Shown here one piece after another: positions 1 through 64,000 of a DNA stretch of 64,000 bases. The DNA is from Rhizophagus irregularis (taxonomy: Eukaryota > Glomeromycota > Glomeromycetes > Glomerales > Glomeraceae). The stretch covers positions 930,001 to 994,000 of the forward strand of contig NC_089435.1 of assembly GCF_026210795.1 (NCBI RefSeq). The letters are read 5' to 3'. The translations under genes were made by a program, and so were the position numbers. The notes below the pieces were generated by a model. That model saw only the letters and a program-made list of their open reading frames with translations, searched no databases and was not told the DNA's origin. Each line of letters begins with the position of its first letter. Positions within the stretch are counted from its first letter, which is position 1.

Positions 1-2762
1 TATAAATTTCATAAGAAAATTACTTTGCATAATGATTGTAAAATTCTATTAATAAATTTCGAATTAAATCTAGCTCTTCAAATTCTATTAGAGGTTGAAT
101 GCATAACTTGACAGCTTCAACAAATCTTGACCATCCTAAGAGGTTACTATTATTTTAAGTTAAATAATGTTATCAGCAGACTTTTTATTATTTTATCTGC
201 CAACAATTTGATTTTTTTTATTACCTTTGCGGCAATCGCCCTTTTAGTAATGGTAAAGAGAATAAAATGATCCAATTAGCCCACTCTACAGCTTTAAACC
301 CAGCTGAATGTTTAACGATATTGCGTGGAGGACGTCCAATATCAGGTGGCATATGAGATCTACTTCGTTCCATGATTTCACCAATTTCAACCCATGTTTT
401 AGAACTTATTGTATATTCATTTGAGTTCCATTCATTATTTTTTGGATAGAATTTTCCTATCCAATGTCGAAACATATGGGGTGCAACATTTTCGAAAAAA
501 AGGTGCATTATACACAGGTCGAAAAGTGAAAAATCAGGCACCAATCGGTCACCAATCAGGTAGCTGATTGGTGACTGATTGGTGCCTGATTGGCATTTTC
601 GCCAAATACCGTCACCAATCAGGCAGTTTACTAACTTTTGATCCAGTGATCAGAAAAGAATGAAATATAGCTCATTGGAATCGTCTCAACAAGACGAATC
701 TAATGGTAGTAAAATTGCATTTCTAGGATTAATACTTGATGAGAAATTAAGTAAAATATAAAAATAAAAATGTATCATTTATATTTTATTTAATTTTTTA
801 TTAACTTTTAATCCTAGAGATGCGATTTTACTACTATTAGATTCGTCTTGTTGAGACGATTCCAATGAGCTATATTTCATTCTTTTCTGATCACTGGATC
901 AAAAGTTAGTAAACTGCCTGATTGGTGACGGTATTTGGCGAAAATGCCAATCAGGCACCAATCGGTCACCAATCAGGTACCTGATTGGTGACCGATTGGT
1001 GACTGATTGATGCCTGATTTTTCACTTTTTGACCTGTGATATCTACTGGAAATGAACGTGGAAAATTTATAGAAGATAACTCAAATAAAATACTCTTTCC
1101 TTTAATTCCTAATTTTTTTTATTAAACAAAAAATTTTTAAAATTGAGAAAATATATTAATATTAATTACTAAGAATTTATTTTTATTTTAAAATATTGGA
1201 CCAACCGCAGTCACGTATATAAGTTTCTCTACGATCTCCCTCCAGACGTTCTATTTGATTTGTGCTATTCAGTATTTCATCATGTGTTCGAATTGGTAAT
1301 CGTTTAGGATTAATATTTTGTTACAATGGATAATACACATGTCTATTCGTTTCATTTAAAGTCCCTCGAAGATTACAAAATCTGCAACCTGAGTATGAAT
1401 TATGTCCTGTTAAACATAGAACCTTTAAAAGGGCAGGGATATCGCCGGTCCAAGCCAGAATGTTAGCACGTAGAGTAAACTGTTCCTCTTTGTTACCATC
1501 GTAACAAGAGATTCCATCTGTAAATATTAAAAATATTATTAATAAATATTACATTTATTACGTACCATTTATTTAAAATATACCTTGTAAGAATTTCATT
1601 TCTTGAATTAATGGATAGAGAAATGAATTAAAATCTTGAGGTTGTTTTGGCCCCGGGATTATTAAAGTTACCATTAAATTTTCTTTCTTTACTCTTAATT
1701 CTTGAGGTAAATTATTATTTAGAAACAGGAACACCCAACAATCATCGGTCTTTTGACGAAATATTTGGTAGCCGTCGCAAGAAGCAGTAAATGCGATGTC
1801 TCTTGGATCGGGAAAATATTCGTCATTTAATAATTCTTGATAAATCTGTCTATCAAAGATGTCACCTATGTTATTATGAGCAAATTCTCCTTTATTACAA
1901 GTATAATTGTGCCTATATAATAGTTCTTTAGATCTTTCAGGGTTTTTAAATTGAAGCTTTAAACGCTCAATTATAGAAGTAAAAGGTAGATTTTTTCTCG
2001 CTTTACCATTACTATAATATCGATCCTCCTTACAAAATTTACATTTTGTTTCATTTTCTAAAACTCCTACGAATGCACAACATGAATTAACGCACATATC
2101 GTATATTTTTGGTTCAATTCCTACTATTGAACCAAGCTTTCTTTTTACTTTATTAAAACTTATTTTATTTCTATTGAAGGCTTTATATATATTATTAAAT
2201 GCTGCTTCAGAAAAATTAAAATTCGATTTCACATATAAAAGCCTTAATCCTTCGAACAATTCATTAGAAAAAGTCGTATTATCTAAAAAAAGTTGGTAAA
2301 TTACTAATTTAAAATATTATTATAATTATTTCGAAATTCATCTTCTTTATCATCAGAGGTATCAAACTCTAATTCACTTTGAGAATCATAATGGTTTAAG
2401 TCATCGCTTTCATGATAGTAATCATCAATTTCCTCATCCTCATCTTGAAAACTGGAGAGAATTTCCATAGAAGCCTCATCATTATGTAAGGTAGTAAGAT
2501 TTTCTTCCTCTATAAGAATTTCTTCATTGTCAGATATTTCCGATATTTCCATAGGAGATGAGCGTTCTTCATATGAGTTTTCTTCTTCATTTTCTTCATT
2601 TTCTTCAAAATAATTTTCTTCAGAATGAAGACTTTGGTATGCATTTTCTAGTTCTTGCTCCTCTTGTTCTTTTTTCATATGACGAATTACTGTTGTTCTA
2701 TGAATTTCTTTTCCAATACCATTTGTTAAAGCTTTACAATGAGTACATGTACACAAAGGCAT
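1..2762 (-). pseudogene. Tnp2-type (CACTA/Plavaka-like) DNA transposase, broken, runs off the left edge
   Basis: Catalytic protein of a cut-and-paste DNA transposon. The N-terminus (2762 downward) starts MPLCTCTHCKAL, a CxCxxC zinc-binding motif, followed by a Glu/Asp-rich linker. The next block (about 2290-1584) has MCVNSCCAF...CKFC and the Tnp2-like IIPGPKQPQDFNSFLYPL. Introns I infer: 1518-1583, 1109-1205 and 147-224. Exon 1206-1517 encodes the CRFCN cluster; exon 1039-1108 joins 225-512 across an inserted element to read PVDIMHLFFENVAPHMF; exon 146-1 leaves the window. Lesions: an in-frame TAA at 1321-1323, a frame break near 2290-2304 (the gap is too short for an intron), and the foldback element at 513-1038. 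Family assignment rests on remembered Tnp2 motifs; I am confident it is a transposase and less sure of the subfamily. Confidence 0.8.
513..1038. mobile_element. 526-bp foldback MITE inserted in the Tnp2 transposase exon, TSD ATA
   Basis: Nearly the whole element is one palindrome. Left terminus CACAGGTC at 513, right terminus GACCTGTG ending at 1038; the arms run about 250 bp each (for example CTCATTGGAATCGTCTC near 672 is mirrored near 858) around an AT-rich centre near 745-800. Flanks are ATA at 510-512 and ATA at 1039-1041, a 3-bp target duplication. Removing the element plus one ATA restores the host reading VDIMHL, and the exon-end phase then agrees with the next intron. It has no coding capacity. 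The 3-bp TSD and CAC-starting end suggest mobilisation by a CACTA/Plavaka-type enzyme; that is inference. Internal short inverted motifs (CACCAATCAGG and its complement CCTGATTGGTG) repeat several times in each arm. Confidence 0.9.
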
Positions 2763-3255
2763 ACTAATTAATAAAATATATATGTATTTTGGTCTTTTAA
2801 TAAAAAAGTTTTGTTGGTACTATTTTCTTCGAATTTCAATCTATATATAATCAAATAAAACTAGTCCAAATGTCAGACAAATTTTTTTAGTTATATAGTT
2901 TTTTTAGTTATATAGATTTATCAAAAAATTTATTATTGATTTAATACAAAATATCTATATAATTATAAACAACCTCACAAAAAAAATTCGTTAATATCAA
3001 AAAAAATTTTCACAAATTTATTAGTCGGAAATAATATTGAAAAAATCAATCTCATAAAAAAAATTCTCATTAAATCGAAAAAAAAATCTCAATAAACAGA
3101 AAAAGTTCTCACTAAATCAAAAATTCTCACTAAAAAAAAAATTTTTACACGAATTTATTAGTCAGAACAATATCATTGACTAAAAAAAATCTCACAAAAA
3201 GCCATAGGACATAGTTCTATAGTCTTAACCCAAACCAAAAAAAAGAATAAACTAT
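2763..3255. other. AT-rich intergenic DNA, no gene seen
   Basis: Only A/T-rich low-complexity sequence with repeated short motifs such as TCTCACTAAA and TCTCAATAAA between 2980 and 3130. I see no convincing coding exon, hairpin array or element end before the MITE at 3256. Confidence 0.5.
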
Positions 3256-3455
3256 CCCTATAAAAAATTTTTATCCGAATATTTCCATTATTTTTCCGTG
3301 TCTTCCGTAAAAATTCTGTGAAAATGATACATTCACGGATATCTGTGTTAGCGAGATGAAAATTTCCATGATTTAAGGCTATAAATTCCATTAAAATGAT
3401 GCATTCACGGAAAAAAATATGGAAAGATAAAACACAGATCAGATTTTTTACAGGG
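3256..3455. mobile_element. 200-bp MITE, CCCTRTAAAAA family, TSD TAT
   Basis: Left end CCCTATAAAAAATTTTTA at 3256 and right end TTTTTTACAGGG at 3455 are inverted repeats. TAT precedes the left end (3253-3255) and TAT follows the right end (3456-3458), a 3-bp target duplication. Internal ATTCACGGA motifs recur near 3331 and 3401. It belongs with the elements at 23824, 31346 and 33437, which share the CCCT(A/G)TAAAAA end and 3-bp duplications. Non-coding. Confidence 0.75.
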
Positions 3456-4490
3456 TATATTTTTTGGGTTAAAAAAAAAATCCAAAATTTTGATAAATTC
3501 CGATTAAAAAAAAAACCCCTAAAAAAAAATCCAATAAGAATAAAAAAATTTTGGTTAAGTTAACCAAAAGAAACAATAATGATAAAAAGAGGGATAAAAA
3601 ATTAATAAAAAAAAGACTAAAAAGGTAGTTTCAGTTTTTTAGTAAAAATTATTATTATAGAAATGGTTCGTGGTAACTAAAAGAGTGGAAATGACCGCAA
3701 ATAAATGCATAAGAGAAATTATACTTTTTTTTTGTTAGTATTAAAATCCAGTTAAAATTTTAATTAATTATAAATGTATTAGTTTAAAGATTGGCTATCG
3801 TAGTTAGTTAATTATGATATGATAATTACGAAATAGATTGAACGCAAGAATATCACACTTTTCAATGTTACACAATTCAAATTATTTATACCGGGTAATC
3901 TAAATATGACAAAATTTTTTTAATTAGATAGATGATGGGCTGAGATCTGGATTTCTTAGCTTTAACATTCGAAAAACAATATCTGAAGGTACTATATGTA
4001 TCATCGAAAAGAAGAAATCTGTAATCTAATAAGGATGTTTAATTAAAATTAAGCCATGTTTATTAAAAGCTTTGACCGTTAAAAAGCCTTGATCATTAAA
4101 AAGCTTTGATTATTAAAAGCCTTGATCATTAAATTAAATAATTTGATTAAATTTTTTATTATTGTTAATTAATTAATCCGTTATTATTTTAAAATATTAA
4201 AACAAATATTTTTAGTTTACATCCGGATATGTACAGCATAAAATATACAATAAATAATAATAAACAATTTTTTTATAAAATCTAATCAAATGAACTGGTG
4301 GCGTCAAAAGATTTGAATTTAATTGATTCATAAAAGATGGCTGAGATCCCGTTCACAACCTCAATCGTATAATAATAAATCGACCAAATTCTTAACAGTA
4401 TTACGCTTTGCTATTTATAATAAGTTTAAATCATGAGCTGATGTAAAAAAGGAATGAGGTTAAATATCACATGCACTATATTTAGTTTTT
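3456..4490. other. AT-rich intergenic DNA with a short degenerate tandem repeat
   Basis: No gene recognised. At about 4055-4135 a roughly 20-bp unit of the type AAAAGCCTTGATCATT is repeated four times with drift. The remainder is A/T-rich, with several in-frame stops in every frame. Confidence 0.4.
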
Positions 4491-4895
4491 TACGGTCTTT
4501 AAACTTTAAAAATAAGCGGTATCAAGAAAAATTTGCGAGAATTTTTCTTAAAAAATCGTGATTTCAATTTATTTAAACTTTAAAAATAAGCGGTATCAAG
4601 AAAAATTCGCGAGAATTTTTCTTGAAATCGTGATTTCAGTTTGCTAATCGGTCTTTAAACTTTAAAATAAGCAGCATCAAGAAAAATTCACGAGAATTTT
4701 TCTTAAAAAATCGTGATTTCAATTTATTTAAACTTTAAAAATAAGCGGTATCAAGAAAAATTCGTGAGAATTTTTCTTAAATTCGTTACTAATCGGTCTT
4801 TAAACTTTAAAAATAAGCAGTATCAAGAAAAATTCGCGAGAATTTTCCTTGATACTGCTTAATTTTTAAATTAAAACCTTAATTAATACTAAATT
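4491..4895. repeat. Hairpin satellite array 1 (units of about 73-83 bp)
   Basis: Five tandem units, each with CTTTAAACTTTAAAAATAAG, then (G/C)GGTATC or CAGTATC, then a hairpin whose 11-bp arms are AAGAAAAATTC and GAATTTTTCTT around a 4-nt loop, then AATCGTGATTTCA. Loops seen on this strand are GCGA, ACGA and GTGA. Adjacent units differ in the spacer, so two unit subtypes alternate. The same unit occurs on the opposite strand at 13471-13935 and mixed at 8391-9240, and on this strand again at 16436-17065. Confidence 0.85.
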
Positions 4896-6170
4896 AGCTA
4901 AAGCAGTATCACAGAATTATATAAATTTATATAAACCAATCTATCTAATCTCATTAAAGAAGCCCCATGTAAAAAAAAATGTTGATCCGTGTTTTATCGT
5001 TTCATGTTATCACAGAATTTTTATGGAATTACGGAGGAATAATGGAAATATTCAGATAAAAATTTTTTTATGATGGGCTTAATCAGTTTCCCGTTTTTTC
5101 TAGTAATTATACGAATTAGTTGGCTTTGTGCCACTCTGACATATTAAAAAAAAATAATTGATCATCTGTATATTTAAATACCAGTTTTCATCCAGTTTTT
5201 CACCCGATTTTAGTCTCACACTATTTTGAAAATAGTGATATAGGGTCAGATCATATTATAAATAAATATTTTTTTTCGCTCTTTTTTTTAATTCAAGCAA
5301 TCATTTAGTATTGAATTCTATTTAATTTTTATTTTATATTAGATCATTATTTCATATATTATGTATTTTAAAAAAAAAATTTTTCCATTCATCTAAATCA
5401 TTATTTAGTTCTTCTTTATCTATTATATAGTAAGTTTAATTAATTTTAATAAATCCTACACAATGGTCAATAGCACATACATCAATAAACTCATGAGATT
5501 CATTTCCCAAAAATGATAAAAGTCTTATATTATCTTCTTTAACTAATGGATAATTAGATATATGCATAAGCCAAAAATACATACATTTTTATCAAACTAT
5601 TTACAGTACATACCATCAAATAATTAATTCTTGTTCAATCATAATTTCTTCTAATTCATTTTGAAGAGAATGACTACATAAAAATTAATAATATCCATAA
5701 ATACTAACATTTGATCATAAATATTGTGTTACTGATTTCTTAGATAGCCTATGCTATATTACGCAATTAATTTTCCTATATGACTTTATTTGATTTATGT
5801 GCTACTGATTTCTTAGATAGGCTATGCTATATTACGCAATTTTACGCAATTTATTTGATTTATGGCTTGTGATTTTTAAATTTCAGACTGTTTATGGTCG
5901 ATATTATGCAAATCGTATGATGATTTTAACATGGTGTCCAGTAAATTAACTTTTGTTTTACCTTATTTAATATTAAAAATTACTATGTGAATGAGAAATT
6001 AATAAAGTAAAACAAATGTAGACTTAAATAACTTAAATATCAATTTATTGGGTAATTTTGGTATTACAAACCATTTTTAAGCAATGAAGATTATTAAATA
6101 TTTAGCATTTAACGTAAGAAATGCAGTAAAAAATTTTTTCCTATTAGAATGGTAGTTTTACAGTCAAAAA
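4896..6170. other. AT-rich intergenic DNA with a foldback remnant and a 36-bp direct repeat
   Basis: At 4964-5077 a CCCATGTAAAAA end and a TTTTTTTATGATGGG end face each other; internally it is a diverged inverted copy of the 3256-3455 MITE, but I find no matching target duplication. At about 5736 and 5806 the segment CTGATTTCTTAGATAG...CTATATTACGCAATT is directly repeated 70 bp apart. No gene recognised. Confidence 0.45.
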
Positions 6171-6500
6171 TAAACATCTAAATACCAGAACAAGTAAAAA
6201 GCCTCAAGATAAGCTGGTCGATTTCTAATTAAGTATTAAAAAAACTACTACCAAAAAGCTTAAATACCAGAATGAGTAAAAAGCCTTAAGATAAGCAGAT
6301 CAACTTCTATTTAAGTATTAGAACCAAGTAAATTTTCACACATTATTTAAATACGCAAATTTTTTTTTTTAAATACTTTTTTTCGCGCAAAATTTTTTTT
6401 AAATACTTTTTTTCGCGCAAAATTTTTTTTTTAAATACTTTTTTTCGCGCAAAATTTTTTTTTTTAAATACTTTTTTTCACGCAAATTTTTTTTACTCAC
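6171..6500. repeat. Upstream repeats of the zinc-knuckle gene: 80-bp direct repeat plus 30-bp tandem repeat
   Basis: Near 6178 and 6258 an approximately 80-bp segment (AAATACCAGAA..AAGTAAAAAGCC..AAGATAAGC) is duplicated. At 6372-6495 the unit AAATACTTTTTTTCGCGC plus a run of A/T repeats four times at about 30 bp. This lies 40 bp upstream of the ATG at 6539 and may include the promoter; I cannot point to a defined promoter element. Confidence 0.6.
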
Positions 6501-6538
6501 ACTAAGTACTCTTTTATTCACCAAGCTTTTTTACAAAA

Positions 6539-7231
6539 ATGACTGAAGATAACGAAAGTTTTTCAGTCATAGAAAATAATGTTACTACAAAAGATATACT
6601 CAATAATATCGATAAAAGCTTTGGAGTCATCACTAATCTATCAAATTTTTTAGTTGAATTAACACGCACTCAAAATGACACGATAAATGAATTAACTCGT
6701 AATCAGAATAAAACAATACATGAGTTATTATGCATGGTAAAAACGTTAATATCATCATCATCACCACCGACATCATTTACGTCATCGTCACCACCACCTT
6801 CAATATTATCATCATCATTATCATCGTTGCCCCCATCATCATCTCCACCATCTTCATCTCCATCATCGTCATCATCATCTCCGCCTCTGCCATCATCATC
6901 CCCACCACCAGTACAACTTTATTCGGCGAAAGATATAAAAATTTGTCTGACAACCAACTGGATTTTACCAGTGGAATTTTATAGAGACCCCTGCCATATT
7001 TGCCTATATTACGGACATGGATTCAGAAATTGTCCGAATATAATTTTTACAGCACAAGAACTTCAGAATATTTGTATAAAGTGTTGGGGACCAATCCATG
7101 GAACATCGACAAATTGTACTAATGATCAGGTCACACCTCTGTTTAAAGAAGATTATATACAATCAACACAATTAATTCAAAAATTTTTTTTATATACAAC
7201 CAACACAATTAATTCAAAAATTTTTTTTTAG
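6539..7231 (+). CDS. Low-complexity Ser/Pro-rich protein with two CCHC-type zinc knuckles
   Basis: A 230-residue open frame. Residues 1-75 form a helical N-terminus with a duplicated LTR.QN.TI.EL motif; residues 76-130 are almost pure Ser and Pro encoded by (TCA/TCC)n; the C-terminal part carries CHICLYYGHGFRNC, an exact CX2CX4HX4C knuckle, and then CIKCWGPIHGTSTNC, a CX2CX4HX5C variant. Paired knuckles usually bind single-stranded nucleic acid, as in retroelement Gag and cellular CNBP-like proteins; here no protease or polymerase is nearby, so I do not call it Gag. The stop lies directly before a perfect GTAAG donor (AG/GTAAG at 7230), so splicing could alter the C-terminus. The downstream copy of its 3' end is described separately. 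Confidence 0.6.
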   Translation: MTEDNESFSVIENNVTTKDILNNIDKSFGVITNLSNFLVELTRTQNDTINELTRNQNKTIHELLCMVKTLISSSSPPTSFTSSSPPPSILSSSLSSLPPSSSPPSSSPSSSSSSPPLPSSSPPPVQLYSAKDIKICLTTNWILPVEFYRDPCHICLYYGHGFRNCPNIIFTAQELQNICIKCWGPIHGTSTNCTNDQVTPLFKEDYIQSTQLIQKFFLYTTNTINSKIFF

Positions 7232-7285
7232 GTAAGATTTTTAGATTTATACTTTTTGATTTTAATAATATATTAATATATTTTT

Positions 7286-7575
7286 TTATTACCAGTGGAA
7301 TATTATAAAGACCCCTGCCATATTCGCCTATATTATGAACATGGCTTTATAAATTGTCCAAGTATAATTTTTACAGTACAAGAACTTCAGAATATTTGTA
7401 TAAAGTGTTGGGGACCAATCCATGGAACATCGGGAAATTGTACTAATGATCGGGTCACACCTCTGTTTAAAGAAGGTTATATACAACCAACACAATTAAT
7501 TCAAAATTTTTTTTTTAGGTAAGATTTTTAGATTTATACTTTTTGATTTTAATAATATATTAATATATTTTTTTA
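7286..7575 (+). pseudogene. Tandem duplicate of the zinc-knuckle 3' exon, one zinc ligand lost
   Basis: Copies about 6960-7285 of the upstream gene. The repeated coding block reads MEYYKDPCHIRLYYEHGF, then the second knuckle CIKCWGPIHGTSGNC, so the first knuckle has Cys replaced by Arg (CHIR for CHIC) and is unlikely to bind zinc. The segment begins with ATTACCAG, a usable acceptor, and ends with the same AGGTAAG donor-like sequence, so it could act as an alternative last exon of the 6539 gene. Nucleotide identity is high, indicating a recent duplication. Confidence 0.55.
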
Positions 7576-7760
7576 TTAATAAATAATAATTAAATTGCCG
7601 ATATTTTTTGGTCATTAAAGGTAATTAATGATTATATATATATCTTTCAATTTATTTTATTATTAATATTTTTATTAACTTTTCTTTTTATTTAAATTAA
7701 AGGTCGTAATGAAAATTTTTTTTTTAACATACATGGTTAAAGATTTTATAATTTTTTTGT
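7576..7760. other. AT-rich spacer
   Basis: Short A/T-rich DNA between the duplicated exon and the hairpin repeats; nothing recognised. Confidence 0.4.
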
Positions 7761-7764
7761 TTTT

Positions 7765-8030
7765 TTCATATAACTGAAGTTTTACCTAGTAGGTTTGCTA
7801 GGTAGCATAACTAGGTAAAACTTTAGAATTTTTGAAGTTTTATTTTTTTGTTTTTTTTTCATGTAACTGAAGTTTTACCTAGTAGGTTAAGCTAGGTAGC
7901 ATAACTAGGTAAAACTTTAGAATTTTTGAAGTTTTATTTTTTGGTTTTTTTTCATATAACTGAAGTTTTACCTAGTAGGTTGGTTAGCTAGGTAGCATAA
8001 CTAGGTAAAACTTTAGAATTTTTGAAAAGT
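7765..8030. repeat. Three tandem copies of a 96-bp unit with a 14-bp-stem hairpin
   Basis: Each unit contains AAGTTTTACCTAGT and its exact complement ACTAGGTAAAACTT, about 24 bp apart, separated by AGG..GCTAGGTAGCATA, and followed by TAGAATTTTTGAAGTTTTATTTTTT and an oligo-T run. The second and third copies differ by small insertions inside the loop (GGTTTGC, GGTTAAGC, GGTTGGTTAGC) while stems are unchanged. It lies downstream of the zinc-knuckle gene. Could form cruciforms or RNA hairpins; function unknown. Confidence 0.8.
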
Positions 8031-8390
8031 TTTAAGGTTGCCGGGTGGCATAATAAACTTTTCTTCTAATAAATAATAAAAAAAATTAAATAAATTTTTC
8101 ATAAAAATTTTTAATAATTGCAATCTTAATTTATTAATGTGGATTTTTATCAAACATCTTAGTAATACTTAAATATGCAATCATGTATATATTATAGGTA
8201 TAATTAAAGTACTATGATTTCATATAAAATGGACTTAGTGTCTTAATTTACGTTAAATAATCAACCAGAAAACATTGATAAAAGTTTTTTGCATACCAAT
8301 GAAATACTGTAGTTCGGTAAATTTACTACCATACTTGTAAATTCCATATTTATATTAAAGAAAAAAGAAAATAAATGATAGCAAAATATT
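8031..8390. other. AT-rich intergenic DNA, nothing recognised
   Basis: A/T-rich sequence with no open reading frame of note and no repeat ends. Confidence 0.4.
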
Positions 8391-9240
8391 TGCGAGATTA
8401 ATAGATCTAAATCACGATTGTTAAAGAACAATTCGCAAGAATTTTTCTTGATACTGCTTAATTTTTGTGATACTGCTTAATTTTTAAAGTTTAAATGTGA
8501 TACCGCTTATTTTAATTTCGATTAATAAATTACACGTTATTAAGAAAAATTCGCAAGAATTTTTCTTAATGCTGCTTAATTTTTAAAGTTTAAAAATGTG
8601 ATACCGCTTATTTTAATTTCGATTAATAAATTAAAGTCACGTTCTTAAGAAAAATTCGCAAAAATTTTCTTAATACTGCTTAATTTTTAAAGTTTAATTA
8701 TGTGATACCGCTTATTTTAATTTCGATTAATAAATTAAAGTCACGTTCTTAAGAAAAATTCGCAAGAATTTTTCTTAATACTGCTTAATTTTTGTGATAC
8801 CGTGCTTAATTCCCTGATTAATAAAATTGAAATCACGTTTTTAAGAAAAATTCGTGAGAATTTTCCTTGATACTGCTTAATTCTAATTCAGCTAATTTAG
8901 TATTAAGGTTTTAATTTAAAAATTACGCAGTATCTAATTAAATCGTTCAGTTACACTAAATTTTTTTTTTTTTTTGCGAACAAAAAAAAAAAATTTTAAA
9001 TTCAAAAAAAAACGAGTTTTTTTTAGTATGTTTTAGTCGTTATCAAGAAAAATTCGCGAGAATTTTCCTTGATACTGCTTAATTCTAATTCAGCTAATTT
9101 AGTATTAAGGTTCTATCAAAGAATTTCTCGCGAATTTTTCTTGATGATCGTGATTTTTAATTTATAAATCAGACTTTTGAACTTTAAAATTAAGCAAGTA
9201 TGAAGGAAATTTCTTGCAAATTTTCGTTATAAATCAGACT
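8391..9240. repeat. Hairpin satellite array 2, diverged
   Basis: Copies of the AAGAAAAATTC / GAATTTTTCTT hairpin occur at about 8430, 8541, 8655, 8753, 8843, 9047 and 9120, with loops GCAA, GTGA and GCGA. Spacer sequence is of the type ATACTGCTTAATTTTTAAAGTTTAA...GTGATACCGCTTATTTTAATTTC, so the flanking modules run in the opposite order to array 1. The segment TTCAGCTAATTTAGTATTAAGGTT occurs at both about 8887 and 9089 and in complement near 4870, showing that array ends are shared. Confidence 0.75.
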
Positions 9241-9690
9241 TCTGATGGATCTTTTATATGATCACGTGAAATTATCTATACAGTTTACAGTAGGGATCGG
9301 CATCGCGCATGAATAGAAACTGCGCCCGACCTGCTAGATCATATGGAGATGATGTAATTTTTATTTGTGAAACTAAGGATATTGTTTGTTGTTTGAATCG
9401 TTACCAATTACGTTTAAAGATAACTCTATACTTATAAAAGATGATCGTGAAATCATATGAAATAAAATTTGTATATAAGGGGAATTTTCTTGATATTCTC
9501 ATGGGTAGTGGGATCACTGCATCCAAGTTTGATTCAAGTTTTAATAAGAGGAAAAAAAAAATTTTTCCTCTGCCATTTAATTAAAAAGATGAGTAAAAAA
9601 GACTATCAATATGAGTATATTAAAAGGCAAAACCGTCAGTTTGTGCTGTGATATTCACAAAATAAATATTACATATATGAGAGTATTATT
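9241..9690. other. Intergenic, slightly GC-richer, no supported gene
   Basis: Around 9290-9350 the sequence is richer in G/C than its surroundings (GGGATCGGCATCGCGCATG). A 60-codon open frame at 9469-9651 has no recognisable motif. I see no intron phase or similarity that would support a gene. Confidence 0.3.
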
Positions 9691-10205
9691 GACCATAATT
9701 AGATAATTAAATTGGTAATTTAAATTTATTTTAATAAATAAAACACCCCTTTGATTTTTTAGATCAATTCGAGACAATTAATTTTTTTCTCTAAATTTTT
9801 AGATCGATTCAACACCCTTATTGACCATAATTAGATTGTAATTAAATTTATTTTAATAAATAAAACACCCCCTTGATTTTTTAGATCAATTCGAGTTTAT
9901 TAAATAGACACCCTTTACAATTAATTTTTTCTCTGGATTTTTAAATCGATTCAACACCCTTATAATTAATTTTTTCTGATTTTTATCGATTTAACATCTT
10001 TAACATTAATTTTCTTCCTTCAATTTTTTCCTCAAAAATCACCCTTATAATTAATTTTTTCTTTAATTTTTTATCGATTTAACATCTTTAACACTAATTT
10101 TCTTCCTTCAATTTTTTCCTCAAACTTCCTTCATTTTTCCTTCAATTTTTTCCTCAAACTTCCTTCAATTTTTTCTTCTTCCTTCAATTTTTTCCTCAAA
10201 AATCT
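9691..10205. repeat. Degenerate T/C-rich repeats upstream of the 10-kb gene
   Basis: Units such as AAAACACCCCTTTGATTTTTTAGATC, TCGATTCAACACCCTTAT and CTTCCTTCAATTTTTTCCTCAAA are each repeated two to five times in direct orientation. The last group abuts the predicted start codon at 10211, so the array probably makes up the 5' flank or leader. Confidence 0.55.
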
Positions 10206-10210
10206 CAAAA

Positions 10211-11404
10211 ATGGATTCAATCGACAAAGAAAGTAAATTAAAAGAAATTAGTATGTAATGAATGAGATATATAAATTTATGTTTTTTATTTATGTATTAT
10301 AAGTTTTTTTTTATTTACTTAATAATTTTTCCAAAAGAACAAAATTTAATAAGGTTCGCCTCAAAGACATTTAAAGAGATGAAAGAATTAGAAATTAGAT
10401 CTCTTAATATTTCTAATTCAAACGCTATATTAGAAAATAATGATATTGGGATATTCCAAATTCATTTTGGAGAAAACGATTTTAATGAAATTGATGAAGA
10501 AGAAGTTGATTCAAAAAAACAGTCAATTACAATAAAAAATAAAAAAGTTAATAATTTTTTTATACTTTTAATTCATTAAGATTCTATTCATTTTGACAAT
10601 ATATTAATTATGCATTGTTATGCGCAGAAACCGTTTTTATCATCTCCGGCTATTATAATGGCAAGGAATCTACGAGAATTATTACTAAATATCGATAAAC
10701 TCCCAGATCAACAATCTTTTACGATGAACCCGACAAAATTCACAATAATTGAATCATATGTACAATTTTTGTTGAACAAATTAAAAAGTTCTTCAACAAA
10801 AGAAGCTTTTGTTGAAGAACTTAGATGTAATAATGACAATTTCTTAGAAATCGGTCTACCTCCTAATAATGAAAATTTAAAAGATAATTTTGAGATTACC
10901 TCGGAGGTAAATTTGTTAAAAATGGAGGAATCTTCCTTCGAACGAAGTAAGGAAGAAATAATAAGAGCGCTGGTCGCTCAATTAATATCAATTTATGATA
11001 ATGTTCTTCAGGAATATATCGAAGCAAAGATTAATAGACGAAATGGATTTCGTAATTATTTGAATTTTTTAAAGATTTATAAAAAAATCGAAATATTTTG
11101 TAACATATACAAAATCAGATTGAAAGGTCAAACAATAAAAAATCAAACAAATACCAAAATTGTCGATTATAGCGAACAAAAAATTAAATTAACAACTCTC
11201 ACCATCACTCTCAGAGCAGCAAAAAGAATTGATAGGCTATTAAGTCTTTCCAATAAAAATTTTCTCATTGTTGACATATTTCCTAATTTAGATGTAGCTT
11301 TTTTTAAATCGTCATCAATTAATGTCTCTGCATATGAATGTTGGCTGAAGATCATAGAAACGGGGGAAATAATTTCAGAGGAGCAAGGATACGAAATCTA
11401 TTAA
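10211..11404 (+). CDS. Three-exon protein of unknown function (341 codons), with an open tail after its stop
   Basis: My model: exons 10211-10250, 10338-10546 and 10628-11404, with introns of 87 nt (GTATGT...AAAAG) and 81 nt (GTTAAT...GCGCAG). Phases match (1, then 0), giving an uninterrupted frame starting MDSIDKESKLKEI. The protein is mostly helical, with an acidic patch near residues 60-70 (ENDFNEIDEEEVDSKK) and a basic region near residue 200; no signal peptide, membrane segment or known domain is visible. The second donor is weak. The TAA at 11402-11404 is followed, in the same frame, by 72 further open codons to TAA at 11621-11623 encoding an acidic Tyr/Glu repeat (ESAEYESAEY; EESPRYY twice). 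So the protein may have been longer, or the stop may be read through. I do not recognise the family. Confidence 0.6.
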
Positions 11405-11623
11405 CAAAAAAAGAAGGAGGAGAATTCATTAAGAGAAAATATTCTTAAACAAGTGTATGAATTGGCGGGATATGAATCGGCAGAATATGAATCGGCGGAA
11501 TATTATTACATTGATGAAGAATCACCAAGATACTATCCTGATAACGACAATCCTGATAACGAAGAATCACCAAGATATTATGCCGATAACGAAGAATCTA
11601 TTCTTCCTATGGATGAATCTTAA
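11405..11623 (+). other. In-frame open extension of the 10-kb gene after its TAA
   Basis: 72 codons without a stop in the frame of exon 3. The composition is protein-like: QKKKEENSLRENILKQ, then ESAEYESAEYYY, then two copies of EESPRYY(P/A)DN. No GT donor lies close before the TAA that would splice it out. The stop context is TAT TAA CAA. Confidence 0.55.
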
Positions 11624-11880
11624 CTCTTTCCTCCGCTTCCTTTCTCTCTTCTTCTCTCCCTTCTTCATTATTTTCCTCCTTTCCTCCTTCCCTTCTTCTC
11701 TCTTCTTCGCTCGTATCCTCCCTCTCTTCTTTTTCTCCTTTTTCACTCTTTTCTTCCCTTCTTTCCTTCTTCTCTCCTTCTTCGTTCTTTTCCTCCCTTC
11801 CCTTTCCTTCCTCCTTCCTTTTCCTCTTTCATTTCCCTTCCTTTCCCTTCCTCCTTCCTTTTCCTCTTTAATTTTACCAG
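11624..11880. repeat. Polypyrimidine tract (CTTCCTTTCTCTT type)
   Basis: About 250 bp that is almost purely C and T on this strand. The complementary open frame is a Lys/Arg/Glu low-complexity run that I regard as a by-product of composition. Long mirror-like polypurine/polypyrimidine DNA can adopt triplex structure; no function is shown here. Confidence 0.7.
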
Positions 11881-12572
11881 TAGAATCCATTATTTTTTTG
11901 ATTTTTTGTTCCTCGGCACTTGGTACTGATTTCGTCCGTTTCTTTGGCTCTCTTTTGACGCTTTCTTTCACGTTCATGTTTAAGTCATTGTTTGGGTGTT
12001 TTCTTCTTTTGTTATTTCATTTCTCGGGTTAGTACTTTGATATCCATTTTATTATAATTTTTAAATGTAAAAGTTTATGCGAAGCGCATGGGAATTTTAT
12101 ATCTGATTTTTTTATCTTAATTTTTATAGTCGTCATCTTTACTTTAAAGTACAAAATTAGAAATACAATCGCCACTGGTTACAAACCTGGATATACCGAA
12201 AACTCGTTATATCGAACCAAATAGTGCAGAACTATTTATCCAAAACTCGTGTTTGTTTGATCAAATATATTATATACTGAATGATCACGTGAATTAAAAT
12301 TGGATAATCTTTTTCTTTATCGGAATACAAAATTTAAAAAAAAACCCGATATTAACACAATATATCAACAAATTATGAAAAATGTCAACTACAAAAACCT
12401 TCCCGTTCATTATTTTTGGAATAAGAAGGCGTGAATGCAAGTTAGTATTTTAATGAAATTCTTCTTGAACTTAATCTCTTGAACTTAATGCATGAAATTC
12501 TTCTAATATATATTTATTTCTTTTATTTCTTAGTTTTGATGGAAAAATTGATGACCTTGATATGTTAATTTC
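11881..12572. other. Intergenic, no gene recognised
   Basis: Contains a small perfect hairpin ATGCGAAGCGCAT near 12077. Otherwise A/T-rich sequence without an exon I can support. Confidence 0.35.
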
Positions 12573-12789
12573 TAGCTGATATTAACGCGTATGGATATGT
12601 TCATATTGAGGATGAAATGCTAGAGGGTGGACTTACTGATGAAGAAATTGTTGATAGGGTATGAATACAAAAATGAAATAACTTATTTATACCAGAAAAA
12701 GTTACTTTGGCAGTAGTTAAAAGATTTATAAACGAATCTATAAGATTTTTATACGCAGAAGTGGGTAAAGAATTAAATAATATAATATA
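12573..12789 (+). pseudogene. Possible relic of a Tigger/pogo transposase C-terminus
   Basis: After TTTCTAG at 12573 an open frame reads YVHIEDEMLEGGLTDEEIV, then a GTATGA donor, a 37-nt gap ending in ACCAG, and a second block VKRFINESIRFL to a TAA at 12787-12789. The acidic E..L(T/S)D(E/D)EIV motif and the following helix resemble the C-terminal tails I remember from Tc1/mariner-pogo transposases of glomeromycotan fungi. The intron would be unusually short and there is no upstream catalytic part, so this is a fragment at best. Confidence 0.3.
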
Positions 12790-13470
12790 ATAATAAAGAT
12801 AATTCATAATTTACCTTAATTATTTTTAATCATGTGATTTGATTTTATTGGTAGAATTTATATACCGCGTTATATCCAGTAACGACCGCAATCTCAATTT
12901 TATTAATCGAAAAAAATAAGTAGTACCAAGAAAATTCTCAGAAAATTTTCTTGATGATCGCAATTAATTGGATTTAAATTTAAAAATTGTCAATCGTAAT
13001 TTCAATTTCAATTTCAATTTATTTATTAATCAGCCTTTGAAAAATAAGGCCCATCAATTTCTAAAAATAGCTAAACGCGAATTTAATTTTAATGATTATT
13101 CTGTTATATTAACAAAATTGATCAATTTGCGCTTTTTTCTAACAATAATAGTTAGATAATATAAAATAGATAGTCATAACGCTATTATGTAATAATAAAA
13201 GAGTGATTTCTAATTAAACTCAATTCCAATTGTTTGTTTGTAAATTCTAATCGTTTGATTGTGACGTAAATCATGATCATCTTCCGATTTCTGAAACTAT
13301 TTTTCACAAATATATACTGTATTGATATTGATGGACTGAAATTTAAAATGCCCCATGATTTTTTAGAAAACAACTTATTAGCATAGCGGCCAATCACAAA
13401 GATAGCACTGAAAATATAAGATCAGCTGATACTAACAACTGTGATCTGTATATGGTGATTAAGACCGATT
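12790..13470. other. Intergenic, AT-rich, one isolated diverged hairpin unit
   Basis: A diverged copy of the satellite hairpin (AAGAAAATTCTCAGAAAATTTTCTT type, split here as arms AAGAAAATTC and GAAAATTTTCTT) lies near 12929. No gene recognised. Confidence 0.4.
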
Positions 13471-13935
13471 AGAATCACGATTGTTAAGAAAAATTCTTGG
13501 GAATTTTTCTTGATACTGCTTATTTTAAAGTTTAAAGACCGATTAGCAAACTGAAATCACGATTTCAAGAAAAATTCTCGCGAATTTTTCTTGATACCGC
13601 TTATTTTTAAAGTTTAAATAAATTGAAATCACGATTTTTTAAGAAAAATTCTCGCGAATTTTTCTTGATGCTGCTTATTTTAAAGTTTAAAGACCGATTA
13701 GCAAACTGAAATCACGATTTCAAGAAAAATTCTCGCGAATTTTTCTTGATACCGCTTATTTTTAAAGTTTAAATAAATTGAAATCACGATTTTTTAAGAA
13801 AAATTCTCGCGAATTTTTCTTGATGCTGCTTATTTTAAAGTTTAAAGACCGATTAGCAAACTGAAATCACGATTTTAAGAAAAATTCTCACGAATTTTTC
13901 TTGATACAGACTGATTAGTAAATTGAAATCACGAT
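13471..13935. repeat. Hairpin satellite array 3, opposite orientation
   Basis: Six hairpins with arms AAGAAAAATTC / GAATTTTTCTT and loops TTGG, TCGC (four times) and TCAC, separated by TTTTAAAGTTTAAAGACCGATTAGCAAACTGAAATCACG, i.e. the reverse complement of arrays 1 and 4. Two subtypes alternate (GCTGCTTATTTTAAAG and ACCGCTTATTTTTAAAG), so the higher-order unit is about 152 bp: the blocks at about 13530-13680 and 13682-13832 are almost identical. Confidence 0.85.
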
Positions 13936-14104
13936 TTTTAAATATGATTGTCTATATTTGACTAACTTTAATAATGATTGATCATTTTGTTAGAATTGTT
14001 AATTTTAGATACATAGTATGATATTATCGATACTTTTGCAATTGTAACGGATTTTGAAATCTATTATAAAATAGTTTTTTTTAGTTAAATAAATCATTTC
14101 GACT

Positions 14105-14400
14105 TTTTAGTAACTTTAGATAGTATAGAGTTATATTTGTGATCGAATTTTCTTTGTTAACGGTACACGTTTCTCTAGAGTCATACCATAGATAGTATGA
14201 TAGAGTCATATTTGTGATCGAATTTTCTTTGTTAACGGTACGCGTTTCTCTAGAATCACGATTGTTCACAATTTAGTTACCCTAGATAGTATAGAGTCAT
14301 ATTTGTGATCGAATTTTCTTTGTTAACGGTACGCGTTTCTCTGAGTCACGATTGTTCATAAATAAATGTGATTGAATTTTCTGTTAATGGTACGTGTTTC
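14105..14400. repeat. Tandem repeat of about 77-87 bp, 3.5 copies
   Basis: The unit TAGATAGTATAGAGTCATA, TTTGTGATCGAATTTTC and TTTGTTAACGGTACGCGTTT occurs at about 14108, 14190 and 14285, with a shortened fourth copy near 14365. The last copy runs into the 5' flank of the gene at 14492. Confidence 0.75.
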
Positions 14401-14491
14401 TCCATCATTCATACATTTTGCATTTATCATTTACGTATTCTTTCTTATTTTTACGTGTTCTCATTCATATTCGTATGTTTACGTCAAAAAA

Positions 14492-16196
14492 ATGAATCAA
14501 CAAGAAGAAATTTCCTTAATCAAAAAACAAAATGAACTTATCTTGAAAAGATTAAAGTATAATAGATTTTTTATAAGAATAAATTTAAATGAATATTATT
14601 ACTAATGAGTTATTTTTTAAAGTTCTTTAGATGATGGTACTTTTGCTGCGTTGTCCACAAATATTCGCAGACCTTCTACGTCATCCACAACCTCCCCCAT
14701 TAACGTGTCATCTTTATCAGCTCGTGAAAATATTCGCAGACCTTCTACATCATCCACAACCTTCCCCGTTGACGTGTCATCTTTATTAGCTCGTGGAAAT
14801 TCTCGCAGACCCTCTACGTCGTCCACAACCTCTCCTGTTGATGTGTCATCTTTATCAGCTCGTGGAAATATTCGCAGACCCTCTACGTCGTCCACAACCT
14901 TCCCCGTTGACGTAAGTTATTAATATAAGTCTAATCATACTTTTTAAAAAAAATTCAATTTTGTAAAAAAACTAAAAAAACTAATAATGTATGATATGTA
15001 TGATTAAAAGACACACAATAAAAGTTTTGTTGCAAAACCAAAAAAAAAATACATATCTAAGTTAGATATGATAAGTACGTTAGATATAACGAATGAAATG
15101 TATACGTTGTGTATGGTACGTATATACATTAAATAATAATTGAATTTTCATACAAACAAGGCTTTTTGTAATAAATTAATAATCAATAAAACTAGTCGTC
15201 AATGAGAATATGTGCAGATTATCATCTTGATTATAATTTGTCATATAAAGACATACACAAAAACATTTTATTTAAAATAATCAAAAAGGTATTTATTTTT
15301 ATTTACTTTAATCAATATGTTTATAGAATAAATATATAATATTTATAGAATAATTTTATAATTATTTTTTTTTAGTTTAAAATAAAAACTAAGGATCTTA
15401 ACATTTCACTTGGATACAATGATTGGTTTGCATACGAGCTATTAAAAAAACACGTTCAGCACGTTCGTAAGTATTTCTTTTTTTATTAATATAATACAAA
15501 TTAAATATGATTTTTTAAAAAATCAAAAAATATAATTTATATTTATATAATCAAAGGCGACCACAAAGCAAAAACAATAAATGGATATTTCACGAAAAGA
15601 ACCTGAAGCAGAGGTGAGGAGAGGCCAGTGGAAAAAAACGTAGAAGAAAGCGGTGGTGATGAAGAAGAGAGAGAAAGTGAAGGTGAAGAAGCAGCAGCAG
15701 AAATTGAAATTCGGGATTACTCCGATTCCGATATAGACGAAGATTTAGAATGTCAACTCTTAAATTTATTTCGTAAAAGATATAAAAAAACAGGCGGAAC
15801 AGATAGTAGTAAGGATGAAGAATTAGAACGCAATCTTATACGTGAAATAAGAAGTAAGTACGAGCGTAAAAAGAGGGAGAGGCAACTATAACAACAAAAA
15901 ATACTACTACAACAACAACAACGAAAACAGCAGCAGGAAGAAAAAGAAAAAGAAGTTGAAGAAAAAGAGAAAGAAATTGAAGAAAAAGAGAAAGAAATAG
16001 AAGAAAAAGAGAAAGAAATAGAAGAAAAAGAGAAAGAAATAGAAGAAAAAGAGAAAGAAATAGAAGAAAAAAAAATGAAACAGCCACAAGTAATAATTTT
16101 TTTGTATATTAATTAATTAATTTAAGTATTAAAAATAACTTATTTTTATCATTTTTTCTTAAGGAGGTGGACGTACCTTACGCAAAAGGACAGTGA
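14492..16196 (+). pseudogene. Six-exon gene with 23-residue repeats and a charged coiled-coil tail, two in-frame stops
   Basis: Model: exons 14492-14556, 14623-14911, 15196-15288, 15376-15466, 15557-16089 and 16164-16196. Phases agree at every junction (2, 0, 0, 1, 0). Exon 2 has four copies of a 69-bp unit encoding RRPSTSSTT(S/F)PVDVSSL(S/L)ARG. Exons 3-4 encode a compact non-repetitive part (GYNDWFAYELLKKHVQ). Exon 5 is very acidic, then Gln-rich, then at least five EEKEKEI heptads that look like a coiled coil. Two stops interrupt exon 5: TGA at 15604-15606 and TAA at 15889-15891, both flanked by clearly coding-like sequence in the same frame. The last exon is uncertain, because a different frame there (GGRTLRKRTVTANK) looks more protein-like. 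Function unknown. Confidence 0.5.
15958..16072 (+). repeat. 21-bp coding minisatellite (EEKEKEI heptads)
   Basis: GAAGAAAAAGAGAAAGAAAT is repeated five times at 21 bp, so each unit is exactly one heptad of a predicted coiled coil. It stays in the frame of the 14492 gene although that frame lies after a stop. Confidence 0.75.
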
Positions 16197-16435
16197 CGGC
16201 CAATAAGGCCAATAAAAAAGCGAGGGCCAATAAAAAAAGATAATGAAAAAAATAAAAGGTAAATAATATTACGCAAAAGGACAGTGACGGCCAATAAAAA
16301 AGATAATGAAAAAATAAAAAATAAAAAGTAAATAGTTAAATATGTTTGTAATAAACAACTCATTTTTATAAAAAAAATTATTAATGAACTGAAATAAATA
16401 ATAACAGTAATTTTTATATTTAATTGGCTTTTGAA

Positions 16436-17065
16436 CCTTAAGAAAATTTGCGAGAATTTTTCTTATCGGGATTTCAATTTACTTAAACTTTAAAATGAGA
16501 AGTATCAAGAAAAATTCGTGAGAATTTTTCTTGAAATTGGGATTTTAGTTCGCGAATTTTTCTTGATACTGCTCATTTTAGTTTACTAACCGGTCTTTAA
16601 ACTTTAAAAATAAGCGGTATCAAGAAAAATTTGTGAGAATTTTTCTTGAAATCGTGATTTCAGTTTGCTAATCGGTCTTTAAACTTTAAAATAAGCAGTA
16701 TCAAGAAAAATTCGCGAGAATTTTTCTTAAAAAATCGTGATTTCAATTTATTTAAACTTTAAAAATAAGCGGTATCAAGAAAAATTCGCAAGAATTTTTC
16801 TTGAAATCGTGATTTCAGTTTACTAATCGGTCTTTAAACTTTAAAATAAGCAGCATCAAGAAAAATTCGCGAGAATTTTTCTTAAAAAATCGTAATTTCA
16901 ATTTATTTAAAATTTAAAAATAAGCAGTATCAAGAAAAATTCGCAAGAATTTTTCTTGAAATCGTGATTTTAATTTATTTATTAGTCAGTCTTTTAAACT
17001 TTAAAATAAGCAATATCAAGAAAAATTCGCGAGAATTTTTCTTGAAATCGTGATTTCAATTTATT
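16436..17065. repeat. Hairpin satellite array 4
   Basis: Eight hairpins in the orientation of array 1, with loops GCGA, GTGA, GTGA, GCGA, GCAA, GCGA, GCAA and GCGA in order. Unit spacing is about 70-85 bp and the spacers alternate between AATTTATTTAAACTT and CAGTTTGCTAATCGGTC, as in array 1. Confidence 0.85.
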
Positions 17066-17755
17066 GGTTGGTATCTCTAATAGTCTCCGGATTCTTGTTT
17101 TTTCGTTATTAATTTCTTTTTTTTATATGTGGAGCTCGACTATTTTCAGATTTTAACAATCGAACTATCAATCTAATTGCTCGCGACTTGACTGTTTGGC
17201 ATTATAACGAACAAATTTTATTATTTTGAATAAAATTAAATCTATACCATAATAGATTAATAGATGTTGTAATTCAATTTCGAATATATTATTATATCTT
17301 ACAAAAATTCATATCTACAATATCGGCATAAACCCGGATATATATATATCATGTGATTTAATCGCTTTCATTCATAGATTATGATTGGATAATTATCACA
17401 TGGATGCCGATCATTTGTTTGTTTTTGCATGCACGCGAATGATATAAATTGGGAAAAATACAAACTGTTTCTCTTTTACTCTTTATTCTTTATTTTGCTT
17501 TTTACTTGAAGTATTATCTCAAATATTGCACTTATTTATTTATTTCATTTTTTTATAGAAGAAAATTTTAAACGATACCAAATAAAAGGTTGCCTAATAG
17601 ATATAGAAAGAAATACATTTCACAAAAAGAAAATATTTAACGTTTATGAAGTAATATTTTTTTAAACTTAAATATAATTAATTGTATTATTCTTTATTAC
17701 TAATTTTTTATCTTGTCTTTTTGAACTTTTCTAAAATAGATTTATTTATAATTTA
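17066..17755. other. Intergenic, no gene recognised
   Basis: A/T-rich. I see no exon, element end or array. A pyrimidine-rich stretch at 17465-17515 leads into a short open piece without supporting features. Confidence 0.35.
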
Positions 17756-17759
17756 ATAA

Positions 17760-18425
17760 AATAGGTACAGTTACTTTTATTTTCGGTCTTTATTGCTATT
17801 AATTGTATCGCTACTAATTGTATCTTTTTTTTTATCATTACTAATTGTATCTTTCTTTCATCGCTACTAATTGTATCTTTCTTTCATCGCTACTAATTGT
17901 ATCTTTCTTTTATCGCTACTAATTTTTTATCATTACTAATTTTCTTCTTTTTATCACTATTAATTTTTCTTCTTTTTATCACTACTAATTATATCTTTCT
18001 TTCATTGCTACTAATTTTTCTTCTTTTTTACCACTACTAATTGTATCTTTCTTCTATTGTTACTAATTATATCTTTTTTTTATCACTACTAATTTTTCTT
18101 CTATCGCTACTAATTGTATCTTCTTTTTATCACTAATAATTTTTCTTCTTTTTATTACTACTAAATGTATCTTTCTTCTATTGTTACTAATTATATCTTT
18201 TTTTTATCACTACTAATTTTTCTTCTATCGCTATTAATTGTATCTTCTTTTTATCACTAATAATTTTTCTTCCTTTTATTACTACTAATTGTATCTTTCT
18301 TTCATCGTTATTAATTGTATCTTTTTTTTTTATTACTGCTAATTTTTCTTCTTTTTATCACTACTAATTGTATCTCTTTTTATCACTTCTTCTTTTATAA
18401 CTACTAATTCTTTCTTTTTTTTATT
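17760..18425. repeat. Pyrimidine-rich degenerate repeat built on CTACTAATTGTATCTTTCTTT
   Basis: About 24 degenerate copies of a 20-30 bp unit containing (C/T)TACTAAT followed by a C/T tract such as TATCTTTCTTTTATCGC. TACTAAT plus a pyrimidine tract resembles an intron 3' end (branch point and polypyrimidine tract), but AG acceptors are absent between units. Confidence 0.75.
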
Positions 18426-18624
18426 TTCTCTATATTTAATTATAATAATTTTATTACTATAATAGAAGTATTCTTTTATTAGATTTTAATTACACAAATT
18501 ATTAATTGCATATCAATTTAAATAATAAATTATCTGTTATATTTATTTATACATTATATTATTAATAAAATAAAAACATTCTATGTAAATACGTGTACTA
18601 ATGGTATATTTTTAATATGTAAAC

Positions 18625-19130
18625 ATACGGATTGCTGGGATATCATGCTGTTCGCAAATTAATCAAAGTAGGAAATGTACGGTTCACACTGGGATATCGT
18701 GCTGTTCGCAAATTAATCAAAGTAGGAAACGTACGGTTCATACTGGGATATCGTGCTGTTCGCAAATTAATCAAAGTGGGAAACGTACGGTGCACACCGG
18801 GATATCGTGCTGTTCACAAATTAATCAAAGTGGGAAACGTACGGTGCACACTGGGATATTGTGCTGTTCGCAAATTAATCAAAGTGGGAAACGTACGGTG
18901 CACACCGGGATATCATGCTGTTCGCAAATTAATCAACAGTGGGAAATGTACGGTTCACACCGGGATATCGTGCTGTTCGCAAATTAATCAACAGTGGGAA
19001 ACGTACGGTTTACACTGGGATATCGTGCTGTTCGCAAATTAATCAACAGTGGGAAACGTACGGTTCACACTGGGATATCGTGCTGTTTGCAAATTAATCA
19101 ACAGTGGGGAACGTACGGTTCACACTGCCA
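18625..19130. repeat. 54/55-bp minisatellite, nine copies
   Basis: The unit GGGATATCGTGCTGTTCGCA, AATTAATCAAAGTAGGAAAC, GTACGGTTCACACT is repeated. The first five intervals are 54 bp and therefore keep one frame open (repeat peptide GYRAVRKLIKVGNVR). From about 18930 each unit has an extra base (ATCAACAGTGGG), making it 55 bp and rotating the frame. No start codon context or splice sites; I take it as non-coding. Confidence 0.85.
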
Positions 19131-19323
19131 TATCATTCTTTATGTCAGTATAATTTTCACGTTAAACATATGTGCATTAATACAATATGTATGATACGGT
19201 GTGCAGAATACCGAATATATACCGTATGTGTAATACGATAATAATACATTATTCATACTGTAAAGATACTGATCGCAAAATACGGTTATACCGTATGATA
19301 ACAGTATGTATATTTTTTTATAG

Positions 19324-19455
19324 GGTAGAAAAGGGGGAAATTCAAAAATTTTAAGATTTTTGGTTATTAAGCTAATTTTGTTCCCATGACCATGATTGGC
19401 AAAGTAAACTGATAAAAAAAATTTTGACCAAAATTTGGATTTTCTCCTTTTCTAC
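19324..19455. mobile_element. Short MITE-like element, GTAGAAAAGG ends
   Basis: GTAGAAAAGGGGGAAATTC at 19324 and GGATTTTCTCCTTTTCTAC ending near 19456 are imperfect inverted repeats enclosing about 95 bp. The internal complement of TTTTGGTCAAAATTTTTTT plus TTTACTTTGCCAATCATGG also occurs in diverged form at 48610-48720, upstream of the second Sel1-kinase gene. I see no clear target duplication. Confidence 0.5.
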
Positions 19456-19701
19456 TGACCACCTCCCATATTATGAATCAGGTCATGGGTAGTATTAAGT
19501 AGATGGATGATGATGTTTTTAAACAATCTAAGAAGTCAATGTCATCAGAAGGAAAAAAGGTCAGAAGGATATTATGTTATCCAATAAAATAGTAACATTT
19601 TGTGCTTTGCAATGCATGCTATCATGCTATCATTGGCTTGTTATACGTTTCTTCACAAAATCTTAAATGGGAATTGATGTTTTTCCTTTTTTATTGCATA
19701 G

Positions 19702-19911
19702 TGGACATTAAGGCTTGTTAGTCAAGAATTCACTGAAAATGTGAGCTTTCGTGATGTTTTTACATCATTTCCTGATGTCCCGTCAATGTTATCCCATAGT
19801 GAAGTCATTAATACTACAGTACATTTTAGGTTAATATTAATAGGAGATAAACCACATCCTTGTTTAGTTAAGTTATCCTCTTTAATAAAAGTTAACGTGA
19901 TTCATTTTTGA
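19702..19911 (+). other. Unassigned 69-codon open segment, possible exon
   Basis: After TTGCATAG a frame stays open to TGA at 19909-19911 and reads WTLRLVSQEFTENVSFRDVF, then TSFPDVPSMLSHSEVINTT. The composition is more protein-like than the surrounding DNA and a TAG acceptor precedes it. I cannot connect it to another exon and do not recognise it. Confidence 0.25.
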
Positions 19912-20039
19912 TTGACTGAACACCATAGTTGATCTTTAGTCATTTGCGCTTGGAAGTTCATTACTAATATTGCTATAAGTAGAAATGCTGTAAAATAGTC
20001 ACGTATCTCATCAGGAAATTTTATAGCGCGAAAAATTGC

Positions 20040-20635
20040 GTAAGTTTACGATTTTGTAAGTTTACGAAAGTTTATGGCATAATATTTCGAAAAATTTCAA
20101 AATATTACGTAAGTTTACAATTTCGTAAGATTTATGTGATATTACGGTTGAAATATTACGTAAATTTTCAATATCGTAAGATTTACGCAATATTACGGTC
20201 AAAATATTCTGCAAATTTACGAAACTGTAAACCTGCGTAATATTACGGTTAAAATATTTCGAAAATTTATGAAACTGTAAACCTGCGTAATATTACGGTT
20301 GAAATATTTCGAAAATTTATGAAACTGTAAACCTGCGTAATATTACGGTTGAAATATTTCGAAAATTTACGAAACTGTAAACCTGCGTAATATTACGGTT
20401 AAAATATTTCGAAAATTTACGAAACTGTAAACCTGCGTAATATTACAGTTGAAATATTTCGAAAATTTACGAAACTGTAAACCTGCGTAATATTACAGTT
20501 GAAATATTTCGAAAATTTACGAAACTGTAAACCTGCGTAATATTACAGTTAAAATATTTCAAAAATTTACGAAACTGTAAACCTGCGTAATATTACGGTT
20601 GAAATATTTCGAAAATTTACGAGATTGTAAACTGC
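20040..20635. repeat. 50-bp minisatellite CGTAATATTACGGTT...ACTGTAAACCTG
   Basis: About eight regular copies at exactly 50 bp between 20190 and 20620, with degenerate copies before. Each unit has CGTAATATTACG (a 12-bp perfect palindrome), then GTTGAAATATTTCGAAAA, then TTTACGAAACTGTAAACCTG. AAATATTTCGAAA and TTACG words of the same kind fill 23155-23625. Confidence 0.85.
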
Positions 20636-20869
20636 ATATGATACAAGGAGCATGTGATACTATTGAATAATCAAAAATAATATAAACACCTTTTCTTTTA
20701 TATAAACACCTTTTTTTTTAAGTTTGGGAAAGCAAATTTATTTTTATTTACGAATTTTTTATTATTTACAATTTTTATGTTAAAAATTAAAGTAAATTCT
20801 AATTTTTATTATAACTTAATAAAAAAAATACACATTTGATACTTGTTCGCTACTATTTTATAAAATAGT

Positions 20870-20965
20870 ACCCAGGCTGTATGGCGTGGACGTCAGTATC
20901 AGTCACAGCCCAAAAAACGTGAGTCTCCAGCCGATATTTGGTACGGACTGGGCCTAGCTACTCAC
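20870..20965. other. Unexplained GC-rich island of about 95 bp
   Basis: Begins near CCCAGGCTGTATGGCGTGG and ends near CTGGGCCTAGCTACTCAC, clearly GC-richer than the AT-rich DNA on both sides. No useful open frame on either strand and no tRNA fold that I can draw. It lies 30-120 bp beyond the stop codon of the SANT-like gene, so it may be 3' UTR or a small non-coding RNA. Confidence 0.35.
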
Positions 20966-20993
20966 TTAATAAATAATAAAAAAATAAAAATAA

Positions 20994-21618
20994 TTATCTT
21001 CTTCTACGATACGTAGGTAAGTTTCTCCTTGCCCTACGATCGTCACGCGTGACTAAAATTGATCAAATTTATCAAATTTAAAACATGAACGTAAATATTA
21101 ATTATAAATTTTATTATAGTATAATTACCCGGCCTCTCCCAAAATCTCGTTCTAAATTCGCAATAATATCTTGCGCTGGTACGCATCCACAGCCGCCGCC
21201 CAGGGTTACCATTACGATAAAGGACATAGTTCTAAATATCAAAATCAGTTTGAATATTCGGTAAATACATTTAATTTATATGAATGTAATGTTATTTATT
21301 TACTTACATGGTAATCCCTGACGAGGTTCCTCCACTTTTGGCTGCACTGTTGCCCGGAAACCCTCGTTCGAAATATTCTATTTATTCTGATTCAATTAAA
21401 TGGATTGGTTAATTTGAATTTAAATTCTTTCTTAAAGAAATTATAGATATTAGTCATATGAACCTATTGGCAACAGAGTCCCAAAAATCTTGGCGGCTTC
21501 TACCATTAATATTGTGGTAGGCGCGGTTTCTGTCTCGGCGTATGTCAACAAGTTCGTCCATCATAGCCCAGTTCCAATGGACGTTATAGTGGGAACGACG
21601 ACGTGTGTGGCGAGGCAT
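20994..21618 (-). CDS. Small SANT/Myb-like DNA-binding protein, four exons, 128 codons
   Basis: Exons on the minus strand: 21618-21464, 21377-21308, 21231-21129 and 21052-20994; introns 86, 76 and 76 nt; donors GTTCAT, GTAAGT and GTAATT; phases 2, 0, 1 all agree and the total is 387 nt including TAA. The start MPRHTRRRSHYNVHWNWAMM is Arg-rich. The helix pattern W.W..MDELVDIR, FWDSVANR and GQQCSQKWRNLVRDY has the spacing and aromatic residues of a Myb/SANT-like (trihelix/MADF-style) DNA-binding domain; then ARYYCEFRTRFWERP and a basic tail RRARRNLPTYRRRR. Such proteins bind DNA as regulators or are companion ORFs of PIF/Harbinger transposons; no Harbinger nuclease is visible nearby. The reading frame has no lesion. 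It is GC-richer than its surroundings. Confidence 0.75.
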
Positions 21619-22130
21619 TATTAGTAATTTGATTTTGGGATGAGTAAAAATTTGAAAGAAAGTCGTAAAATGTCACTTTAAATAAAATTTGAACAATACC
21701 TCTTTGGTTTGATTTTATTTCTCGTTTCAATTAAAATTTAATTTATTAGACTTTTCATCATTAAACATATTAATTAAATCTCATGCGGATATGGATTATC
21801 TAAATATAAATATCATGATTCTAAATATAAATATAAATCACTTAATTTATTTTAATTTTTTTTAAAAAAAAATCTTAGTTTGATTTCAATTAAAAATAAT
21901 TAAAAATCATGTACATGTTTTGGTTATTTAAATATAAATATCAATATATTATATTTAAAAATAAACCAATTTATTATTAGCACATTCTATTGAATTTTAA
22001 AAAAATCAATTTTTTTTTTAAAAAAAAATCACATATTTAAAAATAAAACAATTATATTCTGATTAAATATTTTGCGTACATTTCTTAAAAAAATCATAAA
22101 AAAAAATCTTGTACGTCGTACATGCAATTA
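21619..22130. other. AT-rich upstream region of the SANT-like gene
   Basis: No gene recognised. AAATATAAATAT words are repeated from about 21790 to 21960. The promoter of the minus-strand gene must lie here, but I see no defined motif. Confidence 0.4.
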
Positions 22131-22134
22131 CTAA

Positions 22135-22290
22135 ATATCATCCCCTTGTGATAAATAAAAAATTACGCAACACAAATTCAACACAAACTCAACACAAATT
22201 TAACAAATTTAACGAAATTTGGCTAAAATTAATAATTTTTTACCAGAATTATCAACACAAATTGAACACAAATTGAACACAAATTTCAGT
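22135..22290. repeat. Short repeat of CAACACAAAT type
   Basis: CAACACAAATTCAACACAAAC and related 11-12 bp words recur at about 22168-22205 and 22250-22285. Confidence 0.6.
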
Positions 22291-22429
22291 CACGATTTAT
22301 TTATGTCACACCCGCTATACGATGTACATGATTTCTGGCCAATCAAAATTAGGCTGATCCTTGCATGTGATTTAATCATTTAATCATTTAATCATGCACG
22401 CGTTTTTGTCTTATTTATTTTTGTTTCTT

Positions 22430-23060
22430 ATTTCTTTATTCTTTTGTTCAATATTTTTAATTTTTTTGTCTCTTCTTTCTATTATTTCTTTAATTATATA
22501 CAATATATTTACATATATTTCATAATTTATTGCTTTGCAGGTATAGAAATATTTGTTTATTAATACTAATTATTTTCATTTTTTTTTACCTCTTTGTTAT
22601 TTTGTATCGTAATACTAACAATAATATCCATGTTTCCTTTATTCCTTTTTACTTGTACTTTAATACTAACGATACTAACAATACTAACAACATGTTTATT
22701 TTTTCCTTTCTCTTTATTTCTTTATTCTTTTGTTCAATTACTTTGCAGGTATAGAAATATTTATTTATTAATACTAATTATTTTAATATTAACGCGTTTT
22801 TTTTTACCTCTTTGTTACTTTATGTCGTAATACTAACAATACTATCTACGTTTCCTTTATTTCTTTTTACTTGTACTTTAATACTAACGATAATATCCAT
22901 GTTTCTTTTACTCCTTTTACTGTTTCTTTAACTCTTTTTACCTTAATACTAACAATAATAACAATATTTCTTTTATCTTTATATCTAATACTAACGTTAC
23001 TATAGCTGTTTCTTTTCTTTTTACGTCTAATAATATTGTTACTCTACTCTTTCTTTTTTT
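22430..23060. repeat. TACTAAC-rich pyrimidine repeat with a duplicated CAGGTATAG junction
   Basis: At least eight copies of AATACTAAC lie between 22610 and 23000, each followed by 15-30 bp ending in a T/C-rich tract. A block of about 210 bp containing TTTGCAGGTATAGAAATATT is duplicated (CAG|GTATAG at about 22538 and 22748). TACTAAC is the consensus yeast branch point and CAG|GTATAG combines an acceptor with a donor. I find no exon large enough to support a gene. Confidence 0.65.
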
Positions 23061-23154
23061 ACTTTTATGTATTCTGTATATATTAATAAATACTTGTAAT
23101 TTTTTATGATTATATCTAATAAAACATACATTATATAAACTTATAGTACAGAAA

Positions 23155-23625
23155 ATGAAGTATTATTTATCGAAATATTTTGAAATATTACAAAATATTA
23201 AGTTGTGTAAAATCACAGAATATTACGAATCGTCAAATTATGGAACATTACGCATCATAAAATTTCGAAATATTTTAAAAAGTTGCGAAGTATTACGCAG
23301 TAAAATTACGGAATATTACGAATCGTAAAATTACGAAGCCTTGCATACAGTAATATTTCGAAATATTTTAAAAAGTTACAAAATATTACGCTTACGCAAA
23401 CTTGCGGCGGGTCTGAAAACTTACGAAATATTATGTAAAATTACGAAATATTGCGAACTGCAAAATTACGGAATATTACAAATCGTAAAATTACGAAGCT
23501 TTGCATATCGTAATATTTCGAAATATTTTAAAAAGTTACAAAATATTACGCTTACGCAAACTTGCGGCGGGTCTGGAAGCTTACGAAATATTATGATGTG
23601 TAAACTTGCGCAACTTTTTGCACTA
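23155..23625. repeat. TTACG-word repeats including a tandem segment of about 165 bp
   Basis: The segment GCATACAGTAATATTTCGAA...CTTACGCAAACTTGCGGCGG at 23342 recurs at about 23503. Further degenerate copies of AAATATTACG and TACGAATCGTAAAATTACG precede it. The 109-codon open frame here reflects the repeat, in my view. Confidence 0.65.
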
Positions 23626-23823
23626 TATAATTTCCTGATGCTGTCATTAGGACAGCATAGCTATCGCTAGGGCCTTAAGTTTTGTCAATAATGGGTTAAA
23701 TGTTATATTTCCTGAGGGAAATTGTACATTAATAATAAAGATTGGCATAAAAGAAATGTAAAAATAGATCGTGACACATGATAATATTTCATTGTCATGC
23801 GGCACTAATTATTAAAATATATA

Positions 23824-23928
23824 CCCTATAAAAAATTTTTCAGAAAAATGGCACGTGTATCAGTATATGAGTTTCTTCGTAATAAAAACTAGAAAAATGG
23901 AGTTTTTCCCAGAATTTCTTTTATAGAG
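23824..23928. mobile_element. 105-bp MITE, CCCTRTAAAAA family, TSD ATA
   Basis: Left end CCCTATAAAAAATTTTTCAG at 23824; right end, on the complement, CTCTATAAAAGAAATTCTGG. Flanked by ATA at 23821-23823 and ATA at 23929-23931. One mismatch in the terminal ten bases. Smallest of the four copies. Confidence 0.65.
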
Positions 23929-23931
23929 ATA

Positions 23932-24861
23932 TAAAAAATATCTGTTATATATTAAATGTTATAAGTGATATTATTTTCTATTAACATGTTTCCATAAATT
24001 TCCACATTTCTTTTTCAATAGTTCCATACTAAATAAATAAAATATTAATACTAATAATAATGAACAATAATAATAAATGAAAGTTGAATTTGTAATTTTG
24101 ATCTAGAAATTTAAAGATCGCATAAAAAACTACAATTATCATTCATCACTAAATTACAATCAACCTCTTATCTACAATATAGGTCATTCTCAATTATCTC
24201 TTTCAATTTGATCATATAGTGACATCAGGAGAATAAAATAAGTGTAGATTTACAAAATTATACATACGTGAAAAACCACGCAAATCTACACCACTCGCGA
24301 TGATATACGAGTGTGAAAAAGTTAGAGAAATTTTCAATAGTATATAATAACGTATTTTTAAAAATGACGTAATTTTTCAATAATAAAAAATGACGTAATT
24401 ATTTCAATAGTATAAAATTGTGTAATAATTTTAATAAAAAAAATAATATGTATATATTTGACAATTAAAAATAGCGTAATTATTCAACAATAAAAAAATA
24501 GTGTAATTATTTTAATGGTATAAAATCATGTAATTTATTTTAATAATAAAACCGTGTAAATTCATTTTAATAATAATAATCTTGTATTTATTTTTAACAA
24601 TGTATTAGCATATTTCTAATAGTAAATAATAATGTATCTAATTTAATAATATTATTTTGTTGTATTGTAAAAATTCGTATATAATCAATCTATAATAAAA
24701 ACACATAATTAATTATTCGTTTAAAATAGAGCTAAAATAAATAATGCTCACCATTTAATAATAACGTGTTAATAAATAAGTTGTTCTAATAAAATAAAAA
24801 TGAATAATATGATAATAAACGACAATAAAAGCAAAAAAAAAAGAAATAATTTTTACCACTA
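23932..24861. other. Intergenic with one hairpin and degenerate repeats
   Basis: GTGTAGATTTACAAAATT and its near complement GCAAATCTACACCACT form an imperfect hairpin at 24241-24295. From 24340 to 24620 a degenerate unit (TTTCAATAGTATAAAATTG / ATGACGTAATT) recurs about six times. No gene. Confidence 0.45.
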
Positions 24862-26351
24862 TTAGTCAAAGAGATTTCCGTCATCAGTTTCTTCTTCGGA
24901 ATCATGATCTTCAATACTTTCATTATCTTTCATCTTTGATTCTTCCTTTTGAATATGCATAATATTGCTTTCTTCTGGAATCTTGTTATCGTTTAAAAGT
25001 GACTATTAAAAATCACAAGTTAACACTTATTTTATCATAAACACAATTACAAATTGATAATACTTACCAAGAAAACTACATATCTTTTTTTAACTGACTC
25101 TTCACTACATTTAATTTCGTCAGTATGTGGGTTTAAAACCACACAGCATACTGCAAGAGTAAAAGAAATTAACGAAGGTGCTAAACAACTTTTTTTTGAT
25201 TCTTTTGGCATGGCCTTCGTGATTATTTTATTGATGTTAACTAAACTGCTATCATCTGAATCCCATATGTTTGAATATGCTTCAATTACACAAGGTGAAT
25301 TCTTCCACTCTCCTATTTTTGAACCTGCGTTTGATTTAATTTCTGGGATCTTCAAAACCTTAAATAATGCAGATTTTATTTCTTTTGACAATGAGCCTCG
25401 ACGGTGTCGCATTTTTTCAAGACACTAATATAATAAATTAAAAATAAAAAAATTGTGTTATCAAAAAAAAATAATATCACACTTACCATTGGCATAAATT
25501 GAGAATAAAATCAAGAATCCCAATTGTGTTTTCCTATGTCATTAATGTATCCATTTGATCTTTTTTCAACATATTCTTCAAGGCGTTCCTTAAACAACTC
25601 CTGTGTGGGATATAATGATGTTTTTTGGATTTCTTTTGTAATCGCAACAATCCCTTTCTATTAAAGTAATATTATGAAAAAAAAAGTATTTAGTAACTTA
25701 ATAATATCAATTAAATCTTCAAAATATGATACTTACTTCAAAAAAAGCAGGTGTTAAAGCATCTTCACGACGCATTTTTCTGAGCATCTGATTCATTTCA
25801 TTAAGCTTTTTTTCTTGTTTTATTTGGTTTCTCCAAATAACCTTATTCTGACTGTTCAACTTTTCCAAAAACTCCGTGGGAACCATATAATAATCAGTAT
25901 TATTATCCTCTAATTTATGTAAAGTGTAAATACAGTATATAGTAGTGAGAATATACAATCAGATACGTACTACTAGCTCTTTTAGTTTTTCGTGTAGTAT
26001 CAATAATATCCAAGTCATGCCCATGTTTCTTTGAAGTATCTGGCGAGTTATCCATATTTTCATCATCTTGACTTTCATCTCCTTGAGTTTCAGTTTCTTT
26101 ATCCCAACTTTCATCTTCATGGATCTCAATTTCTTTCTCCCGACTTTTACCTTTTTTATTTTGTTAGCAATATTATAATGTAAAATACTTTCTAATTACT
26201 AATTTTATTATATTATTATCATATTCATTAATAGAGTTTTAGTTATACCTTCATTATTTTTTCTTGCTTTAGTTAAGGCACGTGTTTGAATTGGTACCTT
26301 TCTTGATGATGGTCTACTACTACTTTTAGATTTTATGGTTTCTGACATCAT
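24862..26351 (-). pseudogene. Six-exon gene of unknown function interrupted by one in-frame UGA
   Basis: Exons (minus): 26351-26249, 26150-25971, 25909-25737, 25657-25487, 25424-25068 and 25002-24862; introns 98, 61, 79, 62 and 65 nt, mostly GTAAGT donors. Lengths sum to 1125 nt (375 codons) and all phases agree. Exon 1 begins MMSETIKSKSSSRPSSRK (basic, Ser-rich); exon 2 is highly acidic; exon 3 has a predicted coiled coil (KKLNEMNQMLRKMR); exon 5 has GSKIGEWKNSPCVIEAYSNIW, which resembles C-terminal regions of lineage-specific proteins I cannot name; exon 6 is an acidic tail. The only defect is TGA at 25511-25513 in exon 4, between GKHNWDS and FYSQFMPM. It may be a nonsense mutation (CGA to TGA would restore Arg), a sequencing error, or recoding. 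Confidence 0.6.
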
Positions 26352-27050
26352 ATAAAATGATTAAAGCAAATTAAAGAGTATCAAAGGTAATTGTATTAAA
26401 TGAAAATAAAGAAAGAAAGAAATATTATATATAATATTTCAAGAATAGTTTATATAAATTTTATTAGACTATTTATACTTTTTTAGACTTCATTACAGCG
26501 GATTTATGAAATTTGGCAAAAATTTGCTGCGTCTTTGGAATTGAAATTGACTTACAGAAACATGTGATACTAATTAAGCTTTTTCCTAAAAAAGTAAATA
26601 ATGACGTGCCTTAATACTGGAAAAATTAGTTAGATAATGTAGACAATGGGAAAATTGGTTAGACACAAGATTTGGGTACAAAATATTTTTTAAGGCCCAT
26701 TTTTGACTGTTTACTAATAAATTTGAGACTTAAATACAAATTTGGTGACTAAAATAATGTCAAATATTTATTTAATATGATGAATAAATTTGGGGTATTT
26801 CATAAATCCGCCATTGATGTTGTACTTTACAATACTACTATTACATAATTAATTAATAAGTATTACAAATATTATATAAAACTATAATTAAAATAGTAAA
26901 GTATAAAAATTATGAGATAATTAAATTGAAATACATATGATATTCTAATCAAAATCAATAAATTAATATCAATCAAAAAAAAAAAGATATTTTGAATAAT
27001 TTCAAAGTTAATAAATTAAGAATATAATCTAAAGAAATACTTTATACATA
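26352..27050. other. Region between the divergent six-exon gene and transposase gene
   Basis: The two genes are divergently oriented with starts at 26351 and 27051, so both promoters lie here. A 318-bp inverted-repeat element (26496-26813) occupies much of it. Confidence 0.5.
26496..26813. mobile_element. 318-bp MITE with GCGGATTTATGAAAT ends
   Basis: GCGGATTTATGAAAT at 26498 and ATTTCATAAATCCGC ending at 26811 are exact 15-bp inverted repeats, extended imperfectly by AATTTGG and CCAAATT inward. Flanks are TTA (26493-26495) and TTG (26814-26816), an imperfect match for a 3-bp duplication. Non-coding interior with a near-direct repeat AATTAGTTAGATAATGTAGA / AATTGGTTAGACACAAG. Confidence 0.6.
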
Positions 27051-30000
27051 ATGAGTCTATTATGTCCATATAAAGGATGCAATCGAACCTTTTCAAAACA
27101 TCAATCATTATTACAACACATTAGAAAAAGCCACTCTGTTATTGTAGGATATGAAATAAATGATGAGGTAAGTGATGAAATAAATATAAATGAAGGTGAT
27201 GTAGATCTCTTTCAGGATGAAAAACTGTTTGAAAACTTGAATTTAAAGGTAAATTTCAGAATTAAATCAATTTGTTAATTGAATGTAGATGACTGAATAT
27301 AACATCTGCCATTTATAATTAAAAAGAAATTAGAAGGTACAACAGTAGAAACACAAAAATTTTTTGATTTACCTGAAGAAATGGATGATTTAATAGATGA
27401 TGATGATGCTGAAGAAGAAATAAATAATTCTAATGGGAAAATGGATGATTCTAATGAAGAAATGGATGATTCCAATGAAGAAATGTATGATGATTCTAAT
27501 GAAGAAATGGATGATTCTAATAAAGAAATAGATGATTCTAATGAAGAAATGAATGATTCAGATGATTTTAGTGATGAAATGGAAGGTCTAAATGATTTAA
27601 ATGATGATGATTCAGATACTGAAATTGATTCAGTTGATTCTGAAGACTTTCATGGAGCTAAGTTTGAAGATGCAGTAAATGAAACACTTGATGATTCTGT
27701 TCTACAATGGCCTAATGAAACCTATCGAGAATTTGCAAAGATTTGTGTTGATTATGATTTATCAAATCAAGCTGTAGATTCATTTATTAATTTTTTCAAC
27801 AAAAATGCAAATTTAAACAAATCACCTTTACCAAATAATTCCAGAGAAATGCATAAATTCATGAATTCAATAGTATCACCAAATCTTGATTTTAAAAAAA
27901 AACATATAATTGACTTTGAAGGTATCTCATATAATCTTCATTATCGCCCAATAATAAAGACAATTAAAGCACTTCTTCAAAAGCCAGATATAACTAATAA
28001 CTTTATACTTAAGTTTGAAGAAAAGCGACAAGCCAATACAGTAGGTATTATATTTTTTATTTATGATTAAATATATTATCTAAATTTAATTTTAATATAT
28101 ATCATATTATAGAATAGTCGAATTTTCTCTGAACAGTATAATTGTAATTGGTGGCAACAGACAGAATCTCAGTTGAAAATTGGAAGTCGAGTTTTATCAA
28201 TTATACTATATTCTGATGCAACTCTTTGTGATAGTCTAGGTAAAACTCAACAGCATCCAGTTTTTCTTACTTTAGGTAATATTCCTTCATGGCAAAGAAA
28301 TAAAAAGAATGCCAAAGTGCTATTAGGTTATATGCCAATTCTCCAAAGTAAAAATCAAGCAACAAGAAATTCTGATAACTTTCAGAAACTTATATGTAAA
28401 GTTATAAAGCGATGTTGGAGTATTTTACTTCGTCCTATTATGAAACTGGATGAACTGGAATTAAACATCAAGAATGTACAGATTACATTTACTCCAAGAA
28501 TTTCTGTATTTCTTGCAGATATGCTGGAAGCAAATGCAATTACATGTACTTACAAATCAGCTAATTGTAAGATGCCATGTCCAAGTTGTATTGTGCATAT
28601 TGAAGATCTAAATAATATGAAGATTTCAAAAGGAAATATCACTTTACGAACACCTAATTCAATGGCTTCTGTAATTCAAAATAAAAAGGCTAAAGAGTAT
28701 TCAATTCATGATCAAAAAAACATATTCTGGAATTTTCCATAAGAAAATAAATTGACATTTAACCTTACAAAAAAGAAATAATTTAACTAATAATTTTCTT
28801 TTTTGTTTACAGAAACTTAAATGTTTATGAGGCAGTCTTACCTGATCGTATGCACCACTTGGATTTGGGTCTCTTTAAGTATATGTTAGAATATACACAA
28901 GATCTTCTAATTGAACAATGTGGAAATTATGCAATTGAAGAATTTAACAATCGATTAGCAGCAATTCCAAAGTTTACTGGATTAAAAATCTTTAATAATG
29001 GAATAACTTCTGTTCAAACAGCTGATGAATATCGAATGATAATAAAGGTAATAATTTCAATAGTTGATGGCTTATTTGATGATAATGATTCAAGAATTAT
29101 AGAACGAAGAAGTAAAAATAAAAATCCATATATATCTTCAACTCGACTTACTTCTGTATACTTCTTTTTTGTTCATATGTATATAATGAGTCGTAATGAA
29201 GAATTTTCAGAGGAAGATCTGATTAAATTTGAGGTAAAAATGCAACCAGATTTTGTTTCATTTGATTTAAATAATAAAACATATACTGTATAAACTTTGT
29301 AGGATTTAATTACAATATGGAGTTGTGAATTTGTGGAAATCTTTTCCCGGTTTAGTCCTAGTGAACTAAAGCTGCCAAAATTGCATTCTTGGAGGTATCA
29401 TGTAGTACCAGCTATCTGTCAATTTGATTCAATAAATAGTTTTACAACTGAAACCTTTGAAACATTGCATAAATATTATGTTAAAATTCCATATCGCAAG
29501 AGCAACAAGAAAGAGGTTATGAACCAAATTTTGAATAAAGTAAGATATACTGTACAACTTTTAATATAAGCCAAACAGAATTTAATATTTTTGTTATTTA
29601 GGTTAGGCAAAAAGCTTTAATTGAATCTACAACCAAGTCTGTAAAACAGAAAGTTGGCCAATTATCAAGTAAACTTTATGATATACGCTTTTCAGCATTT
29701 GAGAATCATTTAGAAATTTTCCAGCAATTAGAAATACTGAATCCTTTGCAACTTGAAGGAATGGAGAATCTACTTGATTCACTTAACAAGCTTAAAGATG
29801 ATATACTTTTAGATAAAGTTGACAGCTTTATACGATTATATAAAAGTGCAACAATAAAATCTGCAGATATAATCCATGCAGATCCATCATATAATAAAGT
29901 TCCATGGTTTAGTGATGTTGCTATTGTAATGGATACAACAAATGCCACTAATTATACTACAGACCAAGGCATGTGCTTTGGAAAGGTCAGTAAAGTTGCC

Positions 30001-30302
30001 ATTACTGATTTAGATGTTATTTTTAAATGTTAACTGGTTATGTTTTATATTAGGTATTATTGTTAGGAGAAATATTTTCTAAAAGCTCACATAATACTGC
30101 AAAATTTATCTTTGCAATGGTTAAATGGTATGATTATTGTGAACAAGATGATAATGAAGATTCAGAAATCTATGGATGTCCTAGGCTAACATTATTAAAA
30201 GAATATGATGTGGTGCCATTAGAATCCATAGAACAAGCTGTTCATATTATACCAAGATTTCATAAAACAAATCAATTTTTGATGAATAGAAATATTTTTT
30301 AA
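27051..30302 (+). CDS. Plavaka-type DNA transposase with C2H2 zinc finger, seven exons, one mutated splice donor
   Basis: Exons: 27051-27248, 27327-28040, 28113-28738, 28813-29233, 29303-29539, 29602-29985 and 30054-30302; introns 69-78 nt; total 2829 nt, 942 codons plus stop, all phases agree. The N-terminus is one C2H2 finger (CPYKGCNRTFSKHQSLLQHIRKSH, here C-X4-C-X12-H-X4-H), followed by an acidic (D/N)SNEEMDD repeat. Catalytic landmarks: SIILYSDAT (first Asp), a CxxC cluster CKMPCPSC, and PDRMHHLDLGLF. These match the Plavaka/Kyakuja-like transposases I know from fungi. Intron 3 starts with ATAAGA where GTAAGA is expected; without its removal translation stops at TAA 28740-28742 after IFWNFP. 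So function depends on use of an AT-AG intron, and the copy may be dead. I did not find terminal repeats. Confidence 0.75.
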
Positions 30303-30600
30303 ATTAAATGAATTCATGAACTATTGCTAAGTGTTATAAGCAAAATATTTTTACATTTTTGTTTAATATATGTGTTAATGTAAACATCACACTACAGTTG
30401 ATTAATTTTACTTATTAGTACTCTAAAATTATCCAATTTCATTTTTGGTTAAGATAGATACTATTTGATAGTTAAAGATATATATTATATTCAAGTTAAT
30501 TTTTGATATAACAGCCCCAGATATATTTCTACATGCTATAATAAACAAACTATTATTACACGCAAAATTGAATAATAAGTGAATGCAATAAAATTATTCA

Positions 30601-30905
30601 AAACTACCTATTTGTGTAGAATTTATGAAACTTTTTAAGATAAAAAATTGATGAAGTATTTCTTAAATCATTTTTATGTGTAGATTACTTAAAATCGTAT
30701 TTTTAAGAAATTATTTCAAGTTGTAAAATTTTGAAATTACCTATTCATGTAGAATTTATGAAACTTTTTAAGACAAAAAATCAATGAAGTATTTCTTAAA
30801 TCATTTTTATGTGTAGATTACTTAAAATAGTATATTTAAGAAATTATTTCAAGATGTAAAACTTCGAAACTACCTATTCATGAATAATTTATGGCACTTT
30901 TTAAG
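30601..30905. repeat. 132-bp tandem repeat downstream of the Plavaka transposase
   Basis: Two full copies (30601-30735 and 30736-30868) and a partial third of a unit with AATTTATGAAACTTTTTAAG, GAAGTATTTCTTAAATCATT and TTTTATGTGTAGATTACTTA. Being directly 3' of the transposase, they may be subterminal repeats of that transposon; this is inference. Confidence 0.7.
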
Positions 30906-31345
30906 ATATGCCTTATTAAATAACTATGTTTTAAGTGTAATTTATGCAAAACCGTAAATTTATATATTTTTATGGAGTGAAAATTTCCAGGGATTATACA
31001 TATTTGACAACTTTACGCTAATATTCGCCTCATATAATCTCCTGATGGATATTATTATGCTCAAGTATCACAGAGAATATTTTTTTTATAGCTTTGACAT
31101 TAAGCAACATGTTTTTTTTTGTTTTTTTTATGATAATGAAAAAGTTAAAAGGCAATTAAAAATTTCTTGCGTTAAAAGTGAAATAATATAAACTTAAATG
31201 ATAATCAAGAATTTTCTATTAATAGAAGATCATTGAGATCATTTAAAGAAAAAAATGGTTTAACTTGCTCTCTTTGAATCTTACTGATACTTTTTTGGTT
31301 GATCAGATCACTTACCAATTTATCATTTGAGTTGCTTGAGAGCAC
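30906..31345. other. Intergenic, no gene recognised
   Basis: A/T-rich. The 66-codon minus frame at 31205-31405 crosses the edge of the MITE at 31346, so I do not treat it as a gene. Confidence 0.4.
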
Positions 31346-31515
31346 CCCTGTAAAAAAAGTCGATCCATTTTTTATATTCCATCTTTTTTTCCATAAAAGG
31401 CTCATATTTCCTCATATTTCCGGAATTTATAACCTTATATCACGGAATTTATCGAATTATTTACATTTAACATGAATGGATCCGTAAAAGGCAGATTTTT
31501 TACAAAAATACAGGG
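31346..31515. mobile_element. 170-bp MITE, CCCTRTAAAAA family, TSD CAC
   Basis: Left end CCCTGTAAAAAAAGTCGATC at 31346, right end TTTTTTACAAAAATACAGGG at 31515, with GATCC also mirrored inward. Flanked by CAC (31343-31345) and CAC (31516-31518), an exact 3-bp duplication. Confidence 0.8.
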
Positions 31516-32117
31516 CACAAATAAAATACTTTATCAATCTAAATTAAAAATAGGATAGAAGCATTAAATAATAAGTCGTTAAATACTAGTATTGATTATG
31601 CAACTTCAATAAATGAATTTCATTATGATATTTTAGGTGTTTAGCTGCTTTTATAATTTATAAGAAATAAATCATACATGATTATAATATTACTTCAAAT
31701 TTTTAAAGTATGGATTGGATATAAACTTAAATCTGCTAAACAAATTGCAAATAAAAATAAAAATATAAATAAATGCTATTTTAATAATTATAAATATTTG
31801 AATATACCGTCTAGCACTGCATATAGTATCTCCCCTTTTCCGTACCCCCACTTCATAAGACCCGGGTATTTTATTAGATATAAAAAAATTTTCCTATCTT
31901 AAGACCCGGGTATAATTCAATTTTTATTAAGGAAGTTTTACATAAGACCCGGGTATTTTAATAGATTTAAATATTAATTATTGTAACATAATAAAATAAT
32001 CAAATTTAAATTGCAAAATTTAGAAAATATATTTATTTACATTATTGAATTATCATATTTTTATTTTTTATTAACGGGAGCATGAATTATCATGTTTTTT
32101 GTCTTACCAATCTACTT

Positions 32118-33885
32118 TTAACACGTTTTCTCTCTAAATTTAAACATGATCGTCAATTTAATTCGAACTATGTTGCGATCTTCATTTTCTTTGTAATAAT
32201 CATTTTCGCTCTCACTTTCATTGCCTTCATCTTCTGATCCACTTTCATCACCTTCAACTTCTAATCCACTTTCATCATCACTTTTACTTTCCGATTCACT
32301 TCCACTTTCTGATTCGCTTTCACTACTATTTTCATTTTCTTCAATACCTTTTCCTCTGTTATTTATCTCTTACACTTTATTAAAATCAAAAATTAGGCTA
32401 TCTTCTGACCCATCCAAAGAATTTGAAACACCGCAACACTTGAATGAACGCCTAATCATGTTGGTATCCATAGAATCCCAGCTTTCTTTAATCCAATTTG
32501 CCACTAATGAATAGGAAGGCCTTTTGATTTTGCCGGATGGGGTGTAATCCTCGATGGCATCATTCATCCAATTATTATAAAGATGTCGCACCTATTATTA
32601 TTTACAAAATTAATTTAATTTATTAAAATAATAATAAAAAATGAATTATCATACCTTAGATTTAAAGGACTTGTTCAACGAAACATCAAGTGGTTGTAAA
32701 CGGGATGTTAAATCACCTGGAATAATGGCTATATCAGTATGTTTTTCGTGAAATCAATTTTTTACAGCAGACGTTTTATGAGCAGTAAAAGAATCCAGTA
32801 TTAAAAGAGATCTTGGATTTGCTCCGCGTCTTGCGCGTTGTGTCCAAACATTTTCAATCCACCAAATCATCTCACTTTCATTCATCCAACCTTCTTTATT
32901 AGCCCAGATAATCACTCCATTAGGAAACTCCTCACGTGGAACGTTTACAAGTTTGAAAATAATTACTGGTGGTAATTTTATTCCATTCGCTGTGCAGGCC
33001 AAAACAACTGTAAAATTAGAGCGCTCATGTCCAGTTGATAAAATTAAAATAGTTTTAGTACCACGTTGTTCAACTGTTGTATTATTTGGTAAGTTAAAAG
33101 ACATAGGTGTTTCATCCATGTTTGCAATTAAAGATAATGGATATTGATGTTCTCTTCGACGAAATAGAACATAGGACAAAAATTCACTTTGCAAACCAAC
33201 ATAATTTTCTGGAAGTTTCTGAGATATTGTTGTTTTTCTTCTATTAACTAAATTATGCCGGCTCATAAAGCCATCAACCCATTTTTGCGAAAGTTTCACA
33301 TTCTTTATGTCGGGATACTCTTCTTGATACACTTGCTTTTTAGATAAAGAACGTGCCTTTGCTTGAATCATATATCGCGTGACAACCTTTAATTGACTCT
33401 GAGACTCTCTAAACCATTCCATAAGTTCAACTTCAACCCTATAAAAACGAAATGTGTTAAATTTATTTTAAATTCGTGTTCATGTGTAATAAATGTCTAA
33501 AAAAGCACCATTTTATCTGATTTATGTCTTATTACAAATAAACAAAAATTAAACAAAATGGTGCTTTTTTAGACATTTATTACACATGAGCACAAATATA
33601 AAACAAATTTAGCACATTTCGTTTTTATAGGGCAAGTTGTGGATACTTTGGACGTGCACCTGTAGTGAGTTTTTGAATATAAGGAACTGCTTTTAAAAGG
33701 CGTTCTTTATTACTAATCCATTCCCGAAGTTGTTTAGGCTCAATATTAAATTTATCTGCAGTTGATCGTTTGCTGTGACCTCGTTCGTAATACGTAATCA
33801 CCATCAGTTTCTCCCGTGCTGACCACTGGCGACGTCTTTTTGTTGTAACATTAGCACGAAGTTTATGAAAATTTCCACGAACCAT
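32118..33885 (-). pseudogene. Tigger/pogo-type DDE transposase with CENP-B-like HTH, disrupted
   Basis: Starts at 33885 with MVRGNFHKLRANVTTKRRRQ. A helix-turn-helix of CENP-B/pogo type follows (REKLMVITYYERGHSKRSTA...LREWI), then a second helical DNA-binding part (WFRESQSQLKV...SQKWVDGFMSRH). Catalytic triad: IANMDETPM, LLILDSFTAHKT and LTSRLQPLDVSLNK, giving DDD. One intron, 32592-32654 (63 nt, GTATGA...TAG), phase 0. Lesions: a MITE at 33437-33632 whose removal with one CAA restores YPQLEVELMEW in frame; TGA at 32754-32756 between SAVKN and FHEKHTD; TAA at 32370-32372, after which an acidic (SESESESGSE) tail stays open for 83 codons to TAA at 32118-32120. The last TAA could be the genuine stop. 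Confidence 0.85.
33437..33632. mobile_element. 196-bp foldback MITE in the Tigger transposase exon, CCCTRTAAAAA family, TSD CAA
   Basis: Near-perfect palindrome: CCCTATAAAAACGAAATGTG at 33437 is mirrored by CACATTTCGTTTTTATAGGG ending at 33632, and the arms continue through AATAAATGTCTAAAAAAGCA and CCATTTT to a centre of about 40 bp. Flanks CAA (33434-33436) and CAA (33633-33635). Excising the element plus one CAA makes the host exon 1032 nt, a multiple of three, and rejoins a conserved-looking protein segment. Confidence 0.95.
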
Positions 33886-33889
33886 ATTT

Positions 33890-34500
33890 CTGAAAATATA
33901 AATTTTATAAAAATTTCTTAATGTTTTTCAAAGGTGTAAAGAAATTTCATAAAACGCGAAATTAGTAGAAAGAAAATTATATTTCCAACTCTCCCTAAAA
34001 TAAGATTCAGTTACTATCATGATCCATGCATCTAAATAAATAAAATGTTCAGTTCTAACAGTTTCTATAACAGTATTTAATAAATATGATTATTTTCCTT
34101 GAACATAAAATAGTCATCCCGAAAATGTAAATTGTAAGTAGTATTACTTCATAATCAGATGTTTAGCATATTTACGGTATTCCCCTTTAATGATTATTGA
34201 ATACAGAATACCAAATCTTTCTAGATTTTTCTGAATAAAAATTTCTCCCAACAATATTAAAATAAAATCCATTTGTTACGGTATATTATACTTTCAGGAT
34301 CAGCCATACTGTACGCTTATCTAGCTCAATTTTTGTTCACGGTAATAAAACCTCCTTTTTTTACAATTATCAAATATACTACAAATACCAAGTTATTCTG
34401 CAATTTTTCTCAACATAAAAAATTATTTTGAGCATGAAAAATCCGTAAAAATTGCAATTGAATAGCATTCATTTGTTTTATATATATTTTAAGATCGGTT
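33890..34500. other. Tigger 5' non-coding part
   Basis: Between the transposase start and the right subterminal repeats. A/T-rich, no further gene; any transposase promoter would lie here. Confidence 0.4.
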
Positions 34501-34777
34501 GTGTAGCATAAATAAGTGTTACAAAATACCCCCGAAGTATAATACCCCCACTTATAGTATCCTACCGTCTATAGTACTCGGTATCTAATGAAGTACCCCG
34601 GGTATTACTCAATTTTTAAAACAGGTTTCTTGTATAAGACCTGGGGTATTATATGCAGTGCTAGACGGTAATAATGATTACTTTATTGTAAAAATGGTAG
34701 AATAGCACAATTATTTACTATATAATAATTATTAACTGATAAATAATCAAATAAATAAAGAATAAACAACAGAAATG

Positions 34778-37700
34778 TTAATCTTCAATTACACATTCAA
34801 AACCCTGAGTCTCTTGAACTAAAATTTCAGCAAGCTTGCGACTTGTATAATGTGCTTGTGGATGAGATTGTGTAATAGAAGGATTTACTTGTTCCTGTGA
34901 TAAAGATTTGTTTGCCATAACAAATTCCAACATAACATCTTTTAATTGATTATCAATATTAGGTACATCAAATTTGTAATTTCCATCCCTGTTTATTCTA
35001 TAATAATCACTAATACATTCAATCCATTCAGATATAATATTCTCAAGCATTATTATAGTTGGTCTATTGGCAGGATTTGAATCCCAACATTTTTTCATTA
35101 AATCCACATAACATTTTGGAGTATTTTTTATAATTTCAGGACGTTCTCCTTTACAAATACTCAAGATCAGATCATGATCATGTGCTTCATATTTAAATGG
35201 GGGAATACCTGATGTAAATTCCCACATTATCATTGAAAAACTATAAATATCACTTGCTGGAGTATAGGGATTATATCTTAATATTTCAGGCGCCATATAA
35301 GGTAAAACTCCATAAATTTCATTATCAGAATCCTGTGAATCATTTATAGGTTTACATAATCCTAAATCAATAATAAATAATTCATTATGATTATCTGACA
35401 TTAAAATATTGCCATCATGAAAATCACCATGAGTTAAATTTGATTCATGGATTACTTTAAGTCCTAATATAATTTTTTTTAATAATTGTAATTTGTCTTG
35501 CCACTTAAATTTAATTATATCAGATAAGCATTTTCTCAAACTTCCTTTTTTTGCATAACTCATTACTACTATATAATTTAAACTATTTGGATCTTGAGTA
35601 ATTCCAAAGAATTGAATAAACTTTGAAAATGATTTTTTCTGACAGTTATAATGATATTTCCACTATATAAATAATAATAAATTATTAAATTTTTGCAAGA
35701 GAAAATAAAATTTGATATTAAATAATATAAATAACATACCTCCTCAAGAAATTTATTATTTAAATTTGATGAACTATTAAGTGTTTTAAGAATAACCTCG
35801 TAACCTGTTTGAAAATTACATCTATTCCATTGTTTTTTGTCAAAATTCCAACTAAAAATAGGTCCATCTAACCAGATAGCTTTATGAATTTCACTGAATC
35901 CTCCTTTATCATAATAATTAATACTTGACAGTTTATCATAAGGTATCCATTCCAAAATTTCATAACTATTTTTAGCATTTAATTGTGCTTCTCGAATAAA
36001 TTTATCAATAAACTTATTTTTACTAGTCCATTTTGAAAAATCTTGTTGAAATTGTTTAGCATTACATTGTTGACACCACTGATAATCAGTGTATGGTTGT
36101 TTGCATTCATTACATAATTCAACTTTAGTATTGGGATTCACTTTATTACTTTCTGCTACTTTTTGATACCAATAAAAAGCTTTTTCTAAATTCTTTTCTG
36201 TTCCTTCTCCATTGTCATAACATGTGGCTAAATTATTCATTGCTTCAATATGATCTTTTTCTGCTGCTTTTTGATACCAATAAAAGGCTTTTTCTAAATT
36301 CTTTTCTGTTCCTTCTCCATTATAATAACAAATAGCTAAACTAAACATTGCTTCTTTAATACTATTTTCTGCTGATTTTTGATACCAATAAAAAGCTTTA
36401 TCTAAATTCTTTTCTGATCCATTTCCATTTTTATAACATATGGCTAAATTAAACATTGCAACAGTGTGACCATTTTCCACTGCTTTTAGATACCAATAAA
36501 AAGCCTCATTTAATTTCTTTTCTGTTCCTTTTCCATTTTTATAACATATGGCCAAACTAAACATTGCATCAGTGTGACCATTTTCTGCTGCTTTTTGATA
36601 CCAATAAAAGGCTTTATCTAAATTCTCATCTGTTCCTTCTCCATTATTATAACGTATGGCTAAACTAAACATTGCTTCTTTAACACCATTTTCTGCCGCT
36701 TTTTGATACCAATAAAAAGCTTTTTCTAAATTCTTTTCAGATCCTTCTACAGTAGAATACCTATTGGCTAAATTAAACATTGCTTCATTATCACCATATT
36801 CTGCTGCTATTTGATACCAATAAAAGGCCTTTTCTAAATTCTTTTCTGTTCCTTTTCCAATTTCATAATATACAATTAAAATAGACATTGCAATATTAAA
36901 ACCATTTTTTGCTGCTTTTTGGTACCAATAAAAGGCTTTTTCTAAATTCTTTTCTGTTCCTTTTCCATTTTCATAGTAGAAGGCTAAAATAGTCATTGCT
37001 TCTTTAATACCATTTTCTGCTGCTTTTTGATACCAATAAAAGGCTTTTTCTAAATTCTTTTCTGTTCCTTCTCCATTTTCATAACATATGGCTAAGTTAA
37101 ACATTGCATCAGTGTAATCATTTTCTGCTGCTTTTTGAAACCAATAAAAGGCTTTTTCTAAATTCTTTTCTGTTCCTTCTCCATTTTCATAACATAAGGC
37201 TAAAATAAGCATTGCTTCTTTAATACCATTTTCTGCTACTTTTTGAAACCAATGAAAGGCTTTTTCTAAATTCTTTTCAGTTCCTTCTCCATTTTTATAA
37301 CATATGGCCAAATTAATCATTGCTTCTTTAACACCATATTCTGCTGCTTTTTGATACCAATAAAAGGCTTCTCCTAAATTTTTTTCAGTTCCTTCTCCAT
37401 TTTTATAACATATGGCCAAATTAATCATTGCTTCTTTAACACCATTTTCCGCTGCTTTTTGATACCAATAAACGGCTTTTTCGAAGTTCTTTTCTGTTCC
37501 TTCTCTGTTATAATATCTATTGACCACATTAAACATTACCTTTTTAACACCATTTTCTGCTGCTTTTTGATACCAATAAAAGGCTTTTTCTAAATTCTTT
37601 TCTGTTCCTTTTCCAATTATATAATATATGGCTAAAATAGACATTGCAATAATAAAGCCATTTTCTGCTGCTTTTTGAAACCAATAAAAGGCTTTTTCAA

Positions 37701-38715
37701 AATTCTTTTCGGTTCCTTCTCCATTTTCATAACATAAGGCTAAAATGAGCATTGCTTCTTTAATACCATTTTCAGCTGCTTTTTGATACCAATAGAAGGC
37801 TTTTTCTAAATTCTTTTCTGTTCCTTTTCCATTTTTATAACATATGGCTAAATTAAACATTGTATCAGTGTAACCATTTTCTGCTGCTTTTTGATACCAA
37901 TAAAAGGCTTTTTCTAAATTTTTTTCTGTTCCTTCTCCATTTTCATAACGTATAGCTAAAATAAGCATTACTTCATTAATACCACTTTCTGCTACTTTAT
38001 GATACCAATAAAAGGTTTTTTCTAAATTCTTTTCTGTTACTTTCCCATTTTTATAACAAAAGGCTAAATACGTCATTGCAGTAATAAAACCATTTTCTGC
38101 TGCTTTTTGATACCAATAAAAGGCTTTTTCTAAATTCTTTTCTGTTCCTTCTCCATTTTCATAACGCATGGCTAAAATAAGCATTGCTTCTTCATTACCA
38201 TTTTCTACTGCTTTTTGATACCAATAAAAGGCTTTTTCTAAATTCTTTGCTTTTCCTTCTCCATTTTCATAACGTAAGGCTAAAATAAATACTTTTAGAT
38301 AACAATAAAAGACTTTTTCTATATTTTTTTCTGTTTGTTTTCCATTTTTATAACATATGGCCAAATTAATAATTGCTTTAATATGATCTTTTTCTGCTGC
38401 TTTTTGATGCCAATAAAAGGCTTTTTCAAAATGCATTTCTGTTTCTTCTTCACCTTCATAATGTATGGCTAAATTAAGCATTGCATCTTTAAGACTATTT
38501 TTTGCTGCTTTTTGATACCAATAAAAGGCTTTTTCTAAATTCTTTTCCATTCCATTTCCATAATGTATGGTTAAATTGAACATTGCTTCTTTATTACCAT
38601 TTTCTGCTAATTTTTCTAAAGAATTAATGCATTCTTTACACCATAATTCTTTAGTAAAAGGGTTATTGCAATATAAACAATTTTTGATATTTAAATTGCT
38701 AAATTTCGTTTCCAT
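34778..38715 (-). CDS. Sel1-repeat protein kinase A (zinc ribbon - about 23 Sel1 - zinc ribbon - kinase), 1286 aa
   Basis: Exons 38715-35740 (992 codons) and 35662-34778 (294 codons plus stop), separated by a 77-nt intron (GTATGT...TATAG, phase 0). The N-terminus has CLYCNNPFTKELWCKEC, a CX2CX10CX2C zinc ribbon. Residues about 35-850 are about 23 Sel1-like repeats of 36 residues (consensus GTEKNLEKAFYWYQKAAENG then (K/D)EAMFNLAICYENGE), paired helices that form a solenoid for protein binding. A second ribbon CNECKQPYTDYQWCQQC precedes a TKL-like kinase: glycine loop GGFSEIHKA, Lys in VILKTL, catalytic THGDFHDGNIL (HGD for HRD), DLG for DFG, and MAPEIL. Key catalytic residues are present, so activity is plausible. 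One Sel1 unit (near residue 140) is shortened by about 11 residues. Substrate unknown; cytoplasmic signalling is inference. Confidence 0.92.
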
Positions 38716-38912
38716 TTTATAATTTAGAAACTTATTCTATTGAAAGAATTTATTTTTTTTTTTGACAAAATTTTTAGATCATCGTGAATGAGTTACAAAA
38801 AAGGAATATTTTACCAAAAGAAGAAGTAATAATAAAAAAAAATAAATAAAATTAATTTTTTTTGGGTCATATTTTTTCCGGTAAGTGATCTGCATCGAGT
38901 TAAAATCAACCA
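38716..38912. other. Presumed 5' flank of Sel1-kinase A
   Basis: T-run near 38748 and A/T-rich leader; no defined promoter motif. The foldback element starting at 38913 lies about 200 bp upstream of the start codon. Confidence 0.35.
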
Positions 38913-39084
38913 CACCGACAAAAATTTAGCGATCATCACAGACAGCACGCCCCGTCGCCGGCATCGCCCCGTCAGGTTTCTATTCATCTGAGGGACTTAG
39001 GTTTTTTTTTTTGAGTAGGTAAAATCTTATTTGTTTATTTCACGTGTTCATGCATAATGCCGTAGTGCTAAATTTTTGTCGGTG
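38913..39084. mobile_element. 172-bp MITE with CACCGACAAAAATTTAGC ends and a GC-rich core
   Basis: CACCGACAAAAATTTAGC at 38913 is exactly mirrored by GCTAAATTTTTGTCGGTG ending at 39084. The interior contains CACGCCCCGTCGCCGGCATC, strikingly GC-rich for this window. No clear target duplication. It lies upstream of the Sel1-kinase A start and could influence its expression. Confidence 0.75.
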
Positions 39085-39685
39085 CGACTGGGGTAGTTGT
39101 TGAAATCAATAGATAAATAGTCACTTTTTCTATCATAGTTAGATAATATTATTTTGAACTTAAAATTTCAGATGACAAATTAATTTCACTTAGCAAACTA
39201 CATTCTATGATGCCATAAGTTTTTACTTAATTAATACGTGATCCATTTTGTTCAGCTGTGTCATAAGATCTTCATGTGACACAAATTTACTGCGCTCTAA
39301 AATTTATATAATCAACATGTTTAATTTTTTGATTTACATAAGCATTACATAAGTCGCAATATGATTGGGGACAAACATTAAAAAATTTTTTCTATACAAT
39401 AATTTGGTCTTCTTTTAAGCCAAAATATATTAAATATGACTCTGATAATATTGATAATATCCGTTGTGGATCCACTTTACACAATAATTTCTGGGATTTT
39501 TATTGTAAAATTGAAAGTACATATGTTTTACAATCAGTTTGAGTTTAAAGTTCCTATAATATGTATAATAAATTAATGTAAATTAGTTATATTATTTGAA
39601 AAATGTAAAAAATAGACAATTTTATAAAAATTATTAGTTTTAAAATATTTTTAAAATATTATAGATGTTGTTTTATCGGGAGGTA
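39085..39685. other. Intergenic, AT-rich, nothing recognised
   Basis: No exon, array or element end seen. Confidence 0.4.
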
Positions 39686-40239
39686 GTAAGTGAGTAACGG
39701 AAATTGGTTAAGTAAGTAACGTAATATTACTATTTTAGGTTACTCCCTCACGGAGCGTAAAGTCAATTATATTCCCCTTATATAAGTAAGGTACAGAAAA
39801 TAATATAGGGTTGCCTGGGCGATCATCGATCATCGTCTGGGTTTTTTTTGAAGTCCACAATTGTCACATGATGCACAATATATAGAGAATCGGCTGATAG
39901 CTGATCTGATCATTTTAACTTAGCTAATTTTGATCGGTTAAACTTAAAATTTTATTGCGAAGATATTTTTAAAAAATTTTTTTTGCAAACATATTTAATT
40001 CAAAATAATCTTATTTAATGAAATTTTATTCGTAAATATTAAAATTTAAGTCACACGTTTTAGATTTTAAAGAAATAATCACCATGTTTATTTAATTATT
40101 TTTAATGAAGTGATACAAAATAAAAAAAACAATAACAATAAATAAAAAAGATAAGTAAATTATAATGATCAAGGAAAAAGATGCTAATAAAAAAATGAAA
40201 TAACAATGGAGTAATGGAAAGTAATAGAAGATGAAAGGG

Positions 40240-40870
40240 AGTAAAAAAGAGCAATGAGAAGTGATAGGAAACAAAAAGGAGAAATAGGACATGATGAGAG
40301 ATAAAAAGGAGTGATGGGAAACGAAAAGAAGTGATGGGAGACGAAGATGAGTAATGAGAGACGAAAAGAAATGATGGGTGACAAAGAGGAGAGATGGGAG
40401 ACGAAAAGAAGTGATGAGAGACGAAAAGGAGAGATGGAAGACGAAAAGGGGAGATGGGAGACGAAAAGAAGTGATGAGAGACAAAAAGAAATGATGGGAG
40501 ACGAAAAGGAGTGATTGGAAACGAAAAGAAGTGATGGGAGATAAAGAGGAGTGATGGGAGACGAAAAGAAGTGATGAGAGACGAAAAAGAGAGATGGGAG
40601 ACGAAAAGAAGTGATGGGAGACAGAGAGGAGTGATGGAAGACGAAAGGAAGTGATGAGCCCCTTTTGGAAATTATTAAATAGTAAATTTGCCGATCATAA
40701 CGTGATCATAAATGATCGACAAACTTACTATTTAAAAATTTCCAAAAAGGGGAGAGACAAAAAGAAACGATGAGAGACGAAAAGGAGTGATGGGAGACGA
40801 AAAGAAGTGATGGGAGACGAAGAGGAGTGATGGAAGACGAAAGGAAGTGATGAGAAACAAAAAGAAATGA
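40240..40870. repeat. 20-bp minisatellite GTGATGGGAGACGAAAAGAA
   Basis: About 25-28 copies, purine-rich on this strand, with drift (AGTGATGAGAGACAAAAAG and similar). The long minus-strand frames translate the complement (TCTCCCATCACTTCTTTTCG) and are artefacts; their length follows from the repeat having no stop in several frames. Confidence 0.9.
40659..40752. mobile_element. 94-bp perfect-ended palindrome inserted in the minisatellite
   Basis: CCCCTTTTGGAAATT at 40659 is mirrored by AATTTCCAAAAAGGGG ending at 40752, with AAATAGTAAATTTGCCGATC mirrored inward. Comparing flanks with the array unit (GATGAGAGAC) shows that insertion duplicated AG (or GAG, if the right end is GGG). Absent from the related array at 60840-61370. 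Confidence 0.7.
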
Positions 40871-41685
40871 TAGGAAGTAAATAGGAGAGAAAAAGAAATA
40901 ATGGAAAATGAAAAGATGTAAAAGAAATAATGGGAGACGAATAATGAGAAGTAATATGAGGTGAAAATGATGAGAGACAAAAAATAAAAAAATGATCATG
41001 ATAAGAGATTGGGTAATGATAGGAAAAATAAACCATAAAGTAAAAAAAAATGAAATTAGTAAGAAACGAAATATAAGATAAAAACGAAATAAAAAAAATA
41101 AATAAAAAATAAAAAAACATACCTTTATTAATTTTAGAACTGAAATGAAATAAAAAAACAACTGAACCTTAATTGCAGAACCAGAAGGAACCGAGGAAAT
41201 GAACCTATATTGAAAACGAGATTTGATAAACAAATAAACATGACGTGATCATGTGGCAAATAATAAGGAGTAGCGTTAAGTATTTACCAAAAAAATTTAC
41301 GTTCCGTACCTTATATAAGAGAAGTAACGTAATAGATCATGTGACTTTACGTTACTTTGCCAATTTCCGTTACTTACTTTCTATATATTCGTGTTGAATA
41401 ATTTAAGTTTCGCGAATGTAGATTTTTATTCTACTTATTAGACTATCGGGTGATTTTTGGTATTACATGGAAAATGCAAATTATTAAAATCATTCATTTA
41501 ATGCAAAGTACTTGCTGCAGTTAATTTTTTTCATCATTATTTATTCAAATAATTCTAGTCAATAATTTAACTTCTTATTTTATTATTTTAGTTAATTAAT
41601 TACCTTAAAATTCAAGATAATCGGTATTTATTGACTGATTAGTAATACATTTATTAATTATTAATTGTTTAAAATTTTTTTTCAG

Positions 41686-41885
41686 TAGGTCGCACCCACG
41701 TTCTAGAATGGATCAGGTACTACTTTGCTGCGGATGATCGGTAGGTTATTCCACTAAAAAAAAAAAAATTTGACAATTATTTCTAATAAATAATTTTTTT
41801 TTTCTTAATGAGACCCATCGGAAAGAATTGTTTTTCTCACCTTAGGTTTGGTCTTAGCGTTTTAAATGGAAGGAACCGATCATAA
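41686..41885 (+). pseudogene. Possible two-exon gene fragment
   Basis: Exon-like 41686-41740 reads GRTHVLEWIRYYFAADD and ends CG|GTAGGT; after a 72-nt A/T-rich gap ending in AATGAG, 41813 onward reads PIGKNCFSHLRFGLSVLNGR in matching phase (CG plus A gives Arg), stopping at TAA 41883-41885. The amino-acid composition is protein-like and the GC content is higher than that of the flanks. I do not recognise the family and cannot extend it. Confidence 0.35.
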
Positions 41886-43789
41886 TGGAAGCTGCTGTTT
41901 TCAGTTATCGTCAGTTTTTTCTTCTTTTTTTTTTTTTGAACTAAAATTTCTTTTGTTATTAAAAAATACTTTTTAGATTCTGATTTTTGATTTTTTTATC
42001 TTTTCATTAAAAAAATGCTTTTTTAGATGAAAAAATTTCCGAATTTGGTTTTTTTTTTACCCAAAAAATTATTTATGATAATTGCATTTTTTTGCACAAA
42101 TTTTATTAAATAATAAAAACAATTAATAAAATGAATAAAAAAAAGATAACAGATAAAATGTAATTTTTTCATTAATTAAAAATATAAAAAAAAATTGGGA
42201 GAAAATTAATTTTTAAAAATAATAACAGTACTGTACGCTTATATTTATCAAAATTTTATATAATAAAATGCTTTAATTTTATATTGTTTGAAAGCCAAAG
42301 TTTTAAAGAATAAATATATGAATTTTTTATATTTTTGTCTTTTTAGAAATTAACAAGTATCTATAAAAAAAATTATTCTTTTTTTTTTTTAATTTAACGA
42401 TCAATCAGAAATTTTTCAATTTTTTTTTAATTAATACAGCCCTATAAAGTTTAAAAAGTATGAAAATTTGACCCAATATTCTTTAAAATCTATGTTATCA
42501 CATATTAAAATTTCAAGCATTTTTATTATGTGTAATTTTAAGTAATTAACAAAAATAGAGGATCCAATGTAACAATTACCAAATTCTTTTTTAATTAACA
42601 TAGTTATATGAAGGCTAGAACTATGAAATTTTGAATATATGTTTTGTAGGGTCTACGTCAACATATTAAAATTTCAAGTATTATTGTTATGTATAATTTT
42701 GAGTAATTAACAAAATAGAAGATCCAATACTTTTATCTAAGTAGCGTACTTTCAGTTGTCAGAAAAAACTATGTCTTTCCGTATAGAAGCCATAGTGCGA
42801 GATAAACTAAATTTTTTTTGTTAAAAATGAAATTTATGGATTAACAAGTTTCACAAAATTTCGTAAACAAAGCAAACGAGTTAATTGTCACGCTCATGCA
42901 TAATATAAATAAATATTGTACGGTACAGGTGATAAATAGAGTGATGATTAATGTGATGAAATTGTGCTGCAGGGGCTGCAGGTGCATAAATAAAAAAAAA
43001 ACGCCAGAGAATTTCTGAATCACGTGATAACTGTAAAAAGAGATTATGTAATTTGAAAATCTTGATGATGAACATGCATAATTATTTATATTGAATTTAT
43101 ATTACGTTTAACTAATTTTGAATTAAATCATCTGGCGCATTAAATATAAAAATTCAAAACCCTCTGTTTAATATAGTAGTTTGTGCTTTAAATTAAGCAA
43201 TTATAACATTCGAATTAATTATACAATTCACTGTTGACTAATAAAAAACCATGGTATAAAGTTAAACAAGTCGTACGTTTTACACCATAACCCTTTATAG
43301 TAACGTTATCATACTTGATTTATATTGTTTCTGCTATATTACAAAATAAATTGGAAGAAAAATAGAATTTACTAATTCGACATGTCACAGGATTAATACT
43401 TATAAAATTCTCCTAATTTTTTTTTTATTTTTTTATAAAAAAAGTACAGTACGTCAAAATTAAACTTTTTTTCTGATATAAAAAGATTTTGCAAAAAAAT
43501 GTGATATTTTTTTTATTATGAAAAATCATAAATTGTGTAATAAACTTGAGAGTTTATATTTATTTTCTTAAATTCGCTATGACGTCTCAAATTTTGTGTT
43601 AAATAGGAATATCAAAATTAGAAATTAGAAGTTAACCAAATCTAATAAATTAACTAATGATAAAATATTTATAAGCATGATCTATTAGTTATCGTATAAC
43701 AATCCAATCGCGCATAATTTTAAGTTTAGATTTATCTACAATTACCAAATTTGTTCAAATTATAACTAAACGTGGTTTAACACTTTGCA
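41886..43789. other. Intergenic with a diverged 180-bp direct repeat
   Basis: About 42440-42575 and 42620-42735 share CATATTAAAATTTCAAG(C/T)AT, TTTTGAGTAATTAACAAAAT-like and GA(G/A)GATCCAAT blocks in direct order. Small overlapping minus frames at 42841-43075 have no motifs. No gene supported. Confidence 0.4.
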
Positions 43790-44596
43790 GTAGGGTTTCG
43801 ATCCGTTATCCGAATTAGAATCCGTATTGAAATCCGTATTTCGGATTTAGATCCGGATTAAGACTTGTAATACGGATTAAAATCCGGATTAAATTATATT
43901 ATCCGGATTAAATCCGAATTAGACTTATGATAATTATAAATTTTTTTTTTATTCTTTTAATAATATTAGTATGCAATATAAATTTATTACACTTATATTC
44001 TAATTATGCTTCATCTTCTAAGTTATTCCAATCTGGCGCGAAAACTTCCATAACTTTAATATTTCGTTTTCAAAAGTGCATTTTAGTCACTATTCCCTTT
44101 CATCCAAGAATTTACATATGCATAGTTCTCCATTAACATTAAAACATTTTGTAAAATAACTATTTGCGATACTTGTATATTTTCTTTTAGCACTGCCCTC
44201 TTTTATAAATATTAATTAAAAAAAGATAAATTTTTATTCTTTTTAATAAAAAGAATTATTTTACAACCTTTTCTTCTAATTTCATGGGCAGTAGTCGCTA
44301 AATTTGTAATTCTTTGGACTTAAAGGGCTTTGTAAACTTCTATTAGGAAAATTTTCATTATCCAAATAATCCAAATAATAACTTAAGTGAGACGTAAAGA
44401 ATTTTGTTTACAAGTAAATAGTGATTATTAATATAGCAAATCAGTATTAAAGTATTTATATATTAATCCGGATTACAATCCGTCCAAACTGCTAATCCGG
44501 ATTACACAATCCGTCTAAATCCGTCGTAAGGATCATCCTAATTAAGCTCGGATAACGGATTTATCCGGATAGCTTAAAAAAGGATCGAAACCCTAC
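43790..44596. mobile_element. 807-bp foldback element with ATCCGGATTA repeats
   Basis: GTAGGGTTTCGATCC at 43790 is exactly mirrored by GGATCGAAACCCTAC ending at 44596. Just inside both ends, ATCCGGAT / AATCCG words recur (about ten at the left up to 43920, about eight at the right from 44463). No clear target duplication. The central 530 bp may hold a decayed reading frame on the minus strand (fragments MEVFAPDWNNLEDEA and ENYAYVNSWMKGNSD, each ended by TAA), too broken to assign. Confidence 0.7.
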
Positions 44597-46320
44597 CTGA
44601 TACACGATTTTTTTTGCCTGATACGCGAATTTTTGCCTGATACACGATTTATTATAACCATTTTTAATTATAAAAAATCACGTGATACCGGATAATAGAT
44701 TATATCTTGTAAAATCGTACATATTCGGAACTCGACATAATGACTATATGATATAATGGTAAGTCTATAATTTTTCTTTTCGTTCAAAAATATTCATTAA
44801 AAATAGAAAATAATAATATTACAAGTTGTATGATACAGTACTATTTTTTTTTAATAACAATTAGAATATGGGATAATATTAATTAATTTCAATTATTTCA
44901 CTATTTGTAATGGTGCTAACTTACAGGGATTTCCTTGTTATCATCCCAGGGCCCAGTCTACGTCTATATTGAATAAAATAAAATAAAATAAATAAACCTT
45001 TTGTCAATAGTAAAGAAAACTTACAAAATACTTTGCAGAAACTATAAAATTTTTCCTGATACTGATATGGTATCAATAAAATACCAATATTATTCCAGTT
45101 TATATTCCTATAATGGTATGTCACGAAACATTTACCATTAAGTAACGGTAAAAATAACACACATCATTGAGTATCATTACAATGTTATCACTATATTATT
45201 GCACGAATCTTAAAGACATCATATTGAGATTGTTGAGAATTTAATACTGTAATGCCACATTGTTATCATAATTGTAATATTAATTTATTAACATATATAT
45301 TAATTATATAAAATATAGTACATTATAAATATATTATTTAATGTAAAATAAAATTGTCTAAAAATTAAATTAATCCCATCACTATACTATTACCATCATT
45401 TTTTCTTTCCTCTTGTTATAATTGGATAGCCGCGGATTTTTAAGCGATCAACGTATTAAATTTCCGTTGACATAGCGCCCCAGGTGACACAACTATAACA
45501 AGGTGGGAACCTGATTTAGACAAAGGTATCACTGATTGATCTCTTTAGATACGCCTGCAGATAAAGAATTGAAGTTATTAATTTTGTTTTCGCTCCCTTC
45601 AAATAGATGTATCCATTATTACATTACTACCTCTTTTCTCTCCTCTCTACTTTCTTCCTGCTATTCCCCCACTTCTATTTTTTAGTAATAGTTCAACAAA
45701 ATATGCTTCCAATCTTACTAATGACTTTACTTATCATAAACTTTATTGCGCTACTCTCTTCTCTCTCTTTCCTTGCAATCAAGTTTCTTCTCTTCTTTTC
45801 CTTTCTTCGTGCAGTTACTACTTTATTTCTCCTTTACAATTCTTCATTTTATTCATTAGACATCAAAAAAAAAACTTCCCGAATCCTGTGAAAAGAAATT
45901 AGAAGAGGCTATCTAAGAAAAAAATAACGAAATATGAATACCTGTTTGTTAATATAAACAAATTAAAAAAGAAAAAAAAATACTACTCAAAAACCAACAT
46001 GTCTAAGGAGATCCAGGGACCAAAAACTGGCTGCCTAAAAACAAAATAATCCAACTAAATTCCATGCACCTAGAACCGTCTAAAAGAAAGCAAACCAAAA
46101 TATTAAAAAAAAGAATTTCATGCAACCAAATACTGAAACACAATCTGTCTAAAGAGAAAAGAAACAAGAAGTGTAATAAATGTTGAATGTTTGATAAAAT
46201 AATAATTAAAATAAAAAATATATAGAAAATTCACAAACAAAAGTAGAAAATTTATGAAATGTCATGTCCGGGAGCCGCCTAAAAAAAAAATCAAACCTTT
46301 ATATAGAATTTGATTTTTTT
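44597..46320. other. Intergenic, no supported gene
   Basis: CCTGATACACGATTTTTTTT is repeated three times at 44598-44650. The 94-codon frame at 45607-45891 (MYPLLHYYLFSLLSTFFLL) is hydrophobic because the strand is T/C-rich; without homology or splice support I leave it unassigned. A small minus frame at 44921-45160 likewise has no support. Confidence 0.35.
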
Positions 46321-46460
46321 TTTATGGGTACTTTCCAACTCTCTTTTCAAACAAAATATGAAAGAAGGAAAGGAAAAGAGTACAAGGAACAAAGGGAAAA
46401 ACAAAGGAAGTGAGATAGAAATAATGGAGGGAAAAAGTAAGTTAAAAAAAAATATTTAAA

Positions 46461-47160
46461 AAGAAAAAAGCGTGTGAAAGGGGAGTTAAAAAGTCAAAAA
46501 AGGTTATTTTAAAAAGAGCAAGTAAAAGGGGAGATAAAGAAAGTTAAAGTTTATTTTAAAACGAAAAAAGCGAGTGAAAGGGGAGTTAAAAAGTCAAAAA
46601 AGGTTATTTTAAAAAGAGCAAGTGAAAGGAGAGATAAAGAAAGTTAAAGTTTATTTTAAAACGAAAAAAGCGAGTGAAAGGGGAGTTAAAAAGTCAAAAA
46701 AGGTTATTTTAAAAAGAGCAAGTGAAAGGGGAGATAAAGAAAGTTAAAGTTTATTTTAAAATGAAAAAAGCGAGTGAAAGGGGAGTTAAAAAGTCAAAAA
46801 AGGTTATTTTAAAAAGAGCAAGTGAAAGGGGAGATAAAGAAAGTTAAAGTTTATTTTAAAATGAAAAAAGCGAGTGAAAGGGGAGTTAAAAAGTCAAAAA
46901 AGGTTATTTTGAAAAGAGCAAGTAAAAGGGGAGATAAAGAAAGTTAAAGTTTATTTTAAAACGAAAAAAGCGAGTGAAAGGGGAGTTAAAAAGTCAAAAA
47001 AGGTTATTTTAAAAAGAGCAAGTGAAAGGGGAGATAAAGAAAGTTAAAGTTTATTTTAAAATGAAAAAAGCGAGTGAAAGGGGAGTTAAAAAGTCAAAAA
47101 AGGTTATTTTAAAAAGAGCAAGTGAAAGGGGAGATAAAGAAAGAAAAAAAAGCGAGTGAA
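46461..47160. repeat. Homogeneous 100-bp satellite, seven copies, purine-rich
   Basis: Units start at 46461, 46561, 46661, 46761, 46861, 46961 and 47061, exactly 100 bp apart without indels. Each contains two related halves: GAAAAAAGCGAGTGAAAGGG plus GAGTTAAAAAGTC..., and AGAGCAAGTGAAAGGGGAGA plus TAAAGAAAGTTAAAG.... Copies differ at only a few sites (ACG/ATG at the unit start, AGTGAAAGG/AGTAAAAGG). The strand is almost free of C. Confidence 0.92.
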
Positions 47161-47683
47161 AGATAAAAAAAAGTTCATATTAAAAAAGATCGAACTGGTG
47201 GCATATCACGTGATATATAAATACTAGGAGCTTTTCCCGAAATTTTAAAATACTGTGAAAATACCTATAATACGCTTTTTCTATATACTATATTTTTGAT
47301 GAATTAACAATATTATAAAAAGAATTGTTTTGGTACAGCCAAAATGTCATGTGAAATCCCATTGCGATACTGGATTAACATCGGAACAATTCGTTAAAAA
47401 AAAAGGATCGTCACATTACCCTAAATATATTTTGTATATGTTTTAGTAATAACGTAACGATACCTTGCAAAAATTCAAGGTTTCTGCAAAGTAGTTAATA
47501 TTTCGTTATTAGTAACTTTAAATTTTTAAATTAAATAATAAATAATTTTAATAATATCGGGTTGAGAGTCAAACTATTAAGAAAAAGACTATTATCCAAA
47601 ATTTTTAGAAATAAAATTTTAAAATATGAATTACTAAAGTGCATGGTTTAGGAAACAGAAACCCGTTATTATTGTTATTATCG
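47161..47683. other. Intergenic, nothing recognised
   Basis: A/T-rich sequence without exons or arrays. Confidence 0.35.
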
Positions 47684-48016
47684 CCTTTTTCAAATTAATG
47701 CGACCCTTACATAACACCTCAATTTGTAATTATCTGCAATTTTATTGTACCATTATATAGAAAAGGATAATTATCAGCGACTTCTAGAAGAAATTTTAGT
47801 AATTTCTTGATTCTTAGGGTAATTTCATTATAAACGATCTTTTTAAAATTTTGTGTAACACTAACGTTTTTAGCAAGGAAACTACTCTAAGAACTGAGAA
47901 ATCACCGAAATTTCTTCCATAATCAGCCCTTTTCTACATATAAATGATACATTAAAATTGCAGATAATTCACAAATTAGGGGTATTATTTGGGGGCGCAC
48001 TAATTTGAAAAGGAGA
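47684..48016. mobile_element. Foldback element of about 330 bp with arms of about 110 bp
   Basis: CCTTTTTCAAATTAATGCG at about 47684, AATTTGTAATTATCTGCAAT and AGAAATTTTAGTAATTTCTTGATTC-type segments (split: AGAAATTTTAGTAATTTC, TTGATTC) are mirrored in order by GAAATCACCGAAATTTCTTCC, AATTGCAGATAATTCACAAATT (split at GATAATTC) and GCGCACTAATTTGAAAAGG ending at about 48016. Imperfect, so probably an old copy. Confidence 0.6.
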
Positions 48017-48868
48017 CAAGTCCGAAATGCTATTTTAGGTCTTAATACTGTTTTATTATTGTATATCATCATGTGCTGGACGGCATATCACCTTGCGTAG
48101 AATTATGTTACATTTCGGACAAATCCGTTGATCATATGTGTCCAGAAAATTTTCTTCCACTTCCTAATATTCCATTGATCTTTTCTATGTAAAGAGTAAA
48201 GGGCTTTCGGATAATACCCTAAAAAATATTTTTTTAATATTATTATATGTATTTCAGGATTTTTAATTTATAATAATCATTTATTGTATGTCTGAGAACA
48301 GAGAAATTACTATTGAATGTAACCATCATCAAAGCGAAATAATTCAATTATATTAGTATAATAATTTTCGTGCACCTATATATTGAGTTTTATTTATGAA
48401 AATATTCAATTTGCTTATTTTTCTAACAATTTTATTGGTGAAAACGTTGATAAAAATGCTTCGACTAACTTATCGACATGGTTTAACGCAGATCAGTTGA
48501 TGATCTGGAAAAAAAATGATCCGAAAAAAATCTGCATTGGTTTATTATAACTTCTACTTTTGGCTTTTTTAAAATTGAAAAAAGGCAATTTCAATAATAC
48601 ATTTGATTCTTAATTAATAGAAAAGGGGAATCTGAATTTTTGGTCAGAATTTTTTTATTGGTTCACTTTGCTGATTATAGTCGTTAGCTTAATAATATAA
48701 ATTACTAAAATTCTGACTTACTTCCTTTTTAATTGACGCCCTCCCATACCCTTTTCCTTGAATTCTGACGACAACATATACATGACATAGTATATAAAAA
48801 AAATTTGTTCAAAAGGAAATAATATTTTTTTTTTCAGTAAAATAAAATTTTTAAAATAACCAAATAAA
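48017..48868. other. Presumed 5' flank of Sel1-kinase B
   Basis: No gene. A diverged relative of the 19324 MITE (AGAAAAGGGGAATCTGAATT, then TTTTTGGTCAGAATTTTTTT) lies at about 48620-48720, and ends 150 bp before the ATG. No promoter motif defined. Confidence 0.4.
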
Positions 48869-51800
48869 ATGGGAATCAAATATAGTGATTTAAATATTTC
48901 AGATAAAGCTACTGATACAGTAGAAGCCAAAAATTGTCTATATTGCAATAAACCTTTTATTGAAAAATTATGGTGCAAAGAATGTATTAATTCTTTAGAG
49001 AAATTAGCAGAAAATGGTGATAAAAAAGCAATGAATAATTTAGCCCTTCATTATAAAAATGGAAAAGGAACAGAAAAGAATTTAGAGAGAGCCTTTTATT
49101 GGTATCAAAAATCAGCAGAAAATGGCGATGAAGATGCAATGTTTAATTTAGCCCTGCATTATAAAAATGGAAAAGGAACAGAAAAGAATTTAGAAAAAGC
49201 CTTTCATTGGTATCAAAAAGCAGCAGAAAAAGGTCATAAAGAAGCAATGCATAATTTAGCTATTACTTATTATAATGGAGAAGGCACAGCAAAAAATTTA
49301 GAAAAAGCCTTTTATTGGTTTCAAAAATCAGCAGAAAATGACAATAAAAAAGCAATGATTGTTTTAGCCGCATGTTATTACAATGGAGAAGGAACAGAAA
49401 AGAATTTAGAAAAAGCCTTTTATTGGTATCAAAAAGCAGCAGAAAATGGGGATAAAGAAGCAATGTTCAATTTAGCTATATGTTTTGAAAATGGAGAAGG
49501 AACTGAAAAGAATTTTAAAAAATCCTTTTATTGGTATCAAAAAGTAGCAGCAGAAAATGGTGATAATCAAGAAATGTTGAATTTAGCCATATGTTATTAT
49601 AATGGAGAAGGAACAGAAAAGAATTTAGAAAAAGCCTTTTATTGGTGTCAAAAAGCAGCAGAAAACAGTGTTGAAGAAGCAATGTTTTATTTAGCTGAAT
49701 ATTATAAAAATGGAGAAGGAACAGAAAAAAATTTAGAAAAAGCCTTTTATTGGTATCAAAAAGCAGCAGAAAATGGTAATGAAAAAGCCATGTTCAACTT
49801 AGCAATATGTTATGAAAATGGAGAAGGAGTAGAAAAGACTTTAGAAAAAGCATTTTATTGGTATCAAAAAGCAGCAGAAATTGATTACACTAATGCAATG
49901 TTTAATTTAGCTATGTGTCATAAAAATGGAGAAGGAACAGAAAAGAATTTAGAAAAATCCTTTTATTGGTATCAAAAAGCAGCAGAAAATGGTGATAAAA
50001 AAGCAATGTTCAATTTAGCTAATAGTTATAATAATGGAGAGGGAACAGAAAAGAATTTCATTAAAGCCTTTTATTGGTATCAAAGAGCGGCAGAAAATGA
50101 TGTTAGTGAAGCAATGTTTAATTTAGCCAATATATATGCAAATGGAGAAGGAACAGAAAAAAATTTAGAAAAAGCCTTTTATTGGTATCAAATAGCAGCA
50201 GAAAATGGTGATAAAAAAGCAATGTTTATTTTAGCCACATGCTATGAAAATGGCGAAGGAACAGAAAAGAATTTAGAAAAAGCCTTTCATTTGTATCAAA
50301 AAGCAGCGGAGAATAGTGTTGAAGAAGCAATGTTTAATTTAGCCATGTATTATAAAAGTGGAGAAGGAACAGAAAAAAATTTAGAAAAAGCCTTTTACTG
50401 GTATCAAAAAGCAGCAGAAAATGGTAATGAAAAAGCCATGCTTAACTTAGCTATATGTTATGAAAATGGAGAAGGAACAGAAAAGAATTTGGAAAAATCC
50501 TTTCATTGGTATCAAAATGTAGCAGCAGAAAATGGAGATATTCAAGTAATGTTGAATTTAGCCATATGTTATTATAAAGGAAAAGGAACAGAAAAGAATT
50601 TAGAAAAAGCCTTTCATTGGTTTCAAAAAGCATCAGAAAATGGTAAGGAAAGTGCAATGTTTATTTTAGGTCTATGTTATAACAATGGAGAAGGAACAGA
50701 AAAGAATTTAGAAAAAGCCTTTTATTGGTATCAAAAAGCAGCAGAAAATGGTGATGGACTAGCAATGTTTTATTTAGCTGTATTTTATCATTATGGAAAA
50801 GGAATAGAAAAGAATATAGATAAGGCCTTTCATTGTTATCAAAAAGCAGCAGAAAATGGGAATAAAGAAGCAATGTTTAATTTAGCTGTATGTCATAGAA
50901 TTGGAGAAGGAACAGAAAAGAATTTAGAAAAATCCTTTTATTGGCATCAAAAAGCAGCAGAAAATGGGGATAAAAAAGCAATGAATAATCTAGCCACATG
51001 TTATATTAATGGAGAAGGAACAGAAATAAATTTAGAAAAAGCCTTTTATTGGTATCAAAAAGCAGCAGAAGAAGGTGTTAAAGAAGCAATGATTAATTTA
51101 GCTATATGTTATGATAATGGCAAAGGAACAGAAAAGAATTTAGAAAAAGCCTTTTATTGGTGTCAAAAAGCAGCAGAAAATGATGATAGAGAAGCAATGA
51201 TTGTTTTAGCCGCATGTTATGGTAATGGCAAAGGAACAGAAAAGAATTTAGAAAAAGCCTTTTATTGGTATCAAAAAGCGGCAGAAAATGATAATAGAGA
51301 AGCAATGATTGTTTTAGCCGCATGTTATGGTAATGGCAAAGGAACAGAAAAGAATTTAGAAAAATCCTTTTATTGGTATCAAAAAGCAGCAGAAGAAGGT
51401 GATAAGAAAGCAATGTTTATTTTAGCTCAATATTATGAAAATGGAGAAGGAACAGAAAAGAATTTAGAAAAAGCCTTTTATTGGAATCAAAAAGCAGCGG
51501 AAAATGGGATTAAAGAAGCAATGAATAATCTAGCCACATGTTATAAAAATGGAGAAGGAACAGAGGAAGATTTAGAAAAAGCCTTTTATTTGTATCAAAA
51601 AGCAGCAGAAGAAGGTGTTAAAGAAGCAATGTTCAATTCAGCCATATGTTTTAAAAATGGAGAAGGAACAGAAAAGAATTTAGAAAAAGCCTTTTATTGG
51701 TATGAAAAAGCAGCAGAAAATGGTGTTAAGCAAGCAATGTTCAATTTAGCTATATGTTTTAAAAATGGAGAAGGAACAGAAAAGAATTCAAAAAAATTCT

Positions 51801-54800
51801 TTTATTGGTATGAAAAAGTAGCAGTAAAAAATCTTGATAATCAAGAAATGTTGAAATTAGCCGATAGTTTTAATTTAGGAACAGAAAAGAATTTAGAAAA
51901 AGCCCTTTATTGGTATCAAAAAGCAGCAGAAAATGGTAATATAGCAGCAATGCTTAATTTGGCCATACTTTATCATAATGGAGAAGGAACAGAAGAGAAT
52001 TTAAAAAAAGCCTTTTATTGGTTTCAAAAAATGAAAGCAGTATGTGGTAATAATCAAGCAATGCTTGATTTATCCATATGTTATTATATTGGAAAAGGAA
52101 CAGAAAAAAATTTAGAAAAAGCCTTTTATTGGTATCAGAAAGCAGCAGCAGAAAATGGTGATAATCAAGCAATGTTTAATTTAGCTATATGTTATTATAA
52201 TGGAAAAGGAACAGAAAAGAATTTAGAGAAAGCCTTTTATTGGTATCAAAAAGCAGCAAAAAGTGGTGTTAAGGAAGCAATGTTTAGTTTAGCCACACTT
52301 TTTAAAATTGGAGAAGGAACAGTAAAAAATTTAAAAAAAGCCTTTTATTGGTATCAAAAAGCAGCAAAAAATGGTGTTAAGAATGCTATGTTTAATTTAG
52401 CCAATGGTTACTACAATGGAGAAGGAACAAAGAAGAATTTAGAAAAAGCCTTTTATTGGTATCAAAAAGCTGCAGAAGAAGGTGATAAAGAAGCAATGTT
52501 CAATTTAGCCATATGTTTTGAAAATGGAGAAGGAACAGAAAAAAATTCAGAAAAATCCTTTTACTGGCAACAAAAAGCAGCGGAAAATGGTGACAAAAAA
52601 GCAATGTTTAATTTAGTTGATATATATGCAAATGGAGAAGGAACAGAAGAGAATTTAGAAAAAGCCTTTTATTGGTCTCAAAAATTAGCAGAAAATGGTA
52701 ATGAAATAGCAATGTTTAATTTGGCCGTATTTTATCATGATGGAAAAGTAACAGAAAAGAGTATAGAAAAAGCCTTTTATTGGTGTCAAAAAGCAGCAGA
52801 AAATGGTTACACTGGTGCAATGTTTAATTTAGCCAAATGTTATCAAGATGGAGAAGGAACAGAAAAGAATTTAGAAAAAGCATTTTGTTGGTATCAAAAA
52901 GCAGCGGAAAGTGGTAATGAAAAAGCCATGTTTAACTTAGCTAATAGATATTATAATGGAGAAGGAACAGAAAAAAATTTAGAAAAAGCATTTTATTGGT
53001 ATCAAAAATCAGCAGAAAATGGTAGTGAAAAAGCAATGAATGAATTAGCCATATGTTATAACAATGGAGAAGGAACAGAAAAGAATTTAGAAAAAGCCTT
53101 TTATTTGTTTCAACAAGCAGCAGGATATGGTGATAAAGAAGCAATGAATAATTTAGCCACATGTTACGATAATGGCAAAGGAACAGAAAAGAATTTAGAA
53201 AAAGCCTTTTATTGGTATCAAAAAGCAGCAGAAAAAGATCATATTGAAGCCATTTTTAATTTAGGCAATTGCTATCATAAAGGAGAAGTAACAAAAAAGA
53301 ATTTAGAAAAAGCTTTTTATTTGTATCAAAGAGCAGCAAAAAATGGTGATGAAAAGGCCATGCTTAACTTAGCTATATGTTATCATAATGGAGAAGGAAC
53401 AGAAAAGAATTTAGAAAAAGCCTTTCATTTGTTTCAAAAAGCATCAGAAAAGGTTAATGATCAAGCAATGATTAATTTAGCCATATGTTATGAAAATGGA
53501 GAAGGAACAGAAAAGAATTTAGAAAAAGCCTTTCATTGGTTTCAAAAAGCATCAGAAAATAGTAATGATCGAGCAATGATTAATTTATCCAGTCTTTATC
53601 TAGATGGAAATGGAACAGAAGAAGATTTAGAAAAATCTTTTTACTGGTGTCAAAATGCAGTAGCAGAAATTGGTGATGAACAAGCAATGTGTAATGTAGC
53701 CACATGTCATTGTTTAGGAAAAGGAACAGAAAAAAATTTAGAAAAAGCCTTTTATTGGTTTCAAAAAGCAGCAAAAAGTGGTGTTAAAGAAGCAATGTAT
53801 AATTTAGCCAGATTTTATGAAAATGGATGTGGAACAGAAAAAAATTTAGAAAAATCCTTTTATTGGTATCAAAAAGCAGTAGAAAATGGTTTGACTGATT
53901 CAATGTATAATTTAGCCAATATATATGCAAATGGAGAAGGATCAGAAAAAAATTTCGAAAAAGCCTTTTATTTGTATCAAAAAGCAGCAGAAAATGGTGT
54001 TAAGGAAGCAATGTTTATTTTAGCCAATAAGTATTACAATGGAGTAGAAATAGAAGGGAATTTTTATAAAGCATTTTATTGGTATCAAAAAGCAGCAGAA
54101 AATGGTGTTAAAAAAGCAATATTCAATTTGGCCACATGTTATAAAAATGGAGAAGGAACAGAGAAGAATTTAGAAAAAGCCTTTCATTGGTATCAAAAAG
54201 CAGCAGAAAAAGATGATATTACAGCAATGAATATTTTAGCCATATGTTATGAAAATGGAGAAGGAACAAAAAAAAATTTAGAAAAAGCTTTCTATTGGCA
54301 TCAAAAAGTAGTAGAAAGTAACAAAGTGAGCCCTAATACTAAAGTTGAATTATGTAATGAATGCAAGCAACCAGATACTGATTACCAGTGGTGTCAACAA
54401 TGTAATGCTAAACAATTTCAACAAGATTTTTCAAAGTGGACTAGTAAAAATAAGTTTATTGATGAATTTATTCAAGAAGCACAATTAAATGCTAAAAATA
54501 GTTATGAAATTTTGGAATGGATACCTTATGATAAATTGTCAAGTATTAATTATTATAATAAAGGAGGATTCAGTGAAATTCATAAAGCTATCTGGTTAGA
54601 TGGACCTATTTTTAGTTGGAATTTTGATAAAAAACAATGGAATAGATGTAATTTTCAAACAGGTTATGAGGTTATTCTTAAAACACTTAATAGTTCATCA
54701 GGTTCAGATGATAAATTTCTGAATGAGGTGTAGTATTTTTATTTAATAATCAGTTTTATTTCTTTTGCAAAAGTTTAATAATTTTTTTATCATTTATATA

Positions 54801-55722
54801 GTGTAAGTATCATTATAATTGTCAGAAAAATTCATTTTCAAAATTTATTCAGTTCTTTGGAATAACCCAAGATCCAAATAATTTAAATTATATAATAGTA
54901 ATGAGTTATGCAAAAAAAGGAAATTTGAGAAAATGTTTACCTGATATAATTAAATTTAAGTGGCAAGACAAGTTACAATTATTGAAAAAAATTATATTAG
55001 GACTTAAAGTAATTCATGAATCAAATTTAACTCATGGTGACTTTCATGATGGTAATATTTTAATGTCAGATAATTACAATGAATTATTTATTATTGATTT
55101 AGGATTATGTAAACCTATAGATGATTCACAGGATTCTGATAATGATGATAATGAAATTTATGGAATTTTACCTTACATGGCACCCGAAATATTAAGAAGA
55201 AATCCCTATACTCCAGCAAGTGATATTTATAGTTTTTCAATGATAATGTGGGAATTTACATCAGGTATTCCCCCATTTAAATATGAAGCAAATGATCAAA
55301 ACCTTATCTTAAGTATTTGTGAAGGGGAACGTCCTGAAATTATAAAAAATACTCCAAAATGTTATATAGATTTAATGAAAAAATGTTGGGATTCAAATCC
55401 TGCCAATAGACCAACCATAATTATGCTTGAAAATACTATATCTGAATGGATTAGATGTATTAATAAGTATTACGAATTAAACAGGGATGGAATTGGACAT
55501 TATGGAAATTATAACCATGAAGTAATTAATACTGATAATCAATTAAGAAATGATATGTTGGAATTTATAAAGGCAAACGAAGCTTTAGTACAAAAACAAG
55601 CAAATTCTTCTATTATACAATCTCATCCACAAGCATATTGTGTAAGTCGTACACTTACTGGAATTTCAGTTCAATCAGACCCAGTTCAAGAAAAGACTGA
55701 GTGTCTTGATTGTATGGTTTAA
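48869..55722 (+). CDS. Sel1-repeat protein kinase B (about 48 Sel1 repeats), 2259 aa
   Basis: Exons 48869-54727 (1953 codons) and 54802-55722 (306 codons plus stop), intron 74 nt, phase 0. Same architecture as kinase A: ribbon CLYCNKPFIEKLWCKEC; about 48 Sel1-like repeats of 36 residues between residues about 50 and 1790; ribbon CNECKQPDTDYQWCQQC; kinase with GGFSEIHKA, VILKTL, THGDFHDGNIL, DLG, MAPEIL. The kinase C-terminus is 12 residues longer than A. Several repeats have one extra Ala (QKVAAENGDNQEM), at least four cases, and one (LADSFNLGTEKN) is shortened. The donor is GTGTAG, weaker than A's GTATGT; without splicing the protein would end two residues later, before the kinase catalytic part. 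Repeats are very similar at DNA level, indicating recent tandem expansion. Role: likely scaffold plus Ser/Thr or Tyr kinase; substrate unknown. Confidence 0.93.
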
Positions 55723-56920
55723 GATTAATGATTCTGCTATTTATTCTTTATTTGCTGGATTATTTATCGGTTATTGTGTAGAAAATATTTATATATTTAT
55801 ACAATTCGTTACTATTATTTTTTTATAATTAATATAATTGCAACTGAATATTTACTTAAAATATTATCATAAAATTCACTTTTTGAAGTTATATCATCAA
55901 TACTAGACTTTTCAAAACAACTTCAGTTGCTTCTATCTATTTTCCGTCTAATTGATATTGATAAATTATTTTAGACAAAGTTCAGTTGATATATAGTTGT
56001 CTGGCAATGCTATATTTCCTAATGTCAAAACAATCTAAAGTTTAAAATATTTAAACATCTATGTTTATAAAAAAATTTATCCAATCATATAATCACTTTC
56101 TACCCTATGTGATTTTTGTGGCACATCAGCCTCATTTGCTTTTTTTCGTAACATTACCTTAGAAAAATTTTTTCGCTTCTCGCATTTTTAAAGTATAAAA
56201 AATATTGATTTCATGCTTTTAAAATTTCATATTTAATAAAATAAATAAATTATTTACTTTCTAAAAGTTAATAAAACACTAAAAATATGTTTTATTGGTA
56301 AAAAAAAAATGATAAGTTTGTTTGATTTTACATTGACATTTATGTCTGATTTATTAATAAACTAGAATATGCGATTTGCCAGGGGACTTCGTCCCCCAAA
56401 CATAACATTTATAATTAAAAAAATTTTTTGATATAAATAAATTGAATTGTATGTAAAATATTACCAAATAATAAAATTTTATTATAATTAAACCTATAAA
56501 AAATCATGTTTTTAATAAGGTTTTATACAATTTTTTCTTAAAAATAATGTTTCTAATCTATATAGGGATACGGAAAAATGCACAATTCCATATCACAAAA
56601 ATGTATCATTTTGCATGATTTGACCATAATTTATGCCGAATTTATATTGATTTGATCACAGAAATTACATAATTTAAGCATAGAATTTACACGATTTGGT
56701 TAATGAATTTACTGCTTAAATTACAATTATTAATATTAGTTGCATTTATATGAATTTGATTTTAATAATATTTTACTAAATTATTAAATCAAATATAAAA
56801 TCCTTAGTATCATGTGATTATAATTAGCCAATAATATAAATTAATTCTTATTATTTAAAATAATGACGTAAGTTGTAATAAGTGTTTTAAAGTTAATACA
56901 GCTACAAAAAAATAAAATTT
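55723..56920. other. Intergenic 3' of Sel1-kinase B, with one GC hairpin
   Basis: A/T-rich; the only notable item is GGGGACTTCGTCCCC at about 56383, a compact hairpin within AT-rich DNA. No gene. Confidence 0.45.
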
Positions 56921-58400
56921 TATGAAAATTAATATTCAAGTGCTTTTAACCTGCCTGAACAACTTTCAATTAATAAATAAAGTTGATTTCATTTGTCCAA
57001 AGTGGAGATATTACGCTCTAAATTAAAGAAAAATAGAAAAGAGAGTTAATATCATCAAGAAAAATGCAATCTTCTTTAAGCACTACACCTACATTCATGA
57101 AAATTAATATTCAAGTGCTTTTAATCTGCCTGAACAACTTTCAATTAATAAATGAAGTTGATTTCATTTGTCCAAAGTGGAGATATTACGCTCTAAATTA
57201 AAAAAAATAGAAAAGAGAGTTAATATCATCAAGAAAAATGCAATCTTCTTTAAGCACTACACCTACATTCATGAAAATTAATATTCAAGTGCTTTTAATC
57301 TGCCTGAACAACTTTCAATTAATAAATGAAGTTGATTTCATTTGTTCAAAGTGGAGATATTACGCTCTAAATTAAAAAAATAGAAAAGAGAGTTAATATC
57401 ATTAACAAAAATGCAATCTTCTCTAAGCACTACACCTACATTCATGAAAATTAATATTCAAGTGGTTTCAACCTGCCTGAACAACTTTCAATTAATAAAT
57501 GAAGTTGATTTCATTTGTCCAAAGTGGAGATATTACGCTCTAAATTAAAAAAATAGAAAAGAGAGTTAATATCATCAACAAAAATGCAATCTTCTCTAAG
57601 CACTACACCTACATTCATGAAAATTAATATTCAAGTGGTTTCAACCTGCCTGAACAACTTTCAATTAATAAATAAAGTTGATTTCATTTGTCCAAAGTGG
57701 AGATATTACGCTCTAAATTAAAAAATAGAAAAGAGAGTTAATATCATCAACAAAAATGCAATTTTCTCTAAGAACTACACCTACATTCATGAAAATTAAT
57801 ATTCAAGTGGTTTCAACCTGCCTGAACAACTTTCAATTAATAAATGAAGTTGATTTCATTTGTCCAAAGTGGAGATATTACACTCTAAATTAAAAAAAAA
57901 TAGAAAAGAGAGTTAATATTATCAAGAAAAATGCAATCTTCTTTAAGCACTACATCTACATTCATGAAAATTAATATTCAAGTGGTTTCAACCTGCCTGA
58001 ACAACTTTCAATTAATAAATGAAGTTGATTTCATTTGTCCAAAGTGGAGATATTACACTCTAAATTAAAAAAAAATAGAAAAGAGAGTTAATATTATCAA
58101 GAAAAATGCAATCTTCTTTAAGCACTACATCTACATTCATGAAAATTAATATTCAAGTGGTTTCAACCTGCCTGAACAACTTTCAATTAATAAATGAAGT
58201 TGATTTCATTTGTCCAAAGTGGAGATATTATGTTCTAAATTAAAAAATAGAAAAGAGAGTTAATATCATCAACAAAAATGCAATCTTCTCTAAGCACTAC
58301 ACCTACATTCATGAAAATTAATATTCAAGTGGTTTTAACCTGCCTGAACAACTTTTAATTAATAAATAAAGTTAATTTCATTTGTCCAAAGTGAAGATTA
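56921..58400. repeat. 174-bp satellite, about 8.5 copies
   Basis: Copies begin with ATGAAAATTAATATTCAAG at about 56922, 57097, 57270, 57443, 57617, 57789, 57963, 58138 and 58311 (the last partial). Length varies only in the oligo-A run after CTCTAAATT. Every complete copy contains a 34-codon frame (MKINIQVLL... to TAA) but base changes do not favour synonymous sites, so I do not call it a gene. Two subtypes (AAGTGCTTTTAA and AAGTGGTTTCAA) lie in blocks. Confidence 0.9.
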
Positions 58401-58974
58401 TAATGTATTTGGAAAAGAAGTTTAATTTAAAAAAATTTTATATAAAAAAAATGTAATATGAAAATTAAGAACTGAGTTGACAAAAATTTGAAATAACATG
58501 AATTTTAAATTAATTCTTTCATTAATTATAAATTCAAGTAGTTTAAAATAAAAATAGTAAGAAAAAATATTTTTTATGAAATATCACATTATTTTCTAAA
58601 AGAAAGTCTTATAAATTTAATTTGTAATTATGTAATATCCAAATATTTAATCTTACAAATAGAAAAAAAATGTAAAAAAAATTTATGATGTTTTATAAAA
58701 AAAGAAAAAATTTTAAATTTTTGAAAAAAAATTTCGTCTAACACTTTTTAATTGATTATCACAAGATCTGCATGATCATCTACACGTTTTAATTTTTTTA
58801 ACGAAAAAAAGAAATATATTTGAATATTTTATTTCTTTGTAAATCAATAACGATCAACAAAATTAAATACAAATATAAAACTTATTGCTTGATGCCGCAA
58901 GTTAATATGTAGTAAAAGTGGCACAAAAATGAATATTTTGTAATTTTATTCTAATGATATCAAAGAAGCAATAT
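58401..58974. other. AT-rich spacer
   Basis: No gene or repeat recognised beyond A- and T-runs. Confidence 0.4.
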
Positions 58975-59098
58975 TGCAATATTGCAATATTGCAATAACA
59001 ACGTCTATAGCTATAGCTATAGCTATAGCAATAGCAATAGCAATAGCAATAGCAATAGCAATAGCAATAGCTATAGCTATAGCTATATAGCTATATAG
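58975..59098. repeat. Microsatellite (CAATAT/CTATAG/CAATAG)n
   Basis: TTGCAATA three times, then CTATAG units, then CAATAG units, then CTATAG again and finally CTATATAG twice. The giant palindrome starts directly after it. Confidence 0.9.
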
Positions 59099-62000
59099 TA
59101 TGGCAAGCCGAGCTGGACTAAACTATCAGGCATTGGGCGGGTGAAAAATCAAGCATGGATTGACAAAATGTTACACCGTGCCTGACATTTTACCTGTTCA
59201 TGCTTGATATTCATCTGTCCGTGCTTGATATTTATCTGTACGTGTTTGATATTTTTATCTGTTCATGCTTGATGTTTATCTATCACGTGCTTGATATTTT
59301 TATCTGTTCATGCTTGATGTTTATCTGTTCATGCTTGATGTTTATCTGTACGTGCTTGATGTTTTATCTGTACGTGCTTGATGTTTTATCTGTACCGTGC
59401 TTGATGTTTATCTGTACGTGCTTGATATTTATCTGTACGTGCTTGATGTACGTGCTTGATGGTTTTATCTGTACGTGCTTGATGGTTTTATCCGACCATG
59501 CTTGACATTTTTATCCGTCCGTGCTTTATATTTTTATCCATCTGTGCTTGATATTTTTGTCCGTCTGTGCTTGATGTTTTTGTCCAACTGTGTTTGATTT
59601 AATCCAACTATACTCGATAATTTTATCTTTGTCAAAAATTAGTTTCTTTGTCAGCACAGGGTTGATATTTTGTTGGTCACATGTTTTTAAGTTTAGCGTA
59701 GTTTTAAAAAAAATTTTTTTTTTTATTGGCTTTTTTTTATAAACAAATTTTGTAGAGAATTTTTATTTTTAATATAGGCAAAGGCTTTGTTTGGTAGAAT
59801 TTCTTTGGGAATTTTTAATAAGATTTTTTTTGATAAAAAATTTCGTTAGAAAATTTTTTTCATTGATAGGGACATTTCTGAGTTTTTTTTTTTTGATGAT
59901 AATTTCGTTAAAAACTTTTATTTGATAGAAATTTTATTGGAGAATTTTTTTTTAATAAGATTTTTTTTTTGACATATACTTAATTTGTTGGAACAATTTT
60001 TTTTAACAGGAGAGATTTTTTTTTTTGATAGAGAATTAATTGAAAATTTTTTTTTTTTTTGTAGAAAATTATTTGAAGAATTTTTTTAATAGGGAAGATT
60101 TTTTTTTTTGATAGATAATTTCGTTACTAGAAAATTTTTTTAACTAGTGAGATTTTTTTTGATAGAGAATTTCGTTAGAATTTTTTTTTAATAGGACTGA
60201 GGGAGTTTTCCTTGATAAAGAATTCTTTTGGAATTTTTTTTAATAGGTGAAAGTATTTTTGACGGAGAATTTTATTAGAGAATTTTTTTTTTTTTTTGAT
60301 AGAAATTTTCAACATAGAATTTTCTTTTTAATAGGTAAGATTTTTTTTTTGATAGATCATTTCGTTAATAATTTTTTTAACAGGAGATTTTTTTTTTGAT
60401 AGAAAATTTCGGTAAAGAATTTTTTTTTTAGAATTTTTTTTTAATAGGAGGGAAGTTTTTTTTTGATAGAAATTCTTTTGAGAACTTTTTTAAATAGGTA
60501 AGAATCTTTGAATTTTTTTTTAATAGGGAAAATGTATTTTTTGATGGAAGATTTTCGTTAGAAATTTTTCTTAATCAGGGATATTTTTTTTTGATTGAGA
60601 ATTTCATTAGAGAATTGTTGGTTGAAAAGTTTTTTTATTTTTTTGATGGAGAATTTTGTTAGAAGTCTCAATAGAAAATTTTATTGAAAATAGTTTTTTT
60701 TTAATAAGGGTATTGAGAATTTTGGCTTGAAATTTTTTATTTAATAAAGAATTTCATTAGGAATCTTTTTTTTTTATAAAAAATTGGTTGAAAATTTATT
60801 GGAAATTTTTTATTAAATTTTACAATTTTAATAAATTTTTACTCCTCTTCGTCATCCCATAACTTCTTTTAATCTTCCATCGCTCCTTTTCGTCTCCCAT
60901 CACTCCTTTTCGTCTCCCATTGCTTCTTTTCGTCTCCCATCACGCCTCTTCGTCTCCTATCACTCCTTTTCGTCTCCCATCACTCTTTTTTGTCTCCCAT
61001 CGCTCCCTTTCGTCTCCTATCACTCCTCTTAATCTTCCCATCACTTCTTTTCGTCTCCTATCACTCCTCTTAATCTTCCCATCACTTCTTTTCGTCTCCC
61101 ATCACTCCTCTTAATCTTCCCATCACTTCTTTTCGTCTCCCATCACTCCTTTTTATCTCCCATCACTCCTCTTCGTCACCCATCACTCCTCTTCGTCTCC
61201 CATCACTTCTTTTCGTCTCCCATCACTCCTCTTCGTCTTTCATCACTTCCTTTTGTCTCCCATCACTCCTCTTAATCTTCCCATCACTTTTTTTTTTATC
61301 TCCCATCACTCCTCTTTGTCTCCAATCACTTCTTTTCGTCTCCCATCACTCCTTTTCGTCTCTCATCATGTCCTATTTCTCCTTTTTGTTTCCTATCACT
61401 TCTCATTACTCTTTTATTCCCTTTCATCTTCTATTACTTTCCATTACTCCATTGTTATTTTATTTTTTTATTAGCATCTTTTTCCTTGATCATTGTAATT
61501 TACTTATCTTTTTTATTTCTTGTTATTGTTTCTTTTATTTGTACACTTCAATAAAAATAAATATGGTGATTTTTTTCTTTAAAATCGTAAATGTGACTTA
61601 AATTTTAATATTTGTAAATAAAATTTAATTAAATAAGATATTTTGAATAAATATATTTGCAAAAAATTTTTTTTAAAAAATATCTTTTTAATAATAACCG
61701 ATCAAAAATTAGATAGTACATATATATTTGAAAAAAATAACCCAGGCGATGATCGCCCAGGCAATCCCAATTTTTATTTATATATTAAAAGTATTTAAAA
61801 TAGTAGATTTTCAAAAATGTTTCCAATTAATGATAAAAAGAAGAAACACTTCAAACAAATTTCTGCTATATACTTTTCTTAAAGTTAACATTATTAACTT
61901 TTTAATTTATGTCGGCTCATGCGGAGCTTTACTAGTATATAAAATTTGCTTAATTTACTGCTATTAAGGATTCTATCATAGTTTTTTTTTAATTTTATCT

Positions 62001-63576
62001 TAATCTTATTAATGTAATTTAGTAATTTTTTAATTTTATAAAAAAAGATCTCTAATGAAATTCTTTATTAAAAAAAAAATTTCAAGCCAAAATTCTCGAT
62101 ACCCTTATTAAAAAAAAAACTATTTTCTAACAAAATTCTCCATCAAAAAAATAAAAAAACTTTTCAACCAACAATTCTCTAATGAAATTCTCAATCAAAA
62201 AAAATATCCCTGATTAAGAAAAATTTCTAACGAAAATCTTCCATCAAAAAATACATTTTCCCTATTAAAAAAAAATTCAAAGATTCTTTACCTATTAAAA
62301 AAAGTTCTCAAAAGAATTTCTATCAAAAAAAAACTTCCCTCCTATTAAAAAAAAAAATTCTTTACCAAAATTTTCTATCAAAAAAAAAAATCTCCTGTTA
62401 AAAAAATTATTAACGAAATGATCTATCAAAAAAAAAAAAATTCTCTAATAAAATTCTCCGTCAAAAAATACTTTCACCTATTAAAAAAAATTCCCAAAAG
62501 AATTCTTTATCAAGGAAAACTCCCTCCTATTAAAAAAAATTCTTAACGAAATTCTCTATCAAAAAAAAATCTCACTTGTTAAAAAAATTTTCTAGTAACG
62601 AAATTATCTATCAAAAAAAAAATCTTCCCTATTAAAAAAATTCTTCAAATAATTTTCTGCAAAAAAAAAAAAAATTCTCAATTAATTCTTTATCAAAAAA
62701 AAAATCTCTCCTATCAAAAAAAATTGTTAAGTACATATCAAAAAAAAAATCTTATCAAAAAAAAAATTCTCCAATAAAATTTCTATCAAATAAAAGTTTT
62801 TAACGAAATTATCATCAAAAAAAAAACTCAGAAATGTTCCTATCAATGAAAAAAAATTTTCTAACGAAATTTTTTATCAAAAAAAATCTTATTAAAAAAA
62901 TTCCCAAAGAAATTCTATCAAACTAAGCCTTTGCCTATATTAAAAATAAAAATTCTCTACAAAATTTGTTTATAAAAAAAAGCCAATAAAAAAAAAAAAT
63001 TTTTTAAAACTATGCTAAACTTAAAACATGTGACCAACAAAATATCAACCCTGTGCTGACAAAGAAACTAATTTTTGACAAAGATAAAATTATTGAGCAT
63101 AGTTGGATTAAATCAAATACAGTTGGACAAAAACATCAAGCACAGACGGACAAAAATATCAAGCACAAATGGATAAAAACATAAAGCACGGACGGATAAA
63201 AATGTCAAGCATGGTCAGATAAAAACATCAAGCACGTACAGATAAAAACATCAAGCACGTACAGATAAATATCAAGCATGTACAGATAAACATCAAACAC
63301 GTACAAATAAAACATCAAGCACGTACAGATAAAACATCAAGCACGTACAGATAAACATCAAGCATGAACAGATAAAAATATCAAGCACGTGATAGATAAA
63401 CATCAAGCATGAACAGATAAAAATATCAAGCACGTACAGATAAATATCAAGCACGGGACAGATGAAAATCAAGCATAAACAGGTAAAATGTCAGACACGG
63501 GGTGACATTTTGTCAAGCCATGCTTGATATTTTATCGCACAATGTCTGATAATTATGTCCAACTCGGCTTGCCATA
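59099..63576. mobile_element. Giant palindromic element, 4478 bp, with arms of about 1.5-1.7 kb
   Basis: TATGGCAAGCCGAG at 59099 is mirrored by CTCGGCTTGCCATA ending at 63576. The left arm (59099 to about 60780) and right arm (about 62038 to 63576) match along their lengths: 21-23 bp units CGTGCTTGATATTTATCTGT at 59190-59610 are mirrored at 63110-63480; the segment TGCTGACAAAGAAACTAATT at about 63055 mirrors AATTAGTTTCTTTGTCAGCA at about 59638; the T-rich half (59700-60780) mirrors the A-rich half (62040-62990). ATATAG flanks both sides, but the left flank is a microsatellite of similar words, so a 6-bp target duplication is uncertain. The spacer (60781-62037) holds a 20-bp minisatellite and a segment shared with element A. 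No transposase. Confidence 0.85.
60840..61370. repeat. 20-bp minisatellite CTCCCATCACTCCTTTTCGT in the palindrome spacer
   Basis: The reverse complement of the element A unit. About 25 copies, some with TTAATCTTCCCATCACTTC insertions. The array is followed to 61770 by unique sequence that mirrors 39800-40240, including GCGATGATCGCCCAGGC near 61746. Plus-strand frames here are artefacts of the repeat. Confidence 0.9.
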
Positions 63577-64000
63577 ATATAGCTATAGTATAAGATTCAA
63601 CTACGAAGTTCACATGGTGCATTCCCAAAAAGATGAAAATCTGCATGAAGATCAGAGGACAAACTACAAATTAAGCGAAAAAGTGAATGAATAAGGAAGG
63701 TCATGCAGGATGATCACCACTTCAAAATCATACTATCGCCAAATAAGTACAATAAATAATACCTAAATAAATACAAAAACGCGTTTTATATAAAGAGATA
63801 TAAAAAATGTATAATGAGTTTAATATTGTTACTATAGTTGTTAAGCAACTTTATTTAGTCTTCAAAGAATAGTTTGCTTTGACCAAAGTACCAAAATTAT
63901 GTTCTAAATCTTTGTATAAAGAAGATAAACAACAAATAAAAACAGTTAATATAGTAATTAAAAATAATAAACCAGTAATAAATTTTATACTTAAATAATT
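63577..64000. other. Right-edge intergenic DNA, nothing assigned
   Basis: Starts with ATATAGCTATAG next to the palindrome. The rest is A/T-rich; a slightly GC-richer piece at 63600-63720 has no convincing frame. Confidence 0.4.

Follow-up and report, generated by a model that had tools for sequence, protein, structure and literature searches.

Two divergent genes in the window, the whole 64,000-nucleotide stretch of Rhizophagus irregularis DNA analysed here, are in our estimate (probability of roughly 0.55) paralogous Sel1-solenoid docking kinases that belong to an expanded family of the glomeromycotan type. As a preliminary description of this DNA had reported, gene 1 (g1) and gene 2 (g2) are arranged head to head. 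Their ATGs are separated by 10,153 bp. Both follow the same order, with an N-terminal ribbon, a Sel1 tract of 36-aa units, a second ribbon and a complete kinase. The features are:

34778..38715, minus strand: g1, two predicted exons, 1286 aa spliced
38629..38679, minus strand: g1 N-terminal ribbon CLYCNNPFTKELWCKEC, aa 13-29
36157..38607, minus strand: g1 Sel1 tract, 23 units, one truncated to 27 aa and one of 34 aa
36064..36114, minus strand: g1 second ribbon CNECKQPYTDYQWCQQC, before the kinase, aa 868-884
35663..35739, minus strand: g1 predicted intron, 77 nt, GTATGT...ATATAG, from homology and reading frame
34778..35662, minus strand: g1 exon 2, remaining kinase (HGDFHDGN, DLG, APE) and variable tail
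38716..48868, no strand: spacer between both ATGs, 10 kb, with satellites and no clear promoter sequence in common
48869..55722, plus strand: g2, two predicted exons, 2259 aa spliced
48935..48985, plus strand: g2 N-terminal ribbon CLYCNKPFIEKLWCKEC, aa 23-39
49007..54310, plus strand: g2 Sel1 tract, 49 units
54353..54403, plus strand: g2 second ribbon CNECKQPDTDYQWCQQC, aa 1829-1845
54728..54801, plus strand: g2 predicted intron, 74 nt, with an unusual donor, GTGTAG...ATATAG
54802..55722, plus strand: g2 exon 2, remaining kinase and variable tail

The Sel1 tracts are open in one frame, with 0 stops over 2,454 nt in g1 and 5,309 nt in g2, while the other five frames contain 42-75 and 63-164 stops respectively. 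One predicted intron per gene (77 nt in g1, 74 nt in g2) joins the N-lobe of the kinase to the remainder. The spliced kinase domains match Pfam PF07714 (PK_Tyr_Ser-Thr) at 4.5e-37 for g1 and 6.5e-37 for g2, with scores of 128.2 and 127.7 bits against a cutoff of 23.1 and coverage of profile positions 22-254 and 22-256 of 258. They also match PF00069, and Lys, HGD, DLG and APE can be read in the predicted kinase. By sequence, RIPK1 is the solved kinase nearest to that of g1 (7.7e-22).

Both ends of the two genes had been described as nearly identical. This holds for the C-terminal end, where 367 of 429 aligned residues agree, but not for the N-terminus, where g1 is without a 10-aa block. Homology fades some 35 bp upstream of the ATGs and some 50 bp downstream of the stops. 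From the second ribbon on (429 codons), dS is 0.186, dN 0.075 and omega 0.40. By 60-codon blocks, the first two, around the ribbon and the N-lobe, have an omega of 0.10 and 0.07 and the fourth has 0.05, with values of 0.38 and 0.62 in the two middle kinase blocks.

Each ribbon contains four Cys arranged as two CX2C pairs, a pattern by which we regard it as a putative zinc ribbon. The spacing, previously given as CX2CX10CX2C, is CX2CX9CX2C in all four, and searching all six frames of the window for C..C.{7,13}[WFY]C..C returned 4 matches, exactly the four ribbons of the pair. Similar CX2C...WCX2C ribbons stand immediately ahead of the kinase in other Rhizophagus kinases.

It is plausible that the two ribbons of each protein arose by duplication, the within-protein similarity being suggestive. 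The competing explanation, to which we give not far short of an even chance, is that they are independent small zinc ribbons sharing a pattern, so that the tract would not have originated within a duplicated ribbon. The N-terminal and second ribbons share the same spacing, a Pro and a Trp ahead of the third Cys, and shuffling gives p of 0.004-0.012 for their similarity score and of 0.028 and 0.008 for their DNA identity, which argues for common origin. On the other side, identity at the 13 non-Cys positions is limited to 2-3 residues (shuffle p 0.036-0.17), and just downstream of the ribbons 13 and 17 of 60 nt are identical. Double zinc ribbon families are matched by the N-terminal ribbons only, weakly and under the cutoff (against Zn_ribbon_6, 17.1 bits for g2 and 18.7 for g1, cutoff 25); the g1 second ribbon matched no zinc-ribbon family in the profile scan.

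The ribbons may act as zinc-binding caps, one closing off one side of the solenoid and the other joining the solenoid to the kinase. The exon-1 model (mean pLDDT 63.8) supports no conclusion on the ribbons, a capping role included, because pLDDT is mostly below 50 at 1-24 and 857-992, where they lie. A PDB search with a profile of ribbon plus N-lobe gave two matches (E 0.1 and 0.39) that we regard as chance. Scans of viral contigs and prokaryotic genomes with two short peptide patterns each found no ribbon-kinase relatives, a negative that says little because the patterns are short and the collections are not meant to hold fungi. The tract query brought up one locus in the viral collection, L001, which encodes a bacterial Sel1 protein and does not help with the kinase.

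By the criterion for the Sel1-like repeat PF08238, a two-helix unit of 36-38 aa with a profile score over the cutoff of 30.7 bits, the tracts score 722.5 bits in g1 and 1620.5 bits in g2. A consensus scan gives 23 units in g1 (one truncated) and 49 in g2, in agreement with the earlier count of about 23 and 48; in the first-exon ORFs Pfam recognises 21 Sel1 stretches for g1 and 49 for g2. Tandem Repeats Finder likewise recovered the 108-bp period. DNA identity among the units is about 80 %, both within and between the genes, and their mean protein identity is 66.8 % within g1 and 65.3 % within g2.

The twofold gap in unit number is a difference between paralogues, not alleles. Unit order is not colinear between the genes (p 0.07 with all units and 0.32 when the last one is dropped, from 300 shuffles each), and the last unit is the sole one keeping its place. 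Because unit number differs twofold and order is unconserved save for that unit, we conclude that turnover is faster in the tract than in the kinase. This bears out the earlier proposal that tract length changes next to a conserved kinase, whose omega is low over most blocks. A tree of units requires 12 changes of gene label, fewer than in any of 1,000 shuffles (minimum 14). The units therefore cluster partly by gene, and this partial clustering coexists with mixing of units between g1 and g2. A one-residue insertion is carried by 6 of the 49 g2 units and by none of the 23 in g1. The reshuffled order and the spread of this insertion to six places in one tract likewise count in favour of the earlier interpretation.

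The tract had also been said to expand and contract like a minisatellite. As a general picture we reject an active minisatellite, in which neighbours would be more alike than distant units, because identity does not drop with distance along the tract: at lag 1 it is 0.801 in g1 and 0.806 in g2, compared to 0.795 and 0.798 for all pairs. Weak signs in favour of such behaviour exist. A few neighbours are near-identical (g2 units 21/22 at 97 %, g1 units 12/13 at 93 %). In addition, the 95 % level of 60 permutations is exceeded in 3 of 15 run tests, each on a lag-1 run in g2 that starts from units 18-19. A fourth (g1 units 7-10 with 14-17) ties with that level, and none of the 15 beats the permutation maximum. 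The region of g2 showing this lag-1 exception lies around units 18-26.

An 8-unit model of the tract (mean pLDDT 85.8) places helix 1 at unit columns 6-18, and Sel1 proteins (6ok3, 8sxq, 6deh, 4bwr, 6onw and 1ouv) lead its PDB matches. LpnE, LceB, HcpC, c5321 and SEL1L/Hrd3 have the repeat fold in common with the tract; their solved chains are shorter, and the kinase and ribbons of g1/g2 fall outside the match. In the available text on the SLR protein c5321, the first helices form the concave face, which is the less conserved one (PMC3851747). By analogy helix 1 would line the concave groove of the g1/g2 solenoid, so that each unit would present a different short surface.

Variability is indeed concentrated at helix 1, where seven codons at or in the helix have a piN/piS of 1.42 compared to 0.66 elsewhere. 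At these codons (5, 6, 7, 10, 14, 15 and 17) piN is 0.40-0.58 against an overall piS of 0.204, and the seven sites form 69 different strings among 72 units. Scaffold residues are fixed across units while helix-1 residues vary. With inner-face residues that appear to change from one repeat to the next, the solenoid resembles a surface for docking or recognition. We propose that it holds a partner protein, which could be a substrate, a regulator, or a foreign or host factor, and that the C-terminal kinase would signal what the solenoid holds. Turnover of units by unequal exchange or conversion, together with helix-1 variation, may give each paralogue its own docking surface.

The first alternative to such docking kinases, possible but doubtful in our view, is that the tract serves as a structural spacer or scaffold, with unequal exchange making its length drift and nothing constraining its helix-1 surface. 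The concave face of c5321 is also less conserved (PMC3851747, in the text available), so helix-1 variability alone could be relaxed constraint. Overall piN/piS is 0.92, inside the range of 0.80-1.32 in neutral simulations, and the single most variable column (0.575) stays below the highest null value of 0.587 in 200 such simulations. The top seven columns jointly exceed the same simulations, however, with a mean of 0.471 against a maximum of 0.393; the simulations rest on a uniform silent rate, whereas the seven codons show a silent divergence of 0.33 compared to 0.20 overall.

Omega for the seven columns, a set chosen post hoc with variability already known, is 1.54, 1.77 and 1.65 in three trees (p 0.045, 0.013 and 0.025), the trees ignoring recombination between units. 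Exposed helix-2 residues are conserved at 0.53, 0.62 and 0.46, and differ from exposed helix 1 at p 0.011, 0.012 and 0.0009, with faces assigned by helical wheel after variability was known. In favour of drift, helix-1 positions outside the published SLR consensus, mapped by hand onto the 36-aa unit from the part of PMC3851747 available, give omega of 1.02, 1.13 and 1.01 in the three trees, none significantly above 1, and compare with helix 2 at p 0.13, 0.18 and 0.059. Per-codon tests at 0.05, uncorrected for 36 codons, single out codon 7 in all three trees, codon 17 in two, and codons 5, 20 and 26 in one each. Codon 6, one of the seven, goes in the opposite direction in the star tree, with its silent rate at the limit of the allowed range. 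An omega clearly above 1, the sign of positive selection for which a check on exposed helix residues had been proposed, is confined to the columns picked with variability known, the consensus-defined set giving 1.01-1.13. Taken together, these codon statistics are no more than suggestive of diversifying selection on helix-1 codons.

The second alternative is that the solenoid is a sensor of self/nonself or of host factors, diversified like the HNWD/NLR repeats of fungi; we consider this unlikely. In the excerpts available of accounts of Podospora, among 69 WD40 repeats few codons are variable, the rest is homogenised and repeat number varies (PMC1805685, PMC4986451). The g1/g2 tracts resemble this pattern in number variation, unit shuffling, few variable surface codons, and units that cluster partly within a gene and mix between genes. 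Fungal NLRs, however, have a NOD domain with WD, ANK or TPR repeats, whereas g1/g2 have Sel1 repeats and neither NACHT nor NB-ARC among their Pfam matches. Their mean unit identity of 65-67 % aa is below the 85 % protein threshold given for highly conserved NLR repeats (PMC4986451, same excerpts), and the selection statistics for the consensus-defined helix-1 set are weak. Our best reading, by analogy, is that the tracts may evolve somewhat like fungal NLR repeats without the NLR core.

A broader version, which we regard as a long shot, would make Sel1-solenoid kinases the diversified intracellular recognition repertoire of mycorrhizal fungi, with exchange of units inside and across genes and diversified residues in the concave groove. 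It would transfer the logic of NLR repeat domains to a Sel1 solenoid with zinc caps that drives a RIPK-like kinase, and its premise is that such fungi have Sel1 and kinase motifs by the thousand.

For the docking kinases proposed here, a fused counterpart is eEF2 kinase, which likewise joins a kinase to Sel1-like repeats, gives a fold match to the tract model and, in the portion of the source at hand, requires its SLR-containing part for substrate phosphorylation (PMC5742810). It differs in having four predicted C-terminal SLR motifs (again from partial text) compared to 23 or 49 N-terminal units, and in being an alpha-kinase, according to the available part of PMC8438118, while g1/g2 have a PF07714 kinase and no alpha-kinase family among their Pfam matches. 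That genes of the g1/g2 type belong to hugely expanded families is already known: the parts available of three accounts (PMC8647823, PMC6123716, PMC9453076) describe expanded Sel1 and kinase families in R. irregularis and other Glomeromycotina, with Sel1 and PF07714 kinase domains, a repeat-rich setting and high copy number as in g1/g2. Those parts name the Sel1 and kinase families separately, unlike the g1/g2 fusion, and do not contain the ribbon-Sel1-ribbon-kinase layout or unit-level evolution. Among the literature matches listed (titles and beginnings of abstracts), none concerns the architecture of such kinases or selection within their Sel1 tracts.

The pair offers a concrete, testable pattern of conserved kinase, shuffled solenoid and one variable face, which bears on the abundance of Sel1 and kinase genes in glomeromycotan genomes. 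Should isolates confirm it, the two proteins would become candidates for recognition receptors in organisms living inside plants; otherwise the pair still exhibits tracts turning over faster than the kinases fused to them.

We set aside as improbable the idea that g2, whose tract is the longer one, is in decay, its splice donor being lost and the gene turning into a kinase-less solenoid or pseudogene: its donor is GTGTAG compared to GTATGT in g1, and unspliced its protein stops at LNEV inside the N-lobe, but GT-AG is retained in the intron, the second-exon ORF is open over 273 codons with no frameshift, and pairwise omega is below 0.4 across most of the kinase.

A common head-to-head promoter was rejected, since the sequences upstream of the two ATGs share just a 23-bp and a 25-bp match, both weak and at unequal distances from the ATGs. 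Capture between terminal inverted repeats was also rejected, flank-against-flank comparisons of g1 (30000-34777 with 38716-43000) and of g2 (44000-48868 with 55723-62000) being empty at E 1e-4. Farther out, two satellites at 39921-40656 and 60998-61715 lie inverted, one on each side of g2, and are 85 % identical over 745 columns.

Both ribbon-Sel1-ribbon-kinase genes, g1 and g2, are real, and their anatomy matches the preliminary description: a solenoid with shuffled units is carried on a conserved kinase. The genes are divergent, with 10,153 bp between them:

38715 to 34778, minus strand: g1, two exons predicted, spliced protein of 1286 aa
48869 to 55722, plus strand: g2, two exons predicted, spliced protein of 2259 aa

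Exon 1 is long in both genes. A single intron is predicted between it and exon 2, 77 nt long in g1 and 74 nt in g2, and sits at an equivalent position of the kinase N-lobe, directly before (W/C)KYHYNCQK. The g2 intron (54728-54801) has the donor GTGTAG compared to GTATGT in g1, and an unspliced g2 transcript would give a protein that stops within the kinase N-lobe. Both proteins share one domain order: an N-terminal CX2CX9CX2C ribbon (N-ribbon), the Sel1 tract, a second CX2CX9CX2C ribbon (C-ribbon), the linker WTSKNKFID and the kinase. The tract holds 23 Sel1 units in g1 and 49 in g2 (Pfam count 21 and 49), each of 36 aa or 108 bp. Its frame contains no stops over 2,454 nt (g1) and 5,309 nt (g2); the five other frames contain 42-75 and 63-164 stops, respectively.

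The spliced kinase domains match PF07714 (4.5e-37 for g1, 6.5e-37 for g2), and by sequence comparison the PDB kinase closest to the g1 domain is RIPK1 (7.7e-22). The catalytic loop as read from exon 2 (34778-35662 and 54802-55722) is HGD, not HRD, in both kinases, corresponding to the non-RD type. After the tract end, 367 of 429 aligned residues are identical between g1 and g2, with dS of 0.186, dN of 0.075 and omega of 0.40. Successive 60-codon blocks after the tract have omega values of 0.10, 0.07, 0.38, 0.05, 0.62 and 0.33; the post-kinase tail, which has several indels, has 1.54, and its final 9 codons 4.5. Therefore the kinase is mostly under purifying selection and the post-kinase tail is not. 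Homology between the genes fades out roughly 35 bp upstream of the start codons and 50 bp past the stops. Farther upstream only two short stretches (23 and 25 bp) match weakly, so the head-to-head arrangement gives no evidence for a shared promoter. Downstream of both genes, one 72% match covers 155 bp of the g1 flank.

We compared all 72 units (23 from g1, 49 from g2). DNA identity averages 0.795 within g1, 0.798 within g2 and 0.791 between genes, and mean silent distance is 0.205 within genes and 0.200 between them, close to the uncorrected 0.165 of the post-tract region. The unit tree has 12 changes of gene label, whereas 1,000 shuffles give 19.6 on average and never fewer than 14: the units group by gene beyond chance, yet are far from separate. 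No colinear unit order was found between g1 and g2 (p 0.07, or 0.32 when the last unit is omitted), and the last units match each other at 91%.

Three of the 15 tests for duplicated-unit runs exceed the 95% level set by 60 permutations. All three concern g2 lag-1 runs that begin at unit 18 or 19 (e.g. units 19-21 versus 20-22, 0.901 vs 0.898); g1 units 7-10 versus 14-17 tie with that level (0.914). Near-identical neighbours occur in both genes (g2 units 21/22, 97%; g1 units 12/13, 93%). A one-residue insertion is found in six g2 units (6, 15, 27, 29, 30 and 44) and in no g1 unit; Gln at position 7, present in 8 of the 72 units, occurs in all six (Fisher p 1.8e-7). Our reading is that the tract probably turns over through unequal exchange or conversion, and that g2 has also undergone some local duplication recently.

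The tract had been described as minisatellite-like, a view that is largely unsupported: unit identity does not drop with distance along the tract over all units of both genes, in figures that include g1 units 1 and 4 and g2 unit 27 out of phase or overlapping, and none of the 15 run tests exceeds the maximum of its 60 permutations. The flat profile rules out an active minisatellite as a general picture.

We modelled eight g2 units with AlphaFold2, using as input alignment five 8-unit stretches from g1 and g2. The model (mean pLDDT 85.8) has two helices per unit: helix 1 spans columns 6-18, and helix 2 starts at column 23-26 and runs to residue 2 of the following unit. Among the 50 structural matches listed, the best are the Sel1 solenoids 6ok3, 8sxq, 6deh, 4bwr, 6onw and 1ouv, and eEF2 kinase entries rank between 32 and 40. 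In c5321 (4bwr) the first helices make the concave surface and the second helices the convex one, and conservation is described as lower on the concave face (PMC3851747).

All unit pairs together give piS of 0.204 and piN of 0.187. Codons 5, 6, 7, 10, 14, 15 and 17 have piN of 0.40-0.58, and codons 9, 12, 19, 28, 30 and 34 have piN below 0.06. Pooled, the seven variable codons give piN/piS of 1.42 (bootstrap 1.20-1.72) and the remaining 29 give 0.66 (0.57-0.81). Neutral evolution along the unit tree was simulated 200 times, with the scale set by the observed piS. The overall piN/piS of 0.92 lies within the resulting null range (0.80-1.32) and the single most variable column (0.575) does not exceed the null maximum (0.587). 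The top seven columns average 0.471 versus a simulated maximum of 0.393, and seven columns reach 0.39 versus at most four. Columns 5-18, the helix-1 part, have almost twice the silent divergence of the remaining columns (0.28 vs 0.16; tracts 36157-38607 and 49007-54310).

Codon likelihood was run on a tree from all sites, on one that leaves out the seven codons and on a star tree. The seven codons, a post hoc set, have omega of 1.54, 1.77 and 1.65 (p 0.045, 0.013, 0.025). With exposed faces picked by helical wheel once variability was known, helix 1 has 1.30, 1.63 and 1.42 (p 0.25, 0.044, 0.13), helix 2 has 0.53, 0.62 and 0.46 (p 0.019, 0.10, 0.0023), and the two differ (p 0.011, 0.012, 0.0009). 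Helix-1 positions outside the published SLR consensus have 1.02, 1.13 and 1.01, and their contrast with helix 2 gives p 0.13, 0.18 and 0.059. Positive selection on exposed residues is at most suggested: omega rises above 1 in the sets picked with variability known and is near 1 in the SLR-consensus set. A fair summary is that the scaffold is strongly constrained, helix 2 moderately and the concave face not, and that a few codons hint at diversification.

Judged from these sequences, the shuffled solenoid on a conserved kinase is best read as a putative docking surface. eEF2K is also a Sel1-kinase fusion, and its SLR-containing part is required for substrate phosphorylation (PMC5742810). Recognition through a diversified solenoid may occur as well. 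Fungal NLRs likewise have shuffled WD repeats with selection on a few surface codons (PMC4986451, PMC1805685), and their TPR and ANK repeats show positive selection and length polymorphism too; the NLR survey never mentions Sel1 by name in its main text (PMC4986451).

The N- and C-ribbons are identical in spacing and have in common a Pro behind the second Cys and a Trp ahead of the third; that Pro is followed by an aromatic residue in three of the four ribbons and by Asp in the g2 C-ribbon. N- and C-ribbon share 2-3 of 13 non-Cys residues (shuffle p 0.036-0.17), with similarity scores at shuffle p 0.004-0.012 and DNA identity of 30/51 and 31/51 (p 0.028 and 0.008). A tract born inside a duplicated ribbon had been proposed, and ribbon duplication is possible from these likenesses; a common putative zinc-ribbon pattern would give the same picture. 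The N-ribbons look like double zinc ribbon profiles but score below the profile cutoffs, and a profile scan found no such likeness for the g1 C-ribbon. A six-frame scan of the window for CX2CX9CX2C-like ribbons gave four hits, all in g1 and g2. Short peptide patterns found no ribbon-kinase relatives in viral contigs or prokaryotic genomes, collections not meant for fungi. Both ends of the g1 exon-1 product are poorly modelled, and nothing on the ribbons is therefore drawn from that model.

In R. irregularis, the Sel1, kinase, BTB and Kelch families belong to the most amplified genes; its kinase and Sel1 families have mean methylation above core genes, and amplified signalling genes are over-represented beside Mutator-like elements (PMC8647823). 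Expanded genes of this kind account for about 8% of R. irregularis genomes (PMC11075540). In the other sequenced Glomeromycotina, the mean is 3400 motifs for Sel1 and 1500 for tyrosine kinase (PMC9453076).

A+T makes up about 73% of the window (68-78% across 2-kb blocks), and the domain content is consistent with a glomeromycotan fungus. Three of ten additional ORFs scanned in the window match transposase families:

1573-2259: Transposase_21 (tnp2), transposase fragment
28173-28742: Plavaka, transposase fragment
32754-33422: Tc5-type HTH with DDE_1, transposase fragment

Tandem arrays are numerous. A satellite with the 20-bp unit TGATGGGAGACGAAAAGAAG flanks g2 in inverted copies (39921-40656 and 60998-61715; 85% identity over 745 columns), and a second satellite, CGTGCTTGATATTTATCTGTA, lies in opposite orientations at 59177-59598 and 63130-63475. 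A 100-bp array (46455-47143, 97% matches) is upstream of g2 and a 175-bp array (56922-58398, 96% matches) downstream. Four scattered arrays (4493-4850, 8470-8793, 13473-13907 and 16554-17065) have similar palindromic cores of type AAGAAAAATTCGCGAGAATTTTTCTT. A search with the Sel1 tract also matched a bacterial Sel1 protein encoded on a viral-collection contig (L001:9881-11044), beside genes resembling what we take to be a BREX-type defence island.
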